A DNA stretch of 64,000 nucleotides from Akkermansiaceae bacterium (GTDB lineage: Bacteria > Verrucomicrobiota > Verrucomicrobiia > Verrucomicrobiales > Akkermansiaceae). Below the pieces are notes generated by a model, which saw only the letters and a list, made by a program, of their open reading frames with translations, was not told the origin of the DNA and searched no databases. Made by a program: the position numbers and the translations under genes. Below are positions 1 to 64,000 of the stretch, one piece after another. Every line of letters starts with the position of its first letter. Position 1 is the first letter of the stretch. The stretch is taken from positions 1 through 64,000 of the forward strand of contig JARWZU010000001.1 in the NCBI GenBank assembly GCA_029866215.1, written 5' to 3'.

Positions 1-1
1 A

Positions 2-265
2 GAGGAACACGAAGCGGTGGTGATTGCGGGCTCAGAGTTTTTCACTCAAGAGCTCCAGCAACAGCTTTTTGCAGGCGATCCATCGACGCGGATTTTGCTT
101 TATGATCACAGCGGGAAAAACGTACTCGACCAAGTTGCTTGGTTCCGTGGGCACGGATTGAACCAGACCTTCGGGCTGCTCGGTGGGATTGACGCATGGA
201 GTCGGGAAGCTGACCCTTCGATCCAACGCTACCGGATCGAGATTGACCCACCGAATGACGGTTGA
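2..265 (+). CDS. Rhodanese-like domain protein, C-terminal fragment
   Basis: The frame is open from the window edge (base 2), so the 5' part lies outside. The visible 87 residues match the end of a rhodanese domain: a strand reading ILLYDHSG, then the typical closing segment FGLLGGIDAWSREADPSIQRY. In this family that ending is seen in stand-alone rhodanese proteins and at the C-terminus of ThiF/MoeB-type E1-like enzymes, where the domain carries persulfide sulfur. The active-site Cys position is occupied by YDHSG, so no catalytic Cys is seen in the visible part and the domain may be inactive. Which parent protein this belongs to cannot be decided here. Confidence 0.7.
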   Translation, partial: EEHEAVVIAGSEFFTQELQQQLFAGDPSTRILLYDHSGKNVLDQVAWFRGHGLNQTFGLLGGIDAWSREADPSIQRYRIEIDPPNDG

Positions 266-274
266 GCGGATCGA

Positions 275-652
275 TTAAAACGGCGGCTCGTCGTCGAAGT
301 CACCATCGTCGCGAAGATCTTGGAACGATGGCTCGCCGCCTGGTGACGAGGGATTTGTTGGTTTTTTCGAGGGGTTGGGGGAGCTTGCTCCGGCGGCTTG
401 AAGCTTCCAGCAGGCAAGATTGACGTAATACTTACCGTTGTACTCGTTGCCACGGATGTCGAAGTTGACCTGAACGTCTTGGCCGATCTCGTACTCATCG
501 AGCACGGGGCACTTGTCCTTTACGACTTCAAATTTCAGGTCCTGCGGGTATTTGTCCGCAGCGGTCGTTACCACGAATTCGCGTTTGCTGAAGCCGCTGG
601 GGAAGGCTTGGGTGGAGCCGATCCATTTCAATTTTCCGGACGTTTCGTACAT
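275..652 (-). CDS. DUF3127 OB-fold-like protein with SSB-like acidic tail
   Basis: A protein of 125 residues. Residues 1-85 match the DUF3127 pattern (SGKLKWIGSTQAFPSGFSKR, then REFVVTT, a KCPVLDEY segment and VNFDIRGNEYNGKYYVNLACW), a small beta-rich family thought to resemble the single-stranded DNA-binding OB fold. A Pro/Ser/Gly linker (about 88-108) leads to an acidic tip ending DFDDEPPF. This resembles the conserved C-terminal peptide of bacterial SSB, which recruits repair proteins. A nucleic-acid-binding role is inference. It lies 30 bp upstream of the parvulin gene on the same strand. Confidence 0.75.
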   Translation of the reverse strand: MYETSGKLKWIGSTQAFPSGFSKREFVVTTAADKYPQDLKFEVVKDKCPVLDEYEIGQDVQVNFDIRGNEYNGKYYVNLACWKLQAAGASSPNPSKKPTNPSSPGGEPSFQDLRDDGDFDDEPPF

Positions 653-682
653 GCGTGGATTCTTTCGAAACGCTGGGCGATG

Positions 683-1729
683 TCAATCGTACAGGATCTC
701 TTGGGCGAAAGATGCGAGAGCGGCTGGGTGAATTTTGATCATGGGTGATGCGGATTGTCGTAACGACTTACGGAGTTCGGAAGTCGCGTTCTGGCGCTTG
801 ATTGTCTCAAGCGCGGCGAGAATCTCTGGCAGTGCTTGATCGAATGAGCGGGCTTCTGCTGGCTTGCGGCCGGTTAGCTCGATGAGATGCCAGCCGAGGC
901 GGCTTTCGAGTAGGGTGGGTTGGTGAAGATTTAACAGAAAAACTGCTTGAGATAAATCGGTGGGCAGGCGGTCGCGGGTCATCCACCCGAGTTCGCCGCC
1001 GGAATTTTGGGTTGCGGGGTCCTCGCTGACTTCGCGGGCGAGTTGAGCGAAGTTCGCGCTGCCTTTGGAAAGCTTTTCGAGTGCGGTTGCAAGCGTCTGC
1101 CTTGCGGTCTCTGGTGGATGATCGAGCGTCGGGATGAACAGGTGGCGGACCTCGATCCGCTCTGGGATGGTGATCGAATCTGGGTTGGCATCGTACCATG
1201 ATCGTGCCTCTTTTCTGGTTACTTGGATAATGGGGGCGATCCGTGCTTCAACGAATTTTTCCTGACGGATCTGAGAGGCGATGTGATCGGCGAGCGCCTT
1301 GGGATTCGCGATGCCTTGAGCGCTCATTGCGGCATCCAGAGCGGACTTGTTTTCAAATCGATGGGTGAATCGAGAGATGCGTTCTGCCAATTCATGATCG
1401 GTGAGGATCAAGGGTGGTTGCATGGCTGAGACTTCGTGGATCAGAACTGCATGATCTACAAGGTCATCGAGCGCCGAATTCATCGAGGCGGTGAGCTCAG
1501 TTTTAGTTAGGGATTCTAATGACTTCCCGTGGGCCCAAAGTTGCTCCCTGACGGCTCGTTCCAACTGGCTTCGAGAGATGGACTGGCCGAAGACTTGTGC
1601 GACCTTTTCGTTTGAGTGCCAAAGCCGCAGTGATTTTTGAATCAGATGGTCAGGGATGAATCTTGAAATAACCACCAAGGCGACCACGAGTAATGACAGT
1701 GCAACCACCGGCTTGAAGAGTGGTCTCAT
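683..1729 (-). CDS. Membrane-anchored parvulin-type peptidyl-prolyl isomerase
   Basis: A protein of 348 residues with an N-terminal hydrophobic helix (about 7-25, VVALSLLVVALVVIS) that probably anchors it in the inner membrane facing the periplasm. A SurA/PrsA-like helical region follows (about 45-185). The parvulin domain (about 190-310) carries VRHLFIPT, FAQLAREVSEDPATQNSGGE and LGWHLIELTGRK, the usual rotamase signature. It should assist folding of exported proteins by prolyl cis-trans isomerisation. The adjacent upstream gene encodes an exported L,D-transpeptidase and is probably co-transcribed (10 bp gap). A second SurA-like protein lies at 13817-14836. Confidence 0.85.
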   Translation of the reverse strand: MRPLFKPVVALSLLVVALVVISRFIPDHLIQKSLRLWHSNEKVAQVFGQSISRSQLERAVREQLWAHGKSLESLTKTELTASMNSALDDLVDHAVLIHEVSAMQPPLILTDHELAERISRFTHRFENKSALDAAMSAQGIANPKALADHIASQIRQEKFVEARIAPIIQVTRKEARSWYDANPDSITIPERIEVRHLFIPTLDHPPETARQTLATALEKLSKGSANFAQLAREVSEDPATQNSGGELGWMTRDRLPTDLSQAVFLLNLHQPTLLESRLGWHLIELTGRKPAEARSFDQALPEILAALETIKRQNATSELRKSLRQSASPMIKIHPAALASFAQEILYD

Positions 1730-1739
1730 CGTGGTGATT

Positions 1740-2777
1740 CTAACGAATTTCTACGGTCGTGCCGGGGCGGACGAGGGTGGGGAGGCGGACTGCATCCCAA
1801 TTCGCCATGCGGATGCATCCGTGGCTGCGGGCGCGGCCGATGGTTTCTGGGTTAGGCGTGCCGTGCATGCCAACGCCCGGTTTTGTGAGACCGCACCAGA
1901 AGACGCCCACTGGGCTGTTTGGACCGGGTGGGATATTGAGTGCCTCCGACTCACTGCTGCGTTTGCCGGTTTCCAGAAGCTTGAGATCGTAGCGCCAGTA
2001 GGGGAGTTCCACCGAGTTCCTAACAGACCATGTGCCGAATTTTAGAAATCGGTCTTCGCCGGGGGTGATAGGAAATGAGGCGATGAGACCTCGATTCGGG
2101 TGAGTGGGAGTGCTCGCTTCAGATCCGGGTTCAGCAACCCGTCGTGCGGCTGGGGCGGCTTCGAAGATGCGGACTTGGTTGATCTTGGTGTCGACCACGG
2201 CATGGCGTTGGCTAATAGCTTCGTCGGTCTTGTAAATCGCACCAGTCAGACTCTCGATCATGAAGGGCTGAACGTTTGGGACCGTGATGGCATCGTGTGG
2301 TTTGAGTTTTTCGATCTTCGATTTGCCATTCAGAAGGATCAGATAATCCACATCGGTGTGATAGCGCTCCGACATGAATTCCCCGAGGCTTCGGTAGCTC
2401 ATGCGTTTGCATTTCGCCTGCAGTTCAACTTTGGTTGGCAGGGCATGGTTCACCCAATCCGTCGCGCAGGCGGGGACGATGGCGGTCGCGAGCGGGTTTG
2501 GGACCGCCTTGCGAGCTTCGTTACTTGCGGCGACCCAGTCTGTGAGCGGGTGGCCATTCGCCTCATTCCAAGATTGCACCGCGAGTTCGGTGAAGGTGCC
2601 GGGTCGGCCATCAATCACGCCGGGGCCGAATTTTGCCTCATCGAGAAAAATCTGGAGGCGGACGGCATCCTCACCGCTGGGTTTGGTTTCGTGGGGATTG
2701 GGCTCTAGGGTGGGGGTCGTTTCTCCACAAGCAAGCGCCACGAAAAGAGTGGAAATGATAGGGATGAGCCGTAGCAT
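1740..2777 (-). CDS. L,D-transpeptidase (YkuD family) lipoprotein
   Basis: A 345-residue protein from ATG at 2777. The longer upstream frame was not used, because this ATG begins a lipoprotein signal, MLRLIPIISTLFVALACGE, with Cys17 as likely lipidation site. The middle holds a peptidoglycan-binding-like region (DEAKFGPGVIDGRPGTFTE) and a LysM-like stretch (YHTDVDYLILLNG...LKPHDAITVPN). The C-terminus has the YkuD catalytic signature: His near 304 (GMHGTPN) and SHGCIRM near 318-324 with the nucleophilic Cys. Such enzymes make 3-3 peptidoglycan cross-links or attach proteins to the wall. It lies between hflX and the PPIase on the same strand. Confidence 0.88.
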   Translation of the reverse strand: MLRLIPIISTLFVALACGETTPTLEPNPHETKPSGEDAVRLQIFLDEAKFGPGVIDGRPGTFTELAVQSWNEANGHPLTDWVAASNEARKAVPNPLATAIVPACATDWVNHALPTKVELQAKCKRMSYRSLGEFMSERYHTDVDYLILLNGKSKIEKLKPHDAITVPNVQPFMIESLTGAIYKTDEAISQRHAVVDTKINQVRIFEAAPAARRVAEPGSEASTPTHPNRGLIASFPITPGEDRFLKFGTWSVRNSVELPYWRYDLKLLETGKRSSESEALNIPPGPNSPVGVFWCGLTKPGVGMHGTPNPETIGRARSHGCIRMANWDAVRLPTLVRPGTTVEIR

Positions 2778-2794
2778 GGAGTAAGGTTGTAAAA

Positions 2795-4096
2795 TTATAC
2801 GGGAATGGTTGCGAATGCTTCGAGCCGACCGGCGATGGTTGCAGGAACTACCGCCGTGACGAGGATGTCGTCTCCCTCGTAGTCGGTCGCGATGACCTTC
2901 GCCTCGCGGTGCAGGAGGCTGACGAGATCCGCGCGGTGCTGTGGGATCCGATAATCTTTCTGTTGGACCCGGTGGGAGAGTACCTCGCTGCAAGTGGCCA
3001 ACAACTCTTCAAGCCCGAGGCCAGTCACCGCCGACGCGTGGAGTGCGTGCGGGTATTTCTTTTCGAGGGCGATCAATTCAAATGGATTGGTGATGCGGTC
3101 GATTTTATTGAGGACCGTGATGATTTCCTTGTCCCCAGCACCGAGTTCTTTCAGCACCTCAAGCGTGGTGTCATGCAGTCGTTCGATTTCGTGAGAGGTC
3201 GCGTCGAGCACGTGGATTAAGAAATCTGCGAGGGTGGCTTCTTCGAGGGTGGCCTTGAATGCCTCGACGAGTCGGTGGGGAAGATTTCGCACAAATCCGA
3301 CGGTGTCCGTGATGAGGAGCGGTTGGCCATCGGGGAGCTCGATTCGGCGGGTGGTCGTGTCGAGAGTGGCGAACAGCATGTCCTTGGCCATCACGTCGGC
3401 GCCGCTGAGGATATTCAGGAGGGTGGACTTTCCTGCGTTCGTGTAACCGACGATGGCGGCATGGGGCGTGGCGAATTTCTCGCGTTCTTTGCGTTGGGTT
3501 TTCCGTTGCTGGCGGACCACCTCGATCTCTCGTTTTGCGCGATCGATCGTCTGGTACGCCAGCCGGCGGTCCACTTCGATTTGTTTTTCGCCCATGCCTC
3601 GGGACGCACCTCCGCCTGCGCCGCCGCCAGAACCTGCCGATTCTCGGTCGAGGTGACCCCACATCCGTGCGAGGCGAGGGAGGGCATACTGCATGCGAGC
3701 GAGTTCCACTTGGAGGCGAGCCTCTTTGGTTTGCGCACGTTTGGCGAAAATATCGAGGATGACTTCCTCACGGTCGATCACGCAGAGATCCGCAAGTTTT
3801 TCCCACTCGCGTTGTTGGGATGGGGCAAGGCCGTTGTCGATGACGATCACGTCGCACTCATGGGCGCGGGCGAGAGCGACCATTTCTTCAGCTTTCCCAC
3901 TGCCGCAGAGGAATTTCTTGTTTTTTTCTCGGATGCGGCAGAGGACCGACTCCACCACCGCCACGCCGAGCGTTTGGACGAGTTCGGCGAGTTCCTCGAG
4001 CAGGGATTCTGCCTCGGTCGCCTCACGGGTATCCGAGTAAAATCGCACCAGCAAGGCGCGCTCGATCATTTCTGGTTTCTCTCTGACTTCGAACAT
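2795..4096 (-). CDS. hflX: Ribosome-associated GTPase HflX
   Basis: A protein of 433 residues from ATG at 4096. The frame is open further upstream, but family length and the typical start just before IERALLV favour this ATG. The HflX N-terminal domain (about 10-150, GSGKAEEMVALA, QLE-type helix LQVELARMQYALPRL) is followed by a Gly-rich loop and helix (about 155-205). The G domain has G1 GYTNAGKST (217-225), G3 DTVGF (264-268) and G4 NKID. HflX binds the 50S subunit and splits stalled 70S ribosomes under stress. lysS diverges from it 162 bp away. Confidence 0.95.
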   Translation of the reverse strand: MFEVREKPEMIERALLVRFYSDTREATEAESLLEELAELVQTLGVAVVESVLCRIREKNKKFLCGSGKAEEMVALARAHECDVIVIDNGLAPSQQREWEKLADLCVIDREEVILDIFAKRAQTKEARLQVELARMQYALPRLARMWGHLDRESAGSGGGAGGGASRGMGEKQIEVDRRLAYQTIDRAKREIEVVRQQRKTQRKEREKFATPHAAIVGYTNAGKSTLLNILSGADVMAKDMLFATLDTTTRRIELPDGQPLLITDTVGFVRNLPHRLVEAFKATLEEATLADFLIHVLDATSHEIERLHDTTLEVLKELGAGDKEIITVLNKIDRITNPFELIALEKKYPHALHASAVTGLGLEELLATCSEVLSHRVQQKDYRIPQHRADLVSLLHREAKVIATDYEGDDILVTAVVPATIAGRLEAFATIPV

Positions 4097-4258
4097 CCGC
4101 AAGAAGCAGTAGCACTGGGGAGGGCCTTTCGCTATGGGAATTTTGGCGGAATTGGTTGATGGGCGGGTGCGATCGCCGGGGTGAAAACCAAAATCATCGG
4201 GGTGATTTCGTTTCGACGCTTGCGGGTTGCTCGCTCGCGGCGCAATTTCCCTTCCGAC

Positions 4259-5737
4259 ATGAGTGAAGCCGTCAGCCCGCAACCGCCGCAATCCACCGAA
4301 GCAGAACTGATCGCCGTTCGCCGCGAGAAACTCGCGAAACTGCGCGAACTTGGCATCGATCCGTTTGGCGCTCGGTTTGAGGTTTCGATTACCCCAGCCG
4401 ATCTCCGCGCAAATTTCGCTGAGGGACTCCAAGTCAAGGTGGCGGGTCGCATCACCGCGCTGCGTGACATGGGCAAATCCTGTTTTTTTCAACTCGCCGA
4501 CGTTCACGGCAGCATCCAAGGGTACGTCAGCATCAAGAACCTCGGAGAAACCGAAGCCGCAGCGTGGAAATGCCTCGATCGTGGTGACTGGATCGGCATC
4601 GAGGGCGAGACGTTCCTAACCAAGACCGGCGAGCCGACGGTGAAGTTGGACAAGTTCACCGTGCTTTCCAAGTCCTTGCGGCCGATGCCCGACAAGTGGC
4701 ACGGCGTGGCGGATCGGGAAATCAAATACCGCAAGCGTCACCTTGATTTGATGGGGAATCCCGACAGTGCGGCCTTGTTCGTGAAGCGCTCGTTGATGAT
4801 CGCAGAGATCCGCCGCTTCCTCCAAGACCGTGGGTTTCTTGAGGTTGAAACGCCGATGCTTCACGACGTCGCGGGTGGGGCAGCGGCTCGTCCGTTTGAG
4901 ACGCACCACAACGCGCTCGGGATGCCGCTGACCTTGAGGATCGCGCCAGAGCTTTTCCTGAAGCGCCTTCTCGTGGGCGGGTTCACCAAGATTTTTGAGC
5001 TCAACCGCAGTTTTCGGAACGAAGGGATTTCTCGGCGTCACAACCCTGAGTTCACCATGCTCGAAGCGTACTGGGCATTTTCCGATTTCGAGGAAATGGC
5101 AGATCTCGTCGAAGAACTGACGTGTCATCTCGCAGAGAAATTCTGCGGTGGCCTCCAGATCGAGCACAAGGATGAGGACGGAAATGTCACTCGCACGATC
5201 AACCTCTCGCGGCCGTGGAAGCGGGCAAGCTACCACGAGCTCATCAAGCTGGCGGCTGGGGAGGATTTCTTTGATCTCGATGCTGCCGGTCGCCGCGCGC
5301 GGTGTGAAAAGCATGGGATTCAGATTTCAGCAGGCATGGAAGACCACGAGGTGATCCAGCAAGCGTTTGAGAAGCTGGTGGAAGAGAAGACCTTTGATCC
5401 GTGCTTCGTCACGCGCGTCTCGAGTGAGTTGGTGCCTTTGGCGAAGGTTAGCCCGGGTGGTCAGACGGTCGAGGTCTACGAGCTCATCATCAATGGGCAG
5501 GAGATTTCACCAGGCTACTCAGAGCTCAATGATCCGGATGTTCAGCGCGAGCGTCTTGAGGCCCAATCGGGTGAAGAGACGCAGAAGGTGGACTATGATT
5601 TCATCGAGACCCTCGAGCATGGTATGCCACCAGCGGGTGGGATCGGCATTGGCCTTGACCGGCTTTGCATGATGCTCACGGGAGCACCTACCATTCGCGA
5701 CGTGGTCTTGTTCCCCTTGCTGAAGCGGAAGGACTGA
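4259..5737 (+). CDS. lysS: Lysyl-tRNA synthetase, class II
   Basis: A protein of 492 residues from ATG at 4259; an earlier in-frame start would add 26 residues with no family counterpart. The N-terminal anticodon-binding OB fold (about 50-150) reads VKVAGRITALRDMGKSCFF. The class II catalytic core follows, with motif 2 (RNEGISRRHNPEFTMLEAYW) and motif 3 near the C-terminus (GGIGIGLDRLCMML). It charges tRNA-Lys in the cytoplasm. Length and order match bacterial LysS. It is transcribed divergently from hflX and converges on pfp, with a hairpin between them. Confidence 0.97.
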   Translation: MSEAVSPQPPQSTEAELIAVRREKLAKLRELGIDPFGARFEVSITPADLRANFAEGLQVKVAGRITALRDMGKSCFFQLADVHGSIQGYVSIKNLGETEAAAWKCLDRGDWIGIEGETFLTKTGEPTVKLDKFTVLSKSLRPMPDKWHGVADREIKYRKRHLDLMGNPDSAALFVKRSLMIAEIRRFLQDRGFLEVETPMLHDVAGGAAARPFETHHNALGMPLTLRIAPELFLKRLLVGGFTKIFELNRSFRNEGISRRHNPEFTMLEAYWAFSDFEEMADLVEELTCHLAEKFCGGLQIEHKDEDGNVTRTINLSRPWKRASYHELIKLAAGEDFFDLDAAGRRARCEKHGIQISAGMEDHEVIQQAFEKLVEEKTFDPCFVTRVSSELVPLAKVSPGGQTVEVYELIINGQEISPGYSELNDPDVQRERLEAQSGEETQKVDYDFIETLEHGMPPAGGIGIGLDRLCMMLTGAPTIRDVVLFPLLKRKD

Positions 5738-5740
5738 AAA

Positions 5741-5766
5741 GAGATCAGGGTTTGACGCCTGATCTC
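5741..5766. terminator. Hairpin terminator between lysS and pfp
   Basis: A perfect 9-bp inverted repeat: GAGATCAGG (5741-5749), loop GTTTGACG, CCTGATCTC (5758-5766). It starts 3 bp after the lysS stop. Read on the minus strand the stem is followed by TTTT (complement of the AAAA at 5737-5740), so it best fits an intrinsic terminator for pfp. It may also stop lysS transcripts, though no T-run follows on the plus strand. Confidence 0.65.
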
Positions 5767-5814
5767 CTCACAGATTCTACTCTCGAATCACTCAAGCTGA
5801 GCGGCTCTGAGAGA

Positions 5815-7041
5815 TCAAGGATGAAGGATCTTCGGGACCTTTGGTGCGCGTAAGCGATGCGACTCCGGAAGGTTTGAGCCCAACAACGGGCGGCAATAAT
5901 TTTTGAAATCTTCGGTGACTCCATTGCCTGCAGCATTGATGAAGTTGTCAGGCATGTGACGGGTCTTTCCGGCGACCTTCTCGATCGGCACCAAGTCGTA
6001 ATCCACGCTGTAATTCAGGACTGGGCGGCGAATCACCACAGATCCGTCCACATTGTCCCACATCGCATATTGGACTGCCTTTTCACCGACCTCACGGGCT
6101 TCACGAGCGTCACGGTCGGATTGGATCCCCATGAATGAGCGTTGCAAGTAGCCGAACGTGTCCGAGCGCACGCGTTTGATGCCAAGGCCGCTGCGAATTT
6201 CGTTTGCGAGCAGATCGCCAAGGGCGCCGGTGCCTGAGAGTTGGATGTTGCCGTGGGAGTCACGCTCCTCGGTTCCTAACAATTTTGTGATCATCGCCAC
6301 GCCTTGTGGGTCGGAAATCCCTTCAGACACTGCGATCGTGCAGAGACCGTACTGCTTGTAAGTGCGTTCGACATCGCCGAGGAACTTGTCCATCTCGAAG
6401 GCTCTTTCCGGGACGTAGACCAAGTGCGGGCCTTCGTCGAAGTACTTTTGCGCCATGGAAGAGGCGGCGGTGAGGAAACCTGCGTGGCGACCCATCACCA
6501 CACCGATGTAAACGCCTTGAAGCGCGCGGTTGTCGAGGTTCACGCCAGCGAACGCCTGTGAAACGAACCGAGCGGCGGAGCCGAAGCCAGGGCAGTGGTC
6601 GTTTTCTTCGAGATCGTTGTCGATGGTCTTGGGAATGTGGATTGCTCGGAGTTCGTAATTCGCTTCCTTTGCTTGCTCGTTTACGATGCGAACGGTGTCA
6701 GAAGAGTCATTTCCTCCAACGTAGAAAAAGTAACGGATGTCATGCGCTTGCATGACCTTGAACATCCGCGCGCAGTATTCCTCATCGGGCTTGTCGCGTG
6801 TGGAAAGCAGTCCTGACGATGGAGTGCCTGAGACCTGTTCAAGGTTGTGGGTCGTCTCGCGGGTGAGATCCAGAAAGTTCTCGTCGATGATCCCGCGCAC
6901 GCCGTGGATGGCTCCGTAAACGGAAGTCACTTGGCTAAACTTGCGGGCCTCGAGGGCGACGCCGACGACACTTTGGTTGATTACAGGGGTGGGGCCGCCA
7001 CCTTGGGCGACTAGAACTTTACCTTCCAAACGATTACTCAT
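5815..7041 (-). CDS. pfp: Diphosphate-dependent 6-phosphofructokinase
   Basis: A protein of 408 residues from ATG at 7041 (MSNRLEGKVLVAQ); a start 9 codons earlier is possible. The phosphofructokinase fold is shown by GGGPTPVIN (14-22), GGNDS (109-113), PKTIDND (137-143) and GRHAGF. Asp at the fourth position of GGNDS, where ATP enzymes have Gly, and the KTIDND segment are the known marks of pyrophosphate use. The third residue is Asn rather than the usual Asp, a variant I associate with some PPi-PFK subgroups. The enzyme would phosphorylate fructose 6-phosphate reversibly. A hairpin lies just beyond its stop. Confidence 0.9.
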   Translation of the reverse strand: MSNRLEGKVLVAQGGGPTPVINQSVVGVALEARKFSQVTSVYGAIHGVRGIIDENFLDLTRETTHNLEQVSGTPSSGLLSTRDKPDEEYCARMFKVMQAHDIRYFFYVGGNDSSDTVRIVNEQAKEANYELRAIHIPKTIDNDLEENDHCPGFGSAARFVSQAFAGVNLDNRALQGVYIGVVMGRHAGFLTAASSMAQKYFDEGPHLVYVPERAFEMDKFLGDVERTYKQYGLCTIAVSEGISDPQGVAMITKLLGTEERDSHGNIQLSGTGALGDLLANEIRSGLGIKRVRSDTFGYLQRSFMGIQSDRDAREAREVGEKAVQYAMWDNVDGSVVIRRPVLNYSVDYDLVPIEKVAGKTRHMPDNFINAAGNGVTEDFKNYCRPLLGSNLPESHRLRAPKVPKILHP

Positions 7042-7183
7042 GACGCTGAGAGGATTGAGAATCCTCACCGAGATGCAAGCCTTGAAAGAGTGATCTGATG
7101 AAAAGTGTAATTGATTCTGCGTTGTGAGTCTGAGGAAATCGCGATAGGCTTGATTTCTGAGTGGAGCGGAAGAACAACTGCGG

Positions 7184-7726
7184 GTGAATGATCCGTGCCC
7201 CTGGCTGCCGAGGGTGACGGAGGTTCATGATGTTTCGATCACTCGTCGGCATGGTGAATCTAAGGGCTTGGATTTCTATTTGGACGCTTTGCGGTATGCG
7301 CAGTCGCAATGGGTCACAGGAAAGCCAGCTCAAGCGTTGTTGCAGCTGAATAAGGCTTGGATGGCGGATCTTCGTTTTGATGATTCCACCATGAGTTTGG
7401 ATTCACATCCTTACCGGGCTTTGGTTTGGATTTTGGCACGGGCATCAACGCAGGACTGCGGGTATTTGGGGAATCCGGTTCGGCATTTTCAACACCTCGC
7501 GAGCCGGATGCGTGGTCCAAGGACTGAAATTCGAGTCTGGCGTGCGTGGGTCTGTTTTCATCTTGCGGAGCGCGTCCTTTGCCCTAATGAATTTCCGAGG
7601 GATGTGAGACAGATCGTCCGTGAGGGGATTTGGATTCCCCATTTCCAACGCGCACGCTACGAAATCTCCAAGAGTGGGTGGGCAAGTGAATGTCGATCTA
7701 ACATGATGCTAGATGTGGTGCCCTAG
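7184..7726 (+). CDS. Conserved hypothetical protein (180 aa)
   Basis: A GTG-initiated frame of 180 residues, divergent from pfp. I do not recognise a named family. It is rich in Trp and Arg, has no signal peptide or membrane segment, and reads as a soluble helical protein (DALRYAQSQWVTGKPAQALLQLNKAW resembles a TPR-like helix pair when read as two halves). Its amino-acid composition looks like a real protein and the opposite strand has only short frames. It ends 13 bp before the convergent efflux-lipoprotein gene. Confidence 0.6.
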   Translation: MNDPCPWLPRVTEVHDVSITRRHGESKGLDFYLDALRYAQSQWVTGKPAQALLQLNKAWMADLRFDDSTMSLDSHPYRALVWILARASTQDCGYLGNPVRHFQHLASRMRGPRTEIRVWRAWVCFHLAERVLCPNEFPRDVRQIVREGIWIPHFQRARYEISKSGWASECRSNMMLDVVP

Positions 7727-7739
7727 ATGTTGAGCCGAC

Positions 7740-9143
7740 TCAACCTTTCACGCTCCATCCTCCGCCGAGTGCTTTGGCGAGGGCCGCGAGTGTGATCCGC
7801 TGCTGGGCCTCAAGTTGGCTTAGCACCAAGCGAACTTGCAGGACCCCACGTTCGGCATCGACCACCTCGAAGTAGCTCGTCAATCCCTTGTCGTAGCGCT
7901 CTTGTGAGAGGCGGCGGGTTTCTTGTGAGCTGGTGAGAGCCAGTTCAAGTGCGGCACGCGACTTCGCGAGTCCCTTGAGGTCCACGAGTGCGTCCTCCAC
8001 CTCACGGAGCGCGATCAGCAAGGTCTGGCGGTAGGTTGCGAGCGCTTCATCGTAGCGGCTGCGAGAGGCTTTGTAGATCGCTTGGTTGAATCCTCCATCT
8101 AATAGAGGGGCGGCTGCGCCTGCACCGAGTGAGAGCACCCGATTTTCCCAGTCCAAGAAGCGATTGAAATCCACCGACTCAAGACCTGCGCCGGCGGTGA
8201 GATTGAAATTTGGGTAGAAGTTTGCCTCAGCGACGCCGATGCGGGCGTTGGCGGCGCGGAGGTTTTCCGCTGCGGCGCGGACGTCTGGGCGGCGATTGAG
8301 TACCTCAGCAGGAAGCCCTGGGAGGATGGTGGGAAGTTTCCGACTTGATCGAAGTTGGGGGATCGAAAATTCCGATGGAGCCGTGCCGCAAAGAACTGCG
8401 AGTGCGTGTTCTGCGGACCCGCGCTGGCGTTGGACGAGGCCGATATCATTTTCTGCGAGTTGCACTTCCGTGCGGGCACGGCTGGATGCGAGGCCGTCGA
8501 TGAGGCCGGCGGCGAGCTTCGAATCTTGGATCGAGAGCGCATCTTGGCGACTTTTGAGCGTGCTGATGAGGACAGCGTTTTGGGCATCGAGTCCGCGCAG
8601 AAGGAAATACTGGCGGGCGACCTCGGTGGCGACGCCGAGGCGCTGAGAATCGAGTAATGCGAGTTTATTGAACGACTCTGCGGTCGATGCTTCGACACTG
8701 CGTTTGTTGCGCCCCCAGAGGTCAGGGTCGTAGGCGAGGTTGAACGAGCTTCGGTAGTTCTCTGAGCTGAGGCTGACGTTTGCACCTGCTGGAAGATTCG
8801 CTCTTAGGGCATCGGCAGAGCTTCGAGAAACGCCAGCGCTTCCTGATAGATTGAGGGTTGGAAAAAGTTTGGCACGATCAGCCCCAACTAAAGCGCGAGA
8901 AGTTTCCACGCGGGCCTTTGCCGCAGCGATTTCGGGATTTGCGGCCTCTGCCCTCTCGATTAAGCGCGTGAGCTCCGGATCATCAAACAGCCTCCACCAA
9001 GTGTCTGGTGCAGGCTGGGCGGCTACGGGTTTTGACTCCCGCCAGTTGGAGAGTGTTGGTAGCTCGGGTAACTTGAAATTTGGACCAAGCGTGCAAGAGC
9101 CAAGTGCGAATGCAGCCGGCAGAATGAGAAATTGAGGTTTCAT
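7740..9143 (-). CDS. Outer-membrane efflux lipoprotein, NodT/TolC type
   Basis: A protein of 467 residues. The lipoprotein signal MKPQFLILPAAFALGSC places the lipidated Cys at 17. Two outer membrane efflux (OEP) repeats follow; the conserved parts include LGPNFKLPELP after the Cys, PDTWWRLFDDPEL, and YRQTLLIALREVEDALVDL. It would form the trimeric outer-membrane channel. The start codon overlaps the stop of the upstream HlyD-family gene by 4 bp, so it is translationally coupled into an exporter operon (permease, ATPase, adaptor, channel). Confidence 0.92.
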   Translation of the reverse strand: MKPQFLILPAAFALGSCTLGPNFKLPELPTLSNWRESKPVAAQPAPDTWWRLFDDPELTRLIERAEAANPEIAAAKARVETSRALVGADRAKLFPTLNLSGSAGVSRSSADALRANLPAGANVSLSSENYRSSFNLAYDPDLWGRNKRSVEASTAESFNKLALLDSQRLGVATEVARQYFLLRGLDAQNAVLISTLKSRQDALSIQDSKLAAGLIDGLASSRARTEVQLAENDIGLVQRQRGSAEHALAVLCGTAPSEFSIPQLRSSRKLPTILPGLPAEVLNRRPDVRAAAENLRAANARIGVAEANFYPNFNLTAGAGLESVDFNRFLDWENRVLSLGAGAAAPLLDGGFNQAIYKASRSRYDEALATYRQTLLIALREVEDALVDLKGLAKSRAALELALTSSQETRRLSQERYDKGLTSYFEVVDAERGVLQVRLVLSQLEAQQRITLAALAKALGGGWSVKG

Positions 9144-10108
9144 GGCTTCGGATGATGGTCGGGTGCTTCAATGAAGACATCAACCTGTTGGCCGACGTAA
9201 AGCGGAGGATCGCTGGGTCTGGTGAGCGAATAGATCACTTGCAGCACTCGGGTATCCACGCGTTCGGTGCTAGATCCGGTCAGCGAAGTCTTTGGAATCA
9301 CATAGGGTTCAACGCGGATGAATTCGAGAGGGAAGGTGACGGTTGGGTCACCTTTGAGGTAACCATGAGCGGCCTGTCCCGGACGGATGCGGCTGGCGTT
9401 TTGCTCATCGATGTCGGCACGGACTTGGAGCTTATCGATATCTCCAAGAATCATCGCGGGGTTTTTCGGAGTATTTGCGGCATATTCGCCCGAGCGGACG
9501 TCTACTTGGATAATGCTGCCGTCGCGAGGTGCACGGACCGTCAGGCGATCGATGAGCAAGTCAATCCGTTTGAGCGAACTCTCAGTTGCGGCGAGCTGGG
9601 CCTTGGCCGAAATCAGTTGAGCTTGGGAGATGGCGACGTCTTGTTTGCGGTTCTCGAGGTCGTCGAGGCTGACGGCGCGACTGTCGGCCACGGCTCCGAG
9701 TCGTGAGAGCTGGGAGTTCAGTTTGGCAAGTTGTGCCTCGCTCACGGCGATTTGCGCCCGTGCGATTTCATGTTGTGCCCGGGTCGAGAGTTGTTCCGCG
9801 AGGAGGTCACGGTTGTCGAGAGTGAGGAGGGGCTGGTCCTTTTTGACGAGGTCATTGACCTTCACCAAAATTGAGGAGACCAAGCCGGGACTGGGCATGC
9901 CAATCGCGACATTTTCGCTGAGCGCTTCAAGAATGCCGGTTGCCGCGACTGCCTCGACGTAAGGCTTCTGTGGTGGGATGATAGGCGGGTCGCTTGAGGT
10001 GGGCAATTGGCGTTCCGCTTGGGTACGCGAGATCATGAAGATGGCGTAGAAGCCGACGATGGCTGCGGCGATCGAGCCGTAGCGGACCAGTTTGGAGATG
10101 AAGATCAT
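9140..10108 (-). CDS. HlyD/DevB-family periplasmic adaptor protein
   Basis: A protein of 322 residues with an N-terminal membrane anchor (about 10-26). The biotinyl-lipoyl-like half-motif is at VAIGMPSPGLVSSILVKVND and the return half at LTVRAPRDGSIIQVDVRSGE. An alpha-helical hairpin (about 105-185) lies between them, then a beta-barrel region (about 205-300). This is the membrane-fusion protein linking an inner-membrane pump to the outer-membrane channel. With an MacB/DevC-type permease and a separate ATPase upstream, the set most resembles DevBCA exporters. The substrate is unknown. Confidence 0.9.
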   Translation of the reverse strand: MIFISKLVRYGSIAAAIVGFYAIFMISRTQAERQLPTSSDPPIIPPQKPYVEAVAATGILEALSENVAIGMPSPGLVSSILVKVNDLVKKDQPLLTLDNRDLLAEQLSTRAQHEIARAQIAVSEAQLAKLNSQLSRLGAVADSRAVSLDDLENRKQDVAISQAQLISAKAQLAATESSLKRIDLLIDRLTVRAPRDGSIIQVDVRSGEYAANTPKNPAMILGDIDKLQVRADIDEQNASRIRPGQAAHGYLKGDPTVTFPLEFIRVEPYVIPKTSLTGSSTERVDTRVLQVIYSLTRPSDPPLYVGQQVDVFIEAPDHHPKP

Positions 10109-10193
10109 GCAGTTAAGGGAAAACTTTGTATGCGTTCGAATGGACGTGAGGAGAAACGGTGAGTTGATTTTTCCTGTTAGTTTCTAATGAATT

Positions 10194-10946
10194 TTAGCCG
10201 TGGGAGTGTTCGTGGACGAAGTGCGGTGGGGTGGGCTGGGTTTGCTCATGGACCTCAACAATCTCACCGTCATCCATCCGAGCGATCCGGTCGGCGTAGG
10301 AGAAAATCCGGCTGTCATGGGTTACGATGATCACGGCACGGTCGGGCGAGCGTGCGACTTGCCTGAAAAGGTCGAGGACGATTTCTCCATTTCGTGCGTC
10401 GAGGGCGGCGGTGGGTTCGTCGCAAATGACGAGCGGCGGTTCATGGACGAGGGCGCGTGCGATGGCGACGCGCTGTTGTTCGCCACCGGAGAGTTTGTTA
10501 GGGCGTTCCTTCCAGCGTTTTCCAAGTCCGACGCGATCAAGCGCATCCTTTGCTCGTTGAAGTGCCTTGCTGCTTGATACCCCTTGAATCATCAGCGGGA
10601 TGCCGACGTTTTCAGCGATGTTGATGGTGGGAATTAAATTGAATTGTTGGAAAATGAACCCAATGTTTTTTGAGCGGAACCGAGTGAGTGCTGAACCGGA
10701 CATTTCATTCAGTTGATTTTCGAGGACATTGATTCCACCTCCATCTACGCGGAGCGTGCCGGCGATCGCGCTGAGAAGCGTGGTTTTGCCACATCCGGAT
10801 GGTCCCACGAGCATCATAATTTCGCCGCTGTAGGCTTGGAGCATGATTTTTTTCAGGACGTGGATGCGGTTGTCTCCATCGCCGAAACTTTTTTCGACGT
10901 TCCGGACATCTACAATGATGCGGGTGGTTGGGATGGGGTTAGGCAC
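10194..10946 (-). CDS. ABC exporter ATP-binding subunit (DevA/LolD/MacB type)
   Basis: A protein of 250 residues starting at GTG. Walker A is GPSGCGKTT, the Q-loop is [10 protein letters not shown], the ABC signature is [15 protein letters not shown], Walker B is [12 protein letters not shown] and the H-loop is IIVTHD. These are typical of the LolD/MacB/DevA subfamily that drives mechanotransmission exporters. Its start overlaps the permease stop by 8 bp. A His-rich end ([13 protein letters not shown]) is unusual and could bind metal, although this is only a composition remark. Confidence 0.93.
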
Positions 10947-12108
10947 GGAATACCATGGCGGGTTCGTAAAGACTTAAGCGGATGATGCCAAGAAGTGCGG
11001 CAAGCATGCAAATCAGTTGGACTGCGACGAACGCGAAAACGGGAATCTGCCAGGGCATGAAGAACGGTGGCTGACCATTTTTGAGTGCGCCCATCGCGAA
11101 GCCCGAGGTTGCGAGGAGTCCGAGGCCAAAGCCGATGATGCCGATCGTGAAGGCTTGGAAAAGGAGCATCATGCTGAGTCTCACGTTCGACATTCCCATC
11201 GCCTTGAGTGCGCCGAGGTGTTTGAGGTTATCTAACACAAATGAGTAGAAGGTTTGGCAGGCGATCGCCACGCCGACGATGAATCCGATGACGACCGTGG
11301 TTCCGAAGGAGATCGGGATCCCTGTGTTCCGGATGTACCACCAGACGGTTGAGGTATTGAAATCCTTGGTGTCTTTTCCAAAGTTGTGATTCACATAAGC
11401 GCGGAGTTCGGTGGTGCGCTCGATGTCGGCAGCCGCTTGTTCGACGGACATTCCTTTGACCGGGGCGGCAATCACCGCACTTAGCATTTTTCTTGAGGGC
11501 GGTGTGTATTGCAATGCTCTCTCGTAGGTCGTCCAAACGTAAGGGCCACCAGTGAAGGATCGCATCGCCTCGCAGATGCCGACCACCCGTGCTTCTACAT
11601 CGTTGATCTCGAAGCGGTCGCCTATTTTAATTTTGGTGGAGGGATCTTTGGGGTTCGAGGCGAGTCGGGTGGTGGCCAGTTGATCGATGACCACCGTGTT
11701 TGGCAGTCGAAGGTCTTCGAGTCTTCCCTCGACCATTCGGCCGGGTGCACCTGCGAGCGAGGCGGCATCGATCCCGACGAGCTGGACGGTCTTGAAGCTG
11801 CCATCGCTGAGCCGCACGCGTTGGATGCCAGAGTAAAGTGGCATCGCCCAGCGAACGGATGAAACGGAGCGGACGCGGTCCACGTCCGTGTCTCGCATGG
11901 GGTTGGTTTCATTGATTTGTTCGACGCGTTCTTCCACTACGAAAATCGGTGCAGCGACGTTTCTCAGGGTGGCGGTGGTCCAGAGCATCAGGCCGCAAAA
12001 CACGGAGGCTTGCTGGACGATCAGGAAAGTGGCGAAAAACAGCCCAGCGACGAGCATCACGTACTTGGCTGTGTCGCCAAAAAGCATCTTTAGAGCTAGT
12101 CCAATCAT
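10939..12108 (-). CDS. ABC exporter permease, DevC/FtsX-like
   Basis: A protein of 389 residues with the FtsX/MacB layout. There is one N-terminal membrane helix (about 15-35), then a large periplasmic MacB_PCD-like domain (about 40-255), then three C-terminal helices (near 270, 320 and 360; for example VVIGFIVGVAIACQTFYSFV). It is the first gene of the apparent four-gene operon permease-ATPase-adaptor-channel on the minus strand. Cyanobacterial DevBCA exports glycolipids and related pumps export siderophores or lipids; nothing here fixes the substrate. Confidence 0.9.
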   Translation of the reverse strand: MIGLALKMLFGDTAKYVMLVAGLFFATFLIVQQASVFCGLMLWTTATLRNVAAPIFVVEERVEQINETNPMRDTDVDRVRSVSSVRWAMPLYSGIQRVRLSDGSFKTVQLVGIDAASLAGAPGRMVEGRLEDLRLPNTVVIDQLATTRLASNPKDPSTKIKIGDRFEINDVEARVVGICEAMRSFTGGPYVWTTYERALQYTPPSRKMLSAVIAAPVKGMSVEQAAADIERTTELRAYVNHNFGKDTKDFNTSTVWWYIRNTGIPISFGTTVVIGFIVGVAIACQTFYSFVLDNLKHLGALKAMGMSNVRLSMMLLFQAFTIGIIGFGLGLLATSGFAMGALKNGQPPFFMPWQIPVFAFVAVQLICMLAALLGIIRLSLYEPAMVFRA

Positions 12109-12202
12109 GGGGGTAATGTTGATCCTTAGGAGAGTCTACCTTTAAAATCTAGACAATTGTGGGATAGATGTTGGCTTTCTTTGGACGCATCATAAATTTT
12201 GG

Positions 12203-13672
12203 TTAGGCGAAAGCAAGGGCTTCATCGAATGCCGAGAGGATCGAATCCAAGGGTTCGAGGCCGCAGGAAACGCGGAGGAGATTGGCCGAAACGCCACAGG
12301 CCTCTGCCCAGTCGAGTTCGTGGTAGTGCGCCAAAAGCGTGTAAGGACACACCAAGGTGAATTCGGTTCCGAAGCTGGGGCCTTTCGAGAGGCGGAGCGT
12401 GTCATAAACCTTCGCAGTTTTTTTCTGATTTTTGAGGACAAATGACATCAGGCCACCAAAGCCGCCGCCCTTGCGCATGATGGCTTCGTAGTTCGAGGTA
12501 AAAGTCAGCGATGGGTGCCAAACTTCGGCCACGGCTGGGTGGTTGGCGAGCCATGATGCGACTGCTAGGCCGTTGGCATTGACGGTTTCCATCCGCTGTG
12601 GATAGCCCTTGATGTTCGAAAGGAGCACCTCCGCGTCGGCAATGTAGAGAGGGGAGCACTCCGCTTGGTCGCTCGCGAGGGCCGCGCAAAGTGTCTTAGC
12701 GATGGGAGAATTGGCGTTTACCGTGGCCATTCCTGCCATGACGTCGCCCATTCCGGAAATCCATTTGGTGAGGCTGCCGGTGACAACATCGGCGATTGGT
12801 AGGGCGTCGACGTTGAGGGGGCTCACTGCCGAGTCATCGACCACGAGTGGGGTGGCTCCGTCGGCGCAAGCTTGGGAGACCCGTTGCAGGTCGACCGTCC
12901 GGAGGAGCGGGTTGCTGGGGACTTCGGTCATCACTGCGGCGAATTCACCCTGGCGGATGCGCATCAGTGCCTCATCGAACGACTCACCAGTCGCGTCGTT
13001 AAGGTAAACCACTCCATGGCCAAAATGGTCCTGCACCTTCAAGCTGTCGACATAGGGGAATTCGAGTTGCAGGGTTTTTTTTCCTGCTTGAACCCCTGGG
13101 AGGGCCCGCAACACGGCGGTGATTGCAGCCATCCCACTGCTGAAAATGAATGTATGATCTGGGGCTGCTCCGGTGAATTTTGCGAGTGACCGAGCAACCA
13201 AGTGTGACTTCGAGCCCTCGCGCAATTTGCCGTCGATGAAGTCTTGGGCTTGTCGACTGCTGATCACTTCGCCCGAGAATCGCCAGTATTCGTTGGCTTG
13301 TTGTTTTGCTTTTGCTGGGACCACCAGCACTTGAAGTCCGTGAAAACTTGCGATGCGCACGGCGGTCTCTGCGCTGCGTTCGACCCAGCGGTGAGCCCGT
13401 TGGACTGATGCCTTGGTCGGCAGGACGATGACCTCCTCTGAGTTGCTGGCGACCTCTGCCTTTGCTGCTGCGAAAAGCCGCTCGACCACCGAGTGCTTGA
13501 AGAATCTTGGGTAGCCAGTCCGCATGCGTTTGAGCACCTTTTCGCGGCCCTCCTCGTATCCCAAAATCGAATCCCACGTCGGTAGACAAACCGAGCAGGC
13601 ATGCGAGGAATCCGGAAGCGGTAGCCCCAGATCCTCTTCCTGCCATGCCGGGTTGGCGAGTAGGTCACGCAT
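12203..13672 (-). CDS. Cys/Met-metabolism PLP-dependent enzyme
   Basis: A protein of 489 residues from ATG at 13672. It has the fold-type I pattern of cystathionine gamma-synthase and relatives: FSSGMAAI (about 177-184), PSNPLLRTVD (about 252-261), the cofactor Asp in PLVVDDSA (about 279-280), and the Schiff-base Lys at about 303 in GSLTKWISG. An extra N-terminal stretch of about 120 residues precedes the PLP domain and contains a CSVC pair (27-30). Compared with the roughly 400-residue MetB/MetC enzymes it is long. The exact reaction (gamma-synthase, lyase or other) cannot be assigned. Confidence 0.85.
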   Translation of the reverse strand: MRDLLANPAWQEEDLGLPLPDSSHACSVCLPTWDSILGYEEGREKVLKRMRTGYPRFFKHSVVERLFAAAKAEVASNSEEVIVLPTKASVQRAHRWVERSAETAVRIASFHGLQVLVVPAKAKQQANEYWRFSGEVISSRQAQDFIDGKLREGSKSHLVARSLAKFTGAAPDHTFIFSSGMAAITAVLRALPGVQAGKKTLQLEFPYVDSLKVQDHFGHGVVYLNDATGESFDEALMRIRQGEFAAVMTEVPSNPLLRTVDLQRVSQACADGATPLVVDDSAVSPLNVDALPIADVVTGSLTKWISGMGDVMAGMATVNANSPIAKTLCAALASDQAECSPLYIADAEVLLSNIKGYPQRMETVNANGLAVASWLANHPAVAEVWHPSLTFTSNYEAIMRKGGGFGGLMSFVLKNQKKTAKVYDTLRLSKGPSFGTEFTLVCPYTLLAHYHELDWAEACGVSANLLRVSCGLEPLDSILSAFDEALAFA

Positions 13673-13816
13673 CACAGACCTTCAATGACCTGCTGGGAAG
13701 CGAAGGGCAAGCCGGATCAGAGGATCTAGGCGACCAATTGCAGCGCTTTTCCTGCGAAAGCTGACAATTTCGCTTCAGTTTTGGGATTCTAGGATAAAAA
13801 TCGATGAGAAATCCGC

Positions 13817-14836
13817 TTACAGCAGGACCTCGATCATCGCCCGTTTCCGTTTCGATTCGATCCAGCGCTCGTACTGAGTTGATGTCTTTTTCCGGCGAAC
13901 TCGCTCCTCGATCATTTCTCGAACCTTGACGAGCGGGGGAGGTGGGCCGAGTTGGACCTTGGTCGCTTTGACCAAAGTGAAGCCCTGAGCGTCCATGAGT
14001 GGGCCGATGAGTTTGCCGACCGGGGCATCAAACATGATGGCGGCAAACTCGGGTGACAAGTCGGCGCGCGGAACCCCTTCTTGTAGACCGCCTCCGTCTG
14101 CAAAGGCATCTTTGGAATTAGCCTTCGCGAGGGCGGTGAAATCCGCGCCCTTGGCGAGCTGGTTGGCGAGGGATTCTGCGAGAGAGAGTTGGGTCTCTGG
14201 GCTGGCGGCTGGATTCTGTGGATCCGACGCGGGGATGAAGATTTTCTGGAAGCTAATCACGTCTTGGGTGACATCGCGGAGGGTTCCTTTGACGTCATCG
14301 TATTCCTTCTCGATTTCCTGTGGAAGTGGAGGCGGGGCATCGGAAAACTGCTGGGCACGCATCGCTTGCACAATCATCTTCTCGCGGGTCATTTCTCGGT
14401 ACCCCTCCATGGTGAGTCGGCTGCGTTTGAGTTCTTCGCGGAACTTTGCCTCATCGCCATTGAAGAGTTCGCGAACCTGGCGCTTGACCTCTTCGTCAAT
14501 GATGCTCGGTTTAATGGCTGCGCCGAGCTGTTTGAACTCGTCGAGAACGATCTGGCGGTCGATCAATTCTTGGACGATGTTCGCCTTGGACTCCTTGAAT
14601 TTTGCTTCGAACTGAGCGCCTCGCCGTGGAAATTGTGCGGACAGCTGGGCATAAATCGGCGCAAGCATGAACGAGACTTGGTTTTTGGTAACGACTCGGC
14701 CGTTGATTTTTGCGGCGATCCCGTTCACTTCCATCAGACCAGTGGACAGCTTCGGTGCGAGTGCCTGCGCATGAAGGGCTCCGCCAGCGAGGAGGGTAGC
14801 GGAGACGAGGAGAGTGAATGCGTGATGCAACTTCAT
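13817..14836 (-). CDS. SurA-like periplasmic chaperone / peptidyl-prolyl isomerase
   Basis: A protein of 339 residues from ATG at 14836, chosen because it begins a signal peptide, MKLHHAFTLLVSATLLAGG, ending near ALHAQA. The SurA N-terminal chaperone region (about 32-185) starts with VNGIAAKINGRVVTKNQV, the usual SurA opening. One parvulin domain follows (about 195-300: FQKIFIPASDP, FTALAKANSKDAFADGGGL, GFTLVKATKV). It would chaperone outer-membrane proteins. The gene lies 16 bp downstream of mfd on the same strand, so co-transcription is likely. Confidence 0.88.
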   Translation of the reverse strand: MKLHHAFTLLVSATLLAGGALHAQALAPKLSTGLMEVNGIAAKINGRVVTKNQVSFMLAPIYAQLSAQFPRRGAQFEAKFKESKANIVQELIDRQIVLDEFKQLGAAIKPSIIDEEVKRQVRELFNGDEAKFREELKRSRLTMEGYREMTREKMIVQAMRAQQFSDAPPPLPQEIEKEYDDVKGTLRDVTQDVISFQKIFIPASDPQNPAASPETQLSLAESLANQLAKGADFTALAKANSKDAFADGGGLQEGVPRADLSPEFAAIMFDAPVGKLIGPLMDAQGFTLVKATKVQLGPPPPLVKVREMIEERVRRKKTSTQYERWIESKRKRAMIEVLL

Positions 14837-14852
14837 GAAAAGTAATGGGATA

Positions 14853-17800
14853 TCAAAATTTGCGCAGTAAATCAACCGCTTCACTCAGCTTCTCTCGTGG
14901 GCTCGCGGATTGCAAGCGAGGAAATCGGCGGCCCTCCAGCAGGATGTAATCGCCATTTCGGTGGAGCATGAGCCTCTGGCCTTGGATTTCCACCGAGGCG
15001 ATGCCTTGGGCGGCGGCCAGCGCCTTAATCCGTGCGATTTCGATGAGCCGTGCTGCGGGTTCAGGGATTCTGCCGAAGCGGTCGCGCCAGGATTTTTCCA
15101 ACGCGGCTAGAGATTTCTCGGTCACGGCTTCGGCGAGTTCCCGATAGGCGGTGATGCGTACCTTTGTTTCTTCCAACCAAGAAGCGGGTAAAAATGCGGG
15201 TAATACCTCGTTAGGCGCCTCGCGCAGGTAAGCGGTCTCGCCGAACGAAATGAAGTCCGCCTTGAAGCCCGTTTCGCCGCGTGGGGCGTCTTTCCGACCT
15301 TTGAGGCGGTCGACCGATTGCCTTAAGAGCTGGCAGTAAAGCTCGAAGCCGATTTGCGAAATGTGGCCGGACTGCTTGGTTCCGAGGAGGTTGCCCGCGC
15401 CTCGGATCTCCAGATCCTTCATGGCGATTTTGAATCCAGAACCCAGCGCGGTGTATTCTTTGATTGCGTTGATTCTCTTGCGGGCATCTCCCACGGTCAT
15501 CATGTCGCGTGGCAGCAGTAAAATGGCGTACGCTTTTTCGCCTGCCCGCCCGACACGGCCGCGGAGCTGATAGAGATCTGCCAAACCGAAGCGATCGGCG
15601 CGATCGATGAGAATCGTGTTCGCATTCGGGATGTCGATTCCCGTTTCGATGATGGTGGTGGCTAACAAGACATCCGCCTCACCCTTGACGAAGGTGTGCA
15701 TGACCACCTCAAGGTCGTCCTTGTCCATTTGTCCATGCCCGATGAGTACCCGGGCATCGGGCACCAGCTCGCGGATCTTGCTGGCCATCATGTCGATCGT
15801 TTTGACGCGGTTGTGCAGGAAGAATACTTGGCCGCCGCGCTTCATCTCGCGGAGGATTGCGTCGCGAATGATGCGTTCATCGTAAGCGCAAACGGTGGTG
15901 GCGACGGGAACTCGGTTTGGCGGTGGCGTGTCGATCGTGGACATGTCGCGCGCGCCCATGAGTGCCATGTAGAGCGTGCGAGGAATGGGCGTTGCGGAAA
16001 GTGTTAGCACATCCACCTGCCGGAAAAGTTGTTTGAATTTTTCCTTATGGGCGACGCCAAATCGTTGCTCCTCATCCACCACCACCAGTCCGAGATCCTT
16101 GAACGCGACATCGCCTGAGACCAGTCGGTGCGTGCCGATCACGAGATCCACCGAGCCATCCGCGAGGCCGGTGATAGTCTCACGCACCTCGCTGGCGCTG
16201 CGGAAGCGGTTGAGTAAATCGATGCGGATCGGGTAGTCTGAAAAGCGTTCTCGGAAGGTCCGCCAATGTTGTTCTGCGAGCACCGTGGTGGGCACGAGGA
16301 TGGCGACTTGCTTGCCGCTGGTGATCGCCTTGAATGCCGCGCGGATGGCCACCTCGGTTTTTCCGAACCCGACATCGCCGCAGATTAAGCGGTCCATCGG
16401 TTTGGGTGCCTCGAGGTCAAGCTTGGTGTCCTCGATCGCCCGTCGTTGATCGGTCGTCTCGGTGTAATGAAATGAGCGCTCGAACTCCCACATCCAGCGT
16501 GAGTCGGGTGGGTGTGCGAATCCAGATTCCGACTGGCGCTCGGCTTGAACCCGCAACAGCTGCGCGGCGTAGTCGAGGATCGACTTTTCAGCAGCCTTGC
16601 GTGCAGTTTTCCATGAGGTGCCGCCGAGTTTGTTGAGTTCTGGGGTCTTGCCTCCGAGCCCAACATATTTTCCGACGAGGTGCGCTTGCTCGAGTGGAAC
16701 CCCTAACAGCGAACCGTCGCGGTATTCCAGAACAAGCTCGTCGCCCTCATCGCCTTGTTGGATGCCACGAAATCGCCCGATGCCATATTCGTAGTGAACT
16801 ACCAGGTCGCCTTCTGCCATTTCATCGACCGTGGTGCGGGCTCGTGCGGCTCTGGCTTTTTCTAACAGCGAGCGCCGCGGGCCGCCCGGCATGCGATAGC
16901 GGCCGAACAATTCGGACGACGAGAGCACCGCGATCTTGGAAATGGGCACCGTGAACCCCGCGAATAAATCGCCGCACACTGCGGTGATTCCGAGATCCCG
17001 TTCGAGGTCCTTGCCAGCGAGTTCGGTGAAGCGATCGATCTCGCCCTTGTTGCCGAAGACCATGGCGATGTCCCACTCGTGGCGTTTCCACTCGTTGAGC
17101 TGGCGGAAGAAATTTTCCCTTCGTGTTTCCTCGAGGATGAAGTCGCCGGCTTCGAAGGTTCCTAACGGACTGCCGAAACATGACAGGGTGAAATCCTCCT
17201 CGCTGTTCAAGGTTGCGGCTCCTTCGAGAATTCGAACATCCGGTTTTTCGATCTCCGCATCGTAGGAAATGATCAGGTCGGATGGGCGGCGGTAATCGGC
17301 GATGCTTGCCTCTGACGATGGTTCTGCGAGGAGAAGGTCGGACTCACTCAGCTTGCGGGTCGATGCTTGCGAATCCAGATCGAACTCGCGGATCGACTCG
17401 AGTTCTCGATCAAAAAACTCCAAGCGGAGTGGCTTTGCGGCCTGCCATGCGAAGAGGTCAAGGATGCCGCCGCGGACTGCGAATTGGCCACGACCCGTGA
17501 CGGTGGGTGTGCGTTCGTAGCCGTGGTCGGCGAGTGATTTGGCGAGTTCAACTGGGTCCAGCTGGGTTCCTGACTTGAGGGGTGTCCGGCTTGCGCGGAG
17601 TGCAGCGGGCGAGGGGGCCTTGCCGGCGAATGCATCGCTGCCGCAAACGACCACGCATGATTCCGAGCGGGCAAGGACTTCCAAGACCGCGAACCACTCG
17701 GCGGCGGATTCGGGGTCGGCGATGCTGCCTTCACCCGTTTCCACGGGACATTCGGGGAGGATGAGTGCCGAAACTCCCCACAGCTCGAGTTCAGCTGCGA

Positions 17801-18020
17801 GTCGTTCTCGGTGGCGGGGAAGATCACAAACCAGCCAGAGGCGCGATTTCTGCTGATCCTTTGCCGCAAGGTGCACCACGGCTGTTAGAAATGCATGGGA
17901 AGCTTCGGCCGAGTGATCAAGCACGACCTCGCGATCACCTTTGGCCAGAGGGGCCAAGCGTGCAGCGAATTCGGGCTGGGTCACGGCCCGCCGAAGCCAG
18001 CCGTGAGTTAGATCGTCCAT
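14853..18020 (-). CDS. mfd: Transcription-repair coupling factor Mfd
   Basis: A protein of 1055 residues from ATG at 18020 (MDDLTHGWLRR); 29 more in-frame codons upstream look untranslated. The UvrB-homology module is N-terminal, and the RNA polymerase-interacting domain is near residue 430 (GDLVVHYEYGIGRF). The RecG-like translocase has Walker A GDVGFGKTEVA, a DEEQ box in VVVDEEQRFGV and the QLRGRVGR motif VI. The C-terminal TRCF domain ends the protein. Mfd removes RNA polymerase stalled at lesions and recruits UvrA. The length is slightly short of E. coli Mfd (1148). Confidence 0.97.
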   Translation of the reverse strand: MDDLTHGWLRRAVTQPEFAARLAPLAKGDREVVLDHSAEASHAFLTAVVHLAAKDQQKSRLWLVCDLPRHRERLAAELELWGVSALILPECPVETGEGSIADPESAAEWFAVLEVLARSESCVVVCGSDAFAGKAPSPAALRASRTPLKSGTQLDPVELAKSLADHGYERTPTVTGRGQFAVRGGILDLFAWQAAKPLRLEFFDRELESIREFDLDSQASTRKLSESDLLLAEPSSEASIADYRRPSDLIISYDAEIEKPDVRILEGAATLNSEEDFTLSCFGSPLGTFEAGDFILEETRRENFFRQLNEWKRHEWDIAMVFGNKGEIDRFTELAGKDLERDLGITAVCGDLFAGFTVPISKIAVLSSSELFGRYRMPGGPRRSLLEKARAARARTTVDEMAEGDLVVHYEYGIGRFRGIQQGDEGDELVLEYRDGSLLGVPLEQAHLVGKYVGLGGKTPELNKLGGTSWKTARKAAEKSILDYAAQLLRVQAERQSESGFAHPPDSRWMWEFERSFHYTETTDQRRAIEDTKLDLEAPKPMDRLICGDVGFGKTEVAIRAAFKAITSGKQVAILVPTTVLAEQHWRTFRERFSDYPIRIDLLNRFRSASEVRETITGLADGSVDLVIGTHRLVSGDVAFKDLGLVVVDEEQRFGVAHKEKFKQLFRQVDVLTLSATPIPRTLYMALMGARDMSTIDTPPPNRVPVATTVCAYDERIIRDAILREMKRGGQVFFLHNRVKTIDMMASKIRELVPDARVLIGHGQMDKDDLEVVMHTFVKGEADVLLATTIIETGIDIPNANTILIDRADRFGLADLYQLRGRVGRAGEKAYAILLLPRDMMTVGDARKRINAIKEYTALGSGFKIAMKDLEIRGAGNLLGTKQSGHISQIGFELYCQLLRQSVDRLKGRKDAPRGETGFKADFISFGETAYLREAPNEVLPAFLPASWLEETKVRITAYRELAEAVTEKSLAALEKSWRDRFGRIPEPAARLIEIARIKALAAAQGIASVEIQGQRLMLHRNGDYILLEGRRFPRLQSASPREKLSEAVDLLRKF

Positions 18021-18064
18021 GTGGGACACGCCGCACGATGGGACTGATTCTCTCCGTCCGCAAG

Positions 18065-20212
18065 CTAAGCTGACTCGTGGGTCGGATTTCCCTTGGAACC
18101 GGCCCAAGTTCGGATCGCCTCAAGAAATGGCCGTGCGTAACGCTGGACCTTGGCGACGCCGATGCCCGGGACGAGCAATGCTTCATCGGCGTTGGTGGGT
18201 TGATAGCGTGCCAGCGCCTCGAGGGTTTTATTGCCGAAAATCACATAAGATGGGACATCCTCGCGGCGCGCGATTTTTTCGCGGATGTCTCTCAGCATGG
18301 AATAAAGTTGTCCATCGAACCCGTGGTCATGGAGCGCGATTTCCTTGCGGTCGGCCTCGGGATCTGGCCAGACCAGTTGAAAACTTGCCTCGCCGTGCAT
18401 CACCTTGTTTCCAAGCGGCGTGAGCGTGAGAAGCGGATATTCGCCGGTGACCGTCACCACCAATCCAGCGTCGCCGAGTGAGCGCATCAAGCGGTTGAGG
18501 TAGCCTGTGCCCTTGTCCTTGAGAATCCCATAGGTGGTGAGCTTGTCGAGGCCGCTAGTTAGAATTTCCTGAGAGCGGCTGCCCGCCAGCATTTGGATAA
18601 TCCGCCCCCGGCCGAAGCGGGCTTCCCAACCATTCGCAGTGCGATTCGACATGCGCGCGACGCCACTCAGCGCCTTGCGGACCATCATGGTTTCTTCGAC
18701 ATTTGGTGGGCGGACGTCGCCAAGGCTGCCATCCCGGCAAACGTCGCAGGTGCCACATCCACCGACTTCATCTTCGCCGAAATAGCTGAGAATCCACTGC
18801 TGGCGGCAACTCCTTGAGTAGCACATCTCGACCATCGCCTTGAGTTTCTCGCGGTCGCGTCGGTCTTTTTCTTCGATCGCCACCTCGTCGATTTGGAGGG
18901 TCCGCGCCATGACATCTGGCTTCAGCAAGCGAGTGCCGCGCACACGTTTTTTGGGGATATCAAATCGTTCGATGTATCCGCCGCGTGCAAGAATTGACAT
19001 GGCGCTGCCGACCGACATCGAGTTTTTGATGTCCGCACCTTCTGCGATCTCATCCAAGGTCCGGTGCACCTCGTATTCGCGATCGGCTTCGTTGAGGAGA
19101 TATTGATAGATCGCGCGAACCATCGTGGCGGATGGGTTCGCGCCATCGATGAAAAACTCTTGGGTTCGGGTGTCGGCGTAATTGAAAAGGAGCTCGCAAT
19201 ACGCGTTTTCTCCGTCGCGCCCCGCACGGCCAGCCTCTTGGTAGTAGGCCTCCACGCTACCGGGGATTTCGTAGTGGATCACGAAGCGGACATCCGAGCG
19301 GTCGATGCCCATGCCGAATGCGTTGGTGGCCACCGCGACATCGGCTTTGCGGTTGATGAAAACTTCCTGGGCGTTTTCGCGCTCGGTGTCGGTCATGCCA
19401 CCGTGATACGCGACGCATTTAATCCCCCAGCTAGCCAGCGTTTCTGATACGGAATCGACCTTCTTACGGGTCGCGCAGTAGATGATGCCGGTCTTGTGAG
19501 CGCTGATGACCGCTTTCATGCGATCATCTTTTTGCGCTGCCTTGTCCATGGCAGAGATGTTCAGCGAGAGGTTCGGACGGGAAAATCCGCTGACGAGTTC
19601 GAAAGGCGAGCGCAGCGCGAGCACCGACGTGATGTCTTCACGGACGATTGGGGTGGCGGTTGCGGTTAGTGCGATGCATTGCGGCTTGCCGATTTTTTCT
19701 AATGACTTCCCGAGTCGCAGATAGTCCGGCCGGAAATCATGGCCCCACTGGCTGAGGCAGTGCGCTTCATCCACCGCGAACAACGAGATTTCAATTCCAC
19801 TCAGGGCGTTGAGAAAGCTCTCAGCCCGGAAGCGTTCGGGGGCCACATAGACGAGCTTCCATTGCCCGGCGCGCATGCCGTCGAGACGTTCTTTTTGCTC
19901 GGGCCAGCTCAGGGTGGAGTTGATCATCGTGGCGGAAATTCCGCGGGCGACGAGGGCGTCTACCTGATCTTTCATCAGGGCGATCAGCGGAGAGATTACC
20001 AAGGTGACGCCGCTGAAACACAGTGCTGGGATTTGAAAACAAAGCGATTTCCCACCGCCGGTGGGCATGACCACAAGTCCGTCGCGGCCCGAGGTGATTT
20101 CGCGGATGACATCTTCTTGGCCGTCGAGAAAACCGGAAAACCCGAAATACCGCTGGAGCGCCTCGTGCGGCGTCATGGTCAGTGGTTTGGGATCGGAGGG
20201 ACTCAACGGCAT
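18065..20212 (-). CDS. recQ: ATP-dependent DNA helicase RecQ
   Basis: A protein of 715 residues; an internal ATG at 20176 ([13 protein letters not shown]) is an equally possible start. It has Walker A MPTGGGKS, the DEAH box in [23 protein letters not shown], and the motif VI region EAGRAGRDG. The RQC zinc site has four Cys (CYSRSC, then CGTCDVC). A winged-helix RQC part follows, and a C-terminal HRDC domain (about 625-705, [18 protein letters not shown]). It unwinds DNA 3'-5' in recombination repair. It is longer than E. coli RecQ (609), the extra length lying between RQC and HRDC. Confidence 0.96.
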
Positions 20213-20392
20213 GGCGTGTGCAAAAGAACAATATTCACCGCGCCGAGGTCAATCTCGGATCGAGAAGATGGTCACGATTACGGCATCGAGGTGGCAATCG
20301 AAAAGTTCGGTCGCATTGCGGCGGCGGGAGAAGCCTTTGAAATCTTTGGAATCGTGTGTGGTTGAAATTTAAGTTTCCGAACAAAATTTGCC

Positions 20393-21124
20393 GTGATAAT
20401 TTGCGGCGTGGCTTCGATCTGCTGGAGAATTTTGACCGTAATTGTCGGTTTTGCGTGCGTGCAGTGTCGGCCGATCGGTCCGCCGAGTGGCAGGGTGGAT
20501 CCGTATCGGTCCGCGGCACCTCGGGCCTCGAACTCGGGCGGCAGCAGCAGCGTTTCTGCGCTGTTGCGTCAGGTGAATCTGCGTGCCGACATGGTAAGCC
20601 GTGGTAAATATGGGCGCAAGGTGGTCCGGCCGATGACCCCAAGGTTCATCACGATTCACAGCACCCAGAATTACAGTGCTGGGGCGCGCCAGCATTCGTT
20701 GGCACTCAAGAATGGCGCTTTGCGTTCCCCCAAGACGCGCTTCGGCAACCGCATCGGGTTTTTGATCTGGCATTTTACGGTGGATCAGGGCGTCGCGATT
20801 CAGCACATGCCGATCACGGAACAGGGTGAGCACGCGGATTTCGCTGGGCCGGGGAATCGGTTATCCATCGGCATTGAAATGTGCGAAAATCGAGGGAACA
20901 ACCTGTCCGCAACCGTCGAACGCACCGCGAAGCTGACGGCGGTGCTGATGAAGCGTAACCAGATTCCCTTGAAAAATGTCGTACCACATTATCACTGGCC
21001 GAGGCGCGGGAAACATCCAGCCAACAAAAATTGTCCGCATTTCCTCATGGATCACGGCCGCCCGGGAGCCAAGTGGCGCGCGTTTCTTGGGAAGGTGAAC
21101 TACTATCATCAACAACTGAACTGA
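20393..21124 (+). CDS. N-acetylmuramoyl-L-alanine amidase (amidase_2)
   Basis: A GTG-initiated frame of 243 residues; a second GTG at 20408 is also plausible. The N-terminus is hydrophobic (ILTVIVGFACVQC), an export signal, possibly of a lipoprotein, though the lipobox is not canonical. The catalytic domain (about 70-235) shows the zinc ligands of the amidase_2 fold: His in FITIHSTQN, His in VVPHYHWPRRGK, and Cys in NKNCPHF. The glutamate in SIGIEMCENRG sits where the family has a conserved acidic residue. It should cleave the peptide from MurNAc in the cell wall. The next gene begins almost at its stop. Confidence 0.88.
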   Translation: MIICGVASICWRILTVIVGFACVQCRPIGPPSGRVDPYRSAAPRASNSGGSSSVSALLRQVNLRADMVSRGKYGRKVVRPMTPRFITIHSTQNYSAGARQHSLALKNGALRSPKTRFGNRIGFLIWHFTVDQGVAIQHMPITEQGEHADFAGPGNRLSIGIEMCENRGNNLSATVERTAKLTAVLMKRNQIPLKNVVPHYHWPRRGKHPANKNCPHFLMDHGRPGAKWRAFLGKVNYYHQQLN

Positions 21125-21126
21125 CC

Positions 21127-21549
21127 TTGATCCATCCAACGAAAGATCATGGCAGTCCGGGCAACGCGGATGTGGTTCTCGAGCCGGGCATTCATTACGT
21201 TTGTCAGCGATGCACTGCATGCTGCAAGTGGCCGGGCGACGTCCGCATCGAGTCTGAGGAAATTGGGACCATGGCCAGTTTTCTCGGCCTAAACGAACAA
21301 GATTTTCTGGATCAATACACCCGCTTGCGGACGAATCGCCAAGGGCTTTCGCTCATCGAGAAGCCGAGCCACGAGTGCATCATGCTCGATGGGAACGCGT
21401 GTCGCATCCATCCGGTGAAACCTGCTCAGTGCGCGGGATTTCCGAATAAATGGAATTTCCCCGGTTGGCGCCAGGTATGCGAGGCGATTCCAGTTCCAGT
21501 AAAACGAGGTGGTGATGAAATATCGTTCACTGAAGAGCAGCCATCATGA
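21127..21549 (+). CDS. YkgJ-family cysteine cluster protein
   Basis: A protein of about 140 residues. The start is uncertain: TTG at 21127, 2 bp after the amidase stop, gives a family-like length, while a TTG at 21031 would overlap the amidase by 94 bp. The YkgJ pattern is clear: CQRCTACCKWPGDVRIE near the N-terminus, then SHECIMLDGNACRIHPVKPAQCAGFPN. The clustered cysteines probably bind an iron-sulfur centre or zinc. The stop overlaps the next gene's ATG by 4 bp, so the two are likely co-translated. Confidence 0.82.
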   Translation: MIHPTKDHGSPGNADVVLEPGIHYVCQRCTACCKWPGDVRIESEEIGTMASFLGLNEQDFLDQYTRLRTNRQGLSLIEKPSHECIMLDGNACRIHPVKPAQCAGFPNKWNFPGWRQVCEAIPVPVKRGGDEISFTEEQPS

Positions 21550-22553
21550 CGCGAAGCATCACAGCAGAATTTATTTTTGCGCTCACCAATCCAGGATCGG
21601 AGAAAGCGCTGAAGCTTGAGTCTGAAACGATGGGTCTTGCCTGGCGGCCAAGTTATCAACGCAGGGGATTTGTGACCTTCAAGTCGGATGTGGCCTACAC
21701 GTTTGATTCGTTAGAAGAACCGCTTGCCTGTGCACGACGGCTTTGTCTTTCGTTAGGAAAGGCGGCGACACGCGAGGAGGCTTGCGCGCGAATCCATGAG
21801 GCGATGGGAAACGAGGACGCGGTCATGATTCATCATGCGCGATTTTATGACCGCAAGATGCAGGGTGTTTCTAACGGTGATTCATTAGAGTTCCCGAAAT
21901 CGGGGCAGCTGGTCGGCACGGTGGTCGAGCTTGGTCCGGACGAATTCTGGGCGGGGCTGCATCGCCATGGGCAGTGGCTTAGCCCGTATCCAGCGGGGGA
22001 TTCAGGCATGATGATGCCAGCGGATTCGCCATCACGTGCGTGGTTGAAGCTTGAGGAAGCCACGCGGTTTTTCGGCCTGAAATTCGATCGCAGCGACATC
22101 GTGGTTGAGTTGGGGTGCGCCCCGGGTGGGGTGGTCTTGGCCTTGCTGAATCGCGGGGTTTCGGTGATCGGCGTGGATCCCGCGAAGATGGCCGAGGTGG
22201 TCGTAGCTGCGGGGATCTCCGCCCGCGACGATGCCCCCGCTGATCGCCCGTGGTTTTATCACTGCCGCAAGCCCGCCGCGCTGACGAGCAAGCGCGACCT
22301 CGGCCAAGGCGTGACTTGGTTCATGTCCGACATGAATCAGTCGCCAGAGGTTGTCCTCAAGGAATGTGGCCGGTTTTGTAAAATGGCACCGTCGATCCGT
22401 GGCGTCTTAATCACCCTGAAACTGACGGATGTGTTGCAAGTATCCGCAAAGGCCGAATGGCTCGCATCGCTCGCGGCCATGGGATTCAAAACGACGCGCC
22501 TCCAACAATTGAGTGTGCACCACAAGGAATTCGCTCTGCTCGGCCTGAAATGA
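21546..22553 (+). CDS. RlmM-like ribose 2'-O-methyltransferase (FtsJ fold)
   Basis: A protein of 335 residues. The N-terminal half (1-150) resembles a THUMP-type RNA-binding region. The C-terminal Rossmann fold has the SAM-binding motif VVELGCAPGGVVLALLNRG (about 187-205) with GVDPAKM, and FMSDMNQSP supplies the catalytic Asp. A late Lys (LITLKLTD) completes a FtsJ-like K-D-K-E arrangement. RlmM methylates C2498 of 23S rRNA in E. coli. The same target here is inference, because the protein is shorter than typical RlmM (366) and divergent. It is coupled to the YkgJ gene by an ATGA overlap. Confidence 0.8.
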   Translation: MTRSITAEFIFALTNPGSEKALKLESETMGLAWRPSYQRRGFVTFKSDVAYTFDSLEEPLACARRLCLSLGKAATREEACARIHEAMGNEDAVMIHHARFYDRKMQGVSNGDSLEFPKSGQLVGTVVELGPDEFWAGLHRHGQWLSPYPAGDSGMMMPADSPSRAWLKLEEATRFFGLKFDRSDIVVELGCAPGGVVLALLNRGVSVIGVDPAKMAEVVVAAGISARDDAPADRPWFYHCRKPAALTSKRDLGQGVTWFMSDMNQSPEVVLKECGRFCKMAPSIRGVLITLKLTDVLQVSAKAEWLASLAAMGFKTTRLQQLSVHHKEFALLGLK

Positions 22554-22628
22554 CCGACTTTTCCGGACTCGGGTGAAATCCACCTCCGACCTTGCCATTC
22601 TGGGGATTCTGCCGTTTGATTCCGCCCC

Positions 22629-24029
22629 ATGCCTACTGTTGCCATCGTCGGACGCCCAAATGTCGGCAAGTCCGCTCTCTTCAATCGCCTCGCCGGGAGG
22701 AAGATCGCGATTGTCCACGATCAGCCTGGCGTCACTCGCGATCGGATTTCAGCACCCTCTCAAGCGACTCAGGTGAGTTGTACGCTGATCGACACCGGCG
22801 GCATCGGAGGCAACATCGACGACGGCTTCGAAGAGCAGGTCACGATCGAAGCGGACATCGCGATGCAAACCGCGGATTTGATCCTTTTCGTGGTCGATGC
22901 CCATGATGGCCTCACCGCGATCGACCAAGCGCTCGCTCAAAAGCTTCGCAAGGCCAAGCCGCCGATCCTACTAGTGATCAACAAGGTGGACGACGACAAG
23001 CACGAGAATTCTCACTCGGATTTCACCCGGCTCGGTCTCGGTAGCAGCGTATTTGTCTCTGCGGAACACGGACGGAACTTCGGCATGCTTTGCGACGAGA
23101 TCGACGCGGTGATCGCCCCGCTCGTCCAAGAAACGGAGGCCGAGGCCCAAGTCGCTGAAGCGGTCGGGATCAAATTGGCGATCGTCGGTAAGCCGAATGC
23201 TGGGAAGTCCTCGCTCGTCAATGCCATCCTGAAAGACGAGCGCACCATCGTTTCAGACATCGCAGGCACCACTCGGGATGCGGTGGATTTGCCCTATCAA
23301 TTCGATGGTGAAAACTTCACACTCATCGATACCGCCGGTCTCCGTCCTCGTGCAAAGCGAGACAACTCGGTCGAAGTGTTCTCTGCGATGCGCACCGAGA
23401 AAGCGGTCAGGCGTGCTGATCTCTGCGTGTTGGTCATTGATCTAGCAGCGGGGATCACCTCGATGGATCGCAAGATCGCCCAATTGATCATGGAGGAGAA
23501 AAAACCCTGTTTGATCGTGTTGAATAAGTTCGATCTTTTCCACCCGGGCGCCAATCGCACTGCGCGGTTAGAAGAGGCGACGGAGCATGTTCGCAAAGAG
23601 TTATTCTTCCTCCACTACGCGCCGTTCGTTGCGTGTTCTGCGAAGACCGGCGGCTCGGTGGATCATGTTCTTAAGGAGGCCCTGAAAATCCGCAAAGGAG
23701 CGCAGAGCATCCCCGGTACTGGCCAGCTGAATCGCATTCTTCAAGGGGCATTCGAGGCCACCCCGCCACCGATGGACAGCAAGCTCCGCAAGCGGCTCAA
23801 GCTATACTATGCCACGGCGGCGGTTGAAGAAAAGTATAGCGTCATTCCGGTGCCAACCATCGTGTTGTTTGTGAATGATAAGCGCTTGATGGCGGCCAGT
23901 TACGAATCGTACATCGTCAATCGTTACCGCGCCGCTCACCCGGCGCCGGGGATTCCGGTGGTGCTTTCGGTGCGGTCGCGCTCGCGTCGTGAGTGGGAGC
24001 CGAAAAATACCAAGCCGCAGGGCCATTGA
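22629..24029 (+). CDS. der: Ribosome biogenesis GTPase Der (EngA)
   Basis: A protein of 466 residues with two tandem G domains: the first has GRPNVGKSALFN (8-19) and DTGGIG, the second GKPNAGKSSLVNA (about 186-198) and DTAGLRPR with NKFDLF. A C-terminal KH-like domain (about 360-450) contains the typical PPP...KRLKLYYATQ-like segment (RKRLKLYYATAAV). Der is an essential 50S assembly factor. The length and order match the family. The ATG is at 22629, after a short 75-bp spacer from the methyltransferase. Confidence 0.97.
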   Translation: MPTVAIVGRPNVGKSALFNRLAGRKIAIVHDQPGVTRDRISAPSQATQVSCTLIDTGGIGGNIDDGFEEQVTIEADIAMQTADLILFVVDAHDGLTAIDQALAQKLRKAKPPILLVINKVDDDKHENSHSDFTRLGLGSSVFVSAEHGRNFGMLCDEIDAVIAPLVQETEAEAQVAEAVGIKLAIVGKPNAGKSSLVNAILKDERTIVSDIAGTTRDAVDLPYQFDGENFTLIDTAGLRPRAKRDNSVEVFSAMRTEKAVRRADLCVLVIDLAAGITSMDRKIAQLIMEEKKPCLIVLNKFDLFHPGANRTARLEEATEHVRKELFFLHYAPFVACSAKTGGSVDHVLKEALKIRKGAQSIPGTGQLNRILQGAFEATPPPMDSKLRKRLKLYYATAAVEEKYSVIPVPTIVLFVNDKRLMAASYESYIVNRYRAAHPAPGIPVVLSVRSRSRREWEPKNTKPQGH

Positions 24030-24090
24030 TCGGAGCGACTCGCAAGAGCCCAACTCAGGAATTGACAAAAGTCTGATGGTTTGAAAGAAC

Positions 24091-24696
24091 ATGGGCATGA
24101 TGCCCTCCCTCATTAAATTGTTCGTTTGTTTCGCGCTCGTTTTCAAATCCGTCACCTCGCTCCACGCAGAGCCACCCACTGACGGCACCACATCAGCACC
24201 GGTTCCAGGTGTGTATGACACCTTAAAGTTTGGCGATGATCGCGCGACGGTTTTGGCAAAGCTCAAAGCCAGCAAGCTGGTGGAAATGACCACCGATGAG
24301 ACCTTCATCGGCCGCTCTGGGCTCAATGGCGTTTTCCGCTGCCGTAACAAAATTGGAACGCTTAACGCTTCGTTGTATTTCGATTGGACCGAGGCGGGGA
24401 AGTTGAAGGAGATCAATCTCCAGACCGACCTGGTCGGCGAGGGAGACTACCAGAGTTTAATTGCACCCGGTTGGAAGGATATGATCGCGCTCCTCGGCGA
24501 ACTCAACGGGACGCCAGTCGTCAAGGGTCCGATACCCGCGAAATCGACCTTGAGCGATGGATCGTTTTCGCCATCCCACCTATGGAAGCTGGAATCCGGT
24601 GGTAGCGTTTTGTTGGGAGTGGCCCGCGATGGAGACCGATTTCAGGTGGTCGTTCGTTTCACGAAAAAAGCAGTCCAGCCCGTGGGGCTTCCATAG
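24091..24696 (+). CDS. Secreted conserved hypothetical protein (201 aa)
   Basis: The N-terminus is a signal peptide (MGMMPSLIKLFVCFALVFKSVTSLHAEP, cleavage probably after HAE or LHA). The mature part is a compact domain with alternating strands (ATVLAKLKASKLVEMT, NASLYFDWTEAGKLKEINLQT). I do not recognise a family. The short pattern YDTLKFGDDRATVLAKL resembles bacterial domains where a linear relation between an input and a stored coefficient is measured, but this is only a resemblance. It lies between der and ligA on the same strand. Confidence 0.65.
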   Translation: MGMMPSLIKLFVCFALVFKSVTSLHAEPPTDGTTSAPVPGVYDTLKFGDDRATVLAKLKASKLVEMTTDETFIGRSGLNGVFRCRNKIGTLNASLYFDWTEAGKLKEINLQTDLVGEGDYQSLIAPGWKDMIALLGELNGTPVVKGPIPAKSTLSDGSFSPSHLWKLESGGSVLLGVARDGDRFQVVVRFTKKAVQPVGLP

Positions 24697-26970
<2,274 letters not shown>

Positions 26971-26994
26971 CGGCCGTGTCCTCATCCCCGTGTC

Positions 26995-27132
26995 CGGAGC
27001 CGTTTTCGCATTCTCAAAGTTGTCTTTTGCCTGTCCGGAGTCGTTTTCACTCTCACCACTTTCGTTTTTAAGGCAGCTAAGTCGTTTTTGGCGTCTCCCG
27101 ACTTGTTTTCTCCTTTGCCCCATCCGTTTTCC
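26995..27132. repeat. Degenerate 21-nt phased CGTTTTC repeat array
   Basis: Downstream of ligA seven T-rich units recur at nearly constant spacing. T-runs begin at 27003, 27025, 27044, 27065, 27085, 27106 and 27127, that is, steps of 22, 19, 21, 20, 21 and 21. Most units read CGTTTTC or CGTTTTT. GTCCGGAG precedes two of them (26993-26999 and 27033-27040). The 21-nt step is two DNA helical turns. The reading frame across it (F every seven residues) looks like an artefact of this periodicity, not a gene. Confidence 0.7.
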
Positions 27133-27180
27133 TCTAGTCCACCGTGAAGAACAGAGTGCGGATAAATTGAGGGTTTGTCA

Positions 27181-27255
27181 GGCGCTACACTCTCAAGCCT
27201 GCTGAATCATTTTAGCCATTAGGGGCCTGAAATAGGAATTGTCAGGGCCTAATAT
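27181..27255 (+). promoter_or_regulatory. Duplicated 75-bp leader, copy 1, with inverted repeat
   Basis: This 75-bp segment is repeated at 32860-32934 with two mismatches (A/G at offset 7; C/T at offset 46). It contains an imperfect inverted repeat: arm 27218-27230 (ATTAGGGGCCTGA) and arm 27242-27253 (TCAGGGCCTAAT), pairing 6 plus 5 bases around a GG/G bulge with an 11-nt loop. In copy 2 the C/T change turns a C-G pair into a U-G wobble, so pairing is kept. It sits just ahead of the coiled-coil gene and is probably a promoter, operator or 5' leader element. Confidence 0.6.
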
Positions 27256-27274
27256 ACCATTCATTCTAAGTGAG

Positions 27275-27619
27275 ATGAGTGATTTACAGGATTCTTTTAA
27301 TCGAAACGACGGGACGCTAAATGCCATGGGCCACATGGCGGCAATCAGCCAGCGCAACCAACAGATCGCCCAGCAGAAAGAACAGGCGACCGCCATCCGC
27401 GCCCAGACGGCGGCGCTGGAAGCCGCCAACCGCAACGAGGCAGACCGCACTAAAATCGAAAAACAGCGCCTCGTCATCGAGCAGCAGCGGCTCAAGGCAG
27501 AGGAGGCAGACCGCGAAATGCGCAGGCAACAGGCGGAGCAGGTCAAGCAGTTGCGCAACCTCCTAGCTGACAGCTTCGCCGCGCTTGAGCGTCTCGAAAA
27601 AATCCGCCCCTCGCACTGA
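27275..27619 (+). CDS. Small coiled-coil protein, copy 1
   Basis: A protein of 114 residues from ATG at 27275; a TTG 36 bp upstream is in frame but falls inside the leader hairpin. Residues 25-110 are nearly all helix-forming and charged (RNQQIAQQKEQATAIRAQTA, EKQRLVIEQQRLKAEEADRE), a long coiled coil without membrane segment. Its family is not recognised. The paralogue at 32954-33298 shares most of it, except a divergent N-terminal 20 residues. Its stop is 27 bp before the FGE gene's ATG, so the pair looks like a two-gene unit. Confidence 0.7.
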   Translation: MSDLQDSFNRNDGTLNAMGHMAAISQRNQQIAQQKEQATAIRAQTAALEAANRNEADRTKIEKQRLVIEQQRLKAEEADREMRRQQAEQVKQLRNLLADSFAALERLEKIRPSH

Positions 27620-27646
27620 ATCCCGCTTTCAAAAACCGATTTCCAA

Positions 27647-29596
27647 ATGATTGACGACGCCTTCCTCCGTCAGGTCGCCGCACTGCAGGCGAATCTCAAA
27701 ATGCTCGAGTCCCAGTCGGACGCACTGAGCGATCTCGCAGACATGAAGGAGCTTCGGCTCTACAAAGCGCACCTCACCGACTACATCGAGGCTCACGCCA
27801 GCGCAGGGGATCTGCCACGCGATCCGTTTCAAGCCATTGAACAACGCCTCAGCGCCTTGTCCGAGTTTTTCGCGGCGGCGGATCAGGAATGTAAACGCCT
27901 GAATAGCTGGAAAGCCGATTGGCTCAATTCCGTCCCAGCGGTGGGTCTCGCCGACCTACAATCCGCAAGGACGGAGCTGGCCGAGTTGGTCGCGGAGGTT
28001 CCGCAGATTCAGGATCGGCTCCGGCAGAGGCTGTCACCACTGGATTGGGATACCTCCTCGGCCACGGTGGATCTTCATGCGGAGTTGCTGGCCTGCGCCC
28101 AATGCGCAAGTGGCTTGAAACTTCCGCTAAAGACGGATAGCCGACAGAAACTCTATCAATTCGCCCGCGGTGAGTGGGCTCACGCAATGGAAACTTCGGC
28201 TCATCTCACCGCCATGGGTCTGAGAATCGAGGAGTTGATTGCGCTCCACGCGGATCATGTAAAGACCGTTGCCGAAGGTGAGGCCCTGCTCGCGAAACAG
28301 AACTTCCGGAGGGTCGGGAAGATGCTTGAAGAAATCGGCAGAAACAAATTCTCCGACATCCATTATTCCAATTTGGAATCGGGGTTAAAGAAGCAACTGG
28401 CCTTGGTGGGGAGGTTTGCCGCGTTGGCTTCGTCCATCAAAGAGCGATTGAGCAAGGGAGAGCTCAAGGCAGTGACAGAAGAACTGAGAGAATTGAGCGC
28501 TCTTGCGGGCAATCCGGCCTCTGAATTTGGGCATGAAACCTCAGAACTGCTGAAAGATGCGGACGCTCAGATGGCCTCGTTTCTCCGAGGACGTAGAAAG
28601 ACCCGTAACGACGCAACGGTGTTATTGGTTGTCGGATTAGTAGGGGCGGTTGCCCTAGCTGGGTATGTGATCAAGGAGGATAAGAAGGCAACTCTAGCAA
28701 AAATCGAAGCAATGGCCAGGGCGGAGCGGGAAGCCGGTGAAGCTGCTGAAGCCAAAGCCAAGGCGGAGCAGGAAGCTGCTGAAGCCAGAGCTAAGGCGGA
28801 GCAGGAAGCTGCTGAAGCAAAAGCCAAAGCTGATAAGCAAGCCGCTGAGGCAAAGGCCAAACTCCTCGCCGAGATCAGCGCTGGGCGAGTAGGAGCCACC
28901 TTGGGTGTGCCGTTGGCTGGAAAGGCGATCATGACTTTTGCCTTTTGTCCTGCGGGTAGCTTTGAGATGCATATTTCGTTAGGGGGATTTATACTACCTG
29001 GTGAAGAAAATCGGCCTAAGGTCACATTGAGCAAAGACTTCTGGATGGCCAAGACTGAAGTCACAGGGACCCAATGGTGTGCGGTGATGGGCGGTAATCC
29101 AAGCGACTCCGAAGGTGATGAACTGCCGCATGATTACGTGAGTTGGAATAATGCCAAAGATTTCATCAAAAAGATGAACGACAGCGGCTGTATTCCCGAT
29201 GGCTGGGCGATGGCCCTACCGACGGAAGCGCAGTGGGAATATTCCTGCCGAGCTGGTGAGACGGGGCCCTATTCAGGAGGCACGCGGGAACAGGTGGCTT
29301 GGCATGGTGGAAACAGCGAGAATAAGACTCACCCAGTCGGCACTAAGAAGCCAAATGCTTGGGGGCTGCACGACATGCATGGTAATGTGTCGGAATGGTG
29401 CGCGGATTGGTATGGAAACACCTTCACCTTGCCGGGCGGCACGGATCCCTCGGGGCCTTCAACAGGCGTCGACCGCTCACTTCGCGGAGGATCATGGATC
29501 ACCCCAGACTGTCGCGCGGACTCCCGGGGTTGGAGCCGTCCGGATGCCCGGGACTATTCCATAGGCTTCCGCCCTGCCCTAGTTCCATCCAAGTGA
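27647..29596 (+). CDS. Coiled-coil, transmembrane, FGE-sulfatase (SUMF1) protein, copy 1
   Basis: A protein of 649 residues. Residues 1-320 form a mostly helical, soluble region with a Cys pair (LACAQCASG near 150). One membrane helix (about 322-341, ATVLLVVGLVGAVALAGYVI) follows, then an Ala/Glu/Lys stalk (about 358-412) with tandem 11-residue units such as AEQEAAEARAK. The C-terminal FGE/SUMF1 domain (about 425-649) has FWMAKTEVTGTQWCAVMGGNPS, LPTEAQWEYSCRAGE, NAWGLHDMHGNVSEWCADWYG and RGGSW...GFRP. It is probably a membrane-anchored display of a C-type-lectin-like fold. Whether it has formylglycine-generating activity is unlikely to be decided from sequence. Confidence 0.8.
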   Translation: MIDDAFLRQVAALQANLKMLESQSDALSDLADMKELRLYKAHLTDYIEAHASAGDLPRDPFQAIEQRLSALSEFFAAADQECKRLNSWKADWLNSVPAVGLADLQSARTELAELVAEVPQIQDRLRQRLSPLDWDTSSATVDLHAELLACAQCASGLKLPLKTDSRQKLYQFARGEWAHAMETSAHLTAMGLRIEELIALHADHVKTVAEGEALLAKQNFRRVGKMLEEIGRNKFSDIHYSNLESGLKKQLALVGRFAALASSIKERLSKGELKAVTEELRELSALAGNPASEFGHETSELLKDADAQMASFLRGRRKTRNDATVLLVVGLVGAVALAGYVIKEDKKATLAKIEAMARAEREAGEAAEAKAKAEQEAAEARAKAEQEAAEAKAKADKQAAEAKAKLLAEISAGRVGATLGVPLAGKAIMTFAFCPAGSFEMHISLGGFILPGEENRPKVTLSKDFWMAKTEVTGTQWCAVMGGNPSDSEGDELPHDYVSWNNAKDFIKKMNDSGCIPDGWAMALPTEAQWEYSCRAGETGPYSGGTREQVAWHGGNSENKTHPVGTKKPNAWGLHDMHGNVSEWCADWYGNTFTLPGGTDPSGPSTGVDRSLRGGSWITPDCRADSRGWSRPDARDYSIGFRPALVPSK

Positions 29597-29629
29597 TTTC
29601 TCCTAATCGAATCTTTCAGCCCATTTGTC

Positions 29630-30436
29630 ATGTCCGCCGCCAAATACACCCAGCTCCACCGTCGTCTACTTTTCCACTGGACGGGACCACGACCGGTTCG
29701 GGCGTTAAAGGACCACAATGACCGATTGGAGTACCTGAAACTCTTGGTCAGCATCCTTGACGCTGGACTTCGCTATTCGGTGCCAGAAAGCCAGCATACC
29801 GAATGGATCGAGAAGAACGAGATTCGGGCTACGCATCCGATGCTCTGCTTTAGCGAGTGGGGAGTTTCGGAATCGAATGCACATTCCGGACGCTATGGTT
29901 CCATGGGCCTTGGCTTCACCAGAAAGTTCGTGATGAATAAGGGGGGGAGACCGGTAGTCTATGTGCCCAACAGCCAGACCGACCCCTTCCGGAAGGCCCT
30001 CGTTGAAGTGATCCAAGCAGTCCGAGAGGATAGCAAAAAAAACTCCAGACTGCATCGCCATACTGACCTGCTGGCGAGTTACTTGAAATCCTACAATTTC
30101 AAAAGGGCCACTGTAAAGAAGCCGCCCAATGACGAAGGAACTGCCAAAAGCATCCGGAAAAGGGAGGCGTCCTATCAAGATGACCACCTGCTTCGCCTCG
30201 ATTTCGGTGGACTCTTCGCGAATCTCGAAGACCGCGAATGGAGGATTATTCCAAAGAAAATCGAAACACAGCCTCAGCATCTGGCGTTCAAAACGGGTGA
30301 TCTGGCGATGATTGTTTTTCCTGACCATCAAACACTCAGCCTTGCGATGCAGCACGACGAGATCATGAAGCGGATATCTATCCCCGGGCATCCAGCTGTT
30401 TGCATGGTCTCGCGCGAGGTTATCCAGAGCGTCTGA
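29630..30436 (+). CDS. AbiGi-like protein (abortive infection antitoxin family)
   Basis: A protein of 268 residues. The N-terminal 110 residues match the AbiGi pattern: LLFHWTGPRPV, a helix LVSILDAGLRYSV, PMLCFSEWGVSES, then HSGRYGSMGLGFTRKFVMNK and GGRPVVYV. AbiGi is annotated as the antitoxin of the lactococcal AbiG abortive-infection system. No obvious AbiGii toxin gene is adjacent. It lies 33 bp after an FGE gene and 33 bp before an FGE lipoprotein gene on the same strand, suggesting one operon. The assignment is by motif pattern, not by search. Confidence 0.72.
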   Translation: MSAAKYTQLHRRLLFHWTGPRPVRALKDHNDRLEYLKLLVSILDAGLRYSVPESQHTEWIEKNEIRATHPMLCFSEWGVSESNAHSGRYGSMGLGFTRKFVMNKGGRPVVYVPNSQTDPFRKALVEVIQAVREDSKKNSRLHRHTDLLASYLKSYNFKRATVKKPPNDEGTAKSIRKREASYQDDHLLRLDFGGLFANLEDREWRIIPKKIETQPQHLAFKTGDLAMIVFPDHQTLSLAMQHDEIMKRISIPGHPAVCMVSREVIQSV

Positions 30437-30469
30437 ACCCATTATTTTGAATATATGCAAAGTCGCATT

Positions 30470-32014
30470 ATGAAAACTACCACATCTCGCCTGTTGTCGC
30501 TCGCCATGCTGGCTATCGTCCCCGCCTGTTCGAAAAAGCCCGTCAATGTCACTGGGCAGGTCTTTGTTGTTACGAAGGGACGTGAAAACATCAAGATGGG
30601 CGGCTTGGAAGTCCGCGTGATCCCTGATGCTGAGTTTCTGAACATGGCCAAGGCGACGGTGCCGTGGATGCAGGAGGAAGCGCGCAAGGAGGCTCAGTGG
30701 AAGACTGACGCTGATTTCCTGACCGCTTTCATCCACGAAGTCCAGGCGATGGAGGAAGCAGCTCCCAACCCAATTCCAGAACTGCCCATCATCCGTAAGG
30801 CCATCGTGGAGGAATCAGGATCTGCCGATAGCCTTCTCAAGTCAGCTCTCTCCGCCGGCATCTTGCCGCGCGGCATGGGGATGCTGATGTCTGGCGCGTC
30901 GTCTACTTTGTCTGCATCGACGGATGCGGATGGGCGTTTCACGGTTCCCATCATAGGGAAGACCTGGTTCATCGCTGCGGGCCAGCGTGAGGTGGGCGAG
31001 CAAACGGAGGAATACCTGTGGTTGAAAGGCTTTGAGGCTCCGGCAGACGTGACAAGCGCCACCATGGCGATTTCCAACGAGGCTGACATCGATTCGGAAG
31101 ATGGGCTCTATTCACTTCTAACGCAAGTCATCGGCGCACCTGGTGAGCTGGAAGGCTTCCGAAAGGTGGAGGTTTCAGAGAAGATGAAGTCGATGGTCAC
31201 CCGTCATCGTGAAGCAGCCAACGCGGCCAAGGAAAAGTCAGAACGTGAGGCTGCAGAAGCAAAAGCCAAAGCGGAGGCTGCATACGCAGAGGCTTCTGGC
31301 AAACGGGCAGGTGAAGAAAAGATCATTGAGATAAGCCCCGGCGTAACCATGACTTTCTGCTGGTGCCCTGCGGGGAAATTTACGATGGGAAGCCCACCAT
31401 CCGAGGCCGATCGGAGCAAGGATGAGGATCAAGTAGAGGTGACGCTCAGCCGGGGTTTTTGGATGGCAAAGACGGAGGTCACCCAAGCGCAGTGGCTGGC
31501 GGTAATGGGGGCGAATCCAAGCCATTTCAAAGGCACCGACCGACCCGTCGAAGAGGTCAGCTGGGAAAATGCCCAAGAGTTTCTGTCGAAGATCAACGCG
31601 ATCGTAGGGAACTCAGATGGAGGAAAGATGGTCCTGCCGACGGAAGCGCAGTGGGAATATGCAGCGCGTGCCGGAGAAGCTGGTAGGGTTTCAGGAGGCA
31701 CGTTGGATGACGTGGCTTGGTATAGAGGCAACAGCGGGAGTGAGACTCATCCAGTAGGGACGAAGCAGCCGAATGCTTGGGGGCTACATGATATGATCGG
31801 GAACGTATCGGAGTGGTGCGCAGATTGTTATGAAAGCGAGCTTGAAGGGGGTGTTGATCCACGGGGCGCTGCTTCGGGCACGGACCGGGTGCTCCGGGGC
31901 GGCAGTTGGCTCTACTACGCGGGCTACTGCCGCGTCGCGTCCCGCTACGGCGACGGCCCGTCCTGCACGAGCGGCAGCATCGGTTTTCGTGTCGCCCGTA
32001 GTTCAGTTCCCTAG
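30470..32014 (+). CDS. FGE-sulfatase lipoprotein with DGR-like variable C-terminus
   Basis: A protein of 514 residues from ATG at 30470 (an in-frame ATG at 30455 is less likely). The lipoprotein signal MKTTTSRLLSLAMLAIVPAC puts the Cys at 20. A carboxypeptidase-regulatory-like beta domain follows (VTGQVFVVTKGR...TDADGRFTVPI), then a charged Ala-rich stalk (about 245-275). The FGE/SUMF1 domain begins near 293 (TMTFCWCPAGKFTMGSPPSE) and includes FWMAKTEVTQAQWLAVMGA, LPTEAQWEYAARAGEAG and GLHDMIGNVSEW. The last 35 residues (RVLRGGSW to GFRVARSS) have unusual NNC codons; see the separate variable-region entry. It is surface- or periplasm-anchored. Its FGE half is nearly identical to that of the gene at 33325-35148. 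Confidence 0.82.
   Translation: MKTTTSRLLSLAMLAIVPACSKKPVNVTGQVFVVTKGRENIKMGGLEVRVIPDAEFLNMAKATVPWMQEEARKEAQWKTDADFLTAFIHEVQAMEEAAPNPIPELPIIRKAIVEESGSADSLLKSALSAGILPRGMGMLMSGASSTLSASTDADGRFTVPIIGKTWFIAAGQREVGEQTEEYLWLKGFEAPADVTSATMAISNEADIDSEDGLYSLLTQVIGAPGELEGFRKVEVSEKMKSMVTRHREAANAAKEKSEREAAEAKAKAEAAYAEASGKRAGEEKIIEISPGVTMTFCWCPAGKFTMGSPPSEADRSKDEDQVEVTLSRGFWMAKTEVTQAQWLAVMGANPSHFKGTDRPVEEVSWENAQEFLSKINAIVGNSDGGKMVLPTEAQWEYAARAGEAGRVSGGTLDDVAWYRGNSGSETHPVGTKQPNAWGLHDMIGNVSEWCADCYESELEGGVDPRGAASGTDRVLRGGSWLYYAGYCRVASRYGDGPSCTSGSIGFRVARSSVP
31910..31981 (+). other. Putative DGR variable region (VR)
   Basis: Twenty-four codons after the TGG of RGGSW. Twenty end in C and the other four are GCG, GCG, CCG and ACG, whereas the same gene just upstream uses mixed third bases. 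The positions that vary in this fold read CTC, TAC, TAC, GGC, TAC, TCC, TAC, GGC, GAC, GGC, TGC, AGC, GGC and AGC. That is what adenine-specific mutagenesis of AAC codons in a template repeat would give. The framework (CRVA, R, PS, IGFRV) keeps invariant codons. No reverse transcriptase or template repeat occurs in the window, so the retroelement would have to act in trans. Confidence 0.6.
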
Positions 32015-32159
32015 CACAGCAAGCTGCGGAGCGAACGGAACGGAGCCAGCGGAGCGAGGGACGAGCGGAGAAGGCGGAGTGAAGGGAGTGAAGTGTCTTC
32101 GATTCCCGCGCTGCGGGTGGATTTTTTGGATCAGAAATCATCACTACCACCCGCAAGCA

Positions 32160-32612
32160 CTATTTTGTCTCTGTAATCGCCTTGGCGGATCCGGTCTTCA
32201 CCCCGTATTTGGTATCGTAAACCTTGGACACGCCGTTCTTGTCCTTTTCGATGATCTGGGTGGGAGAGCCGGTCTTCACCCCATACTTCGCGTCGTAAAC
32301 CTTCGAAACCCCGTTCTTATCCCTCTCGATGATCTGGGTGGGAGAGCCGGTCTTCACCCCGTACTTCGCGTCGTAAACCTTGGATACACCGTTCTTGTCA
32401 GTCTCGATGATCTTGGCCGGAGAGCCAGTCTTCACCCCGTATTTGGTATCGTAAACTTTGGACACGCCGTTCTTGTCCGTCTCGATGATTTTGGCGGGAG
32501 ATCCGGTTTTGACGCCGTATTTGGCGTCGTAAACTTTGGACTCCGACTTCTGCTGCGCCTGCGACGTTGCGGCGGTTGCGATGAGGGTCGCGGTGATGAG
32601 GGAAACTTTCAT
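32160..32612 (-). CDS. Secreted protein of five 26-residue repeats
   Basis: A protein of 150 residues from ATG at 32612; upstream in-frame starts lack support. A signal peptide (MKVSLITATLIATAATSQAQ) is followed from residue 25 by five units of SKVYDxKYGVKTGSPxxII (plus ExDKNGV), the fifth shortened (GSAKAITETK). Unit variation is limited to A/T, AK/TQ and T/R/K. I do not recognise the family. The gene is in the opposite orientation to both flanking FGE genes and its stop converges on the FGE lipoprotein gene 145 bp away. Confidence 0.7.
   Translation of the reverse strand: MKVSLITATLIATAATSQAQQKSESKVYDAKYGVKTGSPAKIIETDKNGVSKVYDTKYGVKTGSPAKIIETDKNGVSKVYDAKYGVKTGSPTQIIERDKNGVSKVYDAKYGVKTGSPTQIIEKDKNGVSKVYDTKYGVKTGSAKAITETK
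32163..32540 (-). repeat. 78-bp tandem coding repeats
   Basis: Four full units of 78 bp and one partial unit of 66 bp encode the 26-residue repeats of the secreted protein. Neighbouring units are nearly identical at DNA level, including silent positions, which suggests recent amplification or ongoing unequal exchange. The period is in frame (26 codons). Confidence 0.8.
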
Positions 32613-32859
32613 ATTAAAATCTGATTGTAGATTGGATGATGGGCAGGGAATTTGCTTTTGGCTGTTGGTTTTTGAATCAATCCGCTGGGCTCTAATTGGC
32701 CAAAGAAGGGGAATTGAGTATAGGAATAGTATGAGCAAGGGGCCCAATCTTGTCAATGATCGGGCAGCATGGAATAGGCTTCCGCCACCCTCCCTGGTAT
32801 CCGCCATCATTGAGGAGGCCTGCGGAAAACCCAGCCTGCGGCTCCTCATTTTTTTGATC
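32613..32859. other. Intergenic region upstream of the repeat-protein gene
   Basis: About 250 bp between the divergent repeat-protein gene and the second leader copy. It must hold the promoter of the minus-strand gene, but no clear -35/-10 pair stands out. A candidate hairpin is 32817-32845: AGGCCTGCGG and, farther on, the reverse CCAGCCTGCGGCT region with an AT-rich end (CATTTTTTTG at 32847-32856), which could terminate plus-strand transcripts ahead of the leader. Confidence 0.35.
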
Positions 32860-32934
32860 GGCGCTGCACTCTCAAGCCTGCTGAATCATTTTAGCCATTA
32901 GGGGTCTGAAATAGGAATTGTCAGGGCCTAATAT
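32860..32934 (+). promoter_or_regulatory. Duplicated 75-bp leader, copy 2
   Basis: This copy matches 27181-27255 in 73 of 75 positions. The inverted repeat arms are 32897-32909 (ATTAGGGGTCTGA) and 32921-32932 (TCAGGGCCTAAT). Conservation stops at 32934, although downstream coding sequence becomes similar again about 60 bp later. It probably drives the second coiled-coil/FGE pair with the same control as the first. Confidence 0.6.
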
Positions 32935-32953
32935 GCAATTTAATGTTAGTGAG

Positions 32954-33298
32954 ATGAATGTTCTAAAAGATACTTTCAGCCGCAAGGATGGGACGCTAAA
33001 TGCCATGGGCCACATGGCGGCGATCAATCAGCGCACTCAACAGATCGCCCAGCAGAAAAAACAGGCAGTGGCGATCCGCGCCAAAACGGCGGCGCTGGAA
33101 GCCGCCAACCGCAACGAGGCAGACCGCACCAAAATCGAAAAACAGCGCCTCGTCATCGAGCAAGAGCGCCTCAAGGCAGAGGAGGCAGAGCACGAGATGC
33201 GCAAGCAACAGGCGGAGTTGGCCAAGCAGTTGCGTAGCTTCATGGCTGACAGCTTCGTTGCACTCGAGCGTCTCGAAAAAATCCGCACCGCACACTGA
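32954..33298 (+). CDS. Small coiled-coil protein, copy 2
   Basis: A protein of 114 residues from ATG at 32954, paralogous to 27275-27619. From DGTLNAMGHMAAI onward the two are very similar, with conservative changes (QQKKQAVAIRAKTAALEAAN). The first 13 residues differ more (MNVLKDTFSRK against MSDLQDSFNRN). It is a soluble, entirely helical, charged coiled coil of unknown function. It ends 26 bp before the next FGE gene, repeating the arrangement of the first unit. Confidence 0.7.
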   Translation: MNVLKDTFSRKDGTLNAMGHMAAINQRTQQIAQQKKQAVAIRAKTAALEAANRNEADRTKIEKQRLVIEQERLKAEEAEHEMRKQQAELAKQLRSFMADSFVALERLEKIRTAH

Positions 33299-33324
33299 AA
33301 CCCTCTTTCCGAAACCTACCCCAA

Positions 33325-35148
33325 ATGATCGACGATACACTCCTCCGCCAGGTCGCCGTGCTGCAGGCGAGTCTCAAAATGCTCGAGTCCCAGTCGGACG
33401 TGCTGAGTGATCCCGCAGACATGAAGGAGCTGGGGCTCTACAAGTCCCGCTTGTCCGACTACATCGAGGCTCAGGTCCGCGCAGGGGATCTGCCGCGCGA
33501 TCCGTTCCAGGCCATTGAGCAACGCCTCAGCGCCTTGTCCGAGTTTTTCGCGGTGGCGGATCAAGAATTCCAGCGCCTCAAGAGCTGGAAAGCGGGTTGG
33601 ATCAATTCTGTCCCAGCGGTGGGTCTCGCCGACCTGCAATCCGCAAGGACCGAACTGGCCGAGTTGGTCGCGGAGGTTCCACACATTCAGGAGCGCCTCG
33701 CGCAGCGGTTGTCACCACTGGACTGGAATGACTCGCTGGACCTCCATGCGGAACTTCTCGCCTGCGCCCAGTGCGTGAGTTGTGGTGAGAAACTTCCGCA
33801 ACATGCGAAATGGCGCCAGAAACCTTATCAATTCACCCGCGGTGAGGGGGATTACGCCAAGGAAACTTCGGCTCATTTCACCGCCATGGGCTTGAGAATC
33901 GACGGGTTGATCGCACTTCATGCGGCTCATGTGAAGGCCTTGGCCGACACCGAGCATTACCTTTCAAATGACGCGATCCGGAGTGCGGAAAAGTCATTTC
34001 TAGGCATGGGGAAAGACAGATTTTCTGACGTCGATTATACGCCGGTAGAGTCACGGCTCGCAAAGGTCCTCAGCGTGTTCGTGCAATTCAAGAGCCTGGA
34101 TGCATCACTCGATCAGCGTCTTGAAACGAACGAATCCAAAGCCATCGATGCAGAGCTCGATCAGTTGCGCGGACTGACCGCCAAGCCGGATTCGGAGTTG
34201 GCTCGGGAGACCATGGCCCTCCTGCAGGGCTTCGAGTCTCGTGTCGCTGCTGCGCGAAAGGCCCGTAAAAAGCGCAAAGTGAGGAACTTCACCGTGATGT
34301 CGCTGCTCGCGTTGGCTGTTCCAGCTGCTACGTCATTGGTGTTCAACGAGTACGCCAAGGCAGGAGGCAAAGCGGTTTTCGCAAAGGAAAAAGCGGAGGC
34401 AGCATACGCAAAGTCCTCTGGCAAGCGGGCAGGTGAAGAAAAGGTCATTCAGATAAGCCCCGGCGTAACCATGACCTTCTGCTGGTGCCCTGCGGGGAAA
34501 TTTACGATGGGGAGCCCACCATCCGAGGCCGATCGGAGCAAGGATGAGAATCAAGTAGAGGTGACGCTAAGCCGGGGTTTTTGGATGGCGAAGACTGAGG
34601 TCACCCAAGCGCAGTGGCAGGCGGTGATGGGGGCGAATCCAAGTCATTTCAAAGGCACCGACCGACCCGTCGAAAATGTCAGTTGGAATGATACCCAAGT
34701 GTTTCTGACGAAGGTCAACGCCCTGGTGGGAAGTTCGGATGGAGGTAAAATGGCCCTGCCGACGGAAGCTCAATGGGAGTACGCGGCGCGGGCAGGGGAC
34801 ACCGGGCCGTTTTCGGGAGGCACACTCGATGAGGTGTCTTGGAATTGTCAAAATAACCAAGAAAGGACTCATCCAGTTGGCACGAAGAAGCCGAATGCTT
34901 GGGGATTGCACGATGTGCATGGGAATGTGGCGGAGTGGTGCTGGGACTTGTATGGTACCCATGAAACCGAGTCGCTGACGGATCCACAGGGGGCTACTTC
35001 GGGCACGAACCGGATGCTCCGGGGTGGCTGTTGGGGCGGCAAGCCGATCTACAGCCGCGCTGCGTTCCGCGGCAATAACCTCCCGTCCAGCGCGATGCAA
35101 TACTTCGGGTTCAGGGTGGCCCGCAGTTCAGTTCTTCAGAGCCAGTAG
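33325..35148 (+). CDS. Coiled-coil, transmembrane, FGE-sulfatase protein, copy 2 (mosaic)
   Basis: A protein of 607 residues. Residues 1-320 parallel the first copy (MIDDTLLRQVAVLQASLKML, DPFQAIEQRLSALSEFFAVA, a Cys-containing segment LACAQCVSCG). One membrane helix is at about 322-341. The stalk and FGE half (about 358-607: GKRAGEEKVIQISPGVTMTF, FWMAKTEVTQAQWQAVMGA, LPTEAQWEYAARAGD, GLHDVHGNVAEWCWDLYG) instead closely match the lipoprotein at 30470-32014. The C-terminus RGGCWGGKPIYSRAAFRGNN is unlike either relative and also carries many NNC codons (GGC, GGC, ATC, TAC, AGC, TTC, GGC, AAC, CTC, AGC, TAC, TTC), so it may be a second variable region. Confidence 0.8.
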   Translation: MIDDTLLRQVAVLQASLKMLESQSDVLSDPADMKELGLYKSRLSDYIEAQVRAGDLPRDPFQAIEQRLSALSEFFAVADQEFQRLKSWKAGWINSVPAVGLADLQSARTELAELVAEVPHIQERLAQRLSPLDWNDSLDLHAELLACAQCVSCGEKLPQHAKWRQKPYQFTRGEGDYAKETSAHFTAMGLRIDGLIALHAAHVKALADTEHYLSNDAIRSAEKSFLGMGKDRFSDVDYTPVESRLAKVLSVFVQFKSLDASLDQRLETNESKAIDAELDQLRGLTAKPDSELARETMALLQGFESRVAAARKARKKRKVRNFTVMSLLALAVPAATSLVFNEYAKAGGKAVFAKEKAEAAYAKSSGKRAGEEKVIQISPGVTMTFCWCPAGKFTMGSPPSEADRSKDENQVEVTLSRGFWMAKTEVTQAQWQAVMGANPSHFKGTDRPVENVSWNDTQVFLTKVNALVGSSDGGKMALPTEAQWEYAARAGDTGPFSGGTLDEVSWNCQNNQERTHPVGTKKPNAWGLHDVHGNVAEWCWDLYGTHETESLTDPQGATSGTNRMLRGGCWGGKPIYSRAAFRGNNLPSSAMQYFGFRVARSSVLQSQ

Positions 35149-35182
35149 GCGGAAAGCAGGAAATTCCTGCCGCTGCGATGGG

Positions 35183-35866
35183 TTACCGCGTCCAAGATCC
35201 TCTGACGACCGGCAGAAAGCCTTGGCCGACGACGACGTAGGAGGTTGCGCCGCGGGCCCCTTCAAGCGGGACTCCGATGGCTTTTTTCCAAGCAGCACTC
35301 ATGCTTTCGCCCGAGTGGCAGCCCCAGCTCTTGCAGGCCGCCTTGCGGGTGAAGATGGACGACTTGATCCTACGAAGGTCGTTTTCGTGGAGCCATGAGT
35401 TCGAGACCGCCATGATGGTATTGCCGTAGTCAAACATGAACGCGTGGCGGTTCGAGTGACCGAAGAAATCAAAGCTCTCGATCGAGTTGCGGGGGCGTGA
35501 GTTCAGGGCATTGAGGAAATCGCCAGAACTTTGGAACCAGATCAGGGTCACCTTGCGCTTGGTCGCCAGTTCAGAAATCCACTTGGTGTAGGGCTTGTTG
35601 TCCTCACGGCCACGGGTCTGATAGCTGGGCTTGTGGACCATCCAAACGACCGGAGCGTTTGGGCCGCGGGTTTTGCGAATCTCATCGATGCGCAAGGTTG
35701 AGGCTCGGATGAAATTCGCCCACCAGCGGTCATGTTGGTCATCGGGCACGCGCAAGCTCTCCCATTTGCGGAGCGCGGGTCCACCCGTGACGACGATATG
35801 GTCTGCTCGGCTGTAAGAGGCGAATGCCAGCAGCGAGAGAGCGATGAGGTGAGCGCGGCCGATCAT
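35183..35866 (-). CDS. Secreted protein with possible His/Cys (clan CD-like) active site
   Basis: A protein of 227 residues with a signal peptide (MIGRAHLIALSLLAFASYSRADH). Two blocks suggest a caspase/gingipain-like fold: a hydrophobic strand ending FDFFGHSNRHAF (His near 136) and a later strand ending CKSWGCHSGESMS (Cys near 184-187). In clan CD peptidases a strand-His-Gly and a strand-Cys arrangement form the dyad. The assignment is inference from spacing only and the family is not recognised. It lies downstream of tpiA on the same strand and converges on the FGE gene, with a GCAGGAAATTCCTGC palindrome between them. Confidence 0.55.
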   Translation of the reverse strand: MIGRAHLIALSLLAFASYSRADHIVVTGGPALRKWESLRVPDDQHDRWWANFIRASTLRIDEIRKTRGPNAPVVWMVHKPSYQTRGREDNKPYTKWISELATKRKVTLIWFQSSGDFLNALNSRPRNSIESFDFFGHSNRHAFMFDYGNTIMAVSNSWLHENDLRRIKSSIFTRKAACKSWGCHSGESMSAAWKKAIGVPLEGARGATSYVVVGQGFLPVVRGSWTR

Positions 35867-35955
35867 GGGCAGTGGGCGGTTGGACTCCCGAACAGGAATC
35901 CGGCTGAGCTCCTGGACCGCTTGATGACAAGCGGGCGAAGGGTGGCTCGGGCGGC

Positions 35956-36753
<798 letters not shown>

Positions 36754-36785
36754 GGTATTCGAGTGGAGTGAGAACGGTGGGGAAG

Positions 36786-37982
36786 TTAAATTTCGGTGAG
36801 GGCAGCGACGCCGGGGAGGACTTTTCCTTCGAGCAGTTCCAATGAGGCACCGCCGCCGGTCGAGATGAACGTCATTTGATCATCCAAGCCGAACTGATTC
36901 ACGGCGGTGACTGAGTCGCCACCACCGACGATCGTGACGGCGTCGCTCTTTGCCATGGCTTCTGCGATTGCGCGCGTGCCCTTGGCGAAGCTTTCGATTT
37001 CAAAGACGCCCATCGGGCCATTCCAGATGATGGTTTTGGCGGTCGCGACCTCCTTGGTGAACTCCTCGATGGCCACGTCGCCGATGTCGATGCCTTCCCA
37101 GCTGTCTGGGGTTGAGCCACCTTGTTCGTAAGGAGCGGTGACTTGGGTTTCGGCACCTTCCTTGAATTCTTGGGTGATGCGTGTGTCGGCGGGAAGGAGG
37201 AAGCGGACGCCCTTGGCCTTCGCGGTGGCGAGGATTTCGAGAGCGAGGTCGAGCTTGTCGGCTTCCACGCGGCTATTGCCGGTCTGGTAGCCCTGGGCCT
37301 TGCGGAACGTGTTGGCCATCGCGCCACCGATCAGGAAGGCATCGGCCTTTTCCATGAGAGCGGTGATGACTTGGATTTTATCCGAGACTTTCGCGCCGCC
37401 CATGATCACCAAGAATGGGCGCTCTGGGTTGCGGAGTTTGCCGTCGAGGTATTCGAGTTCGCGCTCCATCAGGAGTCCCATGGCGCTTTGCTTCACGTAG
37501 TGGGTGACGCCCTCCGTCGAGGCGTGGGCGCGGTGAGCGGTGCCGAACGCGTCGTTCACATAAATTTCGGCGGAGCCGGCGAGTTCCTTGGCGAAGCTTG
37601 CCTCATTGGCCTCCTCGGCAGGGTAAAAGCGGGTATTTTCGAGGATTAGGACTTCGCCGGGGGCGAGTGCGGAACGGAGTGCGGCGACTTCGGCACCGAT
37701 GCAATCCGGAGCGAGCTTGACCGGTTGTCCGAGGATTTCGGCAAGGCGGGCGGCGGCGGGTGCGAGCGAGAAAACCGCTTCTGGGCCACCCTTTGGACGA
37801 CCGAGGTGTGAGCAGAGCACCAGTTTGGCACCGCCGGAAATCAAGTGTTTGATCGATGGGACGGCGGCTTGGATGCGGGTGTCGTCGGTGATGACACCGT
37901 CTTTGAGAGGGACATTGAAATCCACACGCATGAGGACTTCCTTAGAGGATACATCGAGATCGCGAATCGAGAGTTTGGCCAT
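36786..37982 (-). CDS. pgk: Phosphoglycerate kinase
   Basis: A protein of 398 residues from ATG at 37982. The substrate-binding N-domain has MRVDFNVPLKDG and LCSHLGRPKG. The hinge and C-domain have FLVIMGGAKVSDKIQ, NGPMGVFE and the nucleotide loop GGGDSVTAV. It forms ATP from 1,3-bisphosphoglycerate in glycolysis. The pair with tpiA matches a common bacterial arrangement. It begins 40 bp after the stop of the large HEAT/TPR gene upstream. Confidence 0.98.
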   Translation of the reverse strand: MAKLSIRDLDVSSKEVLMRVDFNVPLKDGVITDDTRIQAAVPSIKHLISGGAKLVLCSHLGRPKGGPEAVFSLAPAAARLAEILGQPVKLAPDCIGAEVAALRSALAPGEVLILENTRFYPAEEANEASFAKELAGSAEIYVNDAFGTAHRAHASTEGVTHYVKQSAMGLLMERELEYLDGKLRNPERPFLVIMGGAKVSDKIQVITALMEKADAFLIGGAMANTFRKAQGYQTGNSRVEADKLDLALEILATAKAKGVRFLLPADTRITQEFKEGAETQVTAPYEQGGSTPDSWEGIDIGDVAIEEFTKEVATAKTIIWNGPMGVFEIESFAKGTRAIAEAMAKSDAVTIVGGGDSVTAVNQFGLDDQMTFISTGGGASLELLEGKVLPGVAALTEI

Positions 37983-38022
37983 GGGCGGAGAATCCCGCAC
38001 TAATCTCGATTGGGTGTCAAGA

Positions 38023-40665
38023 TTATCGCGGAGGCGACTGGGTGCGGAATCGCTCGTGTTGGCGGCGGATCATTCCGTCGAGAGGCATGAAATTCACGGC
38101 TTGGGTTGACGATTCCAATGCGGCCTTGCGGTTTCTGCGGGCGAACTGGACTTCGGCCATGGTGTCGAGGTAGGCGGGCTGGTTTGGGTTCAGCGTGAGG
38201 GCGATGTCGAGAAATTGTGCCGCCTCATCGAGACGAAGGCGGGCGCGGGATGCGAGCCAAGCGGCGGTGTTGTAGGTATTTTCCGACTTGGGGTAACGGC
38301 GGATGACCGAGGTGATTTGCTCCCATGATTGTTGGAACCATGCGTCGTGTTCCTTGGTGAGGCCCGATTGGCGGAGGGCGGGGAAAAAATAATCGGCAAG
38401 CGATCCGTCGCTCGGCAGCAGGCCGTGGCAATTCTGGAGGATTTCGATCGAGCGGGCGCGGTCGGATTTGAGGTTGGTGAGGGCTCTACCGAGGTCGGCA
38501 TGCAAGCGGACGCGCAGGCTTGTGATCGGCAATGCGCCGACCGAATCGAAGCCGGTCGACTCTAGGGCGATCACCTCGTTGACGGCGGAGGCTTCCTTCC
38601 ATCTGGCATTTTCGAACAGGCTTTCGCTATACGATTGCAGGATGATGGCGAAATCGTCTGAGTCGGGATCGGCTTGGATTGCGGCCTTTTGCCACCAATC
38701 GGCGGCGCGTTTGAAGTCATGGCCGAAGGCGTAGCCATTTGCGATTTGAGCGGCATCTTGCCCGAGGGCGAGGGTGTTCACGAGTGCGTCCAAGTTCGCG
38801 GCCTCGCGGGTGCGACCGGCTTTGCGAAGGCTGGAGGCGGCACCCGCGTAGAGGTAGAGTTGTGGGGCTTGTTTGGATTCTGAGATTCGGGTGATTTGCT
38901 GAATGAAAAAGTCAGATGCCTCCGACCAGCGCTCGGCGGCGGATAGATCAAAGATGTGGGTGGGCCAGTAAATTTTGGATGGGTCGGTGCTGGAGATTTG
39001 CCCCCAGAGTTTCAGGTTGTTGGCGACGTCGCCATTCACGCTGAGGAGGATGGCCAGCTGCTCGAGCAAGGGCTTGCGTTGCTCCTTCGGGGTTTGGGCC
39101 ACCGCCTCCCAGATGCGTGCCAGCCACTTTTCGCGGAGGCGATGAGGGTCGGGCCCCATGCCGGTCAGTGCGAGCATGGCGTCGAGTTTTTCGGTTTGGT
39201 CAGCGTCCGAGGCGATGGTTGCGAGTTCCTTCCAGAGCCCTCGGATCTCGTCGGCGCTGCCGAAGGCGAAGTCGAGTATCTCGTCCCAGCGTGCGGCGTC
39301 ATCAGCGGCCCAAGCGATCGCGATGGATTTCGCGAGTTCGGGAGCACCGAGTGAGGCGCCGTTCACGCGCTCCGTGCCGCCGAAAAGATCGCCGAGGAAT
39401 TCGTTGAAAACTTTTGGCTCGGATGTTGCGAGGGCGAGGAGCGGTTTTTGAAAGGCATCGATGGCGGCTTGGCTGAGGCCTCGGTGTTCCATGAAATTTG
39501 CGAGAGCGATCAACTCGGGGGCTGCGGTTGACACGTCGTGTTCGTCTTCGGCGTCGCCTTTGGCAAGGTGGCCGATGCGTTTCTCCACCCAGCGGTTGAA
39601 GTCTGGGTTTTGGGGGTCGATGCCGAACGCGTTGAGGGCTTCGGGGATGCGTTCGAGTGCTTCAAAATAAGCGAACGCCTCGAGTGCTGATTTTTTCGTG
39701 TAGGCGGCCTCAGCGGGCGCGATGGCGCCGAGGAGGAAGAGCGCGTGGATGGCGTGGTCTGAGTCCGGGCGGCTTTTGGATTGGGCGGGCAGCGTGAGCG
39801 TGGCGAGATCGTCCGGGCGGATCGGTTTGCCCTGCCAGCGAGCGATGGCGAGGTTCGCGTAGGCTTGGCGGACCTCAAGGGCGTTGCTACCGACGGGTTC
39901 TCCCTGCAGCCATGGGATTGGATCGCCAAGCAAGCACGCCATGCTTGCCGCGATTTTGGGCTCGCCAGCGTCCTGGGCGGCGTCTCGGGCGGCCGTGAGG
40001 TTGCCGGATGCCCGGTAGAGCGCGAGCTTCCAAGCGCTGGCGGTTGAGAGTTTCAATTCGGCATTCAGCGATCCTTGGCGATGATGGAAATCTGCGAGCG
40101 TGAGAAGTCCAGCGGCGGTTGCGGGCGCGCTTTCGAGAAGTTTCCGGGCGGCGGATGGGTTGGCGGCGATCAATGCCTCGCGTGCGGCGATCACTGAAAT
40201 GTTGCTCACCGATTGCTCGAGGCGTGCTTGGACTTCGGCGCTCGTTTCTTTGGCGTAAAGGTTGAGGATTTGCGGCCACGCCCGCCGCTTGCGCAGTTGG
40301 TCGAAGATCGTGATTTTGTCGTTGGGGGCGGCTTTTTCGTAGCGCTCGGTGAGGGAGAGAATCGCGGGGTCGGTGTCGGGAGTGAGTGAGAGTTCGATCT
40401 TGCGGATGAGATCGCGGGCGCGGTATGCCTTTTCGGGATCCTCGCCGATGGCACACTTCCGCAAGGCTTGGACCGCAGGCTCGCCGATGGCCCAGAGTTT
40501 TCGGGTCGCTTCTTCGCGGGTTTGAAATGCATCCGCGGAGAGATCGTCGATCAGCGCATCGAGTGATGGCGGCGGCGTAGCCGATGGTTTCGCGGGGGGA
40601 GCTGCCATGGATGCACCGAGGCCAGCGACGAGGCAGACGGTCAGGGCGATCCGTGGAAATTTCAT
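38023..40665 (-). CDS. Large secreted HEAT/TPR-repeat protein
   Basis: A protein of 880 residues from ATG at 40665, which begins a signal peptide (MKFPRIALTVCLVAGLGASMAAP). The first 110 residues after it are HEAT-like (LIDDLSADAFQTREEATRKL, then GEPAVQALRKCA). The rest is a chain of helical pairs, with TPR-like units best seen near the C-terminus (YPKSENTYNTAAWLASRARL, then NPNQPAYLDTMAEVQFARRN). No catalytic motif was found. Such proteins are frequent in the Planctomycetota-Verrucomicrobiota and are usually of unknown function; a periplasmic scaffold is a guess. Confidence 0.75.
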   Translation of the reverse strand: MKFPRIALTVCLVAGLGASMAAPPAKPSATPPPSLDALIDDLSADAFQTREEATRKLWAIGEPAVQALRKCAIGEDPEKAYRARDLIRKIELSLTPDTDPAILSLTERYEKAAPNDKITIFDQLRKRRAWPQILNLYAKETSAEVQARLEQSVSNISVIAAREALIAANPSAARKLLESAPATAAGLLTLADFHHRQGSLNAELKLSTASAWKLALYRASGNLTAARDAAQDAGEPKIAASMACLLGDPIPWLQGEPVGSNALEVRQAYANLAIARWQGKPIRPDDLATLTLPAQSKSRPDSDHAIHALFLLGAIAPAEAAYTKKSALEAFAYFEALERIPEALNAFGIDPQNPDFNRWVEKRIGHLAKGDAEDEHDVSTAAPELIALANFMEHRGLSQAAIDAFQKPLLALATSEPKVFNEFLGDLFGGTERVNGASLGAPELAKSIAIAWAADDAARWDEILDFAFGSADEIRGLWKELATIASDADQTEKLDAMLALTGMGPDPHRLREKWLARIWEAVAQTPKEQRKPLLEQLAILLSVNGDVANNLKLWGQISSTDPSKIYWPTHIFDLSAAERWSEASDFFIQQITRISESKQAPQLYLYAGAASSLRKAGRTREAANLDALVNTLALGQDAAQIANGYAFGHDFKRAADWWQKAAIQADPDSDDFAIILQSYSESLFENARWKEASAVNEVIALESTGFDSVGALPITSLRVRLHADLGRALTNLKSDRARSIEILQNCHGLLPSDGSLADYFFPALRQSGLTKEHDAWFQQSWEQITSVIRRYPKSENTYNTAAWLASRARLRLDEAAQFLDIALTLNPNQPAYLDTMAEVQFARRNRKAALESSTQAVNFMPLDGMIRRQHERFRTQSPPR

Positions 40666-40715
40666 GGGGGTTCGAAAACTTCGGGGTGTGGCCAAGCCGA
40701 CCGGTGTGTTGTTTT

Positions 40716-41117
40716 TTATGCCGCGAAACTTTCGCCGCACGAGCAGGTCACCACGGCATTGGGGTTGCTCACCTTGAAGCCGCCTTGTTGCAGGTCATCC
40801 GAGTAATCGAGTTCGCTGCCACTGACGAACAGCGCGCTTTTGGGGTCGATCACCACATTCACGGAGTTGCTAGAAACGAGGATGTCGCGGTCGCGGGGGC
40901 CGTCGACGAGATCCATCTTGTATTGGAGGCCCGAGCAGCCACCGCCGACCACGGCGATTCGCAGTGCGCCGTCGGGGCGGCCTTGGCGATCCAAGAGCGT
41001 GCGCAAGTGGGTGGATGCGCCTTCCAGCACCTTGACGAGTTTCTCGTTGCCGACTTTGTAATTCACCGTGGTACTCACTGGGATAGAGTGTGCTTGATGG
41101 ATCGTGTCGTCAATCAT
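40716..41117 (-). CDS. A-type iron-sulfur carrier (IscA/ErpA family)
   Basis: A protein of 133 residues from ATG at 41117 (a longer frame would add 14 residues). It carries the three family cysteines: the first in VVGGGCSGLQYKM and the C-terminal pair in VVTCSCGESFAA, two residues apart (CSC). A-type carriers hold a [2Fe-2S] or [4Fe-4S] cluster and hand it to target enzymes. The N-terminus, with about 25 extra residues, is longer than in E. coli ErpA. It is followed in the operon order by pdxH upstream (15 bp gap) and the HEAT/TPR gene downstream. Confidence 0.9.
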   Translation of the reverse strand: MIDDTIHQAHSIPVSTTVNYKVGNEKLVKVLEGASTHLRTLLDRQGRPDGALRIAVVGGGCSGLQYKMDLVDGPRDRDILVSSNSVNVVIDPKSALFVSGSELDYSDDLQQGGFKVSNPNAVVTCSCGESFAA

Positions 41118-41131
41118 TGGCGCAGTTTCGC

Positions 41132-41767
41132 TCAGGGCGAGAGGCGGTCGATTTCCCAAGTCGCTGCGTTGCGGCGGTAGAGGAAGCGGTCATGGAGGCG
41201 GGCGGGGCCACCTTGCCAGAACTCGATCATTTGCGGGACCACCCGGTAGCCGCCCCAGAACGAAGGCAGCGGAATCTCGCCGTGCGCGAACTTTTCGCGG
41301 ATCTCCGCGAGCTTTTGCATGAGAAATTTCCGTGAGGTGATCACCTCGCTTTGATTCGAGACCCATGCGCCGATTTGCGATTCGCGGGGGCGAGAGGCGA
41401 AGTACTTGAGTGATTCCGCCGTGCTGATTTTTTCGACGTTGCCTTGGATGATCACTTGGCGCTCGAGCGTGATCCAAGGGAAGAGCAGGCTGACCTTGGG
41501 GTTTTGCTCCATTTGCTTCGCCTTGCGACTGGCGTAGTTCGTGAAGAAAACAAAGCCGTCGCCATCGAAGTATTTCAGCAAGACCGTCCGCTGGTAGGGC
41601 ATGCCAGATGCATCGATCGTCGCGAGGGTCATCGCGTTGGGCTCATGCAAGCCCAGCTCGGTTGCTTGGGCAAACCACTCGGAAAATTGGGCGACGGGAT
41701 CGGTGAGGAGTTCTTCACGGGTCAATCCTCGGTCGGAGTATTCTTTACGAAATGCGGCAAGATCCAT
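41132..41767 (-). CDS. pdxH: Pyridoxamine 5'-phosphate oxidase
   Basis: A protein of 211 residues with the FMN-binding split-barrel fold. The FMN motifs are AMTLATIDASG-like (ANAMTLATIDASGMPYQRTVLLKY broken across the loop), FVFFTNYASRKAKQM and VSLLFPW. The C-terminal signature is FWGGYRVVPQMIEFWQGG followed by LHDRFLYRR and WEIDRLSP, which is the PdxH end. It oxidises pyridoxine or pyridoxamine 5'-phosphate to PLP, the cofactor of the aminotransferase-fold enzyme at 12203-13672 and others. Family length matches. Confidence 0.95.
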   Translation of the reverse strand: MDLAAFRKEYSDRGLTREELLTDPVAQFSEWFAQATELGLHEPNAMTLATIDASGMPYQRTVLLKYFDGDGFVFFTNYASRKAKQMEQNPKVSLLFPWITLERQVIIQGNVEKISTAESLKYFASRPRESQIGAWVSNQSEVITSRKFLMQKLAEIREKFAHGEIPLPSFWGGYRVVPQMIEFWQGGPARLHDRFLYRRNAATWEIDRLSP

Positions 41768-41852
41768 GGGGAAAATTTAGATGAAGGACGGCGGGGGCGC
41801 AAGGGTGAGTCTGACGGTGCCTGCCATCCTTGGGTCGGAAGAGGTTAGAATG

Positions 41853-42677
41853 TTAGCCGAAACAGCGATGCGTGTTGGCGCGGGTGAGAGCGGCGAGATC
41901 CCGAGGAGACATGCCGAGGATTTCCGCGAGCGCATGGCCGACTGCCGGGAGATTCGCCGGGTGGTGATGATCATCTGGCAGCGGATGGGTGAGGAATTCT
42001 GCGGGGGGCGCCATGTCTGGGGCGTCGGTTTCCAGAAGGATTCGATCGACAGGGAGTTGCCGAAACACCTCGCGTTGCGCGGCCTTGCGTGGGTGGAGGA
42101 AGTGACCGGAGAAGGAAAAGAACGCGCCGAGTGGGATGAGGCGGCGCGCCGTTTCGATCGACCCGCCGAACGAATGCATGAGAAACCGGCGGGGAGGTGG
42201 GGTGCTTGCAAGTGCATCGAATAAAGCGCCCCACGCTCTGAGGCAGTGGATCGTGAGTGGGCGATCCAACTGGTGGGCGAGCTTGAGGTGCTCGGCGAAA
42301 ACAAGTGCTTGGACCGCGAGGGAGGGAGCCGAGACCCATGAGTCGAGGCCACACTCGCCGACGGATGCGCGCGGGTGGGACTCAAGCAGGATCGCGAGTC
42401 GGTGTTGCCAACCGGCGCTTGCGGTGTGGGCGTGCCACGGGTGGATTCCAAACGCGGGCGAGACAAAATCCGGATGGGTGCGTGCCAGGGTTTCCACTTG
42501 GGGCCAATCCGATTCGCGGGTGGCATTCACGACGCAGCGGTCGATGCCCGCCTGTTTCATGGCGGCGATGATGGGGGCTGACTCGCCCAGACATGGGTCT
42601 TGGAGGTGGTTGTGGGCGTCGGTCCATTGTGGCACGGCTCGTGCGGGATCGGGCTGCGACGATGCGTCGGGAGACAT
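41853..42677 (-). CDS. TatD-family metal-dependent hydrolase
   Basis: A protein of 274 residues. The TIM-barrel metal ligands are seen in order: TDAHNHLQDP (His-x-His), GECGLDS (Glu), LTIHCLRAWG (His), FLMHSFGGS (His), and ILLETDAPDMAP (Asp). TatD enzymes are Mg-dependent 3'-5' exonucleases acting on DNA, RNA or D-tyrosyl-tRNA, so the exact substrate here is open. The gene sits between a LolA-like gene and pdxH on the same strand. Confidence 0.9.
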   Translation of the reverse strand: MSPDASSQPDPARAVPQWTDAHNHLQDPCLGESAPIIAAMKQAGIDRCVVNATRESDWPQVETLARTHPDFVSPAFGIHPWHAHTASAGWQHRLAILLESHPRASVGECGLDSWVSAPSLAVQALVFAEHLKLAHQLDRPLTIHCLRAWGALFDALASTPPPRRFLMHSFGGSIETARRLIPLGAFFSFSGHFLHPRKAAQREVFRQLPVDRILLETDAPDMAPPAEFLTHPLPDDHHHPANLPAVGHALAEILGMSPRDLAALTRANTHRCFG

Positions 42678-42698
42678 GGCGAGGCGGTTGCCGGTGTC

Positions 42699-43436
42699 CT
42701 AGCGGATTCCTCGCGGCGCGGTTTTTTTAGGGGCATCGAATGTCACATCGGTGATGGAAATTCGTCGGCCACCGTTCTGGGGGTCGCAGGTGGCCACCTG
42801 CATTTTGCGGAGCGTCCACACATTTTCAGCCACCTTCATCACGTCCTCCACTTCGAATTCCTTGATGAGATCGCCGTGTTGATCGTGGCCGCGGATTCTC
42901 ATGAACGCGCCGAATTTACGATGGACCCAGACGTAAACCACCTCGTAGCGCCCGACCGCGCCGTGGGGTTTATTGATTCGCAATTTGTAGCAAGGTTGGC
43001 CGCCGACCTCCTCGTTGCCCTCCAGTTGGGGATTGGGCCAGTAGAAGAACCGCATGGCGAGATCCTCGTAGGTGAGGTCGGTTTTGGCGATGGGCTCGAT
43101 GATTTTCCCAGCAGGGAAATCGATGGTCTTGCCGTCGATGAGCTCGAAAAGATTGAAGGCGTTGTCGTTCATGCGCATGTGGAAGATCCGCAGCGGGCCA
43201 CGTTTTTCGGTGAATTGGAACTGGATGTCCTTGCCCCGGAGGAAGAGCGTGATGGGGGTGTTGGTGCCGTTTTTCTGGAGGTTGCCGCTGAGGCCGTCTT
43301 CGAGGCGGGTGAGGGTTGCCGAGATGCGAGCCCCCTCAAGGATTTGTTGGGCGCTCGGTTCCTGAGCCTGGGCGTGGGTCAGTGAAATGAGAGCGACCGT
43401 GAGAACGATGGCCGAGCGGATGGACGTTAAATTCAC
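42699..43436 (-). CDS. LolA-like outer-membrane lipoprotein-sorting protein
   Basis: A GTG-initiated protein of 245 residues; starts farther upstream (TTG 43454 or GTG 43451) would displace the signal peptide MNLTSIRSAIVLTVALISLTHAQAQ. The body is a LolA/LolB-like beta sheet: ISATLTRLEDGLSGNLQKN, GKDIQFQFTEKRGPLRIF, then a long LTYEDLAMRFFYWPNPQ segment typical of the TP0789-like sub-family. These proteins bind a lipid or lipoprotein acyl chain in the periplasm. It is transcribed divergently from the hypothetical gene at 43602. Confidence 0.78.
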   Translation of the reverse strand: MNLTSIRSAIVLTVALISLTHAQAQEPSAQQILEGARISATLTRLEDGLSGNLQKNGTNTPITLFLRGKDIQFQFTEKRGPLRIFHMRMNDNAFNLFELIDGKTIDFPAGKIIEPIAKTDLTYEDLAMRFFYWPNPQLEGNEEVGGQPCYKLRINKPHGAVGRYEVVYVWVHRKFGAFMRIRGHDQHGDLIKEFEVEDVMKVAENVWTLRKMQVATCDPQNGGRRISITDVTFDAPKKTAPRGIR

Positions 43437-43601
43437 GCAAGCAGGATGCACCAAAGTGGCGAATCAACAAGCTTTGCGGGAAAATCATCAAAAAAAGCGG
43501 GGGGGCGCGGTGATTTTTTAAAATACGGTTTTTTGGAGCTTGATGAACTGTGGGCGGGTGAATTGGATGAGTCTGACACCACGAATGGTGCAGATTTTCG
43601 C

Positions 43602-44594
43602 ATGAGTCTTCGCAATCAGCTATCCGAAATCCTTCCGGCTCTGCTTCCCGGGAATCCGAGCGATTCGCTGAAGGGCACCGAGTTGATTCGGTTAACGCGG
43701 TTGCAGCTCAATGGAAATTATTCGGACGCATCGTTGCGCTACCATTTCTCCATCATGTCGTGCGATCCGGCCTCGCCGATTGCCAAGGTGGAGAAAGGGC
43801 AGGGGTATTACCGTCGGAGTGCGGCCTTGCCTGCGTTGTCGGGGGCTCAGGAGTTGCTCGCCTTGACCCAAGGTCGGCTCGATGATCTTACCGCGGCGGA
43901 TCATGACATGGTGGATTTGGCCATGCTGCGGATTCGCAAGTTTCGGGCGGTGGTGACCCGCTACTACGAGATCAACGGGCGTTTTCCCTTCGCCTTCCGC
44001 AAGGCCTTCGGCAAAGAGTCGCCGATTAGCAATTTGTGGAAGTACCCGGAACTGGTCTTGGTGGATTGGGAGACAGGGGGGTCTGCGGACGAGGAAATGT
44101 CGCTCGATGAGACCATGCTTGCGTTCAAGCAACGGCTGGGGATTTCGCCATTCAATCTGCACGCCGCAAGGTTGCGGGTGCAGCCATCGTTGCTGACGTA
44201 TCGCGAAGATTTTTTTCAGACTTTGGCGGTTTCCATGTGGGCGCAAGGGGGCGAGTTGATTTATGCGGCACCGATTGAGGACGAGGCGCTTGCGGATAGC
44301 CTCCGGCGCCTGAGTGCCAACTTCGGTGTCGGGGTGACCTCGTTTGGACTGACCACGGAGGCGCTCGACGACCTCCCGCGCCCGGCGCAAATTCTCAACG
44401 CGCATCCCCGCGAGACCGAGGCGATCATGGCGAAGCTTGAGATCAACCGGATCGCCACGCCGAGGCATCGCTCGCAGTTGGACTGGGCGGCGCTCAGTTC
44501 GATGCGCAACGAGTCCGAGGAGGCTGAGAAATTGGTGTCGTGGTTGACGCGGTGCATCGATGGTCGCCGTGCCGAGGCCTACAAAGAGGAGTGA
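43602..44594 (+). CDS. Hypothetical protein with putative winged-helix N-terminus
   Basis: A protein of 330 residues from ATG at 43602; the frame is open for 52 codons upstream, but these overlap the divergent gene's start. The first 90 residues read like a winged helix (GTELIRLTRLQLNGNYSDAS, LRYHFSIMSCDPASPIAKVE, GQGYYRR), suggesting DNA binding. The C-terminal half is an alpha/beta domain (YPELVLVDWE, AARLRVQPSLLTYREDFF, LAVSMWAQGGELIYAAP) that could be nuclease-like, though catalytic residues are not evident. I do not recognise the family. Confidence 0.6.
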   Translation: MSLRNQLSEILPALLPGNPSDSLKGTELIRLTRLQLNGNYSDASLRYHFSIMSCDPASPIAKVEKGQGYYRRSAALPALSGAQELLALTQGRLDDLTAADHDMVDLAMLRIRKFRAVVTRYYEINGRFPFAFRKAFGKESPISNLWKYPELVLVDWETGGSADEEMSLDETMLAFKQRLGISPFNLHAARLRVQPSLLTYREDFFQTLAVSMWAQGGELIYAAPIEDEALADSLRRLSANFGVGVTSFGLTTEALDDLPRPAQILNAHPRETEAIMAKLEINRIATPRHRSQLDWAALSSMRNESEEAEKLVSWLTRCIDGRRAEAYKEE

Positions 44595-44673
44595 CGATCC
44601 CGGCGGGCGGATGGCGGTTTTTTGTGCGTAGCGCGGTCTTGCTGGCGTCCTTCATTTTAGAATACCCTTCTGC

Positions 44674-45519
44674 ATGCCACTACCGCCACGCCGTCCCTCT
44701 CATACGAAACAAGGTCAGAGGACTGGACCTGCCACGGGGAGAAAGGCGCCTCAGAGCAAGGATCGTGGGTGGGACCCGGTCGCGGCTTGGTATGATAAAT
44801 TGGTGGGGGAGGCCGGATCGGATTATCACCAGAACGTCATCTTGCCTGCCACCCTGCGGATGCTTGCGATTCAGGCGGGCGAGGCGGTGATGGATGTGTG
44901 CTGCGGACAAGGGGTGCTGGTGAGGCCTTTGTTGGAGGGGGGCATCGGACGATTCACCGGAGTCGATGCGAGTCGGCGCTTGATTGAATCCGCCAAATCA
45001 CGTCATGGGGTGGATCCACGGGTGGGTTGGGTGGTTGCGGATGCGTGTTTACCGGGGCCTTGGGCGGATGGCTCGTACGATGCGGCCACCTGCATCATGG
45101 CAGTGCATGATGTGCCGGACATCGCCGGCATGTTTTCGAATATTTTCCGAGCACTCAAGCCGGGTGGTCGTGCGGTGATGGTGTTCATGCACCCTTGTTT
45201 CCGGATTCCGCGCAAGACGCACTGGGGCTGGGATGGTGACCAGAAAATCCAATACCGGCGGCTCGATAGCTACGGCACGCCGCTCGAAATCCCGATCACC
45301 ACGCATCCGGGCAAAGGCACGGGTGAGCAGACCCATTTTCATCATCGGCCACTGGCGGATCTTCTCACCACCATCGGCCAGAGCGGGTTGGCGGTCGTCG
45401 CGTGTGACGAGCTCTACAGCCACCGTCGTTCCCAGGGCACCGGTCCGTTTAGCAAGGCCGAGCATTTCGCGGCTGGAGAGTTTCCGATGTTCATCGCCCT
45501 CAAAGCGGTGAAGATTTAG
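44674..45519 (+). CDS. Class I SAM-dependent methyltransferase
   Basis: A protein of 281 residues. The SAM-binding motif is VMDVCCGQGVLVRPLLEGG (about 75-93), followed by FTGVDASRRLIESAK, an acidic motif ADACLPGPW and ALKPGGRAVMVFMHP. A basic, low-complexity N-terminal stretch of 30 residues precedes it, so the ATG at 44674 may not be the only start. The substrate is unknown. Its last 17 codons, stop and 5 more bases are duplicated exactly at 51020-51075 beyond the R-M island, so this gene is the apparent insertion target. Confidence 0.85.
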   Translation: MPLPPRRPSHTKQGQRTGPATGRKAPQSKDRGWDPVAAWYDKLVGEAGSDYHQNVILPATLRMLAIQAGEAVMDVCCGQGVLVRPLLEGGIGRFTGVDASRRLIESAKSRHGVDPRVGWVVADACLPGPWADGSYDAATCIMAVHDVPDIAGMFSNIFRALKPGGRAVMVFMHPCFRIPRKTHWGWDGDQKIQYRRLDSYGTPLEIPITTHPGKGTGEQTHFHHRPLADLLTTIGQSGLAVVACDELYSHRRSQGTGPFSKAEHFAAGEFPMFIALKAVKI

Positions 45520-45524
45520 TGGGA
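45469..45524 (+). repeat. 56-bp direct repeat, left copy (methyltransferase 3' end)
   Basis: Bases 45469-45524 are identical to 51020-51075. They hold the last 16 codons and stop of the methyltransferase (AAGEFPMFIALKAVKI, stop) plus 5 bases. Beyond the repeat the flanks differ, though short similarity (GCGGcGCGGTG) continues. The arrangement is typical of an integration site whose target keeps its reading frame through the left copy. Confidence 0.85.
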
Positions 45525-45580
45525 ATGCCGCGGCGCGGTGAGAGGTCCCAGTTCGGGCAAAATCGGCGGCTTGTTTCCTG

Positions 45581-45700
45581 CCGACCACAGCCGACCACAG
45601 CCGACCACAGCCGACCACAGCCGACCACAGCCGACCACAGCCGACCACAGCCGACCACAGCCGACCACAGCCGACCACAGCCGACCACAGCCGACCACAG
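45581..45700. repeat. Perfect 10-bp tandem repeat, 12 copies
   Basis: CCGACCACAG occurs twelve times without mismatch from 45581 to 45700. The unit is not a multiple of three, so it opens spurious frames in all registers (for example VGCGRLWSAV on the minus strand). Perfection suggests recent slippage. It lies 56 bp inside the left boundary of the R-M island. Confidence 0.95.
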
Positions 45701-45766
45701 CCGTGCGAAATGGGCGGCGGTGCGGTCTAGGAAGCCCTCGGCTCACGTGCCACCGCCCTGGTCACA

Positions 45767-45890
45767 TCACACGACCATCATCGTCGCCACATCGCTCCAG
45801 CCGCTTGGGCCGTTGGCACCGATGGCTCGCACGCAGAAGAAGTAGTCCTTCCCCCGCGTCAGCCCGGTGAAGAGCGTCGTTGGCGATCTT
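45767..45890 (-). pseudogene. Fossil fibronectin type III domain fragment
   Basis: Read on the minus strand about 40 codons give TLFTGLTRGKDYFFCVRAIG, then ANGPSGWSDVATMMVV and a stop at 45767-45769. This is the end of an FN3 domain (the usual tGLtpGtsYyFrVRAig..GpsgwS). No start or longer frame surrounds it, so it looks like a remnant of a larger surface or phage-tail-like protein lost when the island formed. Confidence 0.6.
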
Positions 45891-46318
45891 GAAAATCACC
45901 AGCGTCGGCACCGGTGCGGGGGAAAATTCTAGTCCCGGTTGTGTGGTGAGTGCAGTATGGATCTTCATCGTTTGCGCAAGGACCGGCACATCCTCAATGT
46001 CTTACGCCGATTTCCGAGCCTAGCTCCTGCTCGCATGCTCCAAGCGACAGAGGTATCCACGACAGCACAGCCGCAAACACAGGTATCGGGGGATATCCGG
46101 GGAGAACTCAACATTCCGCAATCGTTAAAGCACTACACGGGCCGGATTTAAACAAATTTGAAGTGATGCTGAAAAAATTTCACCCTCTTAAAAAGCCACA
46201 ACGATGGCCAGCGGATTGCTGAAACGTCTTCCTTGCCGCCTTTCTTTTAGGTCGATAGCGTGTTGCTACATTCGGTAGTTTGCTGGCAAAACGGAACTTA
46301 GCTTAATAGCATTACGAC
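45891..46318. other. Intergenic region, left part of the R-M island
   Basis: About 430 bp with no gene I can support. A frame from ATG at 45957 (MDLHRLRKDRHILNVLRRFP) runs to 46151 but ends without any recognisable motif. The last 100 bp (46220-46318) are AT-richer and end at the ATG of the fusion remnant, so they probably carry the promoter of the downstream genes. Confidence 0.5.
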
Positions 46319-46732
46319 ATGAAAATCGCGGCCACAGGTCACCTCAGAAGTCGTCAAGAGGAACTCGGACAGTTCCTCACCGCGACGCCTGTGGCTGACT
46401 TCATGGCTTCAATGTTCGGACAGCTCACTGATGTTAGCCGCAAAACACCGGCGCATCATTGGGAGCTTCTTGTCAAAGCCATCATCGAAGCCGTGATCAC
46501 AGCTGGCCCGATGGATGAAAAGCACCACAAGGAACTCCAAGACCTATTCGCCGGTTCCAAAGCGCATCTCATCTTCATCAATGCCTTCGAGACCCGCCGC
46601 ACCATGCAGGCCTTCGTTTCGCAAATCTCCCGGGAATCCGAAGTCTGGATCGCCGAAGACCCCGACCACATGATCCACTTCAACAGCCAGCGTTTTCTTG
46701 GGCCTTATCCGGATGTGATGCCTAGACTGTAA
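46319..46732 (+). pseudogene. Fusion remnant: N6-MTase N-terminus joined to BsuBI/PstI endonuclease C-terminus
   Basis: A frame of 137 residues made of two unrelated pieces. Residues 9-37 (LRSRQEELGQFLTATPVADF, then MASMFGQL) match the start of gamma-type N6-adenine methyltransferases (LGQFfTP..vAdfMasm). Residues 50-134 (LLVKAIIEAVITAGPMDEKH, HKELQDLFAGSK, LIFINAF, SEVWIAEDPDHMIHFN, FLGPYPD) match the C-terminal part of BsuBI/PstI-family endonucleases. In PstI-type systems a methyltransferase and an endonuclease are adjacent. An in-frame deletion joining them explains the fusion. It probably lacks both activities, as the SAM motif, NPPY and much of the nuclease are gone. Confidence 0.75.
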
Positions 46733-46771
46733 CCTCCGCCATTCTCCCCATCTCCACTTACTCTAACGCCA

Positions 46772-48526
46772 ATGTCCCGAAGCGCCCACTTCCGAGTTGA
46801 TCCCAAGCTCACCCACGTCCTAGGTGAGAACTACTCCTCCAGCGAAAAAGCACTAAAGGAACTCGTGGATAACGCGTGGGATGCCGAGGCCACAGAAGTC
46901 TTCATCACCGTTCCGACCATTCTCTCCGACGCCCCTATCATAGTTCGGGACAATGGCAGCGGGATGAAGACCGCCGAACTAGAGGCCGAATACCTCAATA
47001 TCGCCAGCCCCCGCTTTAGTCGCAAAGGCGACCGCACGCCCAACTTCAGCCGCATCGTCAAGGGCCGCAAAGGTATAGGCAAATTCGCCGGACTCATCCT
47101 CGCCAGCGAGATGGAACTCATCACCCAAGCCGCTGGTAAACGCACCCGCGTCCTCATCTCCAAGACTGCTCTGATGGAGGCGCTTGGCGACCTCGAAAAA
47201 GTCCCGCTGCCTCTCGATGTCGCCGACTCCGATCCGCTCAATGCCAAAGGCACCACGATCACCCTCAGCAACCTCAATCCAAAGCTCTCTCACCTCCAGC
47301 CCGACAAGCTCAAGGAACTCCTCGCCCTCGACTATGGTCGTGAGCCTACATTTGTGATCTTCGTCAATGGCGAGCGCGTCTTCCATCACGACATCCAAGG
47401 GGAGAAGTTCCAGACTGAAATCGCCCTCCCTAACGGCCAGACCGCAAACGTCTCATACACCATTGCCGACAAACCCCTGTCCGGAAAAAAATCGGGACTC
47501 AACGTCCGCGTAGGCGGCAAAAGCATTGGTAAACCTCACCTCTTTGGCCTCGAAAACGACGACGCGCTATCCGACCGACTCCGCCGCCGCATCGTCGGAG
47601 AAATCAATCTCCCCGCCGACTCCCTCGAACTTACCGCCGCCGGAGGCGATGTCATCGAGAGCGATAAAGGCTTCGAAATACTCATGCAGGCGATACCCGC
47701 CGAGCTGAAGCAGAACCTCGAAGCCACCCACACCAAAGAGTTTAACCTCGCCAAAGCCCGTTTTTCGAAAGAGCTAAAACGTCGTTTGGAAAACATACCT
47801 GAGTTCCGTCGCGAGATTTTGGAATCGCGGCTAACCGTTCTGATGCAACGGGCTTTTCAAGATGGTGAAAAAACGATGGAGCGTATTGAGCCGCTAGCCA
47901 CTCTCGTCGTTGATGCACTTGAGAAGGATGAATATTGGACGGTGTGCCATAACATTCACGAAGCGGAGCGAGTGGACATTTTCCACTTCGCTACCGCCCT
48001 TGAAGAGTTCGGCCTCTGCGACCTTGCCTTCATGGGCACTCAAGCCAAGCGTCGCCTGGAGTTCCTCGACTCTCTCGAGCGCCTCGCCACCACTGAGGCC
48101 ACCACGGAAAAGCAGATGCACACGGCCCTGCAAAACAACCTCTGGGTCTTCGGTCCGGAATACAGCCTCATGGCGAGCAATCGTCAGCTCCGCACCATCA
48201 TCGAAGACTACATCGGCCCCGACGCCACTGACCGTCCCGATCTCTTTCTCGCTGGCAACGTCCTCAAACAACACCTCCTCATCGAGTTCAAGAAACCCAC
48301 TATGAATGTCGGTCGTAAAGCCGAGTTCCAAGCCACCACGTACGCCGACACCCTCACCGGAAAACTCGGGATGCCGCTCGAAATTTTTATCATCGGTGGG
48401 GAAGTTGATCCGAAACTGGTTGACGAATATACAGGCAAGAAAACCAAGTTCGCCAGCTATCGAGCCGTCATCGCCAGTGCGAAGACGCAGTTGGAGTGGC
48501 TAATTTCAGAACTCATTGCCTCCTAG
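46772..48526 (+). CDS. GHKL ATPase fused to PD-(D/E)XK nuclease-like domain
   Basis: A protein of 584 residues. The GHKL ATPase motifs are [15 protein letters not shown] (26-40, with the catalytic-box Glu and Asn), VRDNGSGM (58-65) and [10 protein letters not shown] (98-107). This is the MutL/MORC/Hsp90 superfamily. The middle (about 200-430) is a mix of sheet and helices. The C-terminus carries DRPDLFLAG (Asp490) and LLIEFKKP (Glu505, Lys507), the PD-(D/E)XK pattern. MutL/MORC-like ATPases in restriction-modification loci were described by Aravind and colleagues. It precedes the methyltransferase by 17 bp and is probably co-transcribed; a role as accessory ATPase-nuclease is inference. Confidence 0.8.
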
Positions 48527-48543
48527 CTCCCATTGCACATCAA

Positions 48544-50268
48544 ATGCTCACCAAAGCCAGCTATCAACGCCCACAAGCCACCACGCAGGAACTCTTCCCT
48601 GCGATGGATTTTGTCGGTGCAGCGGTGGAGCGGATGAAGTCGGCTTCTGAGACGGAGCGGGGGGCGATTTTTACGAAAGTGGAGGTGGTGGATTTCATGT
48701 TGGATTTGATCGGCTATACGGCGGATCGCCCGTTGTGGAAGTTGCGGCTATTGGAGCCTTCGTTTGGTGGCGGGGATTTTCTTTTGAGGGCGGTTGAGCG
48801 ACTGCTCACTAGCGCGGCACGGGATAAAGTGGGGGCGGAGGGGCTGCGCTCGGCCATCTGTGGGGTGGAGCTGCATCGTGAGTCTTTTACGGCTACTGCT
48901 CAGAAAGTTCAGGCATTGCTATCCGCTTCGGGATTCACCCATGCGGATGCGGTGGCACTCACCCAGCATTGGCTCATCAATACCGATTTTCTGTTGGAGC
49001 CATTCGCCTCGGATTTTGACGTTGTGGTGGGGAATCCTCCGTATGTGCGGCAAGAGCTGATCCCAGCGGAAATGTTAGCGGAGTATCGCCAGCGCTATGT
49101 CACGCTTTATGATCGGGCGGATCTGTATGTGCCCTTCATGGAGCGATCATTACAGCTCTTGGAGTGCGGTGGGCAAATGGGTTTTATCTGTTCAGATCGG
49201 TGGATGAAAAATCGCTACGGTGGTCCGCTGCGGCGGATGATTTCGGGGGGTTTCGCCATGCGATACTATGTGGACATGGTAGGGACGGCGGCGTTTCAGA
49301 CGGATGTGGTGGCTTATCCGGCCATCACGGTGATCGCGCGTGGAGTCTCAGACGAGAAGGTGCGAATCGCGCACCAGCCCGAGATTTCCAGGAAGGCACT
49401 GTCCTACCTTTGCGATGTCATGAGGGGCCAGCCGTCTGGTTTCGACGGGATGGTGGCGGAGGCGGCGGTGAAGCCGCAGGGCGCAGAACCATGGCTGCTA
49501 GAGTCCGATGCACAGCCGTCGCTTGAGTTGGTGCGGCGGTTGGAGGCGGCATTTCCTATCCTAGAAGAATCCGGATGCAGTGTTGGCATCGGCGTGGCAA
49601 CGGGAGCGGATAAAATTTACATCGGCCCGCTGGATGAATTGGACGTCGAGGACGAGCGGAAGCTGCCGCTAGTGACGACGCGGGACATTATTTCTGGCTC
49701 CGTCGAGTGGCGGGGTCTGGGCGTGATCAACCCCTTCGAGGAAAGTGGAGCCTTGGCCGACTTTGCGCAGTATCCGCGCTTTGCCGCTTACATGCAGAGG
49801 CATCATGAAATTTTGCTTAAGCGCCACTGCGCCCAGCGGGTCAATGGCTCGTGGTATCGGACGATTGACCGAATTACGCCCTCGCTGGCGCAGCGACCGA
49901 AGCTGCTCATTCCCGACATCAAAGGCACCGCGAACTTTGTGCTGGATGAAAGCGGCCTATATCCGCACCACAATCTTTACTACATCACCAGCCGTGAGTG
50001 GCCACTGCTTCCGTTGCAACGGGTGCTGATGTCGGGAATCGCACGTTTGTTTGTCCGCGCTTACTCCACGAAAATGCGTGGTGGCTGTCTCCGGTTTCAA
50101 GCACAGTATCTGCGCCGGATTCGACTGCCTCGCTGGGAAAATGTTCCTCTCGACGCACAACAAATCCTTTCCACAAAAAACGGCGAGACCGATCTAATCG
50201 CCATCCAGCAAGCATTCATGAAAATCTACGGCCTCGCCGAACACGAACTCACCCACCTTACCGAATAA
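48544..50268 (+). CDS. Type II N6-adenine DNA methyltransferase (gamma class)
   Basis: A protein of 574 residues from ATG at 48544; an upstream start would overlap the ATPase gene. An N-terminal helix ([20 protein letters not shown]) leads to motif [13 protein letters not shown] (69-80), then GVELHRES, and the catalytic NPPY at 164-167 ([11 protein letters not shown]). The target recognition region fills the C-terminal half. The next gene, 7 bp downstream, encodes an XhoI/PaeR7I-type endonuclease. PaeR7I's own methylase is of comparable size, so CTCGAG adenine methylation is predicted. Confidence 0.88.
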
Positions 50269-50275
50269 GCCAATC

Positions 50276-51013
50276 ATGGGACTTTACCTCGCCAACTACC
50301 AAGCCAAGACCAAGCAAGCCGTGAAGGGCTTTTGGAGCGGACGTGACGCAGCCCGGACCAAGCAGATCGCCGCAGGCAAGGCCGATCAAGGTGAGCGGTC
50401 AGCCGTAACAGGGGGCCGTAACATGGACGGTTTCATCGCATTGATGGAGGCCATTACTCGCGGTAACGGCTTAAAAGAGGCGACGATTCATTTGAATCGA
50501 AAGACTCTCACTCTGCCCGGATTTTTCCGGCCGACGAAGCTCTGGGACATGATCGTCATGAATGGCCCTACCCTGATTGCAGCGCTGGAATTCAAATCTC
50601 AGGTTGGCCCCTCGTTTGGCAATAACTGCAACAACCGCGCGGAAGAAGCCATCGGCACCGCGCATGATTTCTGGACCGCCTACCGCGAGCGAGCCTTCGG
50701 CGATATTCCACGCCCATTTCTTGGCTGGCTTATGCTGGTGGAAGATGCGGAGCAGTCCCGGAGTCCAGTTCGGGACAAGTCTCCGCATTTTCCCGTTTTC
50801 CCTGAATTTAAGAATGCCTCGTATCTTGAGCGGTATCACCTGCTGTGCCGGAAAATGACTCATGAACAGCTCTACACTGCCGCCGCTTCACTAGCCACTC
50901 CACGTTCTGCGGTCAAAGATGGACGTTTCACTGACTATGATGATATGACGAGCCTGAGCAGCTTCGTCTCGACCTTTGCCGGCCACATCGCCGCCGCAGC
51001 GGCTCGGAAATAA
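50276..51013 (+). CDS. Type II restriction endonuclease, XhoI/PaeR7I family
   Basis: A protein of 245 residues, almost the length of PaeR7I (246). The family core is [19 protein letters not shown], then [20 protein letters not shown] with Asp91, then [20 protein letters not shown] with Glu105 and Lys107 forming the PD-(D/E)XK site. Members cut CTCGAG; this specificity is inferred by family, not read from sequence. The stop is 6 bp before the right copy of the 56-bp repeat, so the gene ends at the very edge of the island. Confidence 0.88.
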
Positions 51014-51019
51014 TGAGTT

Positions 51020-51075
51020 GCGGCTGGAGAGTTTCCGATGTTCATCGCCCTCAAAGCGGTGAAGATTTAGTGGGA
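51020..51075 (+). repeat. 56-bp direct repeat, right copy
   Basis: This is identical to 45469-45524. Here it is detached from any start codon, so it is a fossil 3' end (AAGEFPMFIALKAVKI, stop). It marks the right boundary of the island. No integrase lies near it. Confidence 0.85.
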
Positions 51076-51151
51076 GGTGGCGGTGCGGTGCTGGGTCTGC
51101 GGGTAAGATGCAATTTGCAAATGATGCCTGATGCGTCTAGGGTGCTACCCT

Positions 51152-51496
51152 ATGAATTCCATCGATCCAGTCACCCCAGCATCCGCAGATCCTCGCGGGC
51201 CGATGGCTCCGCCGTATGTGGATGAAGATCCGGAAATGGCCATGATTTTTGAGGGGCTTGAGACGGCGGAGAACGAAATCCGCGAGGCCGTGGCCGATGC
51301 TTACGAGGCAAGTGCGCGGGTCAGCTTCGACCCTACCGAGAGTCTCAATGACATCGATTACACCGAGGCGGAGGAGCCGTCGGATTCCCCTGAACTCGCG
51401 GCGATGCACGAAGAGTACATCCCGTCGAGCGAGGATGATGGCAGCGAAACCCCGCAAGCACTCGGACGTGCGAAATCGATTCCGTGGTCTGAGTGA
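51152..51496 (+). CDS. Small acidic hypothetical protein
   Basis: A protein of 114 residues from ATG at 51152; an earlier in-frame start would add 7 residues. It is strongly acidic (DEDPEMAMIFEGLETAENEI, YTEAEEPSDSPELAAMHEEY) and Pro/Ser-rich at both ends, without membrane or signal segments. A disordered protein is likely. It lies between the right boundary repeat and convergent xylA, 20 bp from the xylA stop. I do not recognise a family. Confidence 0.55.
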   Translation: MNSIDPVTPASADPRGPMAPPYVDEDPEMAMIFEGLETAENEIREAVADAYEASARVSFDPTESLNDIDYTEAEEPSDSPELAAMHEEYIPSSEDDGSETPQALGRAKSIPWSE

Positions 51497-51516
51497 GCGG
51501 GGCGAGCCGGGGCGGA

Positions 51517-52821
51517 TCAAATGAACTCGTTGAGCAGGCCTTCCAGCATCTCTTGGCGGCCGCTGGCAATGGTCGGCTCGCCATTGGCAAGGGCGTACTG
51601 CTCAAGGCTCGCGAGGGTGGTTTTGCCTCCCTCAATTTCGGCACCGACTCCGCTGTCAAAGGTCTGGTAGCGGTCTTGGATGAACTGGTTGAGTCGGCCA
51701 TCGGCGCGGACTGCTGCTGCAGCCTTGAGGCCGCGGGCGAAGGCATCCATGCCGACGACGTGGGCGTGGACGAGATCGACGGGCTCCCAGGATTCGCGGC
51801 GGCGCTTGGCATCGAAGTTGAGGCCACCGCTGGTAAAGCCACCCATTTTCATGAGGACGAGCATCGTGTGTGTGGTGAGGTAGAGGTCGGTGGGGAATTG
51901 GTCGGTGTCCCAGCCGACATTCGGCGTGCCCATGTTGGCATCGATGCTTCCGAGTGCGCCTGCTTCGAACGCAACCGTCAGTTCGTGTTCCATCGTGTGG
52001 CCAGCGAGCGTCGCGTGGTTGGTCTCGATGTTGAGTTTGAAATGCTCTAATAGATCGTACTCGCGGAGGAAGTTGAGGCAGGCCGCTGAGTCTGAATCGT
52101 ACTGGTGGGTGGTGGGTTCTTGCGGTTTGGGTTCGATGTAGAATTGGCCGGTGAAGCCGATTTCTTTTTTGTAATCGACCGCCATGTGGAGGAAGCGTGC
52201 GAGGTGATCGAGTTCGCGCTTCATGTTGGTGTTGAGCAGGGTCGTGTAGCCCTCGCGACCGCCCCAGAAGGTGTAGCCTTCACCGCCGAGGCGATGGGTG
52301 ACCTCCATGGCTTTTTTGACTTGGGCTGCGGCGTAGGCGTAAACTTGAGCGTTCGGGCTGGTTGCGGCGCCTTGTTGGTAGCGCGGGTGGGAGAAGAGGC
52401 AGGCGGTGCCCCAGAGTAGCTTTTTGCCGGTGCGCTTTTGTTCCTCCTCCAGCACGTCCACGACGGCATCGAGCGCCTTGTTTGATGCGGCGAGATTTCC
52501 GAGCTCGGGCGCGACATCCCGGTCGTGGAAGCAATAGTAGTCGAGGCCGACCTTTTGCATGAAGTCGAAGAACACGCGTGCGCGGTTTTGGGCGTTGGCG
52601 ATCGAGTCGGTGCCGTCATCCCATGGGTGAGCGGCGGTGCCTGCGCCAAATGGATCAGACCCGGTGCCGCGCATGGTGTGCCAGTAAGCACAACCGAAGC
52701 GGAACCACTCGGCCATGGTTTTGCCCTCGACCACTTGGGAGGCGTTGTAGTGTTTGAACGAAAGCGGATTTTTCGAGCTTGGGCCTTCGTAGCTGACGGC
52801 GTCGCAGGGAAATGAATTCAT
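51517..52821 (-). CDS. xylA: Xylose isomerase (class II)
   Basis: A protein of 434 residues from ATG at 52821; a longer frame upstream lacks family counterpart. The catalytic His is in [11 protein letters not shown], and metal and substrate ligands are in [46 protein letters not shown] and GSIDANMG. It interconverts D-xylose and D-xylulose. The length is typical of class II enzymes. It is divergent from a XylR-type regulator with a 114-bp gap, so control by that regulator is likely. No xylulokinase gene is visible nearby. Confidence 0.96.
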
Positions 52822-52935
52822 GGTGGATGTGGGATGGGTTGGTGTTTGATGGATGGCGGGTATCGCGATCTGGTGGAGAGAATGAGAAAAATCTGCTGGC
52901 GTCGCCACCGCGAATTCCGCTAGTTTCTTGATGAA
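52822..52935. promoter_or_regulatory. xylA-xylR divergent intergenic region
   Basis: The 114-bp gap between the divergent start codons must contain both promoters and the regulator's operator. The minus-strand side near xylA is purine-rich (GTGGATGTGGGATGGG). No clear inverted repeat of the length expected for an AraC-type site stands out. The call rests on arrangement, not on a motif. Confidence 0.5.
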
Positions 52936-54093
52936 ATGCGACACGCCAAGCCAGAACACACGAGGCGCATTGCGGTGGTCCAGTCATCCGTGAACGTGCG
53001 GCGGCTGACGCCTGGGTTCGCGCCCTTTGCGGGGATGGGCTATGATTTCTGGATCATCGACCTGTACCGGCAGCGGGATTTGCTGCTGAAAAGCCTGACG
53101 GAGTGGAAGCCCAGCGCGATCGTGACCGAGTGGTTGCCGGGCCTTACGGAGGAATTGCTGGGACTGGGCTGTCCGGTGGTGTTGGTGCCATCGGATGAAG
53201 CGGTCCATGGGGTTTTCAGTGTCGACATCGATGATTTGGCGATTGGTCGTTTGGCGGCGGAGCATTTGGTTTCGCGGGGATATCGGAATTTTGCGTTTGT
53301 GGGTCGGCGTGGCGCGCATTACGCCGAGCAGCGGTTGGAGGGATTTCGGTCGGTCGTGGGTAATGTGCCGGTTTATTGGGAGGAATTCCGGGATTGGCGG
53401 CAGTACGATGAATACTGGCGTGAGCCTGACGAAGACATGGTGGATTGGTTGGCGGAGCAGGTGGTGCCGTTGGGGATTTTTTCGGCGCACGATCCGACGG
53501 GGCGGCATGTTTTAGAGGCCGCAGCGCAGGCGGGCTTGGAGGTTCCCTTTGCGGTGGGGGTGATTTCAGCGAATGACGACGAGACCGTTTGTGAGATGGC
53601 GCGACCGGCGCTTTCCAGCATTCGGCTGCCGTGGCGGCGATTGGCGGCGGAGGTCGTTTACGTGATGGAGCGGATTTGGGAGGGGACTCCGCCGACCGGG
53701 CCGATTTTGATTCCGCCGCTTGAGGTGGTGGCGCGTGGTTCGAGTTCCTACGAGGCGGTGGGTGATCCGGTGGTGAGGCGGGCGATGCAGTATTTGGTGG
53801 CGCATTTGGCAGCGGTGGATTCGGTCGAGGAATGGGCCACGCGCATTGGGGTTTCGCGGCGGGTCTTGGAGCGGCATTTTCAGGACGGGCTAGGGCGGTC
53901 GCCGCACGCGATGATCCAGCATGAGCGGGTGGAGCGGGCCAAGGTCCTGCTGACGACCACGGATTTGCCGGTGGGGATGGTTGCGGAGCGATGTGGGTTT
54001 CAGAGCAACGAGCGGCTCACGGTGAACTTTCGCGCCGTGGTGGGGGTTCCGCCGGTGAGCTATCGCCGTGATTTTCGCGGGAAATCGATGTGA
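52936..54093 (+). CDS. xylR: XylR-family transcriptional regulator (PBP plus AraC HTH)
   Basis: A protein of 385 residues. The N-terminal part (about 10-270) is a LacI/periplasmic-binding-protein-like sensor ([54 protein letters not shown]). The C-terminal AraC-type double helix-turn-helix (about 285-385) reads [20 protein letters not shown] and [20 protein letters not shown]. This layout matches E. coli XylR, which activates xylose genes when bound to D-xylose. It diverges from xylA and ends 55 bp before valS. Confidence 0.9.
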
Positions 54094-54148
54094 TTGGCCG
54101 TTTCCCATGCTGGACAAACCCCCTCGGGTCTGGCAAGCATCCGCCCCC

Positions 54149-56836
54149 ATGTCCGAGTTAGCGAAAGCCTATGAACCCCAAGCGGTTGAAGCCAAATGGT
54201 ACGCCGCGTGGATTGAAGGGAAATGTTTTGAGGCCAATCCGGCGTCGGAAAAGGCGGGTTATTCCATCGTGATTCCACCGCCCAACGTCACTGGGATTCT
54301 GCATCTCGGCCATGTTTTAAACAACGCCTTGCAAGACATCCTTGCCCGCCGTGCACGGCAGAACGGGAGAGAGGTGCTTTGGCTGCCTGGGACCGACCAT
54401 GCGGGGATCGCCACCCAAGCGAAGGTCGAGCGAGAATTGCGCGAGAAGGAGGGCATCGGCCGCCGCGACCTAGGACGCGAGGAGTTCCTCAAGCGCGTCT
54501 GGGATTTTAAAAACAAACATGGCGACATCATCATCAACCAGCTCAAGCGGCTGGGTTGCTCATGCGATTGGAGTCGTGAGCGATTCACGATGGACGAGCC
54601 CTACACTGAGTGGGTCAGCCATGTGTTCGTGGAGCTATTTAAAAAGGGGCTGATTTATCGCGGCAAGCGGATGGTCAACTGGTGCCCCGTTTCGCTAACC
54701 GCACTTTCCGATGAGGAAGTGATCATGACGCCCCAGCGGTCCAAGTTGTACTTCATGAAGTACGAGCTTGCGGATGCGCCGGGTGAGTTTTTGGAGATTT
54801 CCACCACTCGTCCGGAGACCTTGATGGGCGACGTCGCGGTTGCGGTAAACCCGAAAGATCCGCGTTTTTCGAAGTACATCGGCCGGAAGGTGAATCGGCC
54901 GTTTCCTCACGCCGAGATTCCGATCATCGCGGATGACCATGTGGACATCGAGTTTGGAACGGGTGCTCTCAAAATCACTCCCGCGCATGACAAAGCCGAC
55001 TTCGAGATCGGGCTTCGTCACGGGTTGGAGATCATCGATGTCTTGACGCCCGATGCGCAGATTCATTGCCCCGAGTGTCCGGACCTCCATGGGCTGGATC
55101 GATTCGTGGCGAGGAAGAAAGCGGCGGCCAAACTCGAAGCGTTGGGCTTGCTCATCAAGGTCGAGGAATACGACAACAACGTTGGTTTTTCCGAGCGGGG
55201 GAATGTCCCGATCGAGCCGCGGATTTCGATGCAGTGGTTTTTGAAATATCCCTGCGTCAAAGAAGCCGCCGATGCCGTGGCAAATGGAGACATTCAATTT
55301 CGCCCCGAGCGCTGGGCCAAGACCTACGCGCACTGGATGGAAAATCTTCAGGACTGGTGCATCAGTCGTCAGTTGTGGTGGGGGCATCAAATCCCGGTGT
55401 GGTATCGCAAGGATCAGCTTGCTGAGCTGAAAAACGCCGAGGCGCTGGGCATGGAAGATTTTTCTGCAGGCGACATTCATGTGGGCTTGCAAGCCCCTGC
55501 CGATGAGGAGAACTGGGTGCGCGATGAGGACGTGATGGATACGTGGTTTTCATCGTGGTTGTGGCCCTTTGCCACCATGGCGAACGTCGGAGAATCCACC
55601 GCGACGCTTCAGAAATTTTACCCCACGGATGATCTCGTGACAGGACCTGACATCCTGTTTTTCTGGGTCGCTCGAATGATCATGGCCGGCTATGAGTTTA
55701 CGGGTGAATTACCGTTTAAGAATGTCTATTTCACTTCCATCATCCGCGACCTCAAGGGCCGGAAGATGTCGAAGTCGTTGGGGAATTCGCCCGATCCGGT
55801 TGACCTCATGGAAAAGTATGGTGCCGATGGTTTGCGGTTCGGTTTGATGCGGATTGCACCGGTCGGCAGCGATCTGCGGTTCGACGAAGTTTCGATCGAG
55901 GAAGGTCGTAACTTCGCGAATAAACTCTACAATGCCTGCCGCCTCCGCCAGATGGGTGGTGAGCCATTCCAATCGTTAGATGATGTGGCGCAGCTAAATC
56001 CGTTTCAGCTGAATGCCATGGCAAAGCTTGACGAGTTGAGTGTCGATCTTGAGCGTCTCTATGGTGAATATCGCTTTGGTGAGATCGCGCATCGGTTGTA
56101 TGAGTTCTTGTGGAATGATTTCTGCGATAAGTTTCTTGAAGCGTTGAAACTGGATCTTCGCGACACGGCGCTGCCGGACGTGAAGGCACGGACGCTGGGG
56201 GTCTTCGATGCCATCATGGGTCGTTATCTGCAGCTCTTGAGTCCGTACATGCCGCACGTCACCGAAGAACTTTCCGAGCGGATGGGCTACGTCGCCGAAG
56301 GAGAATTTCTCATGCAAAAGGCGTTGCCCGCGGCGCCCTTGTTGGTGGACGTGGCTCCCGACGAGATCAAGCTCGCCCAGTCCGTGGCGGCTGAGGTTTA
56401 CGAATCCGCCGGACGGATGCGCAACCTCAAGGCCGAGTACAAGATGGGCTCTCGCAAGGATATTCGTTTCGTGATCAAAGGGGCGCCCGAGTGGGTGGCG
56501 GCTGAATCCAAGGTGCTCGCACTGCTGGTGGGCGCAGAGGAAATCGCGTTGGACTCGGCGTATGATGCGCCCAAAGGGACGCCAGCCGCTGTCACCAGCG
56601 TGGGCGAAGTTTACATGCCGCTTGAAGGGCTGATTGATGTTGAAGCCGAGAGGTCTCGGCTGACGAAAGAAATTTCCAGTGTTCAGGTTGAGATTCAAAA
56701 GTGCGAGGGCAAGCTGGGAAATGCCAGTTTTGTTGATCGTGCGCCGGCCGAGGTGGTGGTTCAAGAAAAGGCCCGTTTGGACGAATGGCGGGCCAAGCTG
56801 ATCCAGCTCAGTGAGATGATCACCGCCCTTGCATGA
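54149..56836 (+). CDS. valS: Valyl-tRNA synthetase
   Basis: A protein of 895 residues from ATG at 54149. The class I signatures are PPNVTGILHLGHVLNNALQD (HIGH-type HLGH) and GRKMSKSLGN (KMSKS). The CP1 editing domain lies between (TTRPETLMGDVAVAVNP). An anticodon-binding domain and a C-terminal coiled-coil arm (LIDVEAERSRLTKEISSVQV) complete the ValS plan. It charges tRNA-Val. Length fits the family. It is followed by a membrane-protein gene 49 bp downstream. Confidence 0.97.
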   Translation: MSELAKAYEPQAVEAKWYAAWIEGKCFEANPASEKAGYSIVIPPPNVTGILHLGHVLNNALQDILARRARQNGREVLWLPGTDHAGIATQAKVERELREKEGIGRRDLGREEFLKRVWDFKNKHGDIIINQLKRLGCSCDWSRERFTMDEPYTEWVSHVFVELFKKGLIYRGKRMVNWCPVSLTALSDEEVIMTPQRSKLYFMKYELADAPGEFLEISTTRPETLMGDVAVAVNPKDPRFSKYIGRKVNRPFPHAEIPIIADDHVDIEFGTGALKITPAHDKADFEIGLRHGLEIIDVLTPDAQIHCPECPDLHGLDRFVARKKAAAKLEALGLLIKVEEYDNNVGFSERGNVPIEPRISMQWFLKYPCVKEAADAVANGDIQFRPERWAKTYAHWMENLQDWCISRQLWWGHQIPVWYRKDQLAELKNAEALGMEDFSAGDIHVGLQAPADEENWVRDEDVMDTWFSSWLWPFATMANVGESTATLQKFYPTDDLVTGPDILFFWVARMIMAGYEFTGELPFKNVYFTSIIRDLKGRKMSKSLGNSPDPVDLMEKYGADGLRFGLMRIAPVGSDLRFDEVSIEEGRNFANKLYNACRLRQMGGEPFQSLDDVAQLNPFQLNAMAKLDELSVDLERLYGEYRFGEIAHRLYEFLWNDFCDKFLEALKLDLRDTALPDVKARTLGVFDAIMGRYLQLLSPYMPHVTEELSERMGYVAEGEFLMQKALPAAPLLVDVAPDEIKLAQSVAAEVYESAGRMRNLKAEYKMGSRKDIRFVIKGAPEWVAAESKVLALLVGAEEIALDSAYDAPKGTPAAVTSVGEVYMPLEGLIDVEAERSRLTKEISSVQVEIQKCEGKLGNASFVDRAPAEVVVQEKARLDEWRAKLIQLSEMITALA

Positions 56837-56885
56837 TGGCTTGCCAAGTTGGTTTCCGCTGATAACTTGATTTTAAACCCACTGA

Positions 56886-57974
56886 ATGAGCAAGCTCAGC
56901 AGCATATCACCCATTGATTCGACATCGCTTGAGCTTCTAGAGGCTGCTGGTTTTTATGAGATCGGAGCCCTCGCGAAATCGAGTACTGATGGTTTAACGG
57001 CAGAGCTGGAGAAAGCTCATTCGGTTTTGAGGATTGGGGATCGGCCACCGAGCAGGGAATCTGTTGAACAATGGATTGGGATTGCGAGAGGTATGGTGGG
57101 ATATCGAGAAGATTCTGTTCCGGTGCTGGTGGCGTCCAGGGACTTCGGGTCTGCGGCGTACGTGCTCTCGCCTAACGAGCTACAGATGTTGGGAAACGCA
57201 CCCTGTGCGATCCCGCTTCACCCTCAGTTGCTCATCAGCCAGAAGGTCGCAGTTGCAGAGATTCCGGCAGCAACCTTGTTCGCTGAGCAGCGTGGGGATT
57301 TCGAGCATCGGGGGCATGGTGCCCCTTTAGAAGGGGGAGGGGGCTCTGTTTCAAAAATAATCATGCGGCCCATCGAGTTACCGGTGAGTGCGGTTTTATC
57401 GGATTTATCGGCACCACGGACTGGGCTCGACATGTCGAAACTTCGGTCGACCGGTGAGATGAGCGGTACGGTTTCACAGCAGAGTGTGGAGCCCGCTAAG
57501 GATCCGAGGCCGAGTGTGTCATTGATTCGCGCACCTTTGAAGGAGACGAATGAGGGTCGTGACATCAATTCGAATTTTTACATTCGTGGAGTCCTGCACA
57601 ATCGTCCTTGGGTCATCTCCGTGGGTGCGTTTTTGTCGTTAGTGATCGCCGTGTTGATTCCGATTTCGGTGGTTTCAACCGTTTTTCTCCTTCTTTCGCA
57701 GGAGCTTCCTGAGAAGTTTCCTTGGGTGCCAAAATGGATTTTGGTTTTTCCAGCCACTTTGCCACTGATCGGGATCTTTTATCTGATCATGGGCATGCGG
57801 TGCAATTGTCGGATTTGTGGACAGAAACTGTTTTTACCCAAATTGTGTTTGAAAAGTAGCAAAGCGCACCACGTGTTTGGTTTGGGATACATCATTCCGA
57901 CGGCGGTGTTCTTGTTGATCTTTCGGTGGTTTCGCTGCATTTACTGTGGAACTCCCGTGCGGCTCAAAAAGTAA
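56886..57974 (+). CDS. Membrane protein with helix-hairpin-helix-like N-terminus
   Basis: A protein of 362 residues. The N-terminus (about 12-70, SLELLEAAGFYEIGALAKSS, PSRESVEQWIGIAR) resembles the DUF4332 helix-hairpin-helix pattern. A long Ser/Pro-rich linker (about 150-235) follows. Three membrane helices lie near 245-275, 285-305 and 335-355. A zinc-ribbon-like CRICGQK...CIYCGTP pair is split across the membrane region. Function is unknown. It lies 16 bp before the lipoprotein gene on the same strand. Confidence 0.65.
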   Translation: MSKLSSISPIDSTSLELLEAAGFYEIGALAKSSTDGLTAELEKAHSVLRIGDRPPSRESVEQWIGIARGMVGYREDSVPVLVASRDFGSAAYVLSPNELQMLGNAPCAIPLHPQLLISQKVAVAEIPAATLFAEQRGDFEHRGHGAPLEGGGGSVSKIIMRPIELPVSAVLSDLSAPRTGLDMSKLRSTGEMSGTVSQQSVEPAKDPRPSVSLIRAPLKETNEGRDINSNFYIRGVLHNRPWVISVGAFLSLVIAVLIPISVVSTVFLLLSQELPEKFPWVPKWILVFPATLPLIGIFYLIMGMRCNCRICGQKLFLPKLCLKSSKAHHVFGLGYIIPTAVFLLIFRWFRCIYCGTPVRLKK

Positions 57975-57990
57975 TTCGACGGGTTGACGA

Positions 57991-58932
57991 ATGTTTCGCT
58001 TCTTGTCATTCGCTGGCGTCATCGTGTTGGTTCTCACTTCGTGCGCCAAGTTAGGGGGCAACCATCCTAAAGATTCAAAGGCGGAGGTGAGCCCGTTCGG
58101 TCCGACAGGAATACCGCCTGCTTTGCGTGCGAGAGGTGCAGCGGGTGGCATCGTGGTGGCGGGTGGAGGCAATCAATCGAATCGACCACCCGTTTTGATT
58201 CCGACTGCTGAGGAGGACATCGTCTACACGGACCCCGATCATCCTGAGGCGGTAGTGACGGAGCTATCCACCTTGTTGACGAATCAAAAACGTGGGCCTT
58301 GGGAGGAAAGCGAGACCATCGCGAAGCAGCGGTCGGTGCGCGAGGGGAAGCCATTACTGATCTGGTTCACCGATTCTGCTACCAGTCCGATGTGCAAGGC
58401 TCTTACCCAAGAGCTTTTTTCCAAGAGTGAATTCGGAAGCTGGGCGACGGATAAGTTGATCCGGCTGCGGGTGGATGCGAACCTCAAGGCGGATGATCAT
58501 CCGGATATGGATCTTGCGTCGGAGGAAGATCGTCGGGCCCGGTTGAAGAACTATGGTGCGGAGTTGAGAAAGCGCTACCAAGTGATGGGATACCCTAGTT
58601 TGGTCATGCTTAGCCCAAGCGGGGAAGTGGTGGGGCGTTACCGTGGATACACCCGTGGCGATGCTCAAAACCTTTGGGGAAGAATGAAGCATGGTGAAGC
58701 CGTTGCCTCAGAGGCCTACAAGGGGTGGCGTACGGGGCTTGAAAAAAAGGGTTATCGCGAGTGGCAGGATCGCAGAGGACGGAAAATTTTTGCCAAGCTT
58801 ACCGCTTATCTCAAAGGAGAACTTCATCTGATTGAGCCTGATGGAACTCGCTCAAAGACGCGCGAGGAAGGTTTATCCAAGGCAGATCAGGCATGGATCG
58901 CCGAGCAGAAGAAGTTGCGCCACATGGAATGA
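57991..58932 (+). CDS. Lipoprotein with thioredoxin-like fold and SHD1-like C-terminus
   Basis: A protein of 313 residues. The lipoprotein signal MFRFLSFAGVIVLVLTSC sets the Cys at 18. A Gly/Pro-rich linker leads to a thioredoxin-like domain (about 118-230: KPLLIWFTDSATSPMCKALT, IRLRVDANLK, MGYPSLVMLSPSG). The redox motif is reduced to SPMC, keeping one Cys only. The last 60 residues (YREWQDRRGRKIFAKLTAYL, LHLIEPDGTRSKTREE) match an SHD1-like beta domain, common in Planctomycetota and Verrucomicrobiota. A role in the cell envelope is inferred; redox activity is unlikely with a single Cys. Confidence 0.75.
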   Translation: MFRFLSFAGVIVLVLTSCAKLGGNHPKDSKAEVSPFGPTGIPPALRARGAAGGIVVAGGGNQSNRPPVLIPTAEEDIVYTDPDHPEAVVTELSTLLTNQKRGPWEESETIAKQRSVREGKPLLIWFTDSATSPMCKALTQELFSKSEFGSWATDKLIRLRVDANLKADDHPDMDLASEEDRRARLKNYGAELRKRYQVMGYPSLVMLSPSGEVVGRYRGYTRGDAQNLWGRMKHGEAVASEAYKGWRTGLEKKGYREWQDRRGRKIFAKLTAYLKGELHLIEPDGTRSKTREEGLSKADQAWIAEQKKLRHME

Positions 58933-58963
58933 GTGCGCGGCGGCCGTAAATCACCTGTTAGGT

Positions 58964-59599
58964 TTAACTGAGTGATTCACTGGTGAAAATCGTACGCAGT
59001 TCGGTTGCGATCACTTGGGATGCCTCATCGACGGTGATGTCACGCCCAGCCTCGTTCGCGAGGCAGCTCATTGAGACTCCATCGATGCCACACGGGGTGA
59101 TCGCGAAAAAAGCTGGCAGGCATGCTTGGGTGATATTGATGGCAAAGCCATGCATTGAGATCCACTTGCGGACGCCCACGCCAATCGAGGCGAGTTTGCG
59201 GTTTTCAACCCAGACGCCGGTGAGTCCGGCGCGTCGGTCGGCATCGACGTCGAATCGGCGGCAGGCGAGGATGAGCGCATCCTCGATTTTTCGTAGATGG
59301 GCGTGGAGGTCCTTGCCGCGCTGCGTGAGGTTGAGGATGGGGTAACCCACCAATTGGCCAGGCCCATGATAGGTCGCTTGGCCGCCACGATTGATTTCAT
59401 GGACCGGGTGGGGGAGACTGGTGGCGTCACGGAGTGATGATTGGTCGCGAAGTCTGCCGATGGTGTAAACGGGCAGATGTTCTAATAGAAGAATGGTTTC
59501 GTGGCCATTGCCCGTAAGAATTGATTCGACGTGATGCTCTTGCAGACGGATGCCTGCATCGTAGTCGATCAGGCCAGCGTGGTGGGTGATTTCGAGCAT
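58964..59599 (-). CDS. lipB: Octanoyl-[acyl-carrier-protein] transferase LipB
   Basis: A protein of 211 residues from ATG at 59599. It has the family signature RGGQATYHGPGQLVGYPI (about 73-90), the catalytic Lys in RKLASIGVGV, and the catalytic Cys in AITPCGIDGVSM. It moves the octanoyl group from ACP to lipoyl domains, the first step of protein lipoylation. No lipA is seen nearby. A longer frame upstream overlaps ruvC and is rejected. ruvC ends 37 bp upstream. Confidence 0.95.
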   Translation of the reverse strand: MLEITHHAGLIDYDAGIRLQEHHVESILTGNGHETILLLEHLPVYTIGRLRDQSSLRDATSLPHPVHEINRGGQATYHGPGQLVGYPILNLTQRGKDLHAHLRKIEDALILACRRFDVDADRRAGLTGVWVENRKLASIGVGVRKWISMHGFAINITQACLPAFFAITPCGIDGVSMSCLANEAGRDITVDEASQVIATELRTIFTSESLS

Positions 59600-59636
59600 G
59601 GCGAGTGGTGGTGGCGCTGGAGGATCGCGGGGAATG

Positions 59637-60140
59637 TTAGACCAGGCGGCGGTCGAGGATCGATGCCTTGAGAGGATCCGAGGCTTGGAGATGAGCCATG
59701 CCGATGGCGAGGGCGTCGGCAGCATCCGAGGGTGGAGTTTCCGCGAGTCCGAGGAGGGCACGGACCATGAACGCGACTTGGTTCTTATCGGCAGTGCCCT
59801 TGCCGACGACCGCCATTTTCACCTTTTTGGGTGAGTATTCGTAAATCCGGAGGCCGTGGTCTGCAGCGGCGATGAGAGCGGCTGCGCGAGCGGCTCCCAT
59901 GGAAATTGCGGTCTGGTGGGATTGCACGTAAATGATCCCCTCGACGGCGACCTCGTCGGGTTGGAATTTCTGGATGACATGGACCAAGTGCGTGCGAATG
60001 GCGGAGAGTGCAGCCGAGTGAGAGACGCTCTTGGGGATGGAAATCACATCGAAGGCGAGGACGGTGGGTCGACGTGGGTCGCCATCGAGCACGGCGTAGC
60101 CGGTGTTTCTAACCGCTGGATCGATGGAGAGAACTCTCAT
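59637..60140 (-). CDS. ruvC: Crossover junction endodeoxyribonuclease RuvC
   Basis: A protein of 167 residues. The four catalytic acids are present: Asp7 in VLSIDPAVRNTGYAVL, Glu in EVAVEGIIYV, and the two Asp in SDAADALAIGMAH. It resolves Holliday junctions with RuvAB. The length equals the family norm. It lies between lipB and the DEAD-box helicase gene, all three on the minus strand. No ruvA or ruvB is present in the window. Confidence 0.95.
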   Translation of the reverse strand: MRVLSIDPAVRNTGYAVLDGDPRRPTVLAFDVISIPKSVSHSAALSAIRTHLVHVIQKFQPDEVAVEGIIYVQSHQTAISMGAARAAALIAAADHGLRIYEYSPKKVKMAVVGKGTADKNQVAFMVRALLGLAETPPSDAADALAIGMAHLQASDPLKASILDRRLV

Positions 60141-60194
60141 GTGCGCTTGAAAAGAGCTCCGAGGGCAATGGATCGCTGCACCTCTGCGACGGGC

Positions 60195-61394
60195 TCAGCG
60201 TCGTTTTTTGCCACCGCCACCGACTTTTTTGCGGCGAACCGATTTGATCGGTGAGTCGTCGAGCAGCGCGGTGTAAATGTATTCGAAGTTTTCCAACTTC
60301 CGGCGAGGGATTGCCTTGTCGATGAAGATTTCCACTGACTTCGCGTAATCCAATTCGTCGGCGGTGAGGATCGTGAAGGCGTCGCCCTCTGCGGAAGCGC
60401 GGCCGGTGCGTCCGATGCGGTGCACGTAGTCTTCGGCATTTTCGGGAACGCGGTAATTGATCACGTGGGACACGCCAGAGATGTCGATCCCGCGGGCGGC
60501 GACGTCGGTGGCGACGAGGATCTCATAGTCGCCGGCCTTGAATCCGGCGAGTGCCTTCATGCGATCGACTTGGCTGATGTCCGAGTGCATGGCTGCGACC
60601 TTGGATTGGCCGGTTGATTTGATGAGCGAGGTGAGTTGGTCCGCCTCCTTGCGGGTGCGAGTGAAGATCATCACCGAGTGGTACTCGGTTTGTTTGAGCA
60701 GCTCAAGGAGTAGTTCGTCCCGTTGGTCCATGGCGACGGGGTAGAACGCATGGGTCACACTGGTGGGGATCGACGTCCGGGCGATTTCGATACTGAGTGG
60801 GTCAGTGAGACACCACTGAGCGAAAGTTTGGATCGCTGGGGGCATGGTCGCCGAGAAAAACAAGGTTTGGCGGCCGTCCCATGGGCAGAGATTGACGATT
60901 TTACGAACTTGGGGCAGGAATCCCATGTCGAGCATGCGGTCGACTTCGTCAAGAATCAGGACCTTGATTTCGCCGAATCGCATGGTGGCGCGGTAGAAAT
61001 GGTCGACGAGACGGCCTGGGGTGGCGACGACGATGTCGGCTCCGGCGGCGAGTTGTTCCGACTGGGTGCCGAGTCCGACGCCGCCGTAAAGTAGGGCGAC
61101 CTTGAGGCCGGTGTGCTTGCCGTATTTTTCGAATTGTTCGGCCACCTGGTGAGCCAGCTCGCGGGTCGGTTCGAGCACGAGAATCTGGGGTTTCCCCATT
61201 TTTTCTACTTTAGAAAGGCTTGGCAGCGCGAAGGCTGCAGTCTTTCCGGTGCCCGTCTGTGAGGCGCCGATCAGGTCGCGTCCTCCCAGGATCAATGGAA
61301 TCGCCTGAGCCTGGATTGGCGTTGGCGTGGTGTAGCCCGATTCCTCGATCGCTTTCAAGACGGCTTCTGAGAGCCCAAGTGTGTCAAATCCCAT
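60195..61394 (-). CDS. DEAD-box RNA helicase with DEVD motif II
   Basis: A protein of 399 residues. The Q motif region (YTTPTPIQAQAIP), ASQTGTGKTAAF (motif I), PTRELAHQV (Ia), SAT (III), VATDVAARGIDI (V) and HRIGRTGRA (VI) are all present. Motif II, normally DEAD, reads DEVD in LILDEVDRMLDMGF, a known but uncommon variant. The tail is Lys/Arg-rich (RRKKVGGGGKKRR), typical of RhlE-like helicases. It would remodel structured RNA. The specific substrate is open. Confidence 0.93.
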   Translation of the reverse strand: MGFDTLGLSEAVLKAIEESGYTTPTPIQAQAIPLILGGRDLIGASQTGTGKTAAFALPSLSKVEKMGKPQILVLEPTRELAHQVAEQFEKYGKHTGLKVALLYGGVGLGTQSEQLAAGADIVVATPGRLVDHFYRATMRFGEIKVLILDEVDRMLDMGFLPQVRKIVNLCPWDGRQTLFFSATMPPAIQTFAQWCLTDPLSIEIARTSIPTSVTHAFYPVAMDQRDELLLELLKQTEYHSVMIFTRTRKEADQLTSLIKSTGQSKVAAMHSDISQVDRMKALAGFKAGDYEILVATDVAARGIDISGVSHVINYRVPENAEDYVHRIGRTGRASAEGDAFTILTADELDYAKSVEIFIDKAIPRRKLENFEYIYTALLDDSPIKSVRRKKVGGGGKKRR

Positions 61395-61550
61395 GTGTGG
61401 CCTTTGGTAGTCGCAGCAGGGGCCGGGGTCAAGGGGCGATTGTTTGGTGGAGTTGATCGTCGTTTGTAGAGGATTTCGCTTTCATCGGGTGAGTATCTTC
61501 TTTTCAAGTGGCCGCTTTGGTTGCTCACTCGTTGGCACCGCTTCAAGACT

Positions 61551-62576
61551 ATGACTCTCGCCGAACTCCAAGAACTTCATTCCCTACCGTTTTTCGATCT
61601 TCTCAAGCGTTCGCATGAAGTGCATGAGACCCATTTTCCCGACGGGAAGATCCAGCTTTGCACCCTGCTTTCGATCAAGACGGGCGGCTGCTCTGAGGAT
61701 TGTGCGTACTGCACTCAGTCTGCGCGTTACGAGACGGATTTGAAAAATGAGCGACTTTTGTCGAAGGAGACCGTCATGGAGAGCGCAAGGGCAGCGCGCG
61801 AAAATGGCTCCACTCGATTTTGCATGGGTGCGGCGTGGCGGGGCGTGCGGGGTGGCACCGAACGCTTCAATCAGGTCGTCGACATCATCAAGGAAGTCTC
61901 GACGTTGGGCATGGAAGTGTGCGTGACGCTTGGCGAACTTGGGCCCAGCGAAGCGGTCGAACTCAAGAATGCGGGTGTCACGGCTTATAACCACAACCTC
62001 GATACTTCGCCAGAGCATTATCCCAATATTGTCACTTCTCACACTTACGAGGATCGCCTGCGGACGATCCGAAATGTGCAGGATGCCGGGATGTCGGTCT
62101 GTTGCGGTGGCATTTTGGGGATCAGTGAGACCATCACCGACCGGCTTCGGATGTTAGAGGTGATTTCAAGCTTCAATCCCCAGCCAGAAAGTGTGCCGAT
62201 CAATTCACTCATGCCGATGCCGGGTACGCCGCTTGCCAATAACCCGCAGGTGGATCCCTTCGATTTGGTTCGCATGATTGCGTGTGCGCGGATTGCGGTG
62301 CCGGCGGCGAAGGTTCGTCTTTCTGCGGGGCGCACTCGGCTCTCGGATGAGACTCAAGCGCTCTGTTTTTACGCGGGCGCAAATTCGATTTTCTATGGCG
62401 ACAAGCTCCTCACGGCGGAGAATCCCGAGGCAGGCAAGGATCGGGAACTGCTGGTCAAGCTCGGACTTGAGACGCTCGAGTCGAATCCCGCGCTTGAGGC
62501 GCCTGGGGCAAATGGAGCCCTTCCTGCGAGTCCTTCGAGGGATGGTAGTATGTGCTCTTCGGGTGGTTGCTGCTGA
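61551..62576 (+). CDS. bioB: Biotin synthase
   Basis: A protein of 341 residues from ATG at 61551; ten in-frame upstream codons are not needed. The radical-SAM Cys motif is in GGCSEDCAYCTQSARYET (CxxxCxxC). The [2Fe-2S] cluster region, NHNLDTSPEHYPNIVTSHTY, and the substrate loop PINSLMPMPGTPL follow. It inserts sulfur into dethiobiotin. The C-terminus is unusual for a GC-rich tail: SPSRDGSMCSSGGCC, ending in three Cys. No bioA, bioD or bioF is adjacent. Confidence 0.96.
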   Translation: MTLAELQELHSLPFFDLLKRSHEVHETHFPDGKIQLCTLLSIKTGGCSEDCAYCTQSARYETDLKNERLLSKETVMESARAARENGSTRFCMGAAWRGVRGGTERFNQVVDIIKEVSTLGMEVCVTLGELGPSEAVELKNAGVTAYNHNLDTSPEHYPNIVTSHTYEDRLRTIRNVQDAGMSVCCGGILGISETITDRLRMLEVISSFNPQPESVPINSLMPMPGTPLANNPQVDPFDLVRMIACARIAVPAAKVRLSAGRTRLSDETQALCFYAGANSIFYGDKLLTAENPEAGKDRELLVKLGLETLESNPALEAPGANGALPASPSRDGSMCSSGGCC

Positions 62577-62652
62577 TCGGGTGGGTGCGTTGGTGCCATT
62601 GATCAGCGCATCGCGCCTTGCGTTGGAGGGGCATGGGCGTTAGGTCTTGAGC

Positions 62653-64000
62653 ATGCGGTTGAACCAAGTTTGTTCATGGGCCAGGCTTTTGGGGGCGGTG
62701 ATTTTGGCGGCATCTTGCAGTCTGAGTCTGAGTGCTGCTGAGTCGAGAGACTGGATTTACCGTGCATGGCAGACGGATGATGGGTTGCCCGACAATAGCG
62801 TCTCAGGAGTCGCGCAAACTGCGGATGGTTATTTATGGATTGCGACCCATGGTGGGCTCTTGCGCTACAATGGGGCTGATTTTGAGCAAATTCCTCTATC
62901 AGAAAGCCGTGGGTTTCCCAATCGGGTGATCCGCGCGATGCACTTGGACCGTCGCGGATGGACTTGGTTGGGGATGGAGCGTGGAGCGGTCGTTTGTGTG
63001 AAACCGTCGGGTATTCAGACGTTTGGGGTTCAAGATGGCTTGCCGAGCGGTCAGGTTTCATCGATAGCAGAAGATCGTGAGGGCGGGATTTGGGTGGCTT
63101 TTTCGGATGGGCTTTGTCGGATTTTTGAGGGCAAGTCCCAGGTGTTTGGAATTCCTGAGGGGCTTCCCAATGTGGGCGGTCCGATCATGCTGGCAAGTGA
63201 CTCGTTGGGGGGCTTGTGGTTCTCACGAGGACGCATGCTGGGGTGCTACCGTGATGGGAAACTAAAGGTTTTATCAGAAATGGCGGATGGCACCGTCCGC
63301 ATTTGTGCGTCGAATGCATCGGGTCTGTGGATTGCTGCGGGGCAGCGCTTGTTCAAGTATCAGGAAGGGCAAGCGCCCGAATACCAAGGGAAATTGCCAG
63401 CCGAAGTGCTGCCTCGTGTCCTATTTGAGGATTACTCGGGTGCCTTGTGGATCGGTACTTCTACCGAGGGGCTTTTCCATTTTAAGGATAAAATTGTGTC
63501 TCGGGTCGCCACTTCTCACCCCGCTATTGACTGCTTCAACCAAGATGCTGAAGGCAATCTCTGGGTGGGGACGAATGGAGGAGGATTGAACCAAGTGCGT
63601 GCGAGCGTCATGTCATTGATCGGCAGAGAAAAAGGTCTAGCAGCCGAATCCGTTCGTTCAACTTGCGAGGACTCTTCGGGCAGGCTGTGGGCGGTGATGC
63701 AAACGGGGGGGCTTTCTTGCGGGCGTGATGGACGATTGAAAAGTGCCACGACTGAACTGGGGTGGTTTGGTGGCGAAGCCACCTGTGTCGCGGCCGATCG
63801 CAGCAAGGGCGTGTGGGTTGGTACGCGCGAACAAGGGTTGAGGTACCTCGATGATGGGATTGTCCACGAATGGAGGCGGTCCGATGGCTTGGCGAGTGAT
63901 ACCATTCGATCGATTCTTTGTTCCTCAAATGGAGTCGTGTGGGTCGCGACCGATGCGCCTGCGCGCTTGCAATGCATTCGTGATGGTAAGATATCAGATG
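62653..64000 (+). CDS. Two-component propeller sensor protein, N-terminal part
   Basis: An ATG at 62653 opens a frame still open at the window end (449 codons seen). A signal peptide (MRLNQVCSWARLLGAVILAA) precedes RDWIYRAWQTDDGLPDNSVS, the usual start of two-component-regulator propeller proteins. Repeated motifs DGYLWIATHGGLLRYNG, GGIWVAFSDGLCRI, GALWIGTSTEGLFHF, GNLWVGTNGGGLN, KGVWVGTREQGLRYL and GVVWVATDAPARLQ are propeller blades. A transmembrane helix and a histidine kinase or response output are expected beyond the window. Ligand unknown. Confidence 0.85.
   Translation, partial: MRLNQVCSWARLLGAVILAASCSLSLSAAESRDWIYRAWQTDDGLPDNSVSGVAQTADGYLWIATHGGLLRYNGADFEQIPLSESRGFPNRVIRAMHLDRRGWTWLGMERGAVVCVKPSGIQTFGVQDGLPSGQVSSIAEDREGGIWVAFSDGLCRIFEGKSQVFGIPEGLPNVGGPIMLASDSLGGLWFSRGRMLGCYRDGKLKVLSEMADGTVRICASNASGLWIAAGQRLFKYQEGQAPEYQGKLPAEVLPRVLFEDYSGALWIGTSTEGLFHFKDKIVSRVATSHPAIDCFNQDAEGNLWVGTNGGGLNQVRASVMSLIGREKGLAAESVRSTCEDSSGRLWAVMQTGGLSCGRDGRLKSATTELGWFGGEATCVAADRSKGVWVGTREQGLRYLDDGIVHEWRRSDGLASDTIRSILCSSNGVVWVATDAPARLQCIRDGKISD

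What the first reader, a model, noticed from the sequence alone, without database searches (positions are those of the whole stretch)
31910..31981. Variable-region codon signature of a diversity-generating retroelement in an FGE lipoprotein
Seen: the last exposed loop of the FGE lipoprotein (between RGGSW and IGFRV) uses 24 codons, of which 20 end in C, and the positions that vary in this fold read CTC, TAC, TAC, GGC, TAC, TCC, TAC, GGC, GAC, GGC, TGC, AGC, GGC and AGC, all NNC. Known: DGRs copy a template repeat whose AAC codons are mutated at adenines, and FGE/C-type-lectin folds are common DGR targets with the variable region at this C-terminal spot. Inferred: this is a DGR target. No reverse transcriptase, Avd or AAC-rich template repeat lies in the window, so the machinery would act from elsewhere or be lost. 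The gene is also a lipoprotein, so variation would be displayed on the surface.
Basis: partly seen in the sequence, partly recalled or inferred. Interest (0 to 1): 0.85.

Follow-up and report, generated by a model that had tools for sequence, protein, structure and literature searches.

The report
Orphaned hypermutation target in surface lipoprotein
The end of this surface-protein gene was written by a known bacterial hypermutation machine (a diversity-generating retroelement): a sister species and a phage-like contig carry the exact template it was copied from, but this genome's assembly no longer holds the template or the enzyme.

Summary
The loop has 20 of 24 codons ending in C, the only such window among 17,602 in the 64 kb. 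The assembly (3.03 Mb, 97.4% complete) has no reverse transcriptase and no template repeat. The template does exist in a sister species (G076, PGK 94.7% nt identical) and on an IMG/VR contig with phage tail genes (L119), each beside a DGR reverse transcriptase. Against the L119 template, 127 bases of the window (31872-31998) differ at 25 of 37 template adenines and at 0 of 90 other bases; against G076, 24 of 24 differences are at adenines, P = 2.6e-17. The flank just behind is 21% diverged, and the other FGE copies tested in this genome have 10-13 non-adenine differences. So 30455-32014 is a genuine, recently written DGR target now without its machinery: lost, supplied from elsewhere (probably a prophage), or missed in assembly. 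Orphan targets of this kind are known from Treponema denticola. Less usual: a phage-borne template that fits a chromosomal lipoprotein, up to 18 matching targets in one genome, and a conserved post-VR motif, GAGGGACGA.

The parts
30455..32014 (+). variable-protein gene (g2): putative lipoprotein with C-terminal FGE/C-type-lectin domain
   Evidence: Pfam PF03781 E 3e-44; best PDB hit is T. denticola DGR variable protein TvpA, 2y3c, E 1e-35; full-length orthologue in G011 (65%); the same architecture is a DGR target beside TR and RT in G036:C98
31872..31998 (+). variable repeat (VR), 127 nt
   Evidence: vs L119 template: 0/90 non-A sites differ, 25/37 A sites differ; vs G076 template: 24/24 differences at A, P 2.6e-17
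31910..31981 (+). 24-codon hypervariable loop, 20 codons NNC
31984..32014 (+). IMH-like 3' end of VR: GTAGTTCAGTTCCCTAG, where the templates read GCAGCTCAGTCCCGGAG (IMH*-like)
   Evidence: the G076 and L119 VRs share the VR form (AGTTCAGTTCCCTAG), and both TRs share the other form
32016..32093 (+). conserved post-VR element (about 80 nt) found behind VR genes of the genus
   Evidence: sequence model R1: one copy in this genome, E 6e-13; 28 copies in 12 genomes, 26 of them placed directly behind FGE genes; none in 5 genomes without this VR family
32056..32064 (+). GAGGGACGA motif; in cis DGR loci it is the loop of a hairpin with differing stems
   Evidence: 22/75 VR-gene 3' flanks vs 22/887 other flanks; the stem here is weak
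33325..35148 (+). paralogue g3, a decayed target of the same template type
   Evidence: 13 non-A of 32 differences vs L119 TR; FGE domain
27647..29596 (+). paralogue g1, related to the DGR variable protein of G023 (same N-terminal domain)
   Evidence: alignment

Best explanation
The 3' end of g2 (31872-31998) is the variable repeat of a diversity-generating retroelement. A DGR reverse transcriptase copied an AAC-rich template RNA (TGG AAC AAC AAC GCG AAC AAC TGC CGC GTC GCG AAC CGC AAC AAC AAC RAC CCG TCC AAC ACG AAC AAC AAC ATC GGT TTT CGT), misreading adenines, and the cDNA replaced the VR, re-aiming the ligand-binding face of an FGE/C-type-lectin lipoprotein. That the sequence came from such a template is shown by comparison. 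The retrohoming mechanism is inferred from the known family. The template and RT are absent from this assembly, so the gene is at present an orphan or remote target. Most likely it was written in trans, or before loss, by a mobile, at least partly phage-borne DGR cassette of the kind seen in G076 and L119; this step is inferred.
For: The TR in G076 and L119 explains every base of the 127-nt VR apart from adenines: 0/90 non-A vs 25/37 A sites. Changed adenines sit at codon positions 1-2 (24 of 25), with a spectrum A to G 13, T 9, C 3. The adjoining 3' flank is 21% diverged from L119 and the upstream domain only 51% nt identical to the G076 target, so the identical patch is just the TR-homologous stretch. 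G076 and L119 carry RT, VR and TR together, and L119 an HRDC-type accessory gene too. Bona fide VR/TR pairs with adenine-only differences occur in FGE genes of G023, G036, G045, G051 and G047, including a lipoprotein of g2's own architecture in G036. 17 of 73 genus genomes carry the same framework with different NNC codons. Best PDB match is TvpA, a DGR variable protein.
Against: No RT of any kind (PF00078), no DGR RT (A2 profile; the same profile rings at 1e-168 in G076), no template and no trace of the L119 tail gene in this assembly. A present-day mechanism in this cell is therefore not shown. The VR could have arrived ready-made with the gene.
Confidence: 0.93

Rival explanations
1. Orphan remnant: the cis DGR was lost from this lineage (or the gene was acquired alone by recombination) and the VR is now frozen.
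For: No RT or TR in a 97.4% complete assembly. 10 of 17 genomes with this VR framework lack a strong DGR RT hit. The FGE block 27647-35148 is absent from the syntenic place in G076, so it is a variable island. Precedent in T. denticola (PMC4891356).
Against: Zero non-A changes in 90 sites while the sister species differs at 5% of PGK sites (P about 0.007) and the 3' flank at 21%; paralogues g3 and C36 have visibly decayed. Any freezing is recent.
Confidence: 0.45
2. Remote target still served in trans by a DGR not in the assembly, on a prophage, plasmid or unbinned contig.
For: The L119 DGR sits behind tape-measure and tail genes, and related tail genes lie near DGRs or VRs in G013, G023 and G069. 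G076 and L119 cassettes are 94% identical over 3.8 kb in different contexts. Perfect framework fit. G036:C201 shows a remote VR matching a TR elsewhere in its genome (19 of 20 differences at A).
Against: Neither phage nor RT is detected here. The stem around the GAGGGACGA motif is weak here, although it is equally weak at the cis VRs of G076 and L119.
Confidence: 0.4
3. No DGR: the NNC codons are local codon bias or diversifying selection in an ordinary FGE family protein.
For: FGE paralogues without DGR features exist in the same genome.
Against: Every one of 25 differences from an existing template falls on an adenine; codon bias or selection does not predict this. The gene's own codon usage is not C-ending (26%).
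Confidence: 0.02

Closest known systems
Treponema denticola DGRs with remote and orphan TvpA-type lipoprotein targets (PMC4891356)
   Same: FGE-type C-type-lectin lipoprotein targets, HRDC accessory gene next to RT, several remote VRs, strains with VRs but no RT or TR; TvpA is the best PDB match
   Different: Different organism; here the matching template was found only in another species and on a phage-like contig
Thiohalocapsa PB-PSB1 DGRs acting in trans (PMC10907252)
   Different: There TR and target share one genome and reads show variation; here neither is shown
Thermus aquaticus prophage DGR, TaqVP (PMC6328139)
   Same: Prophage-borne DGR with FGE-type variable protein
   Different: Cis target with Avd accessory; no chromosomal lipoprotein target involved
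Bordetella phage BPP-1 DGR and its post-VR hairpin (PMC3240598)
   Same: Element behind the VR with differing stems and a conserved loop in the cis loci of this genus
   Different: BPP-1-type loops are 4 nt GRNA with 7-10 bp stems, 4-34 bp from the VR; here the conserved stretch is GAGGGACGA, and in g2 the stem is weak

Membership tests
DGR variable (target) gene | VR differs from a TR essentially only at TR adenines | tested here: met
   0/90 non-A, 25/37 A sites differ from L119 TR; G076 TR 24/24 at A. The template lies in other records, not in this genome
DGR variable (target) gene | VR at the C-terminal end of a C-type-lectin/FGE fold | tested here: met
   Pfam FGE-sulfatase, TvpA hit 1e-35. 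The AlphaFold model was too poor to use (pLDDT 48)
DGR variable (target) gene | IMH at VR 3' end that differs from IMH* of the TR | tested here: met
   VR form shared with the G076 and L119 cis VRs; TR form differs
complete DGR in this genome | template repeat present | tested here: not met
   only the VR itself matches 'VR base or A' with up to 3 mismatches; framework pattern finds no TR here
complete DGR in this genome | DGR reverse transcriptase present | tested here: not met
   PF00078 none; DGR RT profile none at E up to 1, with positive controls in relatives
complete DGR in this genome | accessory gene (Avd or HRDC) beside the RT | not tested
   not searched for in this genome; an HRDC accessory is seen in relatives (L121)
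active DGR target | site-specific variation among cells or strains at template-adenine positions | not testable with these tools
   no reads and no conspecific genome available; the locus is absent from the syntenic place in sister G076
BPP-1 type post-VR hairpin | 7-10 bp GC-rich stem with 4-nt GRNA loop | tested here: not met
   folding of the window element is no better than shuffles; conserved motif is 9 nt

The most novel reading that the evidence does not exclude
A temperate phage family of this bacterial genus carries a DGR whose template also fits chromosomal host lipoproteins, so that an incoming or resident prophage hypermutates host surface proteins in trans. Targets would be marked by a shared 3' element with the GAGGGACGA motif, and the machinery would come and go with the phage, leaving orphan VRs such as this one.
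Probability: 0.3. Interest if true: 0.75.

Novelty: new member of a known kind. Interest (0 to 1): 0.52.

Why it matters
It shows that a DGR target can be recognised from codon shape alone in a genome with no reverse transcriptase, and confirmed against a template in another species. It suggests that counting DGRs by their RTs misses targets: 10 of 17 genomes with this VR family lack a strong DGR RT hit. If the phage link holds, host surface proteins may be re-diversified by passing prophages.

Tried and rejected
(1) Codon bias or chance: rejected and, decisively. (2) A hidden or decayed template or RT in the own genome: searched by Pfam, by a DGR-RT profile and by an A-tolerant pattern; none. 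(3) Paralogue g3 as a control for VR-focused divergence: identity falls off gradually from about 96% to about 65% along the domain, so it gives no VR-specific signal. (4) The post-VR element as a stable DNA hairpin: not in g2, G076 or G013 (z positive); clear hairpins only in some cis loci (G074, G036, G075:C470, G086). (5) genome-contig search by protein gave only distant homologues. (6) Phage and plasmid collections: no DNA match to the VR; among viral contigs only L119 has the framework. (7) AlphaFold model: mean pLDDT 48, VR region about 25, not used.

Full report
1. Observation. g2 (30455-32014, +) encodes 519 aa with a lipobox-like start (LAIVPAC-SKK) and a C-terminal FGE-sulfatase domain. 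The 24 codons 31910-31981 include 20 that end in C. The part of the gene before the VR has 26% such codons, and this is the only one of 17,602 24-codon windows in long ORFs of the 64 kb that reaches 20.

2. Own genome. The assembly has 3.03 Mb in 88 contigs and is 97.4% complete. It has no RVT_1 hit, no hit to a profile of five DGR RTs even at E = 1 (the same profile gives 6e-168 in G076), and no second place that matches the VR when every base may also be A. The only DNA relatives of the VR are diverged FGE paralogues on contigs C36 and C48.

3. Relatives. RT genes lie next to homologues of g2 in several relatives. An ungapped scan found classical VR/TR pairs, with no non-adenine differences within the best 70-nt window, in G023, G036 (two VRs), G045, G051 (two VRs) and G047, and a pair with two such differences in G054. 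The G036 pair includes a lipoprotein of the same architecture as g2 (alignment). So FGE proteins, including this lipoprotein type, are DGR targets in this lineage.

4. The template. The framework of g2's VR (TGG NNC NNC NNC GCG NNC NNC TGC CGC GTC GCG NNC CGC ...) occurs in 17 of 73 genomes of the genus, 18 times in G075. Two of these copies, in G074 and G076, are templates with AAC at nearly all NNC positions. The G076 template matches g2 with no non-adenine mismatch. Over 127 nt (31872-31998) there are 24 differences from the G076 template, all 24 at adenines (hypergeometric P = 2.6e-17). Against the template of viral contig L119, 25 of 37 adenines and 0 of 90 other bases differ. The match ends at an IMH-like 3' end, where g2 shares the VR form (AGTTCAGTTCCCTAG) with the cis VRs of G076 and L119, not the template form (AGCTCAGTCCCGGAG). 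By contrast, the paralogue g3 has 13 and the C36 copy 10 non-adenine differences.

5. How recent. G076 is a sister species: PGK is 94.7% identical in DNA and 82% at fourfold sites, and 10.5 kb from window position 35149 onward aligns at 93%. The alignment starts right behind the stop codon of g3, and G076 has an unrelated gene there, so the FGE block 27647-35148 is a variable island. The 80 nt behind the VR are 21% diverged from L119, and the upstream domain is only 51% nt identical to the G076 target. The perfect patch is thus the template-homologous stretch, as expected of recent retrohoming.

6. Where the machinery is. In L119 (IMG/VR, 50.7 kb) the cassette FGE-VR, HRDC-type accessory gene, RT, TR follows a tape-measure gene (PHROG, E 7e-18) and tail genes. 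One of the genes in that tail block is found at 86-92% in G001, G013, G023, G069 and G076, near a DGR or VR in G013, G023 and G069, and not in this genome. G076 holds a 94% identical cassette in a different context. The cassettes are therefore mobile and at least partly phage-borne. I infer that g2 was written in trans or before the loss of such an element. Which of the two cannot be decided here, and an assembly gap is possible.

7. A target-side element. Behind the VR stop codon lies an about 80-nt sequence (32016-32093) shared by VR genes of the genus. A sequence model finds 28 copies in 12 genomes, of which I could place 26 directly behind FGE genes; none occur in the five tested genomes without this VR family. 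It contains GAGGGACGA, which occurs (one mismatch allowed) in 22 of 75 VR-gene 3' flanks against 22 of 887 other flanks. In the cis DGRs of G074, G036, G075:C470 and G086 this motif is the loop of a hairpin with differing stems. This recalls the hairpin/cruciform of BPP-1 (PMC3240598), whose loop is 4-nt GRNA. In g2, G076 and L119 the stem is weak, so a hairpin there is not supported.

8. Place among the known. Orphan VRs in strains without RT, HRDC accessory genes and lipoprotein FGE targets are described for T. denticola (PMC4891356), and trans action was argued from the same kind of match in Thiohalocapsa (PMC10907252). The gene is a DGR target by the defining sequence test; this genome does not hold a complete DGR. 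The literature search was limited to open-access papers. I found no report of a phage-borne template that fits a chromosomal lipoprotein, but absence there proves little.

Noticed in passing
L119 (IMGVR_UViG_3300042402_007908) about 138-8300: DGR cassette with FGE target, HRDC-type accessory, RT and TR directly behind tape-measure and tail genes; a 94% identical cassette sits in a different context in G076 (L120).
   Followed up: partly
G075, contigs C21, C62, C93, C100, C107, C128, C135, C138, C141, C189, C207, C216, C325, C369: One 12.6-Mb genome has 18 copies of this VR framework and 19 copies of the post-VR element, with one strong DGR RT (C470); the template for the 18 VRs was not seen.
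   Followed up: partly
window 32016-32093; L198-L225: Conserved post-VR element with GAGGGACGA, a hairpin loop in cis DGR loci; a candidate target-recognition signal unlike the 4-nt GRNA loops of BPP-1-type DGRs.
   Followed up: partly
window 30455-32014 vs L071 5353-6879: The orthologous lipoproteins of this genome and G011 (71% nt) end in VRs of two different template types (VARSSVP vs PVLVPSE ends), as if the VR and 3' flank had been exchanged.
   Followed up: no
window 29630-30436: AbiGi-like gene (Pfam PF10899 E 3e-10, PADLOC E 9e-12) between two FGE variable-protein paralogues.
   Followed up: no
window 27647-35148: Island of three FGE paralogues whose right edge (35149) is exactly where synteny with sister species G076 begins.
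   Followed up: partly
window g2 residues 285-356 vs g3: g2 and g3 are about 93-96% identical in DNA over about 70 codons and about 65% near the C-terminus, suggesting gene conversion.
   Followed up: no
window 32191-32541: 78-bp tandem repeat (4.5 copies) inside a small protein gene on the minus strand (32160-32849).
   Followed up: no
L073 (G017:C46) 5322-5852: FGE VR with 19 of 21 differences at adenines of the G023 template, followed by a shortened DGR accessory-like ORF; no RT of this type in that genome, another orphan.
   Followed up: partly
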